This document shows positions 1 to 42,565 of a DNA stretch of 42,565 nt, piece by piece. The notes under the pieces were generated by a model. That model had not been told where the DNA came from. It saw only the letters and a program-made list of their open reading frames with translations, and made no database searches. Position 1 is the stretch's first letter. Each line of letters begins with the position of its first letter. The position numbers and the translations under genes were made by a program. Source of the DNA: an uncultured Halieaceae bacterium. Its GTDB lineage: Bacteria; Pseudomonadota; Gammaproteobacteria; Pseudomonadales; Halieaceae. The stretch is taken from NCBI GenBank assembly GCA_913056165.1, contig CAJXMD010000016.1:1-42565 (forward strand), written 5' to 3'.

Positions 1-126
1 GGCTTGGTTGATATCGTTAACCAGGACTGCTGCACCCTCTGCGGCCAATGACTTGGCATGAGCAGCACCCAGTCCGCCACCCGCGCCAGTAACAATTACA
101 ACCCGTCCTTCACACAGTCCCGTCAC
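1..126 (-). CDS. SDR family oxidoreductase, N-terminal fragment (cut by window edge)
   Basis: Forty-two codons of a short-chain dehydrogenase run off the left edge. The start is GTG at 126, preceded by GAGGAA seven bases upstream and 10 bp after the thiolase stop, so it is the last visible gene of the minus-strand operon. The translation shows the Rossmann glycine motif TGAGGGLG followed by a beta strand ending VLVNDI. The Asn-Asp at the end of beta-2 is typical of NAD-dependent 17-beta-HSD4/FabG-like SDRs. Beside a fadA6-type thiolase it could fill the IpdF or hydroxyacyl-CoA dehydrogenase role in ring C/D degradation, but the fragment is too short to decide. Confidence 0.8.
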   Translation of the reverse strand, partial: MTGLCEGRVVIVTGAGGGLGAAHAKSLAAEGAAVLVNDINQA

Positions 127-136
127 AATAAATTCC

Positions 137-1294
137 TCACAACCGTTCCAAAATAGTAACGTTGGCCTGGCCGCCACCCTCGCACATAGTTTGTAAGCCG
201 TAGCGCACCTGGCGACGCTCCATTTCGTGTAACAGGGTTGTCATCAGCTTGGTGCCGGTCGCCCCCAGTGGATGGCCCAGTGCGATTGCCCCACCATTCA
301 CGTTGGTCTGCTCGTGGGGATAACCGGTTTCAGCAAGCCAGGCCATGGGCACGGAGGCAAAGGCTTCGTTAATTTCTACCAAGTCGATATCCGTTAACGG
401 TATGCCCGACTTGGCTACGGCCCGCGCCGTCGCCGGAATCGGCGCCGTTAGCATCCAGATAGGATCCTCGCCGCGCACGGTCATGTGAGCAATGCGCGCT
501 CGCGGCGTCAGGCCGTACCGCTTCAGCGCCTCCTCGGAAACCACCAATACCGCCGAGGCGCCATCGCATGTTTGGCTCGACACCGCGGCCGTAATCGAAC
601 CCCCTTCCTGCAATGGCTCAAGTTCAGCCATCGCCTCGAGAGAGGTATCTCGGATGGTTTCGTCGGCTGCAAGACCACCAACAGGGATAATCTCTCGGTC
701 GAAGTAGCCCGCATCAGTCGCCGCACGCGCCCGGCGATGGGATTCAAGCGCGAATTGCTCCATCGCCTCCCGAGACAGCTGCCATTTGTCTGCAATCATT
801 TGGGCTGAGTTAAATTGCGTAACGAGGCCGTCACCGTATCGGGCTACCCAGCCCTCACTCCCCGTAAAAGGGTCGTTAAACCCGAGAGGCTGACCGGCTA
901 GCATCGCAGAGGAGATGGGAATACTGCTCATGGTTTGAAGGCCGCCGGCGATAATCACGTCCATGGTGCCCGACATCACTGCCTGAGCCGCAAAATGCAC
1001 CGACTGCTGGGAGGAACCGCACTGGCGATCGATCGTCGTACCGGGTACTTCGTCGCTGAGCCCCGCCGCCAGCCAGCAAGTGCGGGCAATATCACCCGCC
1101 AGCGGACCGATGGTATCGACGCAGCCAAAAATGACATCGTCGTATTCGTGGTCGGGAATGCCGTTTCTCTCAACGATAGCCTTGAGTACCGTTGCCCCCA
1201 AATCAGCGCCATGCATTTGGGCCAGCGAGCCACGACGCCGCCCGGTTGGTGTCCTCACCGCATCAACAATATAGGCTTGAGCCTTTGGGGCCAT
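137..1294 (-). CDS. fadA6: Acetyl-CoA acyltransferase (thiolase), FadA6-like
   Basis: A 385-residue thiolase that cleaves a beta-ketoacyl-CoA with CoA. The nucleophile Cys92 lies in DRQCGSSQQ. The NEAF motif, the catalytic His341 in GGAIALGHPLG and the second Cys371 in TMCEGGG are all present, so the enzyme should be active. Several stretches (GCVD.IG, WLAAG, GQCGSSQQ-like core, PISSAM, RYGLQTMCEGGG) match what I recall of mycobacterial FadA6, the thiolase of steroid ring C/D breakdown. It sits downstream of the two acyl-CoA dehydrogenases (26-bp gap), consistent with the last beta-oxidation step of the remnant after IpdAB opening. The exact substrate is inferred from context. Confidence 0.9.
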   Translation of the reverse strand: MAPKAQAYIVDAVRTPTGRRRGSLAQMHGADLGATVLKAIVERNGIPDHEYDDVIFGCVDTIGPLAGDIARTCWLAAGLSDEVPGTTIDRQCGSSQQSVHFAAQAVMSGTMDVIIAGGLQTMSSIPISSAMLAGQPLGFNDPFTGSEGWVARYGDGLVTQFNSAQMIADKWQLSREAMEQFALESHRRARAATDAGYFDREIIPVGGLAADETIRDTSLEAMAELEPLQEGGSITAAVSSQTCDGASAVLVVSEEALKRYGLTPRARIAHMTVRGEDPIWMLTAPIPATARAVAKSGIPLTDIDLVEINEAFASVPMAWLAETGYPHEQTNVNGGAIALGHPLGATGTKLMTTLLHEMERRQVRYGLQTMCEGGGQANVTILERL

Positions 1295-1320
1295 GAGCTA
1301 TCCTCTCGGTTGGCGGCGGC

Positions 1321-2421
1321 TTAAGCCGCTACGGTATCTGTCAGGGTACGGCGTCCAAACGTGAACTCCGGGCCCAGTAATGCGTTGGATTGCAGCAACC
1401 ATTCGTGAATCCGGTTTTTGTGAAACCCCTCATCACCCCACTCACGCGCTAACGCCCACGCGCGCTTCACCCAAATCTGTAAATCACATTCCCAGGTGTA
1501 TCCCATCGCGCCGTGCACCTGAATACAATGGCGTGCCGCCAGCAGTGCCGCGCGGGACGCCGCCACTTTGGCATGTGATACGGCAAAGTCAGCCCGGCTC
1601 GGTGACACCTCCACCGTGTAAGCTGCGCGATAAACCACGGGCTTGGCGTATTCAATTTGCACCGCCACATCCGCCAGCAGATGCTTGACCGCCTGATTGG
1701 TCCCAATAGCTCGTCCAAACTGCGCTCGATCGCTGGTGTACCTGACGCTCTGCGCCACCATCGCCTCAGCCAAACCCACCAACTGCGCCGCGGTAGCGAG
1801 CGCACCGCGATTCAGTGTACGGCGCCACAAGTCCGCGCCGACGTCACCGCTGGCGAGGGGGGTTGCGTTCGCATTATCAAGCTCTGCCTCGAACAAACGC
1901 CTCGACGGGTCAACGCTTTTTTTAGATGCCAATGCCACAGCGTCACGGGCAACCAGGCAAACCTCTTCGCCCTGCCCCGCCAGCACCCAATTCGATCGGT
2001 CCCCGAAATTGATGAAGGGGTTAATCGGATGTGACACCGCCACGGTCATCTGCCCGCTGATGAGATCATCGACCATCGCCTGTAGCGAGTCGCCGCCCAA
2101 CCCACGCTCTAAAATATCGGTGAGCAGCGGTGCCACCACCAAGACCTGCTCAACAATCGGCTCGGGGACAGCCATCTCGCCACAGGCCTGCGCCAGCATC
2201 ACGAAATCTGTCGCGCCGAGACCCAATCCTCCCAAGGTCTCCGGGATTAACATGCCCATGACGCCAAGCTCGGCTACTTGCGTCATAAACTCCGTGTCGA
2301 CACCGGTATCAGTGTCCCAACGCGCTCGAATACGCTCCGGCGTCACCTCTTGGCTGAGCATTCCGCGCACCGCGTCTACAAAGCTGAGCTGATCTTCGGT
2401 AAAAGTGAAGTCCATCCCCAT
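1321..2421 (-). CDS. Acyl-CoA dehydrogenase, second (non-classical) subunit of a FadE pair
   Basis: A 366-residue acyl-CoA dehydrogenase family protein. I start it at ATG 2421, not at the longer in-frame ATG at 2589, because GAGGAA lies six bases before 2421 and the upstream gene's stop is one base away. The middle and C-terminal domains carry R.QFGRAIG..QAVKHLLAD and QVHGAMGYTWECDLQIW, as in the smaller partners of steroid alpha2-beta2 acyl-CoA dehydrogenases (FadE32-like proteins). The tandem arrangement with the 388-residue gene just upstream is how those heteromeric enzymes are encoded. Inferred role: flavin-dependent desaturation of a ring C/D-derived CoA thioester. Confidence 0.85.
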   Translation of the reverse strand: MGMDFTFTEDQLSFVDAVRGMLSQEVTPERIRARWDTDTGVDTEFMTQVAELGVMGMLIPETLGGLGLGATDFVMLAQACGEMAVPEPIVEQVLVVAPLLTDILERGLGGDSLQAMVDDLISGQMTVAVSHPINPFINFGDRSNWVLAGQGEEVCLVARDAVALASKKSVDPSRRLFEAELDNANATPLASGDVGADLWRRTLNRGALATAAQLVGLAEAMVAQSVRYTSDRAQFGRAIGTNQAVKHLLADVAVQIEYAKPVVYRAAYTVEVSPSRADFAVSHAKVAASRAALLAARHCIQVHGAMGYTWECDLQIWVKRAWALAREWGDEGFHKNRIHEWLLQSNALLGPEFTFGRRTLTDTVAA

Positions 2422-2422
2422 A

Positions 2423-3589
2423 CTACTTCCTCGGCATGCCGAGCATCCGCTCGGCAATAATATTGCGCTGGATTTCATTGGTTCCCGCATAAATTGGGCC
2501 CGACTGAGCAAACAGAAAGCCATCGAGCCACGGTCCAAGTTCCTGCAGCTCTGACGGTGTCGCGGGTTCCAGCTCGCCCCGGGCGCCAAGCAACTTCATC
2601 GCCGTTTCGTGGATAAGCAGATCCAGCTCAGACCAAAAAATCTTGTTACAGCTTGCCTCCGGCCCGATGCTACCGCCGCCTACCAACTTGGATGCTGTTT
2701 GGTAGGTAGAAAGCGCATAGGCTTCAGCGTCCATATAGCAGCGCAGCACCGCGTCTTCGACCGAAGGGTCGAGCAAGTCTTGCGTATGCTCGCGATAAAG
2801 ACGAACCAACCGTTTGGCCGCCTGCTGAAAACGCGCTGGACTACGCAACATGAGGCCGCGTTCAAAGCCCGCGGTGGCCATGGCAATTCGCCAGCCCTCA
2901 CCTTCGCCACCCAACACGTTGAATGCGGGCACCCTGACATCATCGAAGAAAATTTCTGCAAACCCGGGTAAGCCATTCAACTGTCGAATCGGCCGAACCG
3001 TCACGCCATCGGCGTTGAGCGGCACCAAGATTTTTGACAGGCCGTGATGCCGCTCCGAATCAGGGTCAGTTCTGAACAAGCCAAAACCCCAATCGGCAAA
3101 AACGGCGCGGGTCGACCAGATCTTTTGGCCGTTGATAACAAAGTCATCACCATCTCGAGTCGCAGAGCACCGAATCGCCGCCATATCGGACCCCGCGTTG
3201 GGCTCCGACCAGGCCTGTGCCCATATCTCATCGCCACTCGCCATCGCCGGAATGAATCGGGCTTTCTGCTCTTCGGTTCCATACTCCATGAGTGTCGGGC
3301 CGAGAAGAAAAATACCATTTTGATTTACCCTGAGCGGCGCACCCGCGCGGTAGTACTCCTCTTCAAAGATAAGCCACTCAATCAGATCACAGCCGCGACC
3401 ACCGTACGCTTCGGGCCAGGTCACCATACCCCAGTTGCCCTCGGCCAGAGTTCGTTCCCAAGCCCTGTGCGCCTCAAACCCCTCCTCGGTGTCAAATGAG
3501 GGGAGCGCCTGCGCCGGCACATGCGCTTTTAGCCAGTCGCGAACCTCTTCCCGAAACGCTTGCTGGCTATCGCTATATCCTAAATTCAT
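2423..3589 (-). CDS. Acyl-CoA dehydrogenase, FAD-containing FadE-like subunit
   Basis: A 388-residue acyl-CoA dehydrogenase with the N-terminal helical domain, the WAQAWSEPNAGSDMA substrate/FAD loop, the IWST motif of the beta domain and the C-terminal YAGTNEIQRNIIAERMLG signature. The position that carries Glu in medium-chain enzymes (YEGT) is Ala here. In this subfamily the base lies elsewhere, as in steroid FadE enzymes, so activity is not excluded. It is followed after one base by a second, divergent family member, suggesting an alpha2-beta2 heterotetramer. It starts two bases after the crotonase stop with no strong ribosome site, so translational coupling is likely. Substrate inferred from the ipdAB neighbourhood. 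Confidence 0.88.
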   Translation of the reverse strand: MNLGYSDSQQAFREEVRDWLKAHVPAQALPSFDTEEGFEAHRAWERTLAEGNWGMVTWPEAYGGRGCDLIEWLIFEEEYYRAGAPLRVNQNGIFLLGPTLMEYGTEEQKARFIPAMASGDEIWAQAWSEPNAGSDMAAIRCSATRDGDDFVINGQKIWSTRAVFADWGFGLFRTDPDSERHHGLSKILVPLNADGVTVRPIRQLNGLPGFAEIFFDDVRVPAFNVLGGEGEGWRIAMATAGFERGLMLRSPARFQQAAKRLVRLYREHTQDLLDPSVEDAVLRCYMDAEAYALSTYQTASKLVGGGSIGPEASCNKIFWSELDLLIHETAMKLLGARGELEPATPSELQELGPWLDGFLFAQSGPIYAGTNEIQRNIIAERMLGMPRK

Positions 3590-3591
3590 GC

Positions 3592-4470
3592 CTAGCTCTT
3601 ATCCTGCTTCTTGTTGGCCTCAGCCATTTTTTTCGCGTCAAAGCCGCCCAACTTATCCCCGGACACCAAATCGTTGTGCACATGAGAAAAATGATGCCAC
3701 GCAAAGGCGGCCTCCATCCCTGCGCGTTTGCCCTGCAGATCTTCGACATTGTTGATTGCCTGCTTGGTGAGTGCGAGGCCAAGTCGCGGCATGCCGGCTA
3801 TTTTTTCGGCGAGCTCTTTAACGTCCTGGTGCAAGCTTTCGCGGGAACTGATTTGGTTGACCATCCCCATTTGGTAGGCGCGCTCGACACCCATCTTGTT
3901 GCCCGTGAACAAAAACTCTTTAGCGATTCGCGGGTTCAATTCGTAAGGGTGCGCAAAATACTCGACGCCCGGAATACCCATTCGAACCACGGGATCGGAG
4001 AAGTACGCATCATCTGTTGCCACGATAAGGTCGCAGACCCAAGCCAACATTAACCCACCAGCAATGCAGGCGCCCTGGACCGCCGCAATGGTCGGCTTTG
4101 GAATATCACGCCAGCGACGACACATGCCGAGATAAGCCTCGGCCTCACGCACATACAAAAATTCGCCACCTTCTTTGTTGGCGTGGTCATACCACATGGA
4201 TACACGTTCTTGGCTCAGATGGACATCGCGTCCCGGCGTCCCGATGTCATGTCCTGCCGAAAAGTGCTTGCCCTCACCTCGCAGTACGATGACCTTCACC
4301 TCATCATCGGCAACCGCTCGTTTAAAAGCATCGTCAAGCTCATAGGTCATACGGCCGTTCTGTGCATTGTTGTACTGAGGGCGATTCATCGTAATCCAGG
4401 CCACACCCTCCTCGACCGAATAAAGGACGATATCTACCTCTTGTTCAGCGGTATCTTTTGACTCACTCAT
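3592..4470 (-). CDS. Crotonase-fold (enoyl-CoA hydratase/isomerase family) protein lacking both usual catalytic Glu
   Basis: A 292-residue crotonase, longer than the usual 250-260 because of an acidic N-terminus and an insert around residues 85-110. The oxyanion-hole segments HFSAGHDIG and GACIAGGLML are present, so CoA thioesters should bind. The two glutamates of classical hydratase (rat E144 in GGGCE and E164 in QPE) correspond here to Met in AGGLM and Val in DPVVRMG, so simple hydration is doubtful; isomerase, retro-Claisen or hydrolase chemistry is possible. The start ATG overlaps the ipdB stop by four bases (ATGA), with GAGGAG upstream. It belongs with ipdAB and the FadE pair, so a role in ring C/D cleavage products is likely but unproven. 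Confidence 0.85.
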   Translation of the reverse strand: MSESKDTAEQEVDIVLYSVEEGVAWITMNRPQYNNAQNGRMTYELDDAFKRAVADDEVKVIVLRGEGKHFSAGHDIGTPGRDVHLSQERVSMWYDHANKEGGEFLYVREAEAYLGMCRRWRDIPKPTIAAVQGACIAGGLMLAWVCDLIVATDDAYFSDPVVRMGIPGVEYFAHPYELNPRIAKEFLFTGNKMGVERAYQMGMVNQISSRESLHQDVKELAEKIAGMPRLGLALTKQAINNVEDLQGKRAGMEAAFAWHHFSHVHNDLVSGDKLGGFDAKKMAEANKKQDKS

Positions 4471-5273
4471 GCAGACTCCTCTACCGCCTCTCGGCGACCC
4501 GGGGGATTCCCCTTAATCTGTTTCGCACGCGCATTGCCGGGATCAAGCTCGGCAATGAGTTCCAGTTGCTCGGCTGTCGGCGCTGACGTCTCTGCCAAAC
4601 CGTCGACAACCGCAACATCGAATCCGGTGTTGTCGCGGACCTCGTCTAAGGAGACCCCGGGATGCAAACTCACCACCCGCATCTGGTGGTTGTCGCCCAA
4701 AAAGTCCATGACACAAAGATTCGTAATCACCGACCTGATGTCGATATCTTCAAGTCGATAACCCCGTGGCAAACGCTCCGGGTTGTAACCAATCGAGCAC
4801 ACCACATCGCATTCTCCAGCGACAAATACGCGCGTCGAGTGCTGCGGGACAAAAAACGAGTTAGCGTGGGAAATCGAATTCCCGGGGAAACCGCGCATCC
4901 CCAGCAGCTGCACTTTGGGTTGCTGATAGGTTCCACCCAGCGCTGAAATGTTTGTTTGGCCAAAACGATCAATCTGTGAGGGCCCCACCAGCGCGTGGCG
5001 TGCACCGCTCCACACATTGTCAAAAATTCGCGCAAACCCCATCCAGTTTTCGTTGGCCTGACCTTCATGACTGGCGAGCCCGCTAACCGGATTTGGGGAG
5101 GACAACACAAACGACTGGCTGTCGGTCATCATCATGTCAGGGTTTGTCGTGCGCATAGCCAAACTGGCCGCCAACCTCGGCAGCAGGCCGATGCCTGTCG
5201 CCAAGACTTCACCGTCGCGATCAAAGACCCGACTAGCCGCACAAACCATCAGTTCCGCCAGCGAATAGCTCAT
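4467..5273 (-). CDS. ipdB: IpdB, beta subunit of the steroid ring-opening CoA-transferase-like hydrolase
   Basis: A 268-residue class I CoA-transferase beta-like protein. GPSQIDRFGQTNISALGG, MRGFPGNSISHANSFFVPQHSTRVFV, CSIGY and VSLHPGV match recalled IpdB of Mycobacterium and Rhodococcus. There, IpdAB hydrolyses the ring of the COCHEA-CoA intermediate to open the last steroid ring, rather than transferring CoA. It begins 11 bases after the ipdA stop with an AAAGGAATCGAGG leader and overlaps the crotonase start by four bases. Length is close to the actinobacterial protein (about 250). Subunit assignment is strong because the two genes are adjacent and in the same order as in actinobacteria. 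Confidence 0.93.
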   Translation of the reverse strand: MSYSLAELMVCAASRVFDRDGEVLATGIGLLPRLAASLAMRTTNPDMMMTDSQSFVLSSPNPVSGLASHEGQANENWMGFARIFDNVWSGARHALVGPSQIDRFGQTNISALGGTYQQPKVQLLGMRGFPGNSISHANSFFVPQHSTRVFVAGECDVVCSIGYNPERLPRGYRLEDIDIRSVITNLCVMDFLGDNHQMRVVSLHPGVSLDEVRDNTGFDVAVVDGLAETSAPTAEQLELIAELDPGNARAKQIKGNPPGRREAVEESA

Positions 5274-5284
5274 CCTCGATTCCT

Positions 5285-6157
5285 TTAATAGACCGGCTTG
5301 GGCAGTGCCTGAATGGCGTCAAGCCCACCCACCGCTGATTGGTAGTCGTTTTCGGAGGCACCAAGGAAGGCCTCGGCCCATGCCTGATACCCCCCATCAG
5401 CGATCAACTCGCCGTATTTTTTGTAATGGGCGACATCAAACCCGTACAGCGGATCGTTAGAGCTGGGGTGCGCTCCTCCCGGCATGTGAACAACCGCTTG
5501 GGTACAGTTGCGTTCCCAATAGACCCGGCGCGCCACGTCGGGGTTTGCATAATGATCGGTATCGACAATGTTATCTGTCGAAACGATGGTGTGATCAGCC
5601 GCCCTTGCAAACCAGTCATCCATGTAGTGGTCGGGACTCGCTATTTCACACACCCCACGACGATCGGCCGCGGTCACGTGCAGCAGCGCCACATCGGGCT
5701 TGAGTGCAGGCATCGCCACCCACTCTTTTTCATCATAGGGACTCTCTACCAAGGCAATATCAGGCGCATGACTCAGCAGATCGGTACCCAGACCGATGCG
5801 GGTAGGAATGAAGGGGCAACCCCATGCAGCGGCTCGCAGGCCGAGCAACATCATGCCCTCATCGATCTCCATGACCTCAATATCGCCGGCTTCGCGGGCT
5901 TTCCTGAAGGCGGGTTCAAGCGGCATGAAATCCAGGGAGACAAACGCAAAAATTACTTTTCTGACCTTGCCGGCCGCACAGAGCAAACCGACATCCGCCC
6001 CACCGTATGCGATCACAGTGAGATCTTTCACGTCGGTTCTGAGCAGCTCCCTGACCAAGGCCATGGGCTTTCTTCGCGGACCCCATCCGCCAATACCTAT
6101 CGTCATGCCATCTTTAATGACAGAGAGGGCGTCACTGGCGCTAACCAGTTTGTCCAT
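5285..6157 (-). CDS. ipdA: IpdA, alpha subunit of the steroid ring-opening CoA-transferase-like hydrolase
   Basis: A 290-residue class I CoA-transferase alpha-like protein. I start it at ATG 6157 (AAGGAA eight bases upstream), not at the longer in-frame ATG 6220, because the family begins KLVSASDAL. GIGGWGPRRKPMALVRE, the acidic EIDEG segment (Glu100, roughly where the catalytic Glu of IpdA lies) and FIPTRIGLGTD match IpdA. With IpdB it should open the cyclohexenone ring in steroid C/D degradation in the cytoplasm. It is the first gene of the minus-strand operon and is divergent from fadD3, so the short gap 6158-6300 must hold both promoters. Confidence 0.93.
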   Translation of the reverse strand: MDKLVSASDALSVIKDGMTIGIGGWGPRRKPMALVRELLRTDVKDLTVIAYGGADVGLLCAAGKVRKVIFAFVSLDFMPLEPAFRKAREAGDIEVMEIDEGMMLLGLRAAAWGCPFIPTRIGLGTDLLSHAPDIALVESPYDEKEWVAMPALKPDVALLHVTAADRRGVCEIASPDHYMDDWFARAADHTIVSTDNIVDTDHYANPDVARRVYWERNCTQAVVHMPGGAHPSSNDPLYGFDVAHYKKYGELIADGGYQAWAEAFLGASENDYQSAVGGLDAIQALPKPVY

Positions 6158-6230
6158 GTGCGCGTTCCTTAAGGGGAAGATCTGGGATTTCAGTATCAAA
6201 TTCGACCATTCATTGATCATCCCCCATTGA

Positions 6231-6239
6231 GACTATGAC
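6231..6239 (+). promoter_or_regulatory. Shared intergenic 9-mer GACTATGAC, copy 1
   Basis: GACTATGAC lies in the ipdA-fadD3 divergent region, about 60 bases before the preferred fadD3 start. The same 9-mer occurs at 14633-14641 and 18718-18726, each time upstream of a plus-strand gene in a divergent gap. It could be part of an operator or a -10-like element (ACTATGAC). Function is inference. Confidence 0.3.
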
Positions 6240-6300
6240 AAGCGGCGACTCAAGCACTAGTTTGGACGCTCCTATTTCCACCGCGCTTTCTGGAGTGTCC

Positions 6301-7905
6301 ATGTCGCTGGTCCAAGCTGATACGCTGGCGTCTATTCCCCAGCTACTGGCCAACAGGGCGAGTACACTTGGCCGGAAACCTTTTATTATCGATGGCCCCG
6401 TATCCCTAAGCTACGAGAACACACTCCAGCAGGCGCGCGCTTTAGGCGCATGGCTACTTTCCCGCGGGTGCCAACCGGGGGATCGGATCGGCATTTGGGC
6501 GCCAAACTGCGTTCAATGGATAGTCGCGGCACTGGGTTCCCAGCTTATTGGCGGCACTCTCGTCACCCTCAACACGCGCTACAAAAGCGCCGAAGCTGCC
6601 CAGATTCTCAATCAGAGTGGCTGCCGATGGCTCTTTTGCATCGATAACTTCCTCGGCGTTGACTACCCGGCTCAACTGCAGTCGCAGTCGGTGCCCTCCC
6701 TCGAGGATGTGGTTACGATAACGTTACAGCGACAAGACGACCATTTTAGCCAGTGCCTCGCTCAAGGCGAGGAGCTACTGAGATCAGACCAATGTCGTGA
6801 CCGCCTTGACGCTGCTGCAGCGCTGGTGGCCGGCGACACTCCGTCGGACATTCTCTTTACCTCAGGCACCACCGGTCAGCCCAAGGGCGTGGTCACAGCG
6901 CACCAGCAAAACCTTCAGGCGTTCTCACAATTTGCCAACATCTTGGGGCTGCATAGCGAGGATCGCTACCTGATTATCAATCCCTTCTTCCACAGCTTTG
7001 GTTACAAAGCGGGATGGCTTGCTACGCTTATCGCGGGAGCTACCGCCTATCCGCTGGCGGTGTTTGATGTCCCGGAGGTAATGACACAGGTTGAGCAACA
7101 TGCGATCAACGTGATGCCCGGTCCACCTACTTTGTTTCGCTCGATCATCGATCACCCCGACTTCGATGCCAAGCGCCTAGCGTCTTTACAAAAAGCCACT
7201 ACCGGTGCGGCGGTGATTCCGACACAGTTGATTGAAGACATGTGGCAGGTGCTGGGGCTTGAGACCGTTATCACCGCCTACGGTCTCTCCGAGACCTGCG
7301 GTCTGGTCACCATGTGTCGCCAAGGTGACAGCGCGAACACTATCGCGACCACCTCGGGCCGGGCTATTCCCGATATCGAGGTGGCCATTTTTGATACTCA
7401 GAATCGACCCCTCCCCGCCGGCGAAACCGGAGAAATCGTCGTGAGGGGCTACAACGTGATGCAGGGCTACTTCAACAATTCAGAAGCCACCGGGGAAACG
7501 ATCGACAAGGAGGGCTGGCTACATACCGGGGACATTGGCCATCTCGACGAAAACGGCAATCTCTCTATCACCGATCGACTTAAAGATATGTACATCAGCG
7601 GTGGATTCAATTGCTACCCCGCGGAGATTGAGCAACAGTTAGTACAACATCCGTCGATTGCTCAAGCTGCAGTCATCGGGATTGCCGATCCTCGATTAGG
7701 TGAAGTAGGCGCGGCATTTCTGATCGCAGCGGCTAACGCCGATGACCTCGCGTCTCAGGCCGACGATGAGCTGATGGCATGGTGCAAGAGCGCCATGGCT
7801 AATTACAAAGTGCCACGGAAATTTATTTGGGTTAAAAGCCTCCCGCTTAATGCCACCGGCAAGGTGATGAAGCAGGAATTACGAAAGCAATTGGCACAAC
7901 AGTGA
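6301..7905 (+). CDS. fadD3: FadD3-like acyl-CoA synthetase (HIP-CoA ligase)
   Basis: An adenylate-forming CoA ligase of about 534 residues. The P-loop-like FTSGTTGQPKGVV, AYGLSETCG, LHTGDIG, ITDRLKDMYISGGFN and the C-terminal Lys in NATGKVMK are all present. NPFFHSFGYKAG, PGPPTLFRSIIDHP and DRLKDMYI.GGFN.YPAE are the segments I recall from FadD3, which activates the indane propionate (HIP) left after ring A/B removal. An earlier in-frame ATG exists at 6235, but its 22 extra residues are Ser/Thr-rich and unlike the family. ATG 6301 has GGAG six bases upstream. First gene of the fadD3-hsaC-hsaA-hsaD operon, divergent from ipdA. Confidence 0.92.
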   Translation: MSLVQADTLASIPQLLANRASTLGRKPFIIDGPVSLSYENTLQQARALGAWLLSRGCQPGDRIGIWAPNCVQWIVAALGSQLIGGTLVTLNTRYKSAEAAQILNQSGCRWLFCIDNFLGVDYPAQLQSQSVPSLEDVVTITLQRQDDHFSQCLAQGEELLRSDQCRDRLDAAAALVAGDTPSDILFTSGTTGQPKGVVTAHQQNLQAFSQFANILGLHSEDRYLIINPFFHSFGYKAGWLATLIAGATAYPLAVFDVPEVMTQVEQHAINVMPGPPTLFRSIIDHPDFDAKRLASLQKATTGAAVIPTQLIEDMWQVLGLETVITAYGLSETCGLVTMCRQGDSANTIATTSGRAIPDIEVAIFDTQNRPLPAGETGEIVVRGYNVMQGYFNNSEATGETIDKEGWLHTGDIGHLDENGNLSITDRLKDMYISGGFNCYPAEIEQQLVQHPSIAQAAVIGIADPRLGEVGAAFLIAAANADDLASQADDELMAWCKSAMANYKVPRKFIWVKSLPLNATGKVMKQELRKQLAQQ

Positions 7906-7927
7906 ACAAACACAGGGAGAGTTAAGG

Positions 7928-8836
7928 ATGGCAATTAAGAGCCTTGGTTACATTGGCGTCATGAGCCAACAACAAGAAGCCTGGAGAGAGTTTGCCTGCG
8001 GCGTTATGGGGCTTGAGGATGTAAGCGACCGCTGTAACGCCAACGAGGGCGAACTTTTTTTCAAGATGGACGACCACCCTTTCAGGCTGTTCATCGAGAC
8101 GGGTGACACTGAAACCCTCGGCGTCTGCGGATGGGAAACCAATTCCGCCGAGGGCCTACAGGAGGTGGCTGATGCACTGGCAGCAGCCGGCGTGGCTTTT
8201 TCCTGGGGCTCAGAGGAGCTAATCAATCGGCGCAAAGTACAGAACTTGCTCAGCTTTGTTGACCCTGCAGGCAATAACCACGAGGCATACTGGGGGGTGG
8301 TCTCGGACTTCGCGACCTTCAACTCGGCAACCGGAGTCAGTGGATTCGTGACCGGGGATCAAGGCTGCGGCCACATTGTATTGCCGGCACCTAACTTCGA
8401 GGAGACCACGCAGTTTTTTACCGAAGTCCTGGGCTTTGGTCTCTCGGATCTTATGAAAATTCGCTTCACCCCCGACCCCGAGGAGCCGATCAAGCGTCTT
8501 TGGTTCATGCACTGCAACAAGCGACACCACAGCCTCGGCTTATTTGAGATGCCCATGCCCGCGGGATGTGTCCATCTGATGGTCGAAGCCAACGACGTAG
8601 ATGAGGTAGGCAAGTGCAACGACCGACGGATTGCCGCGGGGGTGAAGCTAACCGGCACGCTTGGGCGACACGCTAACGACCACATGGTCTCCTTCTACAT
8701 GCGCTCCCCTACGGGGTTTGATATTGAATACGGCGCCGAAGGAAGAACTATCAGTGACTGGCGCGATTACGAAGTGTTTGAAAGCACCGTGGCCAGTTTT
8801 TGGGGCCACGACTTTAGCGTCGGCCAGATGGACTAA
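7928..8836 (+). CDS. hsaC: HsaC-like extradiol (3,4-DHSA) dioxygenase
   Basis: A 302-residue two-domain vicinal-oxygen-chelate protein. The iron ligands expected in the C-terminal domain are visible: His149 (GCGHIV), His216 (CVHLMVE) and Glu267 (FDIEYG). The active-site acid/base region RHHSLG and GRHANDHMVSFY are conserved. It closely follows HsaC in length (about 300) and start (SIRSLGYL/AIKSLGYI). Predicted reaction: meta-cleavage of the catechol ring A of 3,4-dihydroxy-9,10-secoandrostatriene-dione, giving the HsaD substrate. It follows fadD3 by 22 bases with GGGAGAG before the ATG. An aromatic catechol role is possible, but the neighbours argue for steroid. Confidence 0.93.
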   Translation: MAIKSLGYIGVMSQQQEAWREFACGVMGLEDVSDRCNANEGELFFKMDDHPFRLFIETGDTETLGVCGWETNSAEGLQEVADALAAAGVAFSWGSEELINRRKVQNLLSFVDPAGNNHEAYWGVVSDFATFNSATGVSGFVTGDQGCGHIVLPAPNFEETTQFFTEVLGFGLSDLMKIRFTPDPEEPIKRLWFMHCNKRHHSLGLFEMPMPAGCVHLMVEANDVDEVGKCNDRRIAAGVKLTGTLGRHANDHMVSFYMRSPTGFDIEYGAEGRTISDWRDYEVFESTVASFWGHDFSVGQMD

Positions 8837-8954
8837 CTCGGGGTAGGCAAAACGCGTTACTACATACGAGTGATGCCACCGGAGCCTCGGTTTGCAACGA
8901 TGGCTATACGGTAATCGATTCAATCAGACGGGGCGCCGTCGTTAGGGGAAGTGT

Positions 8955-10085
8955 ATGAGCAGTCATGAGCCAGTGGTGACAGACCAAATTCTGGAGCTTA
9001 TTGCCAGTAAATCTGACGAGCAACGTCAGAACCGCCGCATGAGCGCGGAAGTTGTGTCCGCACTGAAAGAGTGCGGTTTCTACACCATGATGTTGCCCAA
9101 AAAGTGGGGCGGCCAGGAACAGCGACCGCAGGAATTTTTCAAGGAGCAGATCCGCATCGCCGAGGCGGACATGAGCACCGCCTGGGCCAGTGGCATTATC
9201 GCCGTTCACGCATTCCAAATCGCCCTCATGTCCGAAGAAGCGCAGCGAGAGGTATACGAGAACGACCCGAATACGCTGGTGAGCAGTTCCTATAACCCGG
9301 TCGGCGCCAAGGCCGAGAGCGCCGAGGGCGGTTTCATACTGAGCGGCCGCTGGGGCTGGAGCTCCGGCTCGGAACATTGCACTTGGGCGCTTCTGGGTGG
9401 CGTGATCCCCGGTGACGGCTACAGAACGTTTTTGGTCCCCCGCTCCCAGTACGATATCGAAGATACCTGGAACGTTATGGGTCTTCAGGGCACCGGGTCC
9501 AATGACGTTGTTATTGCAGAGCCTATTTTTGTGCCAGAACATCGCACCCATCGGCAGATGGATGGCTTTAACTGCGTTAACGAGCAAGAAAACCCCATCT
9601 ACAACCTGTCGTGGGCACAAACTTTTGTCCGGGTGGTGAATTCAGCAGCCATCGGCGCGCTCAAGAATGCTCTCAAAATTTTTGTTGAGACCCGAACCGC
9701 CTCGGCAACCAGCGACCCCACCAAGCTGGCCGGGGATGTCGAAACACAAACCCGTATTGCTGAGGTCATGAACACCATCGCCGAACTTGAGGCGGTGATG
9801 TTCCACAATTTTGACAAGATGGAAGATGCCAATTGGCAGCCCTCGATCGAGGAGCGAGTGCTCTATCGCTATCAAGCATCGATCGTGATCGATAAAGCGA
9901 TTGATGCCATCGACACCTTGTTCGATGTCGCAGGCGGCCGCGCCGTATTTAACGGCCACCCCCTGCAAAACCTCTGGCATGACATTCATATCGCACGCTG
10001 TCACGTCGCCAATAACCCAACCGGCTTTGCCCGCAATTTGGGGGCCATGCAGCTGGGCGTGGAAAATCAGGACGTCTTCATCTGA
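8955..10085 (+). CDS. hsaA: HsaA-like flavin-dependent 3-HSA hydroxylase, oxygenase subunit
   Basis: A 376-residue acyl-CoA-dehydrogenase-fold monooxygenase of group D. Signatures seen: GFYTMMLPKKWGG, the central LSGRWGWSSGSEHCTWALLG segment, and the C-terminal LWHDIHIARCHVANNP with the His proposed as base in this family. In the steroid pathway HsaA uses reduced flavin from HsaB to ortho-hydroxylate 3-HSA, making the catechol for HsaC. No hsaB-type flavin reductase is in this window, so reduced flavin must come from elsewhere. A GGGGAAG ribosome site precedes the ATG. The stop overlaps the hsaD start (TGATG). A 118-bp gap after hsaC shows no clear terminator. Confidence 0.92.
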   Translation: MSSHEPVVTDQILELIASKSDEQRQNRRMSAEVVSALKECGFYTMMLPKKWGGQEQRPQEFFKEQIRIAEADMSTAWASGIIAVHAFQIALMSEEAQREVYENDPNTLVSSSYNPVGAKAESAEGGFILSGRWGWSSGSEHCTWALLGGVIPGDGYRTFLVPRSQYDIEDTWNVMGLQGTGSNDVVIAEPIFVPEHRTHRQMDGFNCVNEQENPIYNLSWAQTFVRVVNSAAIGALKNALKIFVETRTASATSDPTKLAGDVETQTRIAEVMNTIAELEAVMFHNFDKMEDANWQPSIEERVLYRYQASIVIDKAIDAIDTLFDVAGGRAVFNGHPLQNLWHDIHIARCHVANNPTGFARNLGAMQLGVENQDVFI

Positions 10086-10930
10086 TGCCGGCAAACAGCG
10101 CTGCATCCCAGTACATCGAGACGGGCCGGGGCCTTAAGATCCACTATACGGAGCATCCCGCAACCGGCGAAGAGCTCGGTGCGGTCGTATTCATTCATGG
10201 CAGTGGACCCGGCGCGAGCGGCTGGAGTAATTTCAAACAAAACGTTGGTAGCTTTCAGCAGGCTGGATACCGCTGCATTGTCTACGATCAATGGGGCTAT
10301 GGCCTTACCGATAAACCCCAGGACATCGACCACACGCTGGACTTCTTTGTTGAGGGATTACTGGCGGTCCTCGACGGGATCGGGCTTCCACGTGCAACGC
10401 TAGTAGGCAATTCTCTCGGCGGAGCGGTGGCGCTGGGGGCCGCCCTTGATCACCCCGAACGGGTCGACCAGTTGATTCTGATGGCCCCCGGAGGCATCGA
10501 GTCGCGGGAGACCTACTTCGCCATGGAAGGCATTCAGACCATGGTGAAACACCCCATGGGGTCTCCGGAGTTCACAAGAGATGTCCTTCATAACTTATTG
10601 ACTTTGCTGGTATTTGACCCGAAAAATGTTGATGAAGAGCTGGTCAATGAGCGCTGGGCCACACTCCAAACCCAAAACCCCCACGTGCTGGCCACTATGG
10701 CGATTCCAGACCTGTCATCCAGACTGGCCACGCTATCCCATAATACGCTGGTGTTCTGGGGGACCGAGGATAAATTCTGTCCCGCGGAAGGGGTTTGGAA
10801 GCTGCTACAGTCCCCGGCAACGGTTCAGGCCGAGCTGGTAAATCACTGCGGCCACTGGGTCATGGCCGAATATCCCGGCATTTTTAATCCTCGTTGCATT
10901 GAATTTCTCAAGTCCAAAGACGCACAATAG
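10085..10930 (+). CDS. hsaD: HsaD-like C-C bond hydrolase (4,9-DSHA hydrolase)
   Basis: A 281-residue alpha/beta hydrolase of the meta-cleavage product family. Oxyanion region HGSGPGASGW, nucleophile elbow GNSLGG (Ser110), acid Asp229 (WGTEDKF) and His257 (NHCGHWVMAEYP) give a complete triad in the expected order. In steroid degradation HsaD splits the seco ring-A meta-cleavage product into a dienoate and the HIP acid, which FadD3 then activates. The start is coupled to the hsaA stop by a TGATG overlap. The length equals that of BphD/HsaD proteins. Specificity is inferred from hsaA, hsaC and fadD3 in the same operon. Confidence 0.93.
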   Translation: MPANSAASQYIETGRGLKIHYTEHPATGEELGAVVFIHGSGPGASGWSNFKQNVGSFQQAGYRCIVYDQWGYGLTDKPQDIDHTLDFFVEGLLAVLDGIGLPRATLVGNSLGGAVALGAALDHPERVDQLILMAPGGIESRETYFAMEGIQTMVKHPMGSPEFTRDVLHNLLTLLVFDPKNVDEELVNERWATLQTQNPHVLATMAIPDLSSRLATLSHNTLVFWGTEDKFCPAEGVWKLLQSPATVQAELVNHCGHWVMAEYPGIFNPRCIEFLKSKDAQ

Positions 10931-10932
10931 CA

Positions 10933-10994
10933 CCACAGCGGGACCACCCGTAAGGTCTGGGTCCGCGTTCCAGCCGGCGGATCGGTGCTGTGGG
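10933..10994 (+). promoter_or_regulatory. Inverted-repeat region between hsaD and luxR-type gene
   Basis: The gap begins with CCACAGC (10933-10939) and closes with its complement GCTGTGG (10988-10994). Between them lies a second imperfect pair, GGGACCACCC and GGGTCC. It could fold into an extended hairpin in the transcript or hold an operator for the downstream regulator. There is no T-run, so an intrinsic terminator is unlikely. Confidence 0.3.
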
Positions 10995-11032
10995 GCCCAA
11001 AACCTACAGCAAGCAAAGGGATAGTAAATGGC

Positions 11033-12175
11033 ATGCTAGCGCCTTCACTTGATGATTTTTCGCGGTTGCTCGGTCATCTTTACGACGGTCACATCGAAGA
11101 AGACCCCTACAACAGCTTCCTGAGCGAGGCCCGCGCCATTATCGATTCCAATTTTGGCTCCATCACCATGCGGGAGCCCCAAGGAGACGATGGAGGTTTA
11201 TTGTTCGTCTCCTCCGACGTCCTTCAGAAAACCTTTGTGGATGATCACGACAATCCCTACACCGATAAGCACTATACATCCAACTTGATGACCAACCTCC
11301 CCTGGGGGCAGGTTGTTTGCCTCGATGAATGCATCTCCTACAACCAACTGGAAAGTACTGAGCTGTATCGCTTTTGTATGGCGCCGGTCGACATCTACCA
11401 CATGCTGGGGGTGGATCTGCGCAATGCCAATGGCCAGCGATTCAGCGTCCGCTTTTGTCGGCCCAAAACATCAGACAACTTTGGGGAAGAAGAACGCCGG
11501 TTCCTCGGGCTACTGGCAAACCATATCCAGCGCGCCGTCGCCAACGGGATGCAGCTAATCCAACTCGACAAGGAGCGTCGACTTTACAGCTCTACCATCA
11601 CCCGACAATCGGTGGGTGTCATTACCCTCGATGAGAGAGGTAAAGTTGTCACTCGAAACGTCGTAGCCGATAACATCATTCGGGAGAAAGACGGCCTAAG
11701 CATTGTTAACGGCCAGATTTACTTGGAGAGCGCATCAGCGAGAACCAAATTTAACAGCTACATCGAGGCGGTGGCGCTAGCGCAACGTAATCAGGAGGTT
11801 GCACCAACCAATGCCCTTGCGGTTGAGCGGCCATCGGGACGACCCGACCTTGAAATCCTGGTGAAACCCATGATGATCGACAAAACCGTAGAACCCGGGC
11901 ACACGCCGCATATGACGGTCTTTATCAATGAGCCCGAGCGCAGCTATGAGATTGACACCCGGATTCTCATGTCTTTGTATAACCTCACTAAGGCCGAGGT
12001 AAACCTTGCAAAATTATTGGCCGAGGGCGCTAACCTAGATCAGGCGTCCGCCGATTTGGGCATTGCGAGAAACACGGCGCGCGCGCAACTCCGATCAATA
12101 TTTGCAAAAACAGGGGTGTCGCGGCAATCCATGTTAGTGAGCCTCATGCTTAAAAGCGTCGTCACCTACTCGTAG
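11033..12175 (+). CDS. LuxR-family transcriptional regulator
   Basis: A 380-residue regulator. The C-terminal 65 residues form a LuxR/GerE helix-turn-helix (LTKAEVNLAKLLAEG, DQASADLGIARNTARAQLRSIFAKTGVSRQ). The N-terminal 300 residues look like a PAS/GAF-type sensory region, without a receiver domain. I use ATG 11033 and not GTG 10985, since the first 16 residues of the longer form overlap the inverted repeat and look non-coding. It lies 102 bp after hsaD in the same direction. LuxR-type activators such as TeiR are known in steroid-degrading Comamonas, so control of the flanking steroid operons is plausible. The ligand is unknown. Confidence 0.85.
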   Translation: MLAPSLDDFSRLLGHLYDGHIEEDPYNSFLSEARAIIDSNFGSITMREPQGDDGGLLFVSSDVLQKTFVDDHDNPYTDKHYTSNLMTNLPWGQVVCLDECISYNQLESTELYRFCMAPVDIYHMLGVDLRNANGQRFSVRFCRPKTSDNFGEEERRFLGLLANHIQRAVANGMQLIQLDKERRLYSSTITRQSVGVITLDERGKVVTRNVVADNIIREKDGLSIVNGQIYLESASARTKFNSYIEAVALAQRNQEVAPTNALAVERPSGRPDLEILVKPMMIDKTVEPGHTPHMTVFINEPERSYEIDTRILMSLYNLTKAEVNLAKLLAEGANLDQASADLGIARNTARAQLRSIFAKTGVSRQSMLVSLMLKSVVTYS

Positions 12176-12212
12176 TCGACGAACACCGACCCCTCGCCTG
12201 ACGCAGCAGCAA

Positions 12213-12587
12213 TCAGTCGAGCTTTTTCATGTTTTCACCGCCCCAAAACGCCCGCATACTCGACACCTTGCCCTCATCGTTAACCACGAACACATCGATG
12301 ATGCTCATCTCCAATTGCTGCCCTGGCGCACCGGCGACGAGCGTGAATGGAAAGGCTATCTCGTTCCCGGCGAGGCGAGGCGGACCTGAAAGCTGGGCAG
12401 CGGCAATGCCGCCAATAGCGCCGGTATAAAACCCCCGGATAGCCTCTTCCCCGATCATAACCTCGGACCCTACCGGGTCTTCGACGGTGGCGTCCGATGC
12501 ATACAAGTTGACAATCGTATCGACATCATTGTTCACGAGAGCATTCAGATAGGTCTCGCAGAGGCTCGTTGCAGTTTGATAATCCAT
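12213..12587 (-). CDS. ksi: Steroid delta5-isomerase (3-ketosteroid isomerase)
   Basis: A 124-residue NTF2-fold protein. The three catalytic residues of Comamonas ketosteroid isomerase are at equivalent places: Tyr13 (Tyr14), Asp37 in VEDPVGSE (Asp38) and Asp98 in IIDVF (Asp99). The surrounding sequence (ASDATVEDPVGSE, IRGFY, GKVSSMRAFWGGEN) also matches closely. It converts delta5-3-keto steroids to delta4-3-keto steroids by moving a proton from C4 to C6. Convergent with the luxR gene, 37 bp apart; a separate transcript from the echA20-ipdC pair is likely. Its presence implies growth on 3-hydroxy-delta5 steroids. Confidence 0.93.
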   Translation of the reverse strand: MDYQTATSLCETYLNALVNNDVDTIVNLYASDATVEDPVGSEVMIGEEAIRGFYTGAIGGIAAAQLSGPPRLAGNEIAFPFTLVAGAPGQQLEMSIIDVFVVNDEGKVSSMRAFWGGENMKKLD

Positions 12588-12703
12588 CGGCAGTACTTCT
12601 CCCTGATATTTGGCGTTAGTGTTGTTCGTTTGTAACCCGTGGTTGCTACCGCTCTACGAAAAGCCCAACAAATCAACGGCCACAGGCGATAACGTGTTGA
12701 CCA

Positions 12704-13462
12704 CTACTCTCCCTCAAAAGAGGCATTACGCTTTTCATTGAATGCATCCCGGGCCTCTTGCGAATCTTTATAGCTGTAAGCTTCCAGCGTAAAGCCCTGC
12801 TCCCGTCGATATTTAGCCTCGAGATCCCCATCCTCGATGGAGTTCAGCGCCTCTTTGGCCAACTGAATCATGATCGGACTCTTGGCAGCGATCTTAGCTG
12901 CAATCTCCATTGCCGCTGCAACTAACTCCGCGCGCGGAACCACGCGCTCTATCGCGCCCAGCCGCCATGCCTCCTGGGCATCGATAAATTCCCCGGTGAA
13001 ATACATCTGTCGCACTTTTTGCACCGGGAAAAGACGCTGCAAATGCGCACCACCCCCCATAGCACCCCGGTCTACCTCTGGCACGCCAAAGGTCGCACAT
13101 TCTGAGGCGACAACAATATCGGCTGCTCCGGCAATGCCGATACCGCCGCCGAGGACAAAGCCGTGCAGCGCCACAATGACGGGCTTTGGGTTTCTGTGAA
13201 TGGCAGCAAAGGTGTCATAGTTGCCTTTATTCACCGGAACGATCATTTCCGGATTCGCCCCGAGCTCCTTGATATCAACACCCGCGCAAAAGCCTTTACC
13301 CTCGGCACTGATCACAATGACATGAGCTTCCGGCAACTTGCCTAAACGGTCAATTTCTGCGGCGATAGATGCCCACTCGGCGCTGTCAAACGCATTCACC
13401 GGCGGCTTGTTGAAACAAAGGTGGGCAATGTGATCCTGCAAACTCACATGAAATGCAGCCAT
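12704..13462 (-). CDS. echA20: EchA20-like crotonase, steroid ring-C/D opening hydrolase
   Basis: A 252-residue crotonase. I start it at ATG 13462 rather than 13531 because the extra 23 residues overlap ipdC. GKGFCAGVDIKE, GGGIGIAGAADIVVASECATFGVPEVDRGAMGG (Glu of VPE kept, the first hydratase Glu is Gly) and AKEALNSIEDG....YRREQGFTLE match recalled EchA20. EchA20 opens the five-membered ring of the HIP-derived diketo CoA ester before IpdAB acts. It follows ipdC by seven bases, and the AAGGAG that serves it lies across the ipdC stop. This separate two-gene operon completes the ring C/D set near ipdAB. Confidence 0.92.
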   Translation of the reverse strand: MAAFHVSLQDHIAHLCFNKPPVNAFDSAEWASIAAEIDRLGKLPEAHVIVISAEGKGFCAGVDIKELGANPEMIVPVNKGNYDTFAAIHRNPKPVIVALHGFVLGGGIGIAGAADIVVASECATFGVPEVDRGAMGGGAHLQRLFPVQKVRQMYFTGEFIDAQEAWRLGAIERVVPRAELVAAAMEIAAKIAAKSPIMIQLAKEALNSIEDGDLEAKYRREQGFTLEAYSYKDSQEARDAFNEKRNASFEGE

Positions 13463-13469
13463 AGCGACG

Positions 13470-14540
13470 TTACTCCTTATCTCCTGCAGCTTCTGACACC
13501 GCGCGCATACGCGCCAGCGTCCCTTCAGCATCTCGCATGATCATGGCGAGCAGTTGGTCAACCGCGGGCAGATCGTCTATCAAGCCCGCCACCTGCCCGG
13601 AGGGCAAAATGCCGTCATCGGGCTGCCCTTTTACCATTGCTTCTTGAATCATCATCGGTGCGTTTGCGGCCATCATGGTTTGGCCCAAGGATAAATCCCC
13701 CGATCGGTACATTGCCCAAGCTGACCGCAGCATCCCCCACAGCGAGCCACCCGTCATTCGGGTGAATTGAAATCCATTTTTGAGCGCTCGAAGTAGCAAC
13801 CCAAGTGAGGTGGCATCAATAAGGCGAGCAAGATAGGCATTCGCGATCATGCGCTGGGGCAGCCCATCGAGACGGGTGCTTACGACAATTTTTTCTGGTG
13901 GCGTCTCGAGGTACACCGCCTTGGTTTGAGCGGGCACGGGTGATTCTTCTGTGAGCAAGAAGCGCGTTCCCATGGCAATTCCATCAGCACCCAGCGCCAT
14001 CGCCGCCACTAGCCCCGCACCATCGCGAAAGCCACCGGCTGCGGCATAGGGCACGGCGACCTTGTCTCGAAGCTGTCCCAACAGGATAGTGGTCGCGACA
14101 GACCCGGTGTGCCCACCACCCTCTCCGCCCTGAACTACCAGTGCATCGGCGCCAAGCTCCACCGCCTTTAGCGCATGTCGATATGCACCCACTGTGGGAA
14201 TGCACACAATGCCGGCACCCTTCAGTTTTTCGACAAGTTTGGCTGAGGGAGAACGGCTGTAGCTGACAGCCCGAACCTGATGGTCAATACACAAGTCGAT
14301 AATGCCCGCTGCGTGGGGCACATACATATGAAAATTGACGCCAAAGGGTGCATCTGTTCGTGTCTTAATATCGACGATGCCCTGTTCGATCTCCTCCAGC
14401 GTCATAACAGCACCCGCCAGAAAGCCGAACCCGCCGGCTTCACCGGTAGCCGCCACGAGGCGCGCATCCGCAACCCAACCCATGGCAGTCTGGATGATCG
14501 GATATCTGCAGCCTAACAGCTCTGTCAAGCGGGTTTTCAT
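13470..14540 (-). CDS. ipdC: IpdC-like flavin oxidoreductase (nitronate monooxygenase fold)
   Basis: A 356-residue FMN-dependent TIM-barrel protein of the 2-nitropropane dioxygenase family. Motifs: PIIQTAMGWVAD at the N-terminus, GEAGGFGFLAG, the flavin loop VQGGEGGGHTG and the phosphate-binding AAGGFRDG...GADGIAMGTRFL. IpdC of Mycobacterium (355 residues) is an unusual reductase/dehydrogenase acting on the HIC-CoA ring intermediate before EchA20. The length agreement and the direct link to echA20 support that role over nitronate oxidation. Start ATG 14540 has AAGGAAAA eight bases upstream. Divergent from the acyl-CoA ligase across a 173-bp gap. Confidence 0.9.
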   Translation of the reverse strand: MKTRLTELLGCRYPIIQTAMGWVADARLVAATGEAGGFGFLAGAVMTLEEIEQGIVDIKTRTDAPFGVNFHMYVPHAAGIIDLCIDHQVRAVSYSRSPSAKLVEKLKGAGIVCIPTVGAYRHALKAVELGADALVVQGGEGGGHTGSVATTILLGQLRDKVAVPYAAAGGFRDGAGLVAAMALGADGIAMGTRFLLTEESPVPAQTKAVYLETPPEKIVVSTRLDGLPQRMIANAYLARLIDATSLGLLLRALKNGFQFTRMTGGSLWGMLRSAWAMYRSGDLSLGQTMMAANAPMMIQEAMVKGQPDDGILPSGQVAGLIDDLPAVDQLLAMIMRDAEGTLARMRAVSEAAGDKE

Positions 14541-14632
14541 CGGGCTATTTTCCTTCGCGGGCTCAGGGGGCTAATGATGAAGCACAGAAGGCCTAGGTCA
14601 ACGCGCGCTCATTGCCCATGATAGGCTGAAGA

Positions 14633-14668
14633 GACTATGACGGCGAAGGCCAGACCAAGGACTATGTC
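14633..14668 (+). promoter_or_regulatory. Shared 9-mer GACTATGAC, copy 2, with a near-repeat 27 bp downstream
   Basis: GACTATGAC at 14633-14641 and GACTATGTC at 14660-14668 lie in the ipdC-ligase divergent gap, start to start 27 bases apart. The element also occurs in the 6.2-kb and 18.7-kb divergent gaps. Direct repeats at such spacing would suit a dimeric or LuxR-type activator site. This is inference. Confidence 0.3.
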
Positions 14669-14717
14669 GTCATTACTCAAGCACGACAGGCAATTTTCGC
14701 AGATCACGTTTCTATGA
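14637..14717 (+). CDS. Possible 26-codon leader ORF before the acyl-CoA synthetase
   Basis: ATG at 14637, six bases after GAAGAG, opens a 26-codon frame whose TGA (14715-14717) overlaps the synthetase ATG (14714) as ATGA. Such an overlap is typical of translational coupling. The peptide is basic (MTAKARPRTM... ending ITFL) and resembles nothing I know. It might instead be chance, or the ATG may belong to the GACTATGAC element. Confidence 0.25.
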   Translation: MTAKARPRTMSSLLKHDRQFSQITFL

Positions 14718-16423
14718 CGCTTTTTACCCAGTCCTATCACGATGCACTCGCCCAACTCACGATGACGGGCGCCCCCTTCGAAATAACGTCGGTTGATTCA
14801 CCCTCAGGGCCGGTCTTGGCCTTCGTCAATACCGCCGGCGACTTGCGCCGCTTCATGGCCGGTGGTCGAGATCATGGGGACAAAGCCCTACTGCAGTATC
14901 AGGGAATTACATGGACTTTTAATGCGTTTTTTCGCGCTGCCGACGTCTTGAGTCGCTGGCTGCTTGATGAACACGGGCTGGCCTCAGGCGATCGGATCGC
15001 CATCGCCATGCGCAATCGCCCTGAGTGGCTTATTGCCTTCGTCGCGATCATTAATGCCGGAGGCGTCGCGGTGCCGCTCAACAGTTGGGGCAAAAGCGCC
15101 GAACTCAATCAAGGCCTTGAGGACAGCGACGCCAGTCTTTTGATTTGCGATCCTCAGCGCAGCCAATTGGTCAGGGAAATCAACAGTGATATTCCCCAGC
15201 TGGTTGCAGACTTTACCGACGGGATCGATAACGCGCTGTCTCTCGATACCATTCTTGCGCCCTCAAAAGAATCGCTTAATACGAAGAGTGACTGCTTACC
15301 GGCCATAGAACCGACAGACCCCTGCATCTTGATGTTTACCTCCGGCACCTCCGGGAGGCCCAAAGGCGTGTTGCTGTCCCACCAGCATTGCTGCCAAGCA
15401 CTCACCAACCTTGAATTTGTGGGTGCAGTTACCTTCATGACTAATAAGGAGGCGATGTCCAAGCACCTGAGCTCCCCTGTGCCACCCAAAACATTGCTTG
15501 CGGTCCCGCTTTTTCACATCAGCGGCCTTTTCTCCCAATTCATCATGAACCTGCGCCACGGCCGGTCCCTATACATCATGTATAAGTGGGATGCCGAGGA
15601 AGCCCTGCGACTGATTAAACACGAGGGGGTCACGGTACTCATGGGTGCACCTGTCATGATGATGGAGCTTCTCAAGAACGAGAAATTTGACGATCAGGAC
15701 GCGGCGTGGTTGACGAATATCAGCGCGGGTGGCGCGGCGACCCCCGAGGCATTGTTTGATCTTTATCGACAGAAAGCAGCGCCCGCTCTGGCTGGAGGTG
15801 GCTGGGGGATGACTGAGACTATGGGAACTGGGGCGGCATTTACGGGCTACTTTTACGAACATCGGCCCGGGGCATCGGGCTTTCCCTCCCCCATCATGGA
15901 ATTCAGCTTTCGCGATGAACAGGGCCGGCCCGTTGACGCCGGGGAGCCGGGGGAAATCCATGTACGCTCCAGCGCGGCCATTCAGGCGTACCACACAGGC
16001 TCATCTCGCGACGGTGCATTCGAAGGCGGTTGGTTGGCCACCGGCGACATTGGTTACTTGAGCGATGAGGGGCTGCTTTACATCTGTGGTCGCGTCAAAG
16101 ACATGATCATCCGTGGAGGAGAAAACATTTATCCCAGTGAGATAGAGGCCTGCCTGCTGACACTCCCGGGGTGTGTTGAAGCGGCAGTAGTGGGTGTACC
16201 CAGTGCGCAATGGGGCGAAGAGGTCGCCGCGGTGATTCGTTTCGATTCAGGACGCAATTCGACTGTGAATGACGTGCAGACTCACTGTAAAAATCATCTT
16301 GCGGACTTCAAGGTGCCAAAGCACGTGGTCTTTACCGAACAAGAACTGCCACGAAATGCCACCCGAAAGCTGCTTAAACCAGCGATCGTCGCACAATATT
16401 TTGCTCCCCATGACAACAACTAA
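14714..16423 (+). CDS. Class I acyl-CoA synthetase / AMP-dependent ligase
   Basis: A 569-residue ANL-superfamily ligase that makes an acyl adenylate and then a CoA thioester. Visible motifs: FTSGTSGRPKGVLLSH near residue 210, the GWGMTE segment near 365, ATGDIG, GRVKDMIIRGGENIYPSEIE and a C-terminal Lys in NATRKLLK. The N-terminal 45 residues precede the usual fold start. The substrate is not readable from the sequence; in this setting a steroid carboxylate (side-chain or seco acid) or fatty acid is likely. It overlaps the EthD-like gene by 14 bases. There is no strong ribosome site at ATG 14714; coupling to an upstream mini-ORF is possible. Confidence 0.88.
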   Translation: MTLFTQSYHDALAQLTMTGAPFEITSVDSPSGPVLAFVNTAGDLRRFMAGGRDHGDKALLQYQGITWTFNAFFRAADVLSRWLLDEHGLASGDRIAIAMRNRPEWLIAFVAIINAGGVAVPLNSWGKSAELNQGLEDSDASLLICDPQRSQLVREINSDIPQLVADFTDGIDNALSLDTILAPSKESLNTKSDCLPAIEPTDPCILMFTSGTSGRPKGVLLSHQHCCQALTNLEFVGAVTFMTNKEAMSKHLSSPVPPKTLLAVPLFHISGLFSQFIMNLRHGRSLYIMYKWDAEEALRLIKHEGVTVLMGAPVMMMELLKNEKFDDQDAAWLTNISAGGAATPEALFDLYRQKAAPALAGGGWGMTETMGTGAAFTGYFYEHRPGASGFPSPIMEFSFRDEQGRPVDAGEPGEIHVRSSAAIQAYHTGSSRDGAFEGGWLATGDIGYLSDEGLLYICGRVKDMIIRGGENIYPSEIEACLLTLPGCVEAAVVGVPSAQWGEEVAAVIRFDSGRNSTVNDVQTHCKNHLADFKVPKHVVFTEQELPRNATRKLLKPAIVAQYFAPHDNN

Positions 16424-17075
16424 TCGTCTCATCGTCTTGTTTTTTGAACAGGTGCCGGACAACGAAGAGGCAATCGCAGCATGCGTGCCCCTGGAGCACG
16501 GGGTCACAAAAATGACCTTGGCGAGGCGAGATAAGCACAGCGAACGCGCGTCAATGTGGGCCCGCGACCCCATGAACTGCCTGCCTAATGGCCGACTCGC
16601 CATCGACCTGTCAGTGGCACCGACTTCTTTTGATGCGCTCAAGGCGATTGGCGAAGGTTTGGGTGGGGTCTCCTACGGCTGCATTGGTCGAACGCCACTT
16701 GAACCCATGTTGTCGGTCGGTGACACCTTTCCAGGCACGCTTCAACTTTGCTGCTTTCAGCGTAAAGAAGGTCTTGAGGATGCCGCGCTTGAAGACCTTT
16801 GGTTTGCTCACCACACATCGGTTGCACTCAGCACCCAGCAGTCTTTGGGTTATCGACAAAACAGGGTGCTCGAAAGCGGTTCACCTTATTTTGACGGGAT
16901 CGTTGAGGAGTACTTTAGCGAGGCTGCCGCCACCGACATGAGCGCTTTTTTTGCCGACGGCCATGATGAAACCCGCATGTGGCAGCACATCGAGGCGCTG
17001 ACCAAAAGCTCGGAATCGTTCCTTGATCTCAACAAATCAGAAGTTATCCATTTAACCGACACACGATTACGTTAG
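16410..17075 (+). CDS. EthD/Dabb-like domain protein, function unknown
   Basis: A 221-residue protein. ATG 16410 is chosen because the longer frame from 16269 would be a shadow inside the synthetase gene. The first 100 residues resemble a degenerate ferredoxin-like half; the second half holds LWFAHHTSVALSTQQSLGYRQNRVLE.G.PYFDGIVEEYF, which looks like the W..RH.pl....l....y.qn.v pattern of EthD domains. EthD-like proteins are small alpha/beta-barrel partners in oxidative degradation clusters with poorly known roles. It overlaps the synthetase end by 14 bases and precedes an SDR by nine, so the three form one operon. Confidence 0.7.
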   Translation: MTTTNRLIVLFFEQVPDNEEAIAACVPLEHGVTKMTLARRDKHSERASMWARDPMNCLPNGRLAIDLSVAPTSFDALKAIGEGLGGVSYGCIGRTPLEPMLSVGDTFPGTLQLCCFQRKEGLEDAALEDLWFAHHTSVALSTQQSLGYRQNRVLESGSPYFDGIVEEYFSEAAATDMSAFFADGHDETRMWQHIEALTKSSESFLDLNKSEVIHLTDTRLR

Positions 17076-17084
17076 GGAGTTAAT

Positions 17085-17852
17085 GTGACAGCAACGCTAC
17101 AGGGTCAGGTCGCTCTTATCACCGGTGCAGGCCAAGGAGTTGGACAAGGCATCGCTTTTTCGCTGGCCAAACGCGGCGCAAAAATTGTTGCCGTAGGTCG
17201 CACACTGAGCAAATGTGAAGCCACCATCGCAGAAATTCAAAAACGCTTTGACGGTGAGGGCCTCGCGATTGAAGCGGATATTGCAGACATTGCGGGTCTG
17301 GACAAGCTGGTTGCAGAGACGGTTGATCAATTTGGGCGTTTGGATATTTTGGTGAATAACGCTGTATCCGCCCAAATTGCCAGTCTGATGGACGCTTCTA
17401 TCGATAAGTTCGAAGAGGGCCTGCGGGTGGGACCCATTGCCACCCTTCGCCTAATGCAACTTGCGCAGCCGCATTTGGTCAACGCGGGTGGCGGCTCCAT
17501 CATTAACCTAGCAAGCTCTGCGGCCAGGCGCTGGGACAGCAGCAACTATGGTGTTTACGCAGCTGAAAAAGAGGCCATTCGAGCCCTCTCCAGAGCGGCA
17601 GCTAACGAATGGGGCCCGCTTGGTATCAGGACCAATACCATCCTGCCTCTTGCCCAATCCCCCGCACTGGAAGCTTGGGCGACCTATCGACCCGAGGAAG
17701 CCGCGGCCTTTGTAAAGACCGTGCCCATGCAACGTGTCGGTGATTGTGAGCAGGACATTGGCGAGTTTGTGGCGGTGCTGTGCAGCCCAGAATCCGGCTA
17801 CGTCAACGGTCAATCCATCGCGATTGATGGCGGTCAGGTCAATCTCGATTAG
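17085..17852 (+). CDS. SDR family oxidoreductase
   Basis: A 255-residue classical SDR starting at GTG 17085 with GGGAG six bases upstream. It has the cofactor motif TGAGQGVGQGIA, VAVGRT at the end of beta-2 (Arg suggests NADPH), a modified NNAV in place of NNAG, Ser in NLASSAA and the YAAEK active-site Tyr/Lys. The C-terminal VNGQSIAIDGGQ is typical. Third gene of the ligase operon, so it probably acts on the CoA ester or alcohol produced there. The substrate is unknown; it ends two bases before the convergent SDR. Confidence 0.87.
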   Translation: MTATLQGQVALITGAGQGVGQGIAFSLAKRGAKIVAVGRTLSKCEATIAEIQKRFDGEGLAIEADIADIAGLDKLVAETVDQFGRLDILVNNAVSAQIASLMDASIDKFEEGLRVGPIATLRLMQLAQPHLVNAGGGSIINLASSAARRWDSSNYGVYAAEKEAIRALSRAAANEWGPLGIRTNTILPLAQSPALEAWATYRPEEAAAFVKTVPMQRVGDCEQDIGEFVAVLCSPESGYVNGQSIAIDGGQVNLD

Positions 17853-17854
17853 CG

Positions 17855-18613
17855 CTACTTTACGGCAGAGCCGCCATCGACGCTGAGAAGCTGGCCAGTA
17901 ATAAAAGATGCCCTGTCGGAGGCAAGGAAGGACACCGCCTCGGCAATCTCTTCAGGCTCTCCCAGTCGACGCATGAGAGCCGCTTGCTTCAGGCCCTCGG
18001 CAATCTTTGGTTGCTCTTCGAAATACCGCTCGACACCCGGCGTCCGTATTACCCCGGGAGATACCGCATTGATACGAATGCCCTTGTGCCCGTACTCGGC
18101 CGCGCTACTTTTGGTCAACAGGTTGACGCCACTCTTGGCGGCAGCATAGGCGGTGTTGTAGGGCTGGCCCCGGAGGGAGGCATTGGAGGAAATGTTCACG
18201 ATGCTTCCTCCACCCATCGTCAGCATCGCTTCAATCTCATATTTCATACACAAAAAGGTATTTGTGAGGCAGAGCTCAAGGGTTTGATCGAACACTTCCC
18301 GTGAGAACTCGTGGATAGGCCCCGAGCCCCGACTCACTGCCGCGCTGTTGCAGGCGATATCAAGACCACCGAAGGTCTCAAGCGCGCAGCCAACCATTGC
18401 CTTTACCCGGGACTCATCGCTGACATCGGCCAAAAAGACCTCTGCCACGCCACCCGCCTCCGTGATCGAACTCGCCGTCTCAAGGGCAGACTGCTCATTG
18501 AGATCCACAACCAGCACCCGCGCACCTTCGCGAGCAAACTTCTGCGCTATTGCCCTACCGATACCAACCCCCGCCCCGGTCACAAGCGCGGATTTTCCTG
18601 CCAGTTCAGTCAT
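17855..18613 (-). CDS. SDR family oxidoreductase
   Basis: A 252-residue SDR. TGAGVGIGRAIA and VVDLNE (Asp at the end of beta-2, favouring NAD) form the nucleotide site. NNAG is replaced by NSAA. NISSNASLRGQPYNTAYAAAK supplies Ser, Tyr and Lys, and FITGQLLSVDGGSA closes the fold. NAD-dependent alcohol oxidation on a steroid or CoA intermediate is likely, but the position is not specified. It is a single minus-strand gene, convergent with the preceding SDR (two-base gap) and divergent from the next across 139 bp. Confidence 0.87.
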   Translation of the reverse strand: MTELAGKSALVTGAGVGIGRAIAQKFAREGARVLVVDLNEQSALETASSITEAGGVAEVFLADVSDESRVKAMVGCALETFGGLDIACNSAAVSRGSGPIHEFSREVFDQTLELCLTNTFLCMKYEIEAMLTMGGGSIVNISSNASLRGQPYNTAYAAAKSGVNLLTKSSAAEYGHKGIRINAVSPGVIRTPGVERYFEEQPKIAEGLKQAALMRRLGEPEEIAEAVSFLASDRASFITGQLLSVDGGSAVK

Positions 18614-18717
18614 TGCGTTTATCCATCGTCAATTCAGACTACTCCTGTGTGGCAACAAGTATTCCCTGATTCGTCGCTTCGTTCTATCGTGAACTTCGGG
18701 TCGCCGCCCGCCAAACG

Positions 18718-18726
18718 GACTATGAC
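18718..18726 (+). promoter_or_regulatory. Shared 9-mer GACTATGAC, copy 3
   Basis: Third exact copy of GACTATGAC, 27 bases before the ATG of the plus-strand SDR at 18753, in the divergent gap between two SDR genes. Same orientation relative to the plus-strand gene as the other copies. It is closer to the start codon than the others, which would fit a -10-like or repressor position. Inference only. Confidence 0.3.
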
Positions 18727-18752
18727 AGATCCACCGCTAGGAATCGTTAGAG

Positions 18753-19553
18753 ATGATTACTGAAGCCTTTAGCCTGAAAGGAAAAACCGCCCTCGTCACG
18801 GGCGCTGGAAAAGGAATCGGCGCTCGGATTGCAACGGCATTCGCTGAAATGGGTGCAAACGTCATTTTGGTGGCGCGAACCCAGTCCGACATCGACCGAG
18901 TGGCCGAGGAAGTCAGGGACTTTGGTGTAACAGCCACTGCCCTCGCCTGTGACATCACCAGCGATGACAGCGTTGCAAACATGTTCACTCAAGTCGAGGC
19001 GGCAACAGCTTCTCTCGACATACTGGTCAACAATGCCGGTGCCGCCGGTCGCGGGTACGGCTCGCTGGAGCAGGTTGACAAGACCGCCTTCACCGATACG
19101 GTCGACATCAACTTGACCGCCGCCTACCACCTCATTCATTTGGCGCTTCCGCTGCTCAAGAAAGCGCCAAACGCCGCGATTGTTAACGTATCGTCAGCGA
19201 TGAGCTGGATGGTTGACAAAAACTTTGCCGCCTACGCGGCAGCGAAAGCCGGTCTAGATCAAATGACACGAATACTGGCCTATGAATTGGCACCTGCCAT
19301 CAGGGTAAATGGCATTGCCCCCGGAGCTATCGAAACCCCCGCAACGGCTTTTATCACAAGCAATGAAAAGCGCCTTACTGAGACCGAGCGATGGATCCCT
19401 CAAGGCCGCTTAGGCCAACCGCTCGATATCGCCCTGGCTGCCCTCTACCTCGCTTCTCCCGCATCAGGATTCGTCAGCGGCAAGATTCTCGAGGTCGATG
19501 GCGGTATGGCCGCGCTTCCGGGAAGCGCAATCCAGGCCCGGTTAAAAAGCTGA
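18753..19553 (+). CDS. SDR family oxidoreductase
   Basis: A 266-residue SDR with TGAGKGIGARIA, VARTQSD (Arg after beta-2, NADPH-leaning), NNAGAAGRGYG, VSSAMSWMVDKNFAAYAAAK and FVSGKILEVDGGMA. The catalytic Ser, Tyr and Lys are all present. The short stretch between the Ser and Tyr includes MVDKNF, differing from the surrounding SDRs. First gene of a four-gene plus-strand run (this SDR, the HsdA-like SDR, membrane protein, DUF3604). The ribosome site is weak (TAGGAA about 12 bases upstream). The likely role is a steroid or CoA-ester hydroxyl/ketone step; no specific match recognised. Confidence 0.87.
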   Translation: MITEAFSLKGKTALVTGAGKGIGARIATAFAEMGANVILVARTQSDIDRVAEEVRDFGVTATALACDITSDDSVANMFTQVEAATASLDILVNNAGAAGRGYGSLEQVDKTAFTDTVDINLTAAYHLIHLALPLLKKAPNAAIVNVSSAMSWMVDKNFAAYAAAKAGLDQMTRILAYELAPAIRVNGIAPGAIETPATAFITSNEKRLTETERWIPQGRLGQPLDIALAALYLASPASGFVSGKILEVDGGMAALPGSAIQARLKS

Positions 19554-19592
19554 CCTTACGACCCATCATTCAAAAATCGAGGAGGTGACCTT

Positions 19593-20351
19593 GTGGCTAC
19601 CTATGTACTGACGGGAGGCGCGACCGGAATCGGCGCTGCTACCAAGCACAAATTACAAACCGCGAACCATACGGTGATCACAGTCGACATCAAGGAGGCG
19701 GACTACGTAGCGGACTTGGGAGATCCAACGGCGCGTGCCCGGGTCATCGACGCCATCAAACGGGACCACCCTTCTCTCGATGGGATTATTACCTGTGCTG
19801 GAGTTGCCTCGCATATTCCCGATCCTGGAAAAGTCCTGGCCATCAATTTTTTTGGCTCCCAAGCATTGATAGCCGGGCTCGTGGACTCGATTAGCGCTGG
19901 CGGCCGAATCGTCGCCATTAGTTCCAATTCAGCGCCTATGTGTACCAACGAAAATCTCGTGCAGGCCATGCTCTCTTTGGACGAGGCCGCGTCCTTGGCG
20001 TTGGCGGCAACCAGCGATGGTCATGAATGTTATGCGGGGAGTAAGCAAGCGATCGCACGCTGGATGCGCTTGAAGGCGCCGGAATATGCCAAGCGAGGCA
20101 TTGCTTTTAACGCCATCGCACCCGGTTATATCGAAACCCCTATGACCGCCGCAGTCGCTGACGACGCGACCTATGGAGATGCCATCAGGGAATTTGTGGC
20201 CTCCATTCCTATTGGTCGTCCGGGGCAACCAGAGGACATCGCCAATTTGATCGCCTTTCTACTCTCCCCCGAGGCCGCCTTTATTGCGGGCTCGCTCATC
20301 TACTGCGATGGTGCACACGACGCCATGATGAGACCAGAAGGCTTATTTTAA
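19593..20351 (+). CDS. hsdA: 3-alpha-hydroxysteroid dehydrogenase-like SDR (HsdA type)
   Basis: A 252-residue SDR starting at GTG 19593 with GGAGG eight bases upstream. It resembles Comamonas 3-alpha-HSD/carbonyl reductase along its length: the start with TGGATGIGAAT, the VADLGDP stretch, the long segment before the active Tyr (Tyr147 and Lys151 in YAGSK), LNAIAPG.IETPM-like text and the distinctive C-terminus AMMRPEGLF (Comamonas: AVMRPTQF). Predicted reaction: NAD(P)-linked interconversion of 3-alpha-hydroxy and 3-keto steroids. That fits with the 5-alpha-reductase and bile-salt-like substrates. The stop overlaps the next gene's ATG by one base (TAATG). Confidence 0.87.
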   Translation: MATYVLTGGATGIGAATKHKLQTANHTVITVDIKEADYVADLGDPTARARVIDAIKRDHPSLDGIITCAGVASHIPDPGKVLAINFFGSQALIAGLVDSISAGGRIVAISSNSAPMCTNENLVQAMLSLDEAASLALAATSDGHECYAGSKQAIARWMRLKAPEYAKRGIAFNAIAPGYIETPMTAAVADDATYGDAIREFVASIPIGRPGQPEDIANLIAFLLSPEAAFIAGSLIYCDGAHDAMMRPEGLF

Positions 20352-20890
20352 TGAGCAGCACGCGCTGGTCCGTACACCTTAAGCGCGAAGCTCTCATCAA
20401 TGGGGTGACCAATGCCCTCGCCAATGGCGGCATCGCCTGGCTGTTATTCAAAGACAAAGCCGTCATCCATGCCTGGCAGGGCGCGTCAACCTTCGGCGTT
20501 GACCTTCTGGCCACCGCAGCCATCCTCTCCCTGATCCTTGCGGCTATTCTCCAGCCACTGCAGCGCAGGGCGCTCTTGAAAAATACCGATCTCTTGATCG
20601 GCGCGCGCGGGAATCCAAAAAGCCTGATCACATGGGATCGAGGCCACTTTCCCTTCAGGCCCTGGCTAAACACCTTCGCGTACTACCCCCTGACTGGACT
20701 GCTGGCAGCCACGCTCACTCTCGGGGTTCTGTCAGCCTTCGGTGTAGAGAATTTTTCCGCGCTTGAATACAGCCTCTTCAAAGGCGCCTGGACCGGGGTT
20801 TGGGCTGCGCTGTTAACCCGACAAATCATTAAGGGATGTGCGGCTGGTATGATTAACGAACAACGAATAGAGGAGCTAGACAGGTCATGA
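20351..20890 (+). CDS. Small integral membrane protein, unknown function
   Basis: A 179-residue protein that I do not recognise. Four hydrophobic segments are visible, near residues 15-33, 49-70, 106-131 and 140-161, with a basic loop (PLQRRALLKNTDLL) and a cytosolic-looking stretch between helices two and three containing GNPKSLITWDRGHFPFRPW. It is translationally coupled on both sides: its ATG overlaps the HsdA-like stop (TAATG) and its stop overlaps the DUF3604 start (ATGA). The tight coupling to an exported DUF3604 protein suggests a membrane partner or transport role, which is inference only. Confidence 0.75.
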   Translation: MSSTRWSVHLKREALINGVTNALANGGIAWLLFKDKAVIHAWQGASTFGVDLLATAAILSLILAAILQPLQRRALLKNTDLLIGARGNPKSLITWDRGHFPFRPWLNTFAYYPLTGLLAATLTLGVLSAFGVENFSALEYSLFKGAWTGVWAALLTRQIIKGCAAGMINEQRIEELDRS

Positions 20891-22902
20891 GTCGAACTCT
20901 TTTTCTTGTTAATCGGCCCATCTTGTTCTGGCTCTGGCTCATTTCCTTAGGTGCCATCGAGTCAACCAGCGCATTCGCCAACGAAGACCCCATTCCCTGC
21001 CGCCACTTTAGTCACCAGCGATTACCGTTTTTTGGGGATCTGCACATCCACACCCGCTACTCCTTCGACTCGTTTCTGTCGAACCAAAAGAATACCCCTG
21101 ATGGTGCCTATCGCTATGCCAAAGGGCACCCCATCACGCTCCCCGGGCCCACCGGCGAGCAAACAGTCACCGCTCGAATCGATCGTCCAATCGACTTTGC
21201 CGCCGTAACCGATCATGGCCAATTCCTCGGAGAGGTCGCTCTCTGTGACAGTGACCCCTGGACCCTCGCGTGGTGGCATCCCACTTGCCTCATGTCGCGA
21301 ACCGAAAATCTTTGGGTGCAGCTCTACGCCGCGTCGCAATGGACTCTCTCAGGCGGCATGGATGGCGAGGCACCCGAACGGTCGATGATTTGCTCGATGG
21401 GCGACTGTCAGGCGGCGGCAATCAATATCTGGGAGGACATTCAGCGCGCTGCCCACGAACACAACGATACAACTGACGATTGTCAGTTCACTACTTTTGT
21501 TGGCTATGAGTACACCCAGGGAGAACGCGGGGCCAACCTGCATCGCAACGTTATTTTCAAAGATACAGCGGTGACCCAGCTGCCGGTCTCGGTATTTGAC
21601 ACCAACAATCAGGTCTCTGAACTCTGGCGTCAATTGAGGAAACAATGCCTTGAATCTAATACGGGCTGCGATGTGCTGGCCATTCCGCACAACAGCAATC
21701 TCGGGGGTGGCTATATGTTCCCCGATCCCGCCTCCGAAGAGGAGCTGATAAACCGGCGGCAGCTTGAGCCTTTGGTCGAGCTTGTTCAACACAAAGGCGC
21801 TTCCGAGTGCCGCTTTGACCGTCTCCTGCAGCTCGGTGTAGCAACCGAAGATGAGCTATGCGATTTTGAACAGATACCTTCCGACAACTTGCATATGCTG
21901 GGCTCGGTCGAGGGCAAAATGCGCTCTACCCAGGGCCAAGCGGTGAGCATTGACAGTTTTCACCCCCGGAACATGATGCGCAATGTACTCAAAGACGGGC
22001 TCGCCCTGGAAAAGAGTCTGGGTATGAATCCATTTATGCCGGGGTTCATTGGCAGTACCGACACACATACCGCTACCGCAGGTGGCGCCCAAGAACAGGA
22101 CTACGTTGGGCACCTAGGTTCTCGGGACAGCGGCTTTCGTAACATTCAGGATCATTTTGTTTCTAACCCGGGAGGACTCGCGGTGGTCTGGGCCGAGCAA
22201 AATCGGCGGGGTGATATTTTTGATGCGATGCGACGCCGAGAAGCCTATGCGACATCAGGCACCCGCCCTATTGTGCGCTTCTTTGCAGGTGACTATGCGG
22301 ATGACCTCTGCCAACAACCCGATGCGATCGAGCTGGCGTATCGCAACGGGGTACCCATGGGCGGCGTACTGCCGGGGATAGACGCACAACCCGGCCCCAA
22401 ATTTTTTGTCTCTGCACAGCAAGACCCGGGGACCGACACCTTCCCGGGAACGCCGCTGGAACGAATTCAAATCATCAAGGGCTGGATCGATGATAGCGGC
22501 ACCACCCACGAAAAAGTGTTTGATGTGGCCGGACAAGCCGTCTCTGGCTTGGGGGTGGACCCGCTGTCCTGCGAAGTCACTGCGAAGGGAGCAAGTGCGC
22601 TGTGCACGGTGTGGACTGATCCCGAATATGCCGAGACCGAGAGCGCATTCTATTATGCGCGGGTTCTTGAGAATCCAAGTTGCCGTTGGAGCACACGCCA
22701 ATGCCAAGCTATCGGGGTCAACCCATTAGCCAACAACTGCAGCGACCAACTTCTGGCGGCGAGACAATACGCCGAAGAGCTCGGCGCCTCGCCCGAGGCA
22801 TTCGACAACTGCTGTAAGTCAGCCGCCACCGAGCCTTTTTACTCTCCGGTGATTCGCGAGCGTGCCTGGACGTCACCTATTTGGCTTCAGCCGCCGCCTT
22901 AG
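20887..22902 (+). CDS. DUF3604 protein, exported PHP-like metallo-hydrolase
   Basis: A 671-residue protein with an N-terminal signal peptide (hydrophobic residues 8-28, likely cut after SAFA, about residue 32). DUF3604 motifs resemble a PHP metal site: GDLHIHT (His53, His55), AVTDH (Asp109, His110), AIPHNSN (His268), GSTDTHT (Asp392, His394) and the hallmark RREAYATSG near residue 450. Several cysteines (at least ten) suggest disulfides in the periplasm. The family has no settled function; phosphoester or related hydrolysis is the structural guess. Coupled by ATGA to the membrane protein. Its 3-prime end overlaps the convergent SDR by 26 bp. A second family member lies at 31009-32925. Confidence 0.88.
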   Translation: MSRTLFLVNRPILFWLWLISLGAIESTSAFANEDPIPCRHFSHQRLPFFGDLHIHTRYSFDSFLSNQKNTPDGAYRYAKGHPITLPGPTGEQTVTARIDRPIDFAAVTDHGQFLGEVALCDSDPWTLAWWHPTCLMSRTENLWVQLYAASQWTLSGGMDGEAPERSMICSMGDCQAAAINIWEDIQRAAHEHNDTTDDCQFTTFVGYEYTQGERGANLHRNVIFKDTAVTQLPVSVFDTNNQVSELWRQLRKQCLESNTGCDVLAIPHNSNLGGGYMFPDPASEEELINRRQLEPLVELVQHKGASECRFDRLLQLGVATEDELCDFEQIPSDNLHMLGSVEGKMRSTQGQAVSIDSFHPRNMMRNVLKDGLALEKSLGMNPFMPGFIGSTDTHTATAGGAQEQDYVGHLGSRDSGFRNIQDHFVSNPGGLAVVWAEQNRRGDIFDAMRRREAYATSGTRPIVRFFAGDYADDLCQQPDAIELAYRNGVPMGGVLPGIDAQPGPKFFVSAQQDPGTDTFPGTPLERIQIIKGWIDDSGTTHEKVFDVAGQAVSGLGVDPLSCEVTAKGASALCTVWTDPEYAETESAFYYARVLENPSCRWSTRQCQAIGVNPLANNCSDQLLAARQYAEELGASPEAFDNCCKSAATEPFYSPVIRERAWTSPIWLQPPP

Positions 22903-23653
22903 CAAGATGGAGAAAAACCGGCACTTCACCGCCGCCGTCTACTTCAAGGGTTGCGCCCGAGATATAGCTCGCATATTGGCTATTAAGTAGTAACACCGCA
23001 TTCGCGATGTCCTCGGGGTCCGCCATTCGCTGCAGTGGCAACATCTCGGCAACGCGCTGGAACCCCTCGGCACCGCCATAGTGTTCAACGCCCGCATCGT
23101 TGTGGACGAGACCCACGATAATGGCATTGACCCGGATTTCTGGCCCCCACTCCATTGCCAGGGATTTGGTGCTGCTCAAAAGGCCAGCTTTCGCAGCGCC
23201 ATAAGCCGCCGTACCGGGCGACGGACGGGCGCCACTGACACTCGCTATATTCACGATGGAACCGGGGACATCACCCTTAGCCAGGGCGGCGTATGCCTGC
23301 TGCGCCAACACCAGTGGTGCGGTCAAATTTAGCGCGATGATTTTTTCTGTTAAACGGGGGCTGGCTGTAGCAGCGTCGACCGGCGGCGACCCCCCGGCAT
23401 TGTTAATTAATACATCGAGGGTGCCATACTGATCGATAACAAAATCGACTAACCCTTGTGACTGCTCAGGATCTCGAAGATCACAGGCGTAGAACACCGC
23501 CTCGCGACCCTCAGACGCAATCGGCTCAGACGGTGTCGTGCGACCACATGCTACGACCTGTGCACCCTCGCGAAGGAAGGCGCCACAAATGGCTCTGCCG
23601 ATGTGCCCGGCTCCGCCCGTGACTACCACCACCGAACCCTGATGCTCTCCCAT
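22877..23653 (-). CDS. SDR family oxidoreductase
   Basis: A 258-residue SDR with TGGAGHIGRAIC, VACGRT (Arg after beta-2), NNAGGSPP, NIASVSGARPSPGTAAYGAAK and YISGATLEVDGGGEV followed by a 20-residue tail. The active-site Ser, Tyr and Lys are present. The PG..AYGAAK and AIIVGLVHNDAG segments recall actinobacterial SDRs of steroid/CoA-ester metabolism, but no precise assignment is possible. A strong GGGAGG precedes ATG 23653. Single gene, divergent from the MaoC gene, convergent with and overlapping the DUF3604 gene. Confidence 0.87.
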   Translation of the reverse strand: MGEHQGSVVVVTGGAGHIGRAICGAFLREGAQVVACGRTTPSEPIASEGREAVFYACDLRDPEQSQGLVDFVIDQYGTLDVLINNAGGSPPVDAATASPRLTEKIIALNLTAPLVLAQQAYAALAKGDVPGSIVNIASVSGARPSPGTAAYGAAKAGLLSSTKSLAMEWGPEIRVNAIIVGLVHNDAGVEHYGGAEGFQRVAEMLPLQRMADPEDIANAVLLLNSQYASYISGATLEVDGGGEVPVFLHLAKAAAEAK

Positions 23654-23767
23654 ATATCCTCCCGATCATTCTGTATCACCGTCTCAAACGAGACAGAAGA
23701 TCTCATCGTCTGAATCAGTGATGGCCCGACGACGCCAAATGGGAGAATATCATCCTTCGACGCGATC

Positions 23768-23786
23768 CCTGCGCCGAAAGCGCAGG
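23768..23786. promoter_or_regulatory. Perfect 7-bp inverted repeat in the SDR-MaoC divergent gap
   Basis: CCTGCGC, five-base loop CGAAA, then GCGCAGG. A second pair, GTCTC-AAAC-GAGAC, lies at 23681-23694 in the same gap. Either could be an operator, or the first a 5-prime leader hairpin of the MaoC gene, which starts 42 bases later. There is no following T-run. Confidence 0.35.
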
Positions 23787-23827
23787 CATTAACCAACAGA
23801 CTGACCCAAGATAAAGAGGATCACTGC

Positions 23828-24286
23828 ATGACAGCTACCGTCGTTGCCCACCCCAGCGATCTTATGGCCATGACCGGGACGGTCCTGGGCCCCACCGACT
23901 GGCTACGCATCAACCAGGAGCGTATTGACCAATTTGCTGACGCTACCGGCGACCATCAGTGGATTCACGTGGATCCAGTCAAGGCCGCAGATGGGCCCTT
24001 TGGTGCAACCATCGCACATGGCTATCTGACGCTGTCGCTGGCCAACTGTTTTCTCCCCGATTTAATTCAGGTTGATAACGTATCCATGGGGGTGAATTAC
24101 GGCACCGAGAAAACTCGCTTTCCCTCGCCGGTCACAGTCGGGAGCAACATCCGCGCCACCGGCGAAATCATGGCCGTTGAAGAAAATAAGGGCGGCTACA
24201 AAGCCACTATTCGCGTCACCATTACCGCGGAGGGAGCGGATCGCCCCGCGTGCATCGTGGACACGATTTCCATCTTTTATCCCTAG
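23828..24286 (+). CDS. MaoC-like (R)-enoyl-CoA hydratase
   Basis: A 152-residue single hot-dog protein. INQERIDQFADATGDHQWIHVDPVKA gives the hydratase-2 catalytic Asp and His (D...H in ATGDHQWIHVD), followed by the expected FGATIAHGYLTLSL. It hydrates trans-2-enoyl-CoA to (R)-3-hydroxyacyl-CoA; the NodN-like subset often works with SDRs. Preceded by AAAGAGGA. A lone plus-strand gene between a divergent SDR and a convergent amidohydrolase. A role in side-chain or ring-derived CoA ester oxidation is plausible; the substrate is not visible. Confidence 0.9.
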   Translation: MTATVVAHPSDLMAMTGTVLGPTDWLRINQERIDQFADATGDHQWIHVDPVKAADGPFGATIAHGYLTLSLANCFLPDLIQVDNVSMGVNYGTEKTRFPSPVTVGSNIRATGEIMAVEENKGGYKATIRVTITAEGADRPACIVDTISIFYP

Positions 24287-24300
24287 AGTGCTTTCAAGCG

Positions 24301-25170
24301 CTAAACCTTGAAAACGCGCTTGGCATTCTCCCTGAGGAACTTGGGCCAGACCTCATCCTTGAACGGCACGTTGGGCATGTCGCCAAAAATGCGCTCAAGG
24401 CTGAGTCCCATGGGAAAGTAGCCCGCATACATAATCTTGTCGGCGCCGCGGGTATTCGCGAAGTTGATGATGTCTTTGGGATAATGCTTGGGCGCAAACG
24501 CACTGGTCATGTAAAACAGATTTTCGTATTTGAGCATCAGCTTCCAGGCTAGATCGGTCCAGGGCTCGGCACCGTGTTTCATCACCACTTTGAGCTCGGG
24601 AAAGAACCAACAGATCTCATCGAGGTGCTCGACCTTTTGAGGCTCCATGGGAATTCGCGGCCCCGGCACGCCGACACAGGGACAAAAGGGAATATCTAGA
24701 TCAATACAGGTCACAAAAATGGGGTACCATTTTTTGTCCGCCAACGATACCTGAGGACATAGGCCGGCAGGAAAAGCATTCACCGACTTAATATCGTACT
24801 CCTCTTTCAGCCGTCGAATTTTTCTGACCTCCTCCATGCCGTTATTGGGGTTGCAATCATAGGACGCAAAAAATCGATCCGGATGATTCTTCACCGCTTC
24901 GTTCTGCGTTTGATACTGGCCCTCGTCTACGCCCAGCATCGCTTTTTCAATGTTGAACTCGTCCATTTTGTCCAAGGTGTAGGCGATATAGTCATCCCGC
25001 TTTCCCACTTTCGGCAGATCTTTAAACATGTACTGGGCCGGCATTTTGAACATTTGGCGGCTCTGCTCGTCCATCAGCAAAGGACGGATAAAATCGTAAA
25101 AATTCGATGTGTCGTCATTCGGCACCGCCAGCATTAGATCAATAATTGGCACATCGGTTGGCATTGGCAT
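24301..25170 (-). CDS. Amidohydrolase-2 family protein lacking the canonical HxH metal motif
   Basis: A 289-residue TIM-barrel protein. ATG 25170 is chosen over 25212 because GAGGAA lies about seven bases before it and the longer form runs into the GMC gene. The family normally opens with DxHxH; here the strand reads IIDLMLAVP with no His. The C-terminal GSD motif is replaced by YAGYFP. Only His in MKHGAEPW is kept. It may be metal-free, use other ligands, or be a non-catalytic member. It follows the GMC gene by 22 bases, so the two are cotranscribed. Function unknown; decarboxylases and hydrolases occur in the family. Confidence 0.75.
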   Translation of the reverse strand: MPMPTDVPIIDLMLAVPNDDTSNFYDFIRPLLMDEQSRQMFKMPAQYMFKDLPKVGKRDDYIAYTLDKMDEFNIEKAMLGVDEGQYQTQNEAVKNHPDRFFASYDCNPNNGMEEVRKIRRLKEEYDIKSVNAFPAGLCPQVSLADKKWYPIFVTCIDLDIPFCPCVGVPGPRIPMEPQKVEHLDEICWFFPELKVVMKHGAEPWTDLAWKLMLKYENLFYMTSAFAPKHYPKDIINFANTRGADKIMYAGYFPMGLSLERIFGDMPNVPFKDEVWPKFLRENAKRVFKV

Positions 25171-25192
25171 AAAGCGTTCCTCGTAAGTGTTT

Positions 25193-26800
25193 TTAGGCCA
25201 GATCTCGAGCAATAAAAGCGCTCGCTCGTTCGGCGATCATATAGGTTGCCGCCATTGTGTTACCCGAGACTAGCATGGGCATAATCGACGCATCCGCGAC
25301 ATAGATATTTTCAACGTGTCGAAGCTTTAGGCTTGTGTCCACGACAGATTCGGCATCACCACCCATTCTGCAGGTCCCCACTGGATGATAACCGGTGGTC
25401 CCGTTTGCTCGCGCATAAGCCAATATATCCTGATCCGACAGGCAATCTGCACCGGGACGAATTTCGGCTGCGGTCTCTCCCTCAAATGCAGGAGCTTGAA
25501 AGATCCGCCGCAGCGTCTTGATTCCCTCAATCATCACCCGCTGATCATGGACCGTGCTCAAATAATTGGCTCTGATGGATGGGGCTTCTGCCGGATCTTT
25601 GGATCTGACTTGGAGGACCCCTCGACTCGTCGGTCGCATTGGATAAGTGATTGCGGTAATTCCCTCTAAAGAGTCAATGTGGGTCTTACCCGAATCGTCG
25701 CGATAGCCCGACGCCGGCGTAAAGTGAACCTGCGTATCGGGTCTCGAAGCAGAGTCGGGGGAGCCATGAAAAGCAAAGACGTCAGCCGAGGGCATCGCCA
25801 ACAGCCCCTCCCGACGACGCAGATAGCGCCAGAGTTCACCGAACAATCGATCAGGGCGCATTGAAGCCTTCACCGTGCCACCCGTGGACACCGCCATACT
25901 CATCATGGCGCCGTAGTGATCCTGCAGGTTTTGGCCAACTCCTGGTATGTCGCGCACAACGTCGATCCCGAGATCGGCAAGGTATTCCGCATTACCAATA
26001 CCGGAGCGCTGCAAAATAGCGGGAGACCCGATCGCTCCCCCTGCAAGGACTATCGTGCCCGCCTCTAGGCGATGCGCCTGCCCCCGTGTCACTGCCCTCA
26101 CGGCGACGGCCCTTGCGCCCTGAAACTCGATAGCATCTACCAGCGTGCTCGGACTCACCCACAAATTTTTTCGCTTGAGAATCGGCTGGAGAAACGCGCG
26201 ATACGCACTCTCCCGGACCCCCTGATACAGTGTGTGCTGGTAGTATCCAGCACCCCCCTGCTCACCCTGGTTATAGTTTGATCGAGGCGGGATCCCGGCC
26301 TGTTCACAGGCGGCAATAAATCGATCGCCCCAGGGACTGCTCTGGCGGGTTGTAAGCCTTAACTCGCCACCTCCTGAATTCGCCGGACTGTTGCCGGTAC
26401 TCTCCTCAGGCGCTTCAAACATGTCATAAAAAGGACGCACGGATTGCCAATCCCAGCCCTCGGCACCGGCGTCGGCCCAGGCGTCAAAATCCTGGGGCTG
26501 TCCGCGAACATAGACCATACCATTCGTCGCCGTGCTGCCTCCCAGCACCTTGCCTCTCGGCCACAGGATACTGCGACCACCCAGTGCCGGCTCTTGCTCC
26601 GTGGCAAAGTCCCAGTTGTAGGTTCTGCCATAGGCAATTTCTGCCCAGCCGGCAGGGACTTTGATCAGCAACTTATCCCCATCGGGACCGGCCTCCAGCA
26701 ATAACACGGACCGGCCGCTATCCCGGGAAAGCCTGTTGGCGAGCAGGCAGCCAGCAGCGCCTCCCCCCACAATCACAATATCCCAGCGTGTCTTCTTCAT
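25193..26800 (-). CDS. GMC family FAD oxidoreductase (choline dehydrogenase-like)
   Basis: A 535-residue glucose-methanol-choline oxidoreductase. The N-terminal FAD motif IVIVGGGAAGCLLANRLS, LLLEAG, the GMC signature PRGKVLGGSTATNGMVYVRG and the C-terminal active-site GTTGYHPVGTCRMG with downstream SGNTMAATYMIAE are intact. It oxidises an alcohol, passing electrons to oxygen or a quinone-linked acceptor. The sequence is of the short-chain alcohol/choline dehydrogenase branch and not the short cholesterol-oxidase type. In the steroid context a hydroxysteroid or side-chain alcohol is possible. It starts an operon with the downstream amidohydrolase. Confidence 0.88.
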   Translation of the reverse strand: MKKTRWDIVIVGGGAAGCLLANRLSRDSGRSVLLLEAGPDGDKLLIKVPAGWAEIAYGRTYNWDFATEQEPALGGRSILWPRGKVLGGSTATNGMVYVRGQPQDFDAWADAGAEGWDWQSVRPFYDMFEAPEESTGNSPANSGGGELRLTTRQSSPWGDRFIAACEQAGIPPRSNYNQGEQGGAGYYQHTLYQGVRESAYRAFLQPILKRKNLWVSPSTLVDAIEFQGARAVAVRAVTRGQAHRLEAGTIVLAGGAIGSPAILQRSGIGNAEYLADLGIDVVRDIPGVGQNLQDHYGAMMSMAVSTGGTVKASMRPDRLFGELWRYLRRREGLLAMPSADVFAFHGSPDSASRPDTQVHFTPASGYRDDSGKTHIDSLEGITAITYPMRPTSRGVLQVRSKDPAEAPSIRANYLSTVHDQRVMIEGIKTLRRIFQAPAFEGETAAEIRPGADCLSDQDILAYARANGTTGYHPVGTCRMGGDAESVVDTSLKLRHVENIYVADASIMPMLVSGNTMAATYMIAERASAFIARDLA

Positions 26801-26839
26801 CGTGTTAATCGCGCCCGCATTTTGATCTTTGCCACTTTC

Positions 26840-26865
26840 TTTAGTCAGCTGGTTTAGTCAGCTGG
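26840..26865. repeat. Exact tandem 13-bp duplication at the old yellow enzyme stop
   Basis: TTTAGTCAGCTGG occurs twice, head to tail, at 26840-26852 and 26853-26865, covering the stop codon of the minus-strand OYE gene. It looks like a recent slippage duplication that doubled the region without altering the frame end. Confidence 0.8.
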
Positions 26866-27937
26866 CGGACGGCAACGCGGGATAATCGGTATATCCTGCG
26901 GTCCCAGACCCCCCGTAGATAGTTTTTTTATCCATGGGGTTGAGCTCAGCATCCAGCTGAAAACGCTCTACAAGATCTGGATTGGCAATATAGGCGCGAC
27001 CGAAGGACACCGCATCGACACGCTTGTCTGCAATAAAGGCTTCAGCCTCCTTCGCGTCAAAACTATCGCTCCCAATCAAAGCGCCCCCGAAGTGCTGCCG
27101 AGTTAGTGCGAGACTATCAATGCCGGTTGATGCCATTCTGATCGCATGCACCCAAGCCAGGTCGAGCCTGTCAGCTAGCATCAACAATGCGCTATAAGTA
27201 CTCACCGGGTCTTCATCGACGTGATCGTTATACGGATTGCCCGGGGAGATTCGCAAGCCGATGCGGCTAGCACCCATCTCCTCGCAAAGTGCTTCCAACA
27301 GCTCGCGAATAAAACGCAATCTATTTTCCAGAGCCCCCCCGTATTCGTCATCCCGTACGTTGCTGCCGCTGGCCAAAAATTGCGCTGGCAGGTAACCCGA
27401 CGCGCAATGCAGTTCGATAGCATCAAAGCCTGCCTGTCGGGCAAGTCCTGCTGCCCGACGGTAATCGCCAATAACGTCTGCTATGTCCCCCTTGGTCATC
27501 GCCTCCGGCACTGGCATGGCCTTCATACCCTGCTCGGTAAAGATTTCAGCCTGTGCTGCCAACGCCGAGGGTGCCAGAAATCGGGTGCCCGACGCCTTGT
27601 TAAGGGCATGACCTACCCGCCCACAGTGCATGAGCTGACAGGCGATCAGTCCGCCCCTTCGATGTACTGCGTCGGTCACGGCTGACCAGGCTTCAACGTG
27701 GCCAGCGTTATAGATGCCGGGGGTTTTGTTGTAACCCTTGCCATTGGCCGAGGGGTGAACACCCTCGGTAATAATCAGCCCGGCGCTCGCCCGCTGTCCG
27801 TAGTACAGGGCGTGGAGTTCGGTGACCGAATCATCTTCCTGGCGGGCGCGACTTCGGGTCATCGGCGCCATTACGATACGGTTTCGCAAGGTTAAGTCGC
27901 CAAGCGTTAAAGGCTCCATGAGACTGGCATAGGACAT
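26858..27937 (-). CDS. NADH:flavin oxidoreductase, old yellow enzyme family
   Basis: A 359-residue FMN-binding TIM-barrel reductase of the classical OYE/NemA size. NRIVMAPMTRSRA, LIACQLMHCGRVGHA, ELHCASGYLPAQFLA and the phosphate loop VSFGRAYIANPDLVERF are seen. Usual reaction: reduction of an activated C=C (enone) using NAD(P)H. OYE-family enzymes reduce delta4-3-ketosteroids in some bacteria, so a steroid enone is a reasonable substrate. The active-site pair is HC in ELHCAS rather than HG, a slight divergence. AAGGTAG precedes ATG 27937. Minus strand, after SnoaL and KstD-like genes with a 30-bp gap. Confidence 0.88.
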   Translation of the reverse strand: MSYASLMEPLTLGDLTLRNRIVMAPMTRSRARQEDDSVTELHALYYGQRASAGLIITEGVHPSANGKGYNKTPGIYNAGHVEAWSAVTDAVHRRGGLIACQLMHCGRVGHALNKASGTRFLAPSALAAQAEIFTEQGMKAMPVPEAMTKGDIADVIGDYRRAAGLARQAGFDAIELHCASGYLPAQFLASGSNVRDDEYGGALENRLRFIRELLEALCEEMGASRIGLRISPGNPYNDHVDEDPVSTYSALLMLADRLDLAWVHAIRMASTGIDSLALTRQHFGGALIGSDSFDAKEAEAFIADKRVDAVSFGRAYIANPDLVERFQLDAELNPMDKKTIYGGSGTAGYTDYPALPSAS

Positions 27938-27967
27938 TGAAACTACCTTACGTTGATAAGCCCGCGC

Positions 27968-28609
27968 TTAGCGGGTTCGGATGTTTGGGTCTGCAGAGCC
28001 CGACCGCATTGTCGCAAGAAACTGCTCGGCCGGTGCCGGTGGTGCAACGATCGGAAGTTCTTCAGTGGGGGGCTCAGACCAGAACCGCTGCCAACTTGGA
28101 AACAGACTGTGAAAGGCCCCCTCGTAGGGTTCACGATCCGGCCAGCGCATTTTGTTCTCGCCACAGGGTGGTTTATTGAGATCCGTCGCGTACCAATAAC
28201 AAGGCAGGCGCCGCCGGAAATACCAAGTGCCCTCAAGCCGCTCATAGTGATCCCAATACAGCATCTGCATGATCACCCACTCGCAGCCGCCATCAGCAGT
28301 TGGCGTCTCGTGTTCGTTCTTGCTGTACACCACGCCGACAGCCCGATCGGGATCCTCAAACTCGATAATATGATTGCCGATGTGATGGGCGGTGCCGGTG
28401 AACTGAACGCGCAAGGTTTCGTCCATCCACTGCTTAAAGTAGGCGCGACCCACCTTTTCCTTGCCGACTCGAATATCCTGGGCAAATAAATTGACCATCG
28501 CGTCAAGATCGCGCATGTCCAGCGCCAATGAATATTTGGCGGCGAGCTGGCGAATTGCGTCCAGCGACTCCAACCGATCCAATCGGGCGAGCAAGGCCTC
28601 GTTACTCAT
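27968..28609 (-). CDS. SnoaL-like / NTF2-fold protein
   Basis: A 213-residue protein whose first 140 residues follow the SnoaL_4 pattern: LESLDAIRQLAAKYSLALDMRDLDAMVNLFAQDIRV, then an antiparallel sheet region with TAHHIGNHIIEFED and the end YFRRRLPCYWYATD. The C-terminal 70 residues are Pro-rich and not part of the fold. Similar proteins accompany steroid genes as isomerases, hydratases or binding proteins. Its ATG overlaps the KstD-like stop by four bases, so it is translated with it. Whether it isomerises or only binds steroids is not readable. Confidence 0.8.
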   Translation of the reverse strand: MSNEALLARLDRLESLDAIRQLAAKYSLALDMRDLDAMVNLFAQDIRVGKEKVGRAYFKQWMDETLRVQFTGTAHHIGNHIIEFEDPDRAVGVVYSKNEHETPTADGGCEWVIMQMLYWDHYERLEGTWYFRRRLPCYWYATDLNKPPCGENKMRWPDREPYEGAFHSLFPSWQRFWSEPPTEELPIVAPPAPAEQFLATMRSGSADPNIRTR

Positions 28610-30072
28610 ATTGAGGCACCCGCAGCGGCCCGACCGGCCCGACGACCCGAAAACGTCGCATCCCCCACAGAGCTTCCTGAGGCATAACCATCACCTCTTC
28701 TAGGCACACCACAAGCCGTTCTTCCAGCAGCGTACAGGCCCGGAATCACATTATCGCTGCAGCTCAGTACCTGGCCATCCAAGGTCGTATCCAGTCCGCC
28801 CAGGGTGAAGCAGGGGAAAAAGGCGCCCGCCCCCGGCGTGCAGTCGAGCGCAACCAAGGCGCCCTCTAAAGGCTTCAACCAAGGTGCCCGCTTGTGGAAT
28901 AAGGTGTCGTCCCCGCGCCGCGCGTCCTCGTTGTAGCGGGAGACCGTCGCCAGCAGCTGATCTCCTGGAACATTGAGCTCTGATACCAGCTCCTCCAGCG
29001 ACTCTCCGGTCCCGGCTATCGGCGCCTGAAGCCAGCTCTCCTGCTCGTAGTTGCCGTAATCATCGACCCCAACAATGAGATAAACCGGGTAGGTCTGTTG
29101 CGCCAAATAGCTGCCAATGCGGCCGTGGTAAGCGTCTTCGTTAATGAACCGTTGACCCTGGCCGTTGACGAAGATTCCATGGGTCAGCGATGCGGGTGGA
29201 TAATAGGGCACACTGAGGAAACCCTCGTGCATATTGATCGCTTTAGCACCAACGCACTGCGCCATTTGAATGCCGGACCCGGTATCGTTTGGGTTGCCGA
29301 TAAAGGTCTTGCCCGATAGAAACTGCGGGCAATACTGGGCAACCATTGCCTCGTTCATGATGAATCCACCAGCGCAAAGCACGACGCCCTTGGTTGCCCG
29401 GTAATAACGCTCCTCCATGTCTTCGCGCACGACCAGGCCGATAACGCGGGCACCTGGTCCAAACCGATCTACGATTAAACGCAGAGCACGGCTTTCAAAA
29501 TGAACCTCCAGGCCCCGCGCGGCAACCTGCTCGGTCAATATCTTGATGAGCAGCGGGCCACCGTTGTCACCCTCAACCTCGAGGTTGTGGCCCCGCGGCG
29601 CCGGCTTAAATTCGTCGACATAAGGCCAGGCTTTTTCACTACCGGTATACAGCAGACAATCATCGGTCAGCGCCATCATGGCGCGCTCTTTGAGTTCCGA
29701 CTCTTTGAATGGCACGCCAAGCGATATCAGCCACTCGAGGTGCTCGGCGCCACCCTCGGCATAAGCCCTGACCTTGACAGCATCCGCCTGGGGTCCGTTG
29801 CTCGCCATCAGATAGCCGTAAACATCGTCAACTGAATCGTCGTAACCGACGGCCCGCTGGATTCGGGTGCCACCACCCAAGTAGATTTCAGCCGACGACA
29901 ATGCGGTCGAGCCCCCGGAAGCAGAGGCTGCCTCAAACATCAAAACCGTCGCACCGCCATCGGCTGCCTCGATCGCCGCACACGCTCCCGCACCACCAAA
30001 ACCCACCACAAGCACATCGGCGGTACCCGACCACTGGGGAACATCAACCTCGCAAATAGGTTCAAACGACAT
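28606..30072 (-). CDS. Delta4-(5-alpha)-3-ketosteroid dehydrogenase candidate
   Basis: A 488-residue flavoprotein of the fumarate reductase/KstD family: FAD motif VLVVGFGGAGACAAIEAA, EAASASGGSTALSSAEIYLGGG, and the C-terminal NVIPGLYAAGRTACG. The active-site residues described for Rhodococcus delta4-(5-alpha)-KstD (Tyr319, Tyr466, Ser468) appear to have counterparts at Tyr315, Tyr463 and Ser465 (YAS in GDGYASGSSVG), and the length is nearly the same. Delta1-KstD is normally longer (510-570). Predicted reaction: introducing the 4,5 double bond into 5-alpha-3-ketosteroids. It forms an operon with SnoaL and OYE genes and is divergent, across 155 bp, from a 5-alpha-reductase-like gene. Confidence 0.82.
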   Translation of the reverse strand: MSFEPICEVDVPQWSGTADVLVVGFGGAGACAAIEAADGGATVLMFEAASASGGSTALSSAEIYLGGGTRIQRAVGYDDSVDDVYGYLMASNGPQADAVKVRAYAEGGAEHLEWLISLGVPFKESELKERAMMALTDDCLLYTGSEKAWPYVDEFKPAPRGHNLEVEGDNGGPLLIKILTEQVAARGLEVHFESRALRLIVDRFGPGARVIGLVVREDMEERYYRATKGVVLCAGGFIMNEAMVAQYCPQFLSGKTFIGNPNDTGSGIQMAQCVGAKAINMHEGFLSVPYYPPASLTHGIFVNGQGQRFINEDAYHGRIGSYLAQQTYPVYLIVGVDDYGNYEQESWLQAPIAGTGESLEELVSELNVPGDQLLATVSRYNEDARRGDDTLFHKRAPWLKPLEGALVALDCTPGAGAFFPCFTLGGLDTTLDGQVLSCSDNVIPGLYAAGRTACGVPRRGDGYASGSSVGDATFSGRRAGRAAAGASI

Positions 30073-30227
30073 GGCGACTGCTCTCGCATCACAATCCAGC
30101 TCTCAGTAACCCTAACCACTGACGTCGGGCTAATCTGCCTCCGTTCGGACGATAGTGTCGGCTTGCATCTCGGACCCGGACAGAGGAATCTCGTGCACGA
30201 TTGGCTCACCAAGAAAAGGTTCTCACC

Positions 30228-31028
30228 ATGCAGTGGTATACGGGCAATGCGCTCTACGACACGCTTTTGATCATAGGCTTCGCCTACGCCGCTCTCATCT
30301 TTGGCTCCAGCCTGTTCGGGACCGCAGCTTACGGAGGGCGTTTCGGGGGGGGCAAACGCGCCAAGGGCATCAAGCTGGGCTCAAAACTTGGGTGGGTGCT
30401 GATGGAACTGCCGGGGCTTATCGTGTTTCCGGTGGTGTTTTTTATGGGTACCAATGCGGATCAGTTGGTGCCGCTTATCTTTCTAGTGATCTGGATGTTT
30501 CACTATACCAACCGCGCGCTGGTGGCTCCGCTCCTGATGCGCGTGCAGCCCGGGAGCACTGCGAGCTTTTCGCTCGGCGTCGTTATCGCCGGCTGGATCA
30601 CGCTGCTGCTACACGGCTACTTCAATGCAGCCTACATTACCGAGTTTGGCTCTCACTACACCAAAGAATGGCTACAGGACCCGCGTTTTCAGCTGGGACT
30701 CCTGATTTACGCGACGGGATTTACCCTGAACGTTCACTCCGACCGTATTTTGCGCCACTTACGATCACCCAATCCCAGCCCCGATGAACCCCGGTACAAG
30801 ATTCCCTATGGCGGCGGCTTCCGCTGGGTGTCCTGCCCCCAGTACTTCGGAGAAATCCTGTCATTCACAGGCTTCGCCGTGATGACCTGGAATTTAGGGG
30901 CCGTGTTTGTCCTGGCGGTTACCGCAGGAAACCTTATTCCGCGAGCGATCTTTACACATCGCTGGTTCCTCAAAAACTTCGACGACTATCCGCCTGAGCG
31001 CAAAGCGATTATTCCTTATCTTCTGTAG
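30228..31028 (+). CDS. Steroid 5-alpha-reductase-like membrane enzyme (SRD5A family)
   Basis: A 266-residue polytopic membrane protein with about six or seven hydrophobic segments. I use ATG 30228 (AAAAGG upstream) instead of TTG 30201. The C-terminal half follows animal SRD5A1: NVHSDRILRHLRSP, YKIPYGGGFRWVSCPQYFGEI, HRWFLKNFDDYPPERKAIIPYLL. The N-terminal half has MELPGLI, recalling the QELPS active-site Glu, and HYTNRALVAPLLMR, recalling HY.HR. Predicted reaction: NADPH-dependent reduction of delta4-3-ketosteroids to 5-alpha products in the membrane. It is divergent from the 5-alpha-KstD candidate, and its end overlaps the convergent DUF3604 gene by 20 bases. Confidence 0.87.
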   Translation: MQWYTGNALYDTLLIIGFAYAALIFGSSLFGTAAYGGRFGGGKRAKGIKLGSKLGWVLMELPGLIVFPVVFFMGTNADQLVPLIFLVIWMFHYTNRALVAPLLMRVQPGSTASFSLGVVIAGWITLLLHGYFNAAYITEFGSHYTKEWLQDPRFQLGLLIYATGFTLNVHSDRILRHLRSPNPSPDEPRYKIPYGGGFRWVSCPQYFGEILSFTGFAVMTWNLGAVFVLAVTAGNLIPRAIFTHRWFLKNFDDYPPERKAIIPYLL

Positions 31029-32925
31029 TGTCTGAGCTACCATCAGGCACATACCAAATGGGCGAACCGATGGCGCGCTCTTGAATTACCGCAGGCTCCA
31101 TCGGTGCGATCCCTAGGCGCTTCGCATCGTAGGTCGACCAGCGCGGGGTCGGAATCTCCAACACCCGCGCGTAATAAAAGGCTCGACCCCCGGCGTCGAA
31201 TTCGTCGTCTCGCCACCACCCCACCAGACTGGGGGAGCCCACGGTGTTGCTATAAGAGGCGTCCGCTGGGTTCACCGTGCTGGCCAGCGGTTCTAGCGCA
31301 CCTGTTTCAGGGTCCATGGCCCTTTGATCCGACCAAGCGACATTGATGATCCGCTCCCTAGCGACGCCCTGCCCGTCGATCCACCCCTTAATGATTTGGA
31401 TCCGATCGAGATTGGCACCCAGGGGATCCTTTGACGCGAGGACAATAAAGGCGGGAGCATCTCTCTTGGAAGCGGGCGCCTTGAGACGCCCACCCATGGC
31501 TGCCGCACGCTGCTCTATGTGTTGAATCAGGTCGCTCTGGTCAACTCGCCCTTGGTCCAGTTCCCAGTCGGCAAACATACGAAGACTTATTCTGGGTCCG
31601 CTGGTGGCATAGGTTTCACGCCGCTCGAGGGCTTCATAAATTTGCTCTCGGGTATTCCCGGAGGCCCACACCGCCGCCAATCCACCAGACCCCCACTGAG
31701 TGGCGGGGGTTAGATACGCCAGCGCGATGCCCGCCTTACCCGTGCGTAAACCTGCAGAACCATCCATCATCGGCAATTTGCCGGTGTAGATATCTTCGTC
31801 TGTGGAGGAGCTTGCATTGTGACTATCACTCGAGCCAATAAATCCAAACTCCAGGGGATTTACTCCCAGCTGTTCTGCCGCCGACAACCCCTGAAGCAGC
31901 CCATCCCGGGCGTAAGAACCCACGGCGGTTGCCAGCGTGGCTTCTCTACCCGGCACAACGTTTGCGATTTCAAACCCCGCAAACTCATCGAGGGAAGACA
32001 AGATAGGGTGAGTCTCAGAGGCTCCCTTCACCTGTAGGATTTCGCTCACGGGCTCGAGGGATGAACGATCGTCAGCTGACAGCTCGGATATCAACCGACC
32101 ATCTTCGTCAAATAAACGGTACATTCCCCCTGCCGACAAGTTGGCATTGTGCGGGATCGCCATGACCCGCCGCCCCTGCTCTCGCTCACTCCGGATGAAA
32201 GCCCACAATGCAGGCGGGTCCGCCCCATCCAACGCGCTAAATGGAACCTCAGGCACATCATCGGAACCATAGATCACGTTGCGGTGCAGGTGTGTACTGA
32301 CGTCATTCCCGTTGGTTGCGGACCACTCCCAACCGATAAGTGTGGTGAATTCTCCAGGCTTGTAATACCGTTCTGCGGCTGCGACCGACTGCTCCCAAGC
32401 ACGACGATTAATTGCCGCATCAATGCCATCGAGACTCAGGCGGAATCCGCTTTCTCGAATAAGCGCCATTGTCTCAAGCCAAGCTTTGGTCACCTCGAAA
32501 CGACTTCCTTCTCGCAACAGCTGCGATAGTGACTGGCGGGTGGTTGGCAGGGAAAGATCGGCGAGTCTCGCCTGACCGAGAAATTCAGCATGGTCGGTCA
32601 CCGCGACAAAATCCAATGGCCGCCGGATGGTCATCGGAAAACCCGCCCCGTGCTGTATCGTTTCACCGGTGGCGAAGCGATACACGTCTTCAGGCAGGCC
32701 TCTAACACCCATCGCGTAGGCGTCACTTGAGAGCGACGTATGAATATGTAGGTCACCCCAGTAGAGCTGCTTTGAACCGGACTCCACGGCTTCTTCCGAG
32801 GGCGTATCGAAAGGGGCGCCCACATGGGTATATCCGTCGAGCGAAGGGTCCTCCAGCGGCCCACAGCCGTTCAGTACCAAGACGACACTTATGGCTGACG
32901 GCCAGAGCCTCAGAGTAGACACCAT
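31009..32925 (-). CDS. DUF3604 protein, predicted lipoprotein
   Basis: A 638-residue homologue of the 20.9-kb protein. ATG 32925 gives a short signal with Cys21 in LNGC, a likely though non-ideal lipobox; the longer frame to 32994 would place the signal internally. Motifs GDLHIHT (His60, His62), AVTDH (Asp111, His112), AIPHNAN, GSSDSHNA and RRETYATSG repeat the PHP-like metal site. Unlike the first copy it has few cysteines and should be membrane-anchored. It ends a minus-strand series starting at the P450, two bases after the SDR stop. The exact substrate is unknown for the family. Confidence 0.87.
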   Translation of the reverse strand: MVSTLRLWPSAISVVLVLNGCGPLEDPSLDGYTHVGAPFDTPSEEAVESGSKQLYWGDLHIHTSLSSDAYAMGVRGLPEDVYRFATGETIQHGAGFPMTIRRPLDFVAVTDHAEFLGQARLADLSLPTTRQSLSQLLREGSRFEVTKAWLETMALIRESGFRLSLDGIDAAINRRAWEQSVAAAERYYKPGEFTTLIGWEWSATNGNDVSTHLHRNVIYGSDDVPEVPFSALDGADPPALWAFIRSEREQGRRVMAIPHNANLSAGGMYRLFDEDGRLISELSADDRSSLEPVSEILQVKGASETHPILSSLDEFAGFEIANVVPGREATLATAVGSYARDGLLQGLSAAEQLGVNPLEFGFIGSSDSHNASSSTDEDIYTGKLPMMDGSAGLRTGKAGIALAYLTPATQWGSGGLAAVWASGNTREQIYEALERRETYATSGPRISLRMFADWELDQGRVDQSDLIQHIEQRAAAMGGRLKAPASKRDAPAFIVLASKDPLGANLDRIQIIKGWIDGQGVARERIINVAWSDQRAMDPETGALEPLASTVNPADASYSNTVGSPSLVGWWRDDEFDAGGRAFYYARVLEIPTPRWSTYDAKRLGIAPMEPAVIQERAIGSPIWYVPDGSSDTTEDKE

Positions 32926-32927
32926 AA

Positions 32928-33803
32928 TCAGTAGATCACTGCGGCAGAACGCTCCGGCGGTGCGCCCAACATCTCGCGGTGGGACGGTGGCCACGCCCCG
33001 TCATCATCGATACCGAGCTCGCGCCCGAGCTCCGCGCCGATAACGGTTTTACCGGCGAAATCAGGTCCGCGAGGGTCGCTCATCAAAGCGGCAATCAAGT
33101 GCCCCGTGTATTCGGGGTTCTCCGCCAGCTTCATGATCTCCTCATATTGCTCGGGGTGTACCTCGGCCGCCTTTTTGGCGCGCTCTGTTCGCAGGGGTCC
33201 CATCCAGATAGAGACCGCATGGACTCCCGTTCCAGTAAAGTCATGCTCCATATCCGCCGCAAACTTATCGATGCCCGCTTTTTGGGCACCGTAACCAGGA
33301 CCATGCATGTAGCAGTTGGCGCCAAAGGAACTTCCAAAAACAATCCAGCCACTGCCCTGCTTGACCATCATATTGGCTGCGTGCCAGCTCGCCACATAGG
33401 CGGAACGCAACCCGACATCGAGTATTTCACCTGCGTCGACTGATTTCTCCCAAAAAGGTTTCGGCGCGATGAGCTCGGGATGCATGTAAGTGGCGTTGTT
33501 GACCAAGAGGTCAAGTCGACCCTGCTCGGCCTGAATTTGCTCAAAGACTGTGGCCACCGCCGCGTCATCAGCATGGTCACAAGGCACGGAAATACCGACA
33601 CCCCCAAGCGATGTGATCGCCTCGGCTGTTTCATGAATTGTGCCGGGCAACACCGAGCCATCCCAGGCCTTTGCGGATCCCACCACCTCGGATCGACCGG
33701 TGACATACACGGTAAAACCATGACTGCCTAGAGCTCGGGCTATACCCGCACCTGCACCGCGGCTCGCACCGGTAACCAGGGCTACACGCTGATCTGTTTT
33801 CAT
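32928..33803 (-). CDS. SDR family oxidoreductase
   Basis: A 291-residue SDR. I start it at ATG 33803 (GGAG seven bases upstream), not 33977, because the long form adds 58 Arg/Ser-rich residues without Rossmann features. TGASRGAGAGIARAL and VTGRSE (Arg after beta-2, NADPH-leaning), NNATYMHPE, GSSFGANCYMHGPGYGAQKAG with Tyr/Lys (YGAQK) are present, followed by an extended C-terminal region GRELGIDDD. Length and the NNAT variant set it apart from the 250-residue SDRs here. It leads directly into the DUF3604 lipoprotein gene. Confidence 0.85.
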   Translation of the reverse strand: MKTDQRVALVTGASRGAGAGIARALGSHGFTVYVTGRSEVVGSAKAWDGSVLPGTIHETAEAITSLGGVGISVPCDHADDAAVATVFEQIQAEQGRLDLLVNNATYMHPELIAPKPFWEKSVDAGEILDVGLRSAYVASWHAANMMVKQGSGWIVFGSSFGANCYMHGPGYGAQKAGIDKFAADMEHDFTGTGVHAVSIWMGPLRTERAKKAAEVHPEQYEEIMKLAENPEYTGHLIAALMSDPRGPDFAGKTVIGAELGRELGIDDDGAWPPSHREMLGAPPERSAAVIY

Positions 33804-33853
33804 TGAACTCTCCATTACTTGGCTACCCGCGCTGGCGCTCGCTCTGCCAGCAC

Positions 33854-34306
33854 TCAGTCGCTGTGAGCGCGTTGAGCCGCCACGCTCTCTGCGCGCTCTT
33901 TCAATTCCCGAGACATTCGCTCGAAACCGGCTTTGAGATCCTTCGCCATCAACCATCCGACGATCGGCGACAACCAACCATACAACACAAATACCGACTG
34001 ATACTGGGTGTCGTTGGGGCCTATGACAGTGATTTTATGTTGGCGATAGCTCCGCAAAAACGGGCCAAGGGGCCTCATCCGATATTCGAAAAGACGTTGC
34101 GGCACTACCTCAGCCACCGACTCGGTTTGTTGGATTACCCGACGTCCCAGTTTCACTGTCATCGTAATGGGAGCACCAGGTCGCAGCTCGGCGTCACATG
34201 CCGGCGTAAAACTATTCCATGCACCGTAATCACTAAAGCCAGTAGTGACTTCCCAAACGACGTCTGCGGGGGCGGTTATATGATGGTCATAAACAAGCTT
34301 TAGCAT
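33854..34306 (-). CDS. SRPBCC/polyketide-cyclase-like protein
   Basis: A 150-residue protein with the START/SRPBCC pattern: KLVYDHHITAPADVVWEVTTGFSDYGAWNSFTP, RPGAPITMTVKLG, then sheet strands and a C-terminal helix MSRELKERAESV. These helix-grip proteins bind hydrophobic ligands or act as cyclases/dehydratases. A hydrophobic stretch with VFVLYGWLSPIVGWLMA could contact a membrane or form part of the cavity. Start ATG 34306 has only a weak AAAAAGA site; GTG 34327 is possible. Set between SDR and Fe-S OYE genes with gaps of 50 and 37 bp, so likely in the same operon. Confidence 0.8.
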   Translation of the reverse strand: MLKLVYDHHITAPADVVWEVTTGFSDYGAWNSFTPACDAELRPGAPITMTVKLGRRVIQQTESVAEVVPQRLFEYRMRPLGPFLRSYRQHKITVIGPNDTQYQSVFVLYGWLSPIVGWLMAKDLKAGFERMSRELKERAESVAAQRAHSD

Positions 34307-34343
34307 GATCTTTTTAGCAGTGCACACACTGCCCTCACGTTAC

Positions 34344-35612
34344 TCACGAGGAAGTGGCAATCATTTGATTGTCTTCAAGCGAGTTTGGGGGTCGATGAAT
34401 ACACCAGGTACCCGCGGGGTGATAAATATAGGCAATACAGCTATTGCAGTTATCGCACAGCGCAGGCTCCTCCGGGTGATTCCGCCACTTGGTAACCAGG
34501 TCGGGCTCTCGCAACAACGCCCGCGCAATCACGACGGCCTCAAACCCTTCCGCCATGCAACTTGCGACATTATCGGCAGACTTGACGCCTCCCAAATACG
34601 CCAAGGGAACGGTGACCGCTGCGCGAATCTGCTTTGAGTATTCCCAGAAATAAAGCTCTTTGAACGTGACCTTGGGAGCGGTCTTCGCTGTCGCACCGAT
34701 CGCCATACCGCTCAGCGACCAACGGCCCAAGACACGCTGCATGGCTTCAAGGTTCATGTTGCTTCCAAACATAAACCAACCGGACTCAACGTTACGGCCA
34801 CCAGATAACACGAGCATGTCAGCGCCCGCCTCTTCAAGAAGCTTCGCCGTCACAATGGCATCTTCCACCGTGGCGCCGCTACGCCGACCATCCGCCACAT
34901 TAATCTTGGCAAGCACCGCCATGCGGTGTCCCACTGCTGCTTTCACCTCGCGTAAAACCCGCACCGGAAAACGAGCTCGATTTTCGGCGCTCCCGCCGTA
35001 CTCGTCGGTGCGTTGATTATCCATGGGCGAAAGAAATTGATTTAGCAGATAGCCATGGCCCATGTGGATCTCGACGGCATCAAAGCCGGCTTCCATACAC
35101 TTGATCGCGCCCGCGACAAAGTGCCCCACCATCTGATCCATGTCTTGCTCATTCATCGCGCGACGAAAAAGATTGCCACGCAGCAGACCAGCGGCATTAA
35201 GGCCAGACATAGAGCTCAACAGGCGACGAGGCTGGAAGATGCCGGTTACAAAAGAGCCGCCATGGGTGATCTGGGCCGAAATCTTACCCCCGGCAGCGTG
35301 TACGGCCTCCGTCACAACACGCAGTGCGGGCACCGCCTCCTCACTGAGCCATAGCTGGTCTGGTAGGGTCCGCCCATCCCTGGTTACCGATAGGTAAGCC
35401 ACAGTGGTCAGGCCTACGCCACCGCGTGCAAGCTCTTCGTGGTGTTTCACCAGCGCTTTGGTGGGCAGACCGCGAAGGGCCATATTTTCATTGGCACCGG
35501 CTTTGATGAAGCGATTGGGCAGCGTGATGGGACCAAGGTCCAGCGGCTGATAGGCCAGATCCAGGGCGAGCTTTTGTTCTTCCGGCGACATACCAAATCC
35601 CGCGGTTACCAT
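34344..35612 (-). CDS. NADH:flavin oxidoreductase (dienoyl-CoA reductase/BaiCD-type barrel) without C-terminal FAD domain
   Basis: About 422 residues from ATG 35612 (ATG 35591 is also possible; 35672 less so). FMN barrel motifs: LPNRFIKAGANE, AQITHGGSFV, AVEIHMGHGYLLNQFLSP, AVVIARALLREPDLV. After the barrel it has CDNCNSC plus a Cys 12 residues later (Cys386, 389, 392, 404), the place where 2,4-dienoyl-CoA reductase and BaiCD enzymes bind a 4Fe-4S cluster, but it ends soon after and lacks the FAD/NAD(P) half. It may need a separate electron donor. Likely steroid enone or dienoyl-CoA reduction in the P450 operon. Confidence 0.85.
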   Translation of the reverse strand: MVTAGFGMSPEEQKLALDLAYQPLDLGPITLPNRFIKAGANENMALRGLPTKALVKHHEELARGGVGLTTVAYLSVTRDGRTLPDQLWLSEEAVPALRVVTEAVHAAGGKISAQITHGGSFVTGIFQPRRLLSSMSGLNAAGLLRGNLFRRAMNEQDMDQMVGHFVAGAIKCMEAGFDAVEIHMGHGYLLNQFLSPMDNQRTDEYGGSAENRARFPVRVLREVKAAVGHRMAVLAKINVADGRRSGATVEDAIVTAKLLEEAGADMLVLSGGRNVESGWFMFGSNMNLEAMQRVLGRWSLSGMAIGATAKTAPKVTFKELYFWEYSKQIRAAVTVPLAYLGGVKSADNVASCMAEGFEAVVIARALLREPDLVTKWRNHPEEPALCDNCNSCIAYIYHPAGTWCIHRPPNSLEDNQMIATSS

Positions 35613-35729
35613 TGAGGGGCCAGTATACGAGCAAAGCCGAGCGCTATTATCGTCCCTTTGGAGGCCGGCCAAACAACCCTATCAGCTAGCTATCCGACTA
35701 ACAAACGCGCGTTACGAGAAATTGCTGGC

Positions 35730-36506
35730 TTAAAAGCCCTCCGCCTGATGCGCAACGCGCCATACAAACCCCGGAAAAAAGCGGCGCATCAATACGCCAA
35801 TCCGCGTCTGTTTCCCCGGATAGGCAAAGGGCTCACCCGCCTTCAGACAACGTTCAATCTCGTCAATCACCTGATCTGCTTCGAGGGTCTCCCCTTTGCT
35901 GGGGAGCTTGGGGACGACAGTTGCTTCGGCCTGCTTCCACAGCGCGGTATTGACGGCCGGGGGGCATACACAGCAAAAGCGCACTCCCGAGTTCCTGTTC
36001 TCGTGATACAGAATTTCACTGTAAAACTGAACCGCCGCCTTGCTGGCTGCATAAGCGCCCATCAACAGACCCGGTATCAAACCAGTCATGGAGGAGAAAC
36101 TGATGAATTCACCCTGCCCTCTAGCGAGCATGGGAGGTAAGGCGGCGGCGGCAACATTGACCAACCCAGTGTAGTTGACCGACATGACCTGATTGATTTG
36201 CTTTGGGTCCTGCTCGAGCAATCGACCAAAGGGCATGATCGCGGCGGCATTCGCCACACGGTCTACAGGGCCAAGCGCGTGTTCAATGTCAGCAAACACC
36301 TTGGCAACCTCCTCGGTTGCCGTTACGTCAACCGCCCGAAAGCTGATGCGCTCTTCGTGACCGCGAGCGGTTTCTGCCATGCCCGCTTCATTCAAATCGA
36401 GTAGTACGACTCGCGTGCCTTCGCTGGCAAGTCGCCGCGCCCAGGCTCGCCCCATACCGCTGCCGCCACCGGTGATAACTGCGAGGCGTTGCTGTCCGTC
36501 AGTCAT
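35730..36506 (-). CDS. SDR family oxidoreductase
   Basis: A 258-residue SDR with TGGGSGMGRAWARRLA, LLDLNE (Asp after beta-2, NAD-leaning), ANAAAIMPFG in place of NNAG, SFSSMTGLIPGLLMGAYAASK giving Ser, Tyr and Lys, and a hydrophobic, basic C-terminus (RIGVLMRRFFPGFVWRVAHQ) that could be membrane-associated, as in some lipid-active SDRs. A strong GGGAGGAG precedes ATG 36506. It begins 16 bases after the P450 stop and is cotranscribed with it; it probably oxidises the product of P450 hydroxylation, which is inference. Confidence 0.87.
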   Translation of the reverse strand: MTDGQQRLAVITGGGSGMGRAWARRLASEGTRVVLLDLNEAGMAETARGHEERISFRAVDVTATEEVAKVFADIEHALGPVDRVANAAAIMPFGRLLEQDPKQINQVMSVNYTGLVNVAAAALPPMLARGQGEFISFSSMTGLIPGLLMGAYAASKAAVQFYSEILYHENRNSGVRFCCVCPPAVNTALWKQAEATVVPKLPSKGETLEADQVIDEIERCLKAGEPFAYPGKQTRIGVLMRRFFPGFVWRVAHQAEGF

Positions 36507-36522
36507 AGACTCCTCCCTAAGA

Positions 36523-37794
36523 TCAGGCCGCTGCCGGCTTCGATGGCAACTCCGGGGTAAACTCTATTGGCATGGCTTTGATGGTGTTGATAAAAGCGGA
36601 GCGCATGTAGGTAATGTCTCCTGCTACTTTTGGATTTCTCAGTCGCGGCAGGATTTCTTCCAACATGACTCGCATCTCGAGTCGCGCCAAGTTCATCCCC
36701 AAACAAAAATGCTCCCCAATGCCGAATGAGCGCATCTCGCGATTCAATGCAGGCATTCGTTTATGACGGTGAATATCGAACATCATCGCGTCATCACCAA
36801 ACACATCTTCGTCATGGTTGACCGCGTGATAGTGCATGACAATTTTGTCGCCCTTATTGAAGCGGTATCCGTTCCACTCGACCTCTTCGGTTACAGTTCT
36901 TCGCATAGTGATGAACGCCGTGTTGTAGCGGAGCATCTCCTCAACGGCGGTTGGAATATCCTCAGGGTGATCTACTAAATGTTGTAACTGGTCGGGATGC
37001 TCCATCAGCAGGCGCATTCCGTGAGCGAGGGCCGTACGTGTGCTCTCGTTGCCGCCGACCATAAGCAAAATAAACACCCAGGCGAACATCTCGTCGCTCA
37101 CAGGCACCCCATCCACCTCGCCCTCGAGCAGGGCTTGAATGACCGGCCCGGTAAACCCTTGGCGCTGCTTTTTCGCCAACTCCATCGCATACAACATGAC
37201 CTCGAAAGCAACGGTATTGGCTTCGTCCATGCCAGTGCTGATATCCGGATCGTCGGCAAATGCCATGATATTGGTCCACTCAAAGAACTGTTTCCGATCC
37301 TCCTGAGGCACTCCGAGTAGTTCGAGGATAGCCATCAACGGTAGCTCCGCCGCGACTTCTTCGACGAACTCGCAGGCCCCCTTGCTCGCCACTCGATCGA
37401 CAATGGCCTTCGCCTGCTCTCGAAGCCACGGCTCCATGGCAGCCACCGCTCGGGGTGTAAACGCATCTCTCACGACACGACGGTGGGCCATGTGTTGAGG
37501 AGGGTCCATGGCGATAAAACTGTTGGCGTTCATCACCGCCGTCGTCTCCCGCTCGGTGTCAGAGCGCGGCTCCATCGGAAACGGTCCCGCGACCTGTGAG
37601 GAAAAAATTTTCGGATTTTGTGACACAAAATCCAGAGCATCTCGCTTGACCGCCAACCAATAAGGGACGCCGGTGCCGGGATCGTCAAAGTGTACGAAGC
37701 TGCCCTGCTTTCTCAGCGCCGCAAGCTGCTGGTATGGCATGCCTTCGCGATAGCTGTCCAAGTCAAGTGGGTGAGTAAATGGGCAAGTTGCCAT
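36523..37794 (-). CDS. Cytochrome P450, CYP125/CYP142-like
   Basis: A 423-residue bacterial P450. The heme loop FGIGEHFCLG places Cys364. The I-helix motif VGGNESTRTA lacks the usual acid-Thr but has Glu-Ser-Thr, close to CYP125 (AGNETTR). The EEMLRY ExxR motif, MDPPQHMAHRRVV and the C-terminal MRSAFINTIKAMPIEF also match CYP125/142-type proteins, which hydroxylate the C26/27 end of sterol side chains. It needs a ferredoxin and reductase not in the window. Divergent from the TetR gene across 325 bp, starting with AAGGAG about ten bases before the ATG. Confidence 0.88.
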   Translation of the reverse strand: MATCPFTHPLDLDSYREGMPYQQLAALRKQGSFVHFDDPGTGVPYWLAVKRDALDFVSQNPKIFSSQVAGPFPMEPRSDTERETTAVMNANSFIAMDPPQHMAHRRVVRDAFTPRAVAAMEPWLREQAKAIVDRVASKGACEFVEEVAAELPLMAILELLGVPQEDRKQFFEWTNIMAFADDPDISTGMDEANTVAFEVMLYAMELAKKQRQGFTGPVIQALLEGEVDGVPVSDEMFAWVFILLMVGGNESTRTALAHGMRLLMEHPDQLQHLVDHPEDIPTAVEEMLRYNTAFITMRRTVTEEVEWNGYRFNKGDKIVMHYHAVNHDEDVFGDDAMMFDIHRHKRMPALNREMRSFGIGEHFCLGMNLARLEMRVMLEEILPRLRNPKVAGDITYMRSAFINTIKAMPIEFTPELPSKPAAA

Positions 37795-37927
37795 GGGAGT
37801 TTTGCTCCTTCAGAAAGGGCCAATAAAGGGGTGCTGCCGCTCTACACTGTCCCGTTTTCGTCGAGGCCAGAGGCAGCCGTCAACATTCAGCTCATTGACG
37901 AGCCATTGGTTTTACTACACCATCGAG

Positions 37928-37948
37928 TAAGAAAACAGTGTTTTCTTA
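37928..37948. promoter_or_regulatory. Perfect 21-bp palindrome, probable TetR operator
   Basis: Ten-base arm TAAGAAAACA, a central G, then the exact complement TGTTTTCTTA. This is the size and symmetry of TetR-family operators. It sits in the divergent P450-tetR gap, 134 bp from the P450 start and 172 bp from the tetR start. Autoregulation plus control of the P450 operon is the likely role. Confidence 0.65.
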
Positions 37949-38027
37949 AAAGTTTTAGTGACGATGGCGACTACTTAATTACGTCGTTTGATCCGCGCTG
38001 GTTTTATAGGGCTGGTGCTTAGAAACA

Positions 38028-38047
38028 GCGCTTGAGGCCGCAAGCGC
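38028..38047. promoter_or_regulatory. Inverted repeat GCGCTTG...CAAGCGC upstream of tetR
   Basis: Seven-base arms with a six-base AGGCCG spacer, 73 bp before the tetR ATG. It may be a second operator half-pair or a hairpin in the tetR leader. No T-run follows, so not an obvious terminator. Confidence 0.35.
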
Positions 38048-38119
38048 CCGGCGACCTGGCGACAGGATCTCACAACCGTCGTAGCAGCTGAGCCACACGA
38101 GGAAGGACAAGAAAGCGAC

Positions 38120-38761
38120 ATGCCGAGACCGCTACTCGATTCAGACACTATCTATGAGGCTGCCCTCGGCCTTATCGAGAGCGGTGAACCCGGGGCCCTC
38201 ACGGCACGCAATCTCGCCTCAACGCTTCGCTGCTCAACCCGCACACTTTACAAACAGGTTGGCAAGCAGGAGGAGCTGATTACTTCGCTGCTTGATTATT
38301 ACTTCCGAAGCAAAACACCGAGTTTTCCAGCTGGTCAAAGCTGGCAGAACGCCATCCTCAAATGGTCTTGTGACCTGCGGCAAGTCATTCTGGATCGACC
38401 CAATCTCGCCGCTCACCTGACGCCTGAGAACCACGCAGCTATCGCGGGATATACCAAACCAATGCTCACCTTTTTAATTAAGGCTGGGTTTGAACCCGTT
38501 GCTGCGGCCGACATTTGCAAGTCACTGGCCCACGTGGTCATCAGTCTTGCTCACGCCGAATTCGCCACCCAAAAATACCCGACGCCGGCATTGACGGATG
38601 CAACAGCGCGAGCTGATGTAACCGCCCTGCTCTACTCGAGACTGGCTGAAGATCTAGCACAGCCTGATCCTGCGCTGCCAACACCCAATTTTTTACGCAC
38701 CGTCGAATGGTTGGTGAAAGGAATAGAAGCCCACCAACCATCTTCCATGGGAGCCAACTGA
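38120..38761 (+). CDS. TetR-family transcriptional regulator
   Basis: A 213-residue protein with an N-terminal TetR helix-turn-helix: ALTARNLASTLRCSTRTLYKQVGKQEELITSLLDYYF (residues 27-63). The C-terminal 150 residues are helical and have the ligand-binding domain size of the family. It is transcribed away from the P450 operon, with a perfect palindrome between them, and toward the amidohydrolase-Rieske operon 146 bp downstream. Local repression of one or both operons, relieved by a steroid or CoA ester, is expected by analogy with KstR/KstR2, though I do not see their operator consensus. Confidence 0.87.
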   Translation: MPRPLLDSDTIYEAALGLIESGEPGALTARNLASTLRCSTRTLYKQVGKQEELITSLLDYYFRSKTPSFPAGQSWQNAILKWSCDLRQVILDRPNLAAHLTPENHAAIAGYTKPMLTFLIKAGFEPVAAADICKSLAHVVISLAHAEFATQKYPTPALTDATARADVTALLYSRLAEDLAQPDPALPTPNFLRTVEWLVKGIEAHQPSSMGAN

Positions 38762-38790
38762 ATCATGTTGGTCTTAATCATGCTGGTCTT
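38761..38790. repeat. Tandem 15-bp repeat just after the tetR stop
   Basis: AATCATGTTGGTCTT (38761-38775) is followed directly by AATCATGCTGGTCTT (38776-38790), differing at one base. The first base is the last base of the tetR stop codon. Likely a slippage duplication; it could also be a paired binding site. Confidence 0.7.
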
Positions 38791-38907
38791 GGCCCCACTG
38801 GTAGCTCCGCCGGCGACATTATGCGCTTGGCGAGCTCGGCTCCAACCCACCAGCGTATTACAGCGACCTTTTCTTTTATCACCTTATTCATCAGGGAGAA
38901 AATCATC

Positions 38908-40122
38908 ATGAGCGACCGCCTACTTGTGGTATCAACCGATTGCCATGCCGGCCTGCCAATCCATCAATACAAGCCTTATGTCGAAACGAAGTATCACGAC
39001 TTCATCGACATGGCGGTGGATATTCAGGTCGACATGATGAACAAGGCTGAAAAGCAGTTCCTGATCAAGGAGATCAATGATGAGTGGCGCGCGCCGATAG
39101 AGCAGGAGCTGACAGGCGCCTGGGACTACCAGGAACGCAAGAAAATGCTGGCGAAAGACGGCATTGCCGCCGAAATCGTCTTCCCCGATGGCATCACCGA
39201 GCACAACACGCCGCCCTTTGGTGCTGGCTTGGGACTCTCGCCTCGGGATGCAGTCCCCGAGCTCCAATGGGCTGGGGCCATGGCCCACAACCGATGGCTA
39301 GCGGAGCTGGTCGCCAACGACCCTAAGCGGCATCTCGGGGTCGCCTCTATCCCCCTGTTGTTTGACGTTGACCAAGCGATTGAGGCAGTCCGGTGGTGCG
39401 CCGAAAACGGGCTGAAGGGAGTCATGCTGCCAACGCTTTGGGGGGACCACGCGCCCTACCATGACAAGAAATACGACCCCTTCTGGGAGGTCTGTCAGGA
39501 TCTGGGCATCTTTATCCATTTCCACTCCGGCCCCGCTCCCTTAAATGAATACTTTGGTCCCGATTTCCCCAACGAGGACCGCAGCGAGTCGCTACCCGGG
39601 GCGATGGGCTGCTACGTGTCCGAGGTGATGTTCTGGCTCTACAGACCCCTCACCTTCATGCTCTGGGGTGGCGTTTTTGAACGTTTTCCCAAGTTAAAGG
39701 CCATGGTCGTTGAGGGGGGCACACTGTTTATGGTCCCTTCTTGGCTCACGCTACTCGATCACAACTACACCGACGTCCACTTCTCGGCCAAGTTGGGTGA
39801 CTTCAGATCCCACCTGAGCATGGCCCCCAGCGAGTATTTTGCGCGCAACTGTGGCATTGGGGCGTCTTGCGTGCCGCGCCGAGATCTGGAAATGAAAGAC
39901 GTGATCGGGGTCAACCAGATCATGTGGGGTAGCGACTACCCCCACCCTGAGGGTACTTGGCCTCATACGCAGCAGTACTACACCGATACGTTTAAAGGAT
40001 TCCCCCAGGAGGACGGCAAGCTAATTCTGGGACTGAACGCGGTCGACTTCTATGGATTAGACGGCTCTTATCTAAGAACCCTGGCAGACGAAATCGGACC
40101 ATCCTCAAGTATTTTTCAATAA
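38908..40122 (+). CDS. Amidohydrolase-2 family (hydrolase/decarboxylase) protein
   Basis: A 404-residue TIM-barrel protein starting at ATG 38908, with AGGGAGAA before it; the longer frame from 38707 is a shadow over tetR. Metal-site text: STDCHAG at the N-terminus (first His pair reduced to one), IHFHSG mid-protein and WGSDYPHPEGTWP at the C-terminus with its Asp. This resembles actinobacterial steroid- and aromatic-cluster amidohydrolases and ACMSD-type decarboxylases. First gene of the operon with the Rieske oxygenase (57-bp gap), SDR and decarboxylase-like gene, so C-C or C-N bond cleavage of an oxidised intermediate is likely. Confidence 0.82.
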   Translation: MSDRLLVVSTDCHAGLPIHQYKPYVETKYHDFIDMAVDIQVDMMNKAEKQFLIKEINDEWRAPIEQELTGAWDYQERKKMLAKDGIAAEIVFPDGITEHNTPPFGAGLGLSPRDAVPELQWAGAMAHNRWLAELVANDPKRHLGVASIPLLFDVDQAIEAVRWCAENGLKGVMLPTLWGDHAPYHDKKYDPFWEVCQDLGIFIHFHSGPAPLNEYFGPDFPNEDRSESLPGAMGCYVSEVMFWLYRPLTFMLWGGVFERFPKLKAMVVEGGTLFMVPSWLTLLDHNYTDVHFSAKLGDFRSHLSMAPSEYFARNCGIGASCVPRRDLEMKDVIGVNQIMWGSDYPHPEGTWPHTQQYYTDTFKGFPQEDGKLILGLNAVDFYGLDGSYLRTLADEIGPSSSIFQ

Positions 40123-40179
40123 CAATTCGTCAGTAACGACGATCAGTCAAAGACTAGATCTACAAGGGAGATAATCATC

Positions 40180-41145
40180 ATGGAACTCATCGCTGTCTGT
40201 GATTCAAAAACAAATACTGCACCTGACTTTCCCATGGGCTGGTGGTCGCTCGCTAGAAGCCACGAGCTGCAGGTCGGAGAAGTTAAGGCCGTTTCGGCGC
40301 TGGACCGCGATCTCGTGCTGTATCGGACGCGCTCCGGTGCGGTGCGGGTTCACGATGCCTATTGTCCGCACCTAGGTGCGAACCTGGGCATCAACGGCCG
40401 CGTGGTGGGCGAGTCCATTCAATGTCCCTTCCACGGCTGGCAGTTCGGTGCCGACGGCGCCTGCCAGCACATTCCCTACTGCGAGGACATTCCTGCACGG
40501 GCTAAAGTGAACAACTGGCCAACCAGCGAAGTCAACGGCGAGATCTACATGTGGTTTCACCCGACGGGCGAAGCGCCGATGTGGGAGGTTCCGGTAATCG
40601 AGCAACTGCAGGATGCCAGCTGGACTGCGCCTAGGCAGGTGGAATTTACGATTCCGACTCATATCCAAGATATCGCCGAAAACTCTTGCGACCCCGAGCA
40701 TTTTCAATACGTCCACAAGCAAAACGAAACGCCACCCTCTTCAGTAACCGTTGAGGACGATGGCGCCGTGCACCTTCATGCGGATATGAATGCGAACGGC
40801 ATCCCGGGGCACCTCCACGCGACGATGTTCCAACCCGGATTGGCTCGGGTTCAAACAAGCTACGGACCCGGCGCCGAGATGATCGTTTACAACTCGGCCC
40901 AGCCGATCACCCAAAACGAGACTCTTCTGCGCTGGACGCTCACGGTCTGTAAAGATATTGAAGACCTCGCTGGGGACGCCGTGATGAATGGCATCATTGA
41001 CGGCCTGCAGGACGACTACCCGATTTGGAAGCACAAGGTGCACCGGAAGCAGCCGATCTTCTGCAAAGGCGACGAAACCCTCGTGCTGTTCCGTAAATGG
41101 GTGCGGCGGTTTTATCTTGAAACCAGCCCACGGGGCCAGCAATGA
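40180..41145 (+). CDS. Rieske non-heme iron oxygenase of the KshA/DAF-36/Neverland type
   Basis: A 321-residue Rieske oxygenase. 2Fe-2S ligands: Cys62 and His64 (YCPHLGANL), Cys82 and His85 (CPFHGWQF). The mononuclear iron site is DPEHFQYVH (His174, His179) with a later Asp near 278 (GLQDDYPIW). RVVG..IQCPFHGWQF, the IPY..IP..AKV..W run, EVNGEIYMWFH and the preceding FPMGWW fit animal cholesterol 7-desaturases better than mycobacterial KshA (YCRHMGGDL). A reductase partner is needed and absent here. Strong AAGGGAG before the ATG; the stop overlaps the SDR start by four bases (ATGA). Substrate likely a steroid; the position is unresolved. Confidence 0.88.
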   Translation: MELIAVCDSKTNTAPDFPMGWWSLARSHELQVGEVKAVSALDRDLVLYRTRSGAVRVHDAYCPHLGANLGINGRVVGESIQCPFHGWQFGADGACQHIPYCEDIPARAKVNNWPTSEVNGEIYMWFHPTGEAPMWEVPVIEQLQDASWTAPRQVEFTIPTHIQDIAENSCDPEHFQYVHKQNETPPSSVTVEDDGAVHLHADMNANGIPGHLHATMFQPGLARVQTSYGPGAEMIVYNSAQPITQNETLLRWTLTVCKDIEDLAGDAVMNGIIDGLQDDYPIWKHKVHRKQPIFCKGDETLVLFRKWVRRFYLETSPRGQQ

Positions 41146-42023
41146 GTGACTATTACCGGGGCAAGACCGCGGTTATCACCGGCGGTGCAAGTGGCGTCGG
41201 ACGGTCATTGGCCTTTGCCCTAGGTCGCGCCGGCGCAAAGATCGTGATCGGCGATGTGGACGCAAGCGCCATGACGGCGATCGGAGAAGATCTGTCCTCA
41301 GCGGGTATCGACCACCAAATCTGCCGGTGCGACGTCACCGACGTAACGAGTCTTCAGGCCCTTCTGGATAGCGCCCTCACCGCTTTTGAGCAGGTTGATT
41401 TTGTCTTTGCCAATGCCGGCATTGGTGCCGGTGAGGCGGGCGCCATGTGGGACTTTTCCGACAAGGACTGGCAGTGGTGTTTTAACGTCAATGTCTGGGG
41501 GGCCGTGAATTCGATCCGCGTCTTTATGCCTTACTTGGTTACACGATCAGAGCCGACACACATGGTGATCACCGGCTCGGGTAATGGCGCTTACATGGTA
41601 CTCCCCGACGCCCCGATCTACACCGCGTCCAAAGCCGCGGTGCAGACAATCACGGAAAATCTTCATTATCAGGTACAGGGCGCAGGGTTACCCATAAAAG
41701 TCAGCGCCCTGTTTCCCGGGCCGCACATTGTGGACACCGGCCTGTTTAATTCGGGTCGGGTTCGACCCGAGGAGTTTGCTAAAGAGACCACAGGCAACGA
41801 GAGTGGTATCAACTCGGTCGATGACATGAAGCGCATGGCTGACGAATTTGGCTTTGAGTTAAAGACCACCCATCCCGATGAAGTCGCCGAAATGGCCTTA
41901 GCGAAATTGCCTGGCGGTGAATTCTGGCTGCATACCCTTACCGAAGATCATGAGGCCAAGATACGACGCAGGGCCGACATGATCATCAATAGCACGATCC
42001 CCGTTCCGGAATCTGTTATCTAA
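41142..42023 (+). CDS. SDR family oxidoreductase
   Basis: A 293-residue SDR with TGGASGVGRSLA, GDVDAS (Asp after beta-2, NAD-leaning), ANAGIGAGEAG, TGSGNGAYMVLPDAPIYTASK (Ser, Tyr, Lys) and a longer-than-usual C-terminal half with LPGGEFWLHTLTEDHEAKIRRRADM. The extra C-terminus matches the larger SDR type often next to Rieske oxygenase genes. It is translationally coupled to the Rieske stop (ATGA) and followed after 25 bases by the decarboxylase-like gene. The predicted step follows Rieske oxidation: alcohol or diol dehydrogenation, by analogy. Confidence 0.88.
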   Translation: MSDYYRGKTAVITGGASGVGRSLAFALGRAGAKIVIGDVDASAMTAIGEDLSSAGIDHQICRCDVTDVTSLQALLDSALTAFEQVDFVFANAGIGAGEAGAMWDFSDKDWQWCFNVNVWGAVNSIRVFMPYLVTRSEPTHMVITGSGNGAYMVLPDAPIYTASKAAVQTITENLHYQVQGAGLPIKVSALFPGPHIVDTGLFNSGRVRPEEFAKETTGNESGINSVDDMKRMADEFGFELKTTHPDEVAEMALAKLPGGEFWLHTLTEDHEAKIRRRADMIINSTIPVPESVI

Positions 42024-42048
42024 CCGACAACAATAAAGAGGAATTGTC

Positions 42049-42565
42049 ATGAGCGAGACACCACAAGCCCCACAAGGAAACACCGGCGATATCATCAACT
42101 GGCCGATGCTTAAAGTGCACTACCGCACCGACCCCGAGGCGATTGCCGCCCTGCTCCCACCCGGGATCACCGTGGGTAGCGAGCCCAATGTCAACCTGAC
42201 CGTTTATAATTTCCCGGTACCCGACGTCCCCGAATACGGTGTGGTTACCACCGTGAACGCTGACTTCAACGGCGTCGCCGGCGAGTACACGCTGGGCTAT
42301 GGTATTGATCAGGAATCGGCGATTTTTATCAGTCAGGAGATGAACGGGCAGCCCAAGTACCCAGCAATCATCGACTACCACCGGATTGGCCCGATGGTGC
42401 GCGCGCGCTGCACCCACCAGGGCTACACCTTTCTCGAGTTTGAGGGGATGAGCGATGGGCCTGTGGATCCCATGGCAGAATTCGTGCAAAACGAATGGTG
42501 GATCAAGGTGTCTCGCGCAGTAAGCATTGGCGGCCCCGCCACCGGCTATGACTTTCCGCCACATG
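42049..42565 (+). CDS. Acetoacetate decarboxylase-like protein, 5-prime part (cut by window edge)
   Basis: ATG 42049 with AAAGAGGAA upstream opens 172 codons that run off the right edge. The translation (INWPMLKVHYRTDPEAIAALLPPG, VNLTVYNFPVPDVPEYG, then ISQEMNGQPKYPAIID) follows the acetoacetate decarboxylase (ADC) family. The Schiff-base Lys of ADC sits in a YPKK motif; here PKY keeps the first Lys. It may decarboxylate a beta-keto acid or, like many family members, perform aldolase/dehydratase chemistry. Last visible gene of the amidohydrolase-Rieske-SDR operon; the end is not seen. Confidence 0.82.
   Translation, partial: MSETPQAPQGNTGDIINWPMLKVHYRTDPEAIAALLPPGITVGSEPNVNLTVYNFPVPDVPEYGVVTTVNADFNGVAGEYTLGYGIDQESAIFISQEMNGQPKYPAIIDYHRIGPMVRARCTHQGYTFLEFEGMSDGPVDPMAEFVQNEWWIKVSRAVSIGGPATGYDFPPH

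Follow-up and report, generated by a model that had tools for sequence, protein, structure and literature searches.

Which reaction is carried out by the Rieske oxygenase encoded near one end of this stretch of DNA, and on which compound? A preliminary description had placed the protein in steroid catabolism and had proposed that it resembles the animal cholesterol 7,8-desaturases Neverland and DAF-36 and could carry out a C7 or other ring desaturation or hydroxylation. The window, that is, the whole stretch of 42,565 nucleotides that was analyzed, comes from a Luminiphilus-type marine gammaproteobacterium. Based on domains and gene order, it belongs to an island for steroid catabolism by the 9,10-seco route, and the neighboring genes bear out the steroid setting. 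They encode an HsaC-like extradiol dioxygenase (positions 7928 to 8836, forward strand), an HsaA-like flavin monooxygenase with an Acyl-CoA_dh_2 domain (8955 to 10085, forward), an HsaD-like alpha/beta hydrolase (10085 to 10930, forward), and a pair of putative IpdAB-like CoA-transferase subunits (4467 to 6220, reverse). As used here for gammaproteobacterial proteins, the labels KshA clade, HsaA/C/D, and IpdAB are derived from clade, domain, and gene order and denote predicted functions.

Relationship of the Rieske protein to KshA and SdmA

The Rieske gene (positions 40180 to 41145, forward strand) is an intact open reading frame for a nonheme iron oxygenase of 321 amino acids, with the Pfam domains Rieske (4.7e-21) and KshA_C (5.8e-27). 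The cluster ligands form the sequence C62-P-H64-x17-C82-x2-H85, which conforms to the C-x-H-x16-17-C-x2-H cluster motif, and the iron site has a 2-His-1-carboxylate triad (H174, H179, and D279) with a bridging aspartate, D171. All of these residues are invariant in 36 sequences, and D171, H174, H179, and D279 align with D178, H181, H186, and D304 of KshA. The resemblance to KshA (PDB entries 4QDC, 4QDF, and 2ZYL) extends beyond the two-domain architecture and the iron ligands. KshA is the best match among solved structures by sequence (3.4e-37), and in a fold comparison of the predicted structure (mean pLDDT of 87.7), the six top-ranked chains are all KshA, with TM scores of 0.80 to 0.82. The equivalents of the KshA iron-site residue D304 and of one pocket tryptophan, W308, are kept. 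No Neverland chain was present among the 25 solved-structure matches. The protein has KshA_C in place of the Pfam domain Ring_hydroxyl_A, and no beta subunit was found among the 7 proteins scanned around the gene.

The differences from KshA are equally clear. The protein is 65 residues shorter than the M. tuberculosis KshA chain in 2ZYL (321 versus 386 residues), much as the preliminary description had estimated (about 60), it has a glutamate where 2ZYL has Asp174, and its gene lies in a different kind of operon. Gln204 and Tyr232, which are steroid-contact residues of KshA according to the available part of PMC4064121, are present in 22 of 22 KshA rows of our alignment versus 0 of 11 rows of the clade to which the window protein belongs. 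M. tuberculosis KshA residues M238 and N240 correspond to Ala and Val.

For phylogenetic analysis, representatives below 78% identity (79 of the 143 proteins found) were combined with 3 KshA sequences. A second tree was made with 73 of these 82 rows, after nine, mostly long-branched, had been dropped, and the final rooted tree has 79 rows, eight having been dropped and five SdmA or SdmA-like sequences added. None of the three trees places the Rieske protein within the KshA clade. In the outgroup-rooted tree, the KshA clade comprises 22 rows (support of 99/92), and the window protein is in the sister half of the same superclade (46 rows, 96/90), within a clade of its own (11 rows, 100/100). By the AU test, union with the three solved actinobacterial KshA proteins alone is rejected (P = 1.9e-5) and a single clade of this group plus all KshA is not (P = 0.196), for groups that were named after a tree had been seen. 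The preliminary description had named nesting within KshA or within the aromatic-ring dioxygenases as the outcome that would count against it. We looked for such nesting in domains and trees and did not find it, in trees where few Rieske rows come from beyond the KshA_C group and none from animal DAF-36 or Neverland. Domains and trees thus support the conclusion that the protein is probably neither a KshA nor an aromatic-ring dioxygenase.

The KshA-like fold and sequence, the retained D304 and W308 equivalents, and a linkage to CYP125 (see below), which makes substrates with a side chain plausible, could nonetheless be explained by an extra 3-ketosteroid 9-alpha-hydroxylase for side-chain-bearing or CoA-bound steroids, comparable to the KshA isoenzymes of Rhodococcus. 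We regard such an enzyme as decidedly unlikely, given the position outside the KshA clade, the loss of the contact residues, and the fact that the same genome already has a separate KshA-clade gene on contig C53. As a first reading, a KshA isoenzyme was rejected on the basis of the trees, the AU tests, and the contact residues.

SdmA, a 4beta-methylsterol monooxygenase, is also a Rieske oxygenase that acts in a sterol context with an NAD(P)-dependent partner enzyme. However, the window protein scores 64.3 bits against the NCBIfam model NF052579, for which the cutoff is 600, and SdmA branches outside the superclade, apart from the window protein, so membership in SdmA was rejected. We know of no acetoacetate decarboxylase (ADC) or amidohydrolase partner of SdmA and, to our knowledge, no substrate or activity has been assigned to any member of the clade of the window protein.

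The Neverland/DAF-36 motifs

The proposed kinship with Neverland was based mainly on three strings, YCPHLGANL, RVVGESIQCPFHGWQF, and EVNGEIYMWFH, all of which are indeed present in the protein. That they point to Neverland in particular is not confirmed. The first two are rare in KshA, but they are widespread in bacterial KshA_C proteins: CPHLGA[NHS] is found in 11/11 rows of the protein's own clade, 23/38 other non-KshA KshA_C rows, and 1/22 KshA rows, and CPFHGW is found in 11/11, 20/38, and 1/22 rows, respectively. The third string, written as [IV]Y-x-W-x-H, has counts of 6/11, 2/38, and 0/22, by which it is rarer than the other two and more special to the protein's own clade. A literature search for the letters CPHLGA returned 0 papers.

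The iron motif E-x3-D-x2-H-x4-H with Glu is a feature of the published C. elegans Neverland, as given in the available portion of PMC7609953, and the window protein shares this Glu as well as the general cluster motif. This Glu is also present in 38/38 other non-KshA rows and in 10/11 outgroup rows, and it therefore looks ancestral. In the C. elegans numbering of that same portion, the first Rieske Cys is at position 122; in the window protein it is at position 62, leaving no room for a comparable N-terminal extension, so that shortness would not be a Neverland trait.

A sterol 7,8-desaturase or C7 hydroxylase would fit with the position of the protein on the non-KshA side of a clan to which, in the accessible text of PMC4064121 (citing Capyk and Eltis 2012), both KshA and Neverland are said to belong. 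The window protein and Neverland have in common the Glu that precedes the bridging Asp and, in the form that the preliminary description gives for the animal proteins, the CPHLGA and CPFHGW strings; the distribution of the gene tracks that of a sterol P450. Nevertheless, strings common to so many bacterial KshA_C proteins do not support the link to Neverland, and identification from motifs alone was rejected. The oxidoreductase, ADC-like, and amidohydrolase partners described below would presumably not be needed for a desaturation, and, as far as we know, the 9,10-seco route does not require a 7,8 double bond. We therefore consider a Neverland counterpart improbable; C7 desaturation is without positive support.

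Operon partners and association with CYP125

The Rieske gene is the second of a four-gene unit, the first gene of which the preliminary description had missed. This gene encodes an Amidohydro_2 protein and is separated from the Rieske gene that follows it by 57 bases (positions 38908 to 40122, forward strand; the listed reading frame starts at 38707, but the ATG at 38908 is the likely start). The coupling of the Rieske gene to a short-chain dehydrogenase/reductase (SDR) gene was as described: the SDR gene (41142 to 42023, forward; 293 amino acids) overlaps the Rieske stop codon by 4 bases, and its product keeps N117, S146, Y160, and K164. An ADC-family gene does follow (42049 to 42564, forward), of which the contig end leaves the first 172 amino acids; a full-length relative is present in L047, from the related strain HTCC2080 (positions 9874 to 10653). 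Acetoacetate decarboxylase has an adjacent Lys-Lys pair, Lys115/116. K103 of the ADC-like protein aligns with the Schiff-base lysine of the solved ADC, in a GQPK motif, and the next residue is Tyr or Phe rather than the second lysine in 33/33 homologs at 50% identity or more, all of which have G-Q-P-K-[YF]-P.

The amidohydrolase-Rieske-SDR-ADC unit is a conserved operon. Twenty-seven of 29 ortholog loci are long enough to be informative, and at a threshold of at least 45% identity for each gene they contain the amidohydrolase in 22, the SDR in 19, the ADC in 24, and a CYP125-type P450 in 13, many loci being cut by contig ends. The two short loci have the SDR and ADC (L059) and the amidohydrolase and ADC (L066). 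L068 has CYP125 only, and L071 has 0 of eight marker genes at 45% identity. In L061, from Litorivivens lipolytica, the Rieske and ADC genes are adjacent. The unit occurs a second time, on contig C4. No publication on the module was found in the accessible part of the open-licence literature, which does not imply absence from print; this agrees with the earlier remark that the arrangement is not known from classical steroid operons. A link to a mycobacterial steroid ADC was rejected: a search of 14 genomes gave ADC matches in 4, module-level matches (63 to 76%) being confined to G058 and G059, with a third match in G059 at 26% and matches in the mycobacterial genomes G065 and G066 at 30 to 32%.

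Divergent from the operon is a gene for a CYP125-type cytochrome P450 (positions 36523 to 37794, reverse strand), adjoined by a further SDR gene (35730 to 36506, reverse). The closest solved P450s are CYP125MRCA (1.5e-97), natural CYP125 (6.2e-74), and CYP124 (1.3e-65). CYP125 is a sterol C26 monooxygenase of different chemistry, a neighbor rather than a homolog of the Rieske protein. Between the P450 gene and a gene for a TetR-like regulator (38120 to 38761, forward; NCBIfam TetR model, E = 5e-14, under its cutoff, with no Pfam match at 0.001) is a perfect 21-base palindrome, TAAGAAAACA-g-TGTTTTCTTA (37928 to 37948). Six relatives have this sequence at the corresponding position, conserved but as an imperfect palindrome, and it is absent in relatives with sulfatase genes inserted at that place. 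Because an inverted repeat was called in only one of these six (L065), we offer "operator" as a guess. The palindrome is not repeated in the window at up to 3 mismatches or in its own genome at up to 2 mismatches, and a promoter scan gave 0 sigma-70-like sites versus 2.4 expected. Judged from this shared site, the operon is apparently switched together with CYP125.

The distribution of the genes points the same way. Among 37 genomes of the genus, 11 have both the Rieske gene and CYP125, 24 have neither, and there is one discordance of each kind, both at contig ends (Fisher's exact test, P = 1.6e-7, which overstates the evidence because members of a single genus are not independent samples). 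Rieske and amidohydrolase orthologs are found in the same 12 genomes. These presence sets were assembled by hand, with identity thresholds of at least 77% for Rieske, 76% for CYP125, 66% for HsaC, and 69% for the amidohydrolase, and with KshA-type genes recognized by frame length. Four ring-degradation genomes (G004, G009, G024, and G029; completeness of 83, 97, 96, and 79%, so that two of the four are at 79 to 83%) have no orthologs of CYP125, this Rieske protein, the amidohydrolase, or the ADC. The presence of the Rieske gene follows CYP125, not ring degradation.

This pattern is also what would be seen if the Rieske protein were a side-chain oxygenase for 24-alkylated sterols, acting at C22 to C28, with the ADC-like protein and the amidohydrolase cutting branch carbons. 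The divergent arrangement with the conserved site between, and the lack of the operon in the four ring degraders without CYP125, are in its favor. We consider it unlikely, since the branch removal known from actinobacteria is carried out by aldolases with no Rieske enzyme, and since KshA, the closest characterized relative, has the steroid ring as its target.

In support of the association, the Rieske ortholog of G039 is 182 bases from a CYP125 of 70% identity; against it, the order-level genomes G044 and G053 have CYP125-like P450s (50 to 56%) without this Rieske clade. Relatives of the ADC, together with SDR and/or amidohydrolase relatives and a different Rieske subfamily, are present in G039, G043, G044, G053, and G232. 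In both G043 and G053, a distant ADC/SDR unit adjoins a P450 that is only 24 to 25% identical to this CYP125, the P450 in G053 being closest to EpoK, and the chemistry may thus extend beyond sterols. The best solved match of the amidohydrolase is PtmU3, which we take to be a diterpenoid enzyme. A general terpenoid-degradation module recruited into a sterol island would account for these observations. It would not account as well for the nearly perfect tracking of CYP125 within the genus or for the location of the module inside the steroid island in G005, and we consider it improbable.

Predicted role of the operon

Based on the trees, the operon, and the pattern of occurrence, we favor the reading that the Rieske protein is a sterol monooxygenase that belongs to the KshA_C superclade, in the half outside KshA, and that works in a sterol-specific operon regulated with CYP125 (probability of about 0.6). 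As such a monooxygenase, it would receive electrons from a KshB-type reductase encoded elsewhere and hydroxylate an unactivated sterol carbon, perhaps repeatedly. The SDR would form a ketone, either from that alcohol or from C-3; the ADC-like enzyme could bind this ketone as a Schiff base and cut the neighboring C-C bond by decarboxylation or retro-aldol cleavage; and the amidohydrolase may hydrolyze or decarboxylate the intermediate.

As to the specific task of this monooxygenase, our tentative guess is demethylation of marine 4-methylsterols at C-4. This would be useful because the methyl group would stand in the way of HsaA, whose hydroxylation at C-4 is required for ring A cleavage. The guess comes from chemical logic alone, in a protein that is not SdmA and a tree in which SdmA branches elsewhere. 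The complete pathway, in which Rieske hydroxylation, SDR oxidation, and Schiff-base cleavage by the ADC-like protein strip the C-4 methyl from these sterols for growth, under one switch with CYP125 side-chain oxidation, is more doubtful still. A C-4 demethylation would leave the amidohydrolase with no obvious step.

In their accessible text, Bergstrand et al. (2016; PMC4810484) list the marine OM60 clade among the putative steroid degraders and report no CYP125 or CYP142 orthologs in Proteobacteria, which they link to an inability to use cholesterol. In the Luminiphilus-type genomes studied here, a CYP125-type gene is accompanied by a conserved Rieske module that is apparently coregulated, and this is a concrete gene set for how these ocean bacteria could dismantle sterols. 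Within the KshA_C superclade as a whole, a large bacterial half is distinct from KshA, and no assigned reaction was found for it in the open-licence texts available. Marine bacteria that carry the unit probably eat sterols, and growth with cholesterol is described for one Halieaceae isolate in the available part of PMC5790920.

Comparison of the Rieske protein with KshA and Neverland

The Rieske gene (40180-41145) encodes a 321-aa protein that combines Rieske and KshA_C domains. The residues that bind its cluster (C62, H64, C82, and H85) and those of its iron site (D171, H174, H179, and D279) are unchanged across 36 aligned sequences. The gene lies 57 bases downstream of an Amidohydro_2 gene (38908-40122) that is preceded by a TetR-like gene. 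Its stop overlaps the start of an SDR gene by 4 bases, and an ADC-family gene, truncated by the contig end, follows 25 bases 3' of the SDR gene. An ADC remainder is found at the end of another contig of the same genome, C76 (locus L202, 7268-7690), which is probably the continuation of the window past 42565.

KshA chains are the best solved relatives of the Rieske protein (3.4e-37; the next match, after a gap, is at 7.5e-15), and KshA fills the six top ranks (TM 0.80-0.82) in a fold comparison of its structure model (mean pLDDT 87.7). In a 79-row tree with a distant Rieske protein as the root and no animal sequence in it, a KshA_C superclade of 68 rows (support 100/99) splits into a KshA half of 22 rows (99/92), which includes all three solved enzymes, and a non-KshA half of 46 rows (96/90). 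The window's protein belongs to a clade of 11 rows (100/100) inside the non-KshA half, which also comprises one actinobacterial clade and several gammaproteobacterial clades. Grouping of this query clade with the whole KshA clade was not rejected (p 0.196); grouping with actinobacterial KshA alone was (p 1.9e-5). Gln204 and Tyr232 are among the KshA substrate contacts listed in the excerpted text of the review PMC4064121. KshA has both of these contacts fixed (22 of 22 rows), whereas none of the 11 query-clade rows has either. We conclude that the oxygenase module lies outside KshA and that it is real, conserved, and sterol-linked, with its possible function narrowed and a Neverland identity no more than a possibility.

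The preliminary description had proposed a Neverland/DAF-36-like oxygenase from three motif strings. These strings do set the protein apart from KshA, but CPHLGA and CPFHGW also occur in 23 and 20, respectively, of the 38 other non-KshA KshA_C rows. All 38, as well as 10 of the 11 rows of the outgroup, have the Glu belonging to the iron motif. The third string, written as [IV]Y-x-W-x-H, is rarer outside the query clade: it is found in 6 of 11 query-clade rows and 2 of the 38. Since KshA is reported to cluster with Neverland in the excerpted review (PMC4064121), Neverland is a member of the same clan.

Conservation of the module and its link to CYP125

Among 29 ortholog loci (55-95% identity), 27 are long enough for neighbors to be counted at a threshold of at least 45% identity; with several loci truncated by contig ends, the amidohydrolase is found in 22, ADC in 24, SDR in 19, and the CYP125-type P450 in 13. 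One locus, L071, has none of these genes despite whole flanks. Farther afield, five genomes (G039, G043, G044, G053, and G232) have ADC, together with relatives of SDR and/or the amidohydrolase, beside or near a Rieske gene of a different subfamily, ~10 kb from ADC in G044.

The P450 gene (36523-37794), divergent from the operon, is closest to CYP125 (1.5e-97), followed by CYP124 (1.3e-65). It is a CYP125-type P450 in a gammaproteobacterium, compared with a 2016 survey whose excerpted text (PMC4810484) reports no CYP125/142 orthologs in Proteobacteria. Within the genus, amidohydrolase and Rieske orthologs are found in the identical 12 of 37 genomes, and presence of CYP125 and the Rieske gene is concordant in 35 (11 with both, 24 with neither). 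Of the two discordant genomes, G035 has a contig break where the amidohydrolase and Rieske genes are expected, and the G007 contig stops past the amidohydrolase. The Fisher values for co-occurrence, 1.6e-7 overall and 0.0099 among 17 steroid-marker genomes, are optimistic because genomes within the genus are related. The module was not found in four genomes that have KshA-type and HsaC genes without CYP125 (G004, G009, G024, and G029; 83, 97, 96, and 79% complete). In G039, the Rieske ortholog is 182 bases from CYP125; outside the genus, G044 and G053 carry CYP125-like P450s without the query Rieske clade. Two other genomes from the same order each have a P450 gene adjoining an ADC/SDR/Rieske unit (L172 8152-9399 and L180 9081-10403). 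These P450s are 24-25% identical to the window's CYP125, and the closest match of the L172 protein is EpoK.

Proposed chemistry

The ADC-like protein retains a lysine that lines up with the two adjacent lysines of solved ADC, the first of which is the Schiff-base lysine. In contrast to the solved enzyme, the adjacent residue is Tyr or Phe in all 33 homologs compared and Lys in none. The SDR catalytic residues are retained, and the best solved match of the amidohydrolase is PtmU3. We favor a route in which the Rieske enzyme would hydroxylate, the SDR would oxidize the product to a ketone, and the ADC-like enzyme would cleave a C-C bond via a Schiff base, because it employs all three proteins and fits the retained lysine and SDR residues; the amidohydrolase could hydrolyze or decarboxylate. 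C-4 methyl groups can occur on sterols, in contrast to bile acids and androgens, and HsaA has to hydroxylate C-4; for these reasons, our guess is that a C-4 methyl may be the target.

Steroid island and intergenic site

The other window genes (HsaA/C/D-like, IpdAB-like, acyl-CoA dehydrogenase, SDR, and flavin genes) correspond in composition to a 9,10-seco steroid cluster. Among named organisms, Luminiphilus and further Halieaceae, HTCC2080 among them, are the closest relatives. In G005, a one-contig relative, the window's genes sit within a ~75-kb steroid island. Besides genes for a sulfatase, a steroid 5-alpha-reductase-like protein, and an MBL protein resembling alkyl sulfatases, this island holds two further KshA_C Rieske genes, one of which reaches 183 bits with the KshA_C model of Pfam, and a third Rieske gene that has Ring_hydroxyl_A. 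Two DUF3604 genes within the window's cluster (20887-22902 and 31009-32994) are both kept there. KshA_C is uncommon in the class, with a match in 13 of the 369 genomes that were sampled; the genome of the window has seven matches, six of them full length. One of these, on contig C4, is a 60% paralog of the Rieske protein and belongs to a second, complete ADC-SDR-Rieske-amidohydrolase unit (L129 9536-13372; 60-75% identity) that has TonB and MFS genes nearby. The genome's KshA-clade gene is on contig C53 (L130, from 8705); its gammaproteobacterial subclade has a long loop separating the two pairs of Rieske ligands and, in the rows shown, CPYH in place of CPFH.

Between CYP125 and the TetR-like gene is a perfect 21-base palindrome, a candidate regulatory site that is the sole match in the window when up to 3 mismatches are allowed (none of 100 shuffles gave one) and in the window's own genome at up to 2. 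The stretch contains a long run of invariant columns when the intergenic region of the window is aligned with those of five relatives (mean column identity, 52%). The core, GAAAACANNGTTTTYT, occurs in 7 of 220 loci, namely, the window's copy and one each, at the same site, in six relatives, where the sequence is conserved but its symmetry is no longer perfect; of these six, L065 alone had an inverted repeat called at the site. The core is absent from relatives in which sulfatase genes are inserted at this place. In a subset of relatives, namely, G005 (L125 12156-15238), six of the 27 ortholog loci, and L216, CYP125 and the operon are separated by a sulfatase gene and an MBL gene of alkyl-sulfatase-like type, which suggests use of sulfated sterols.
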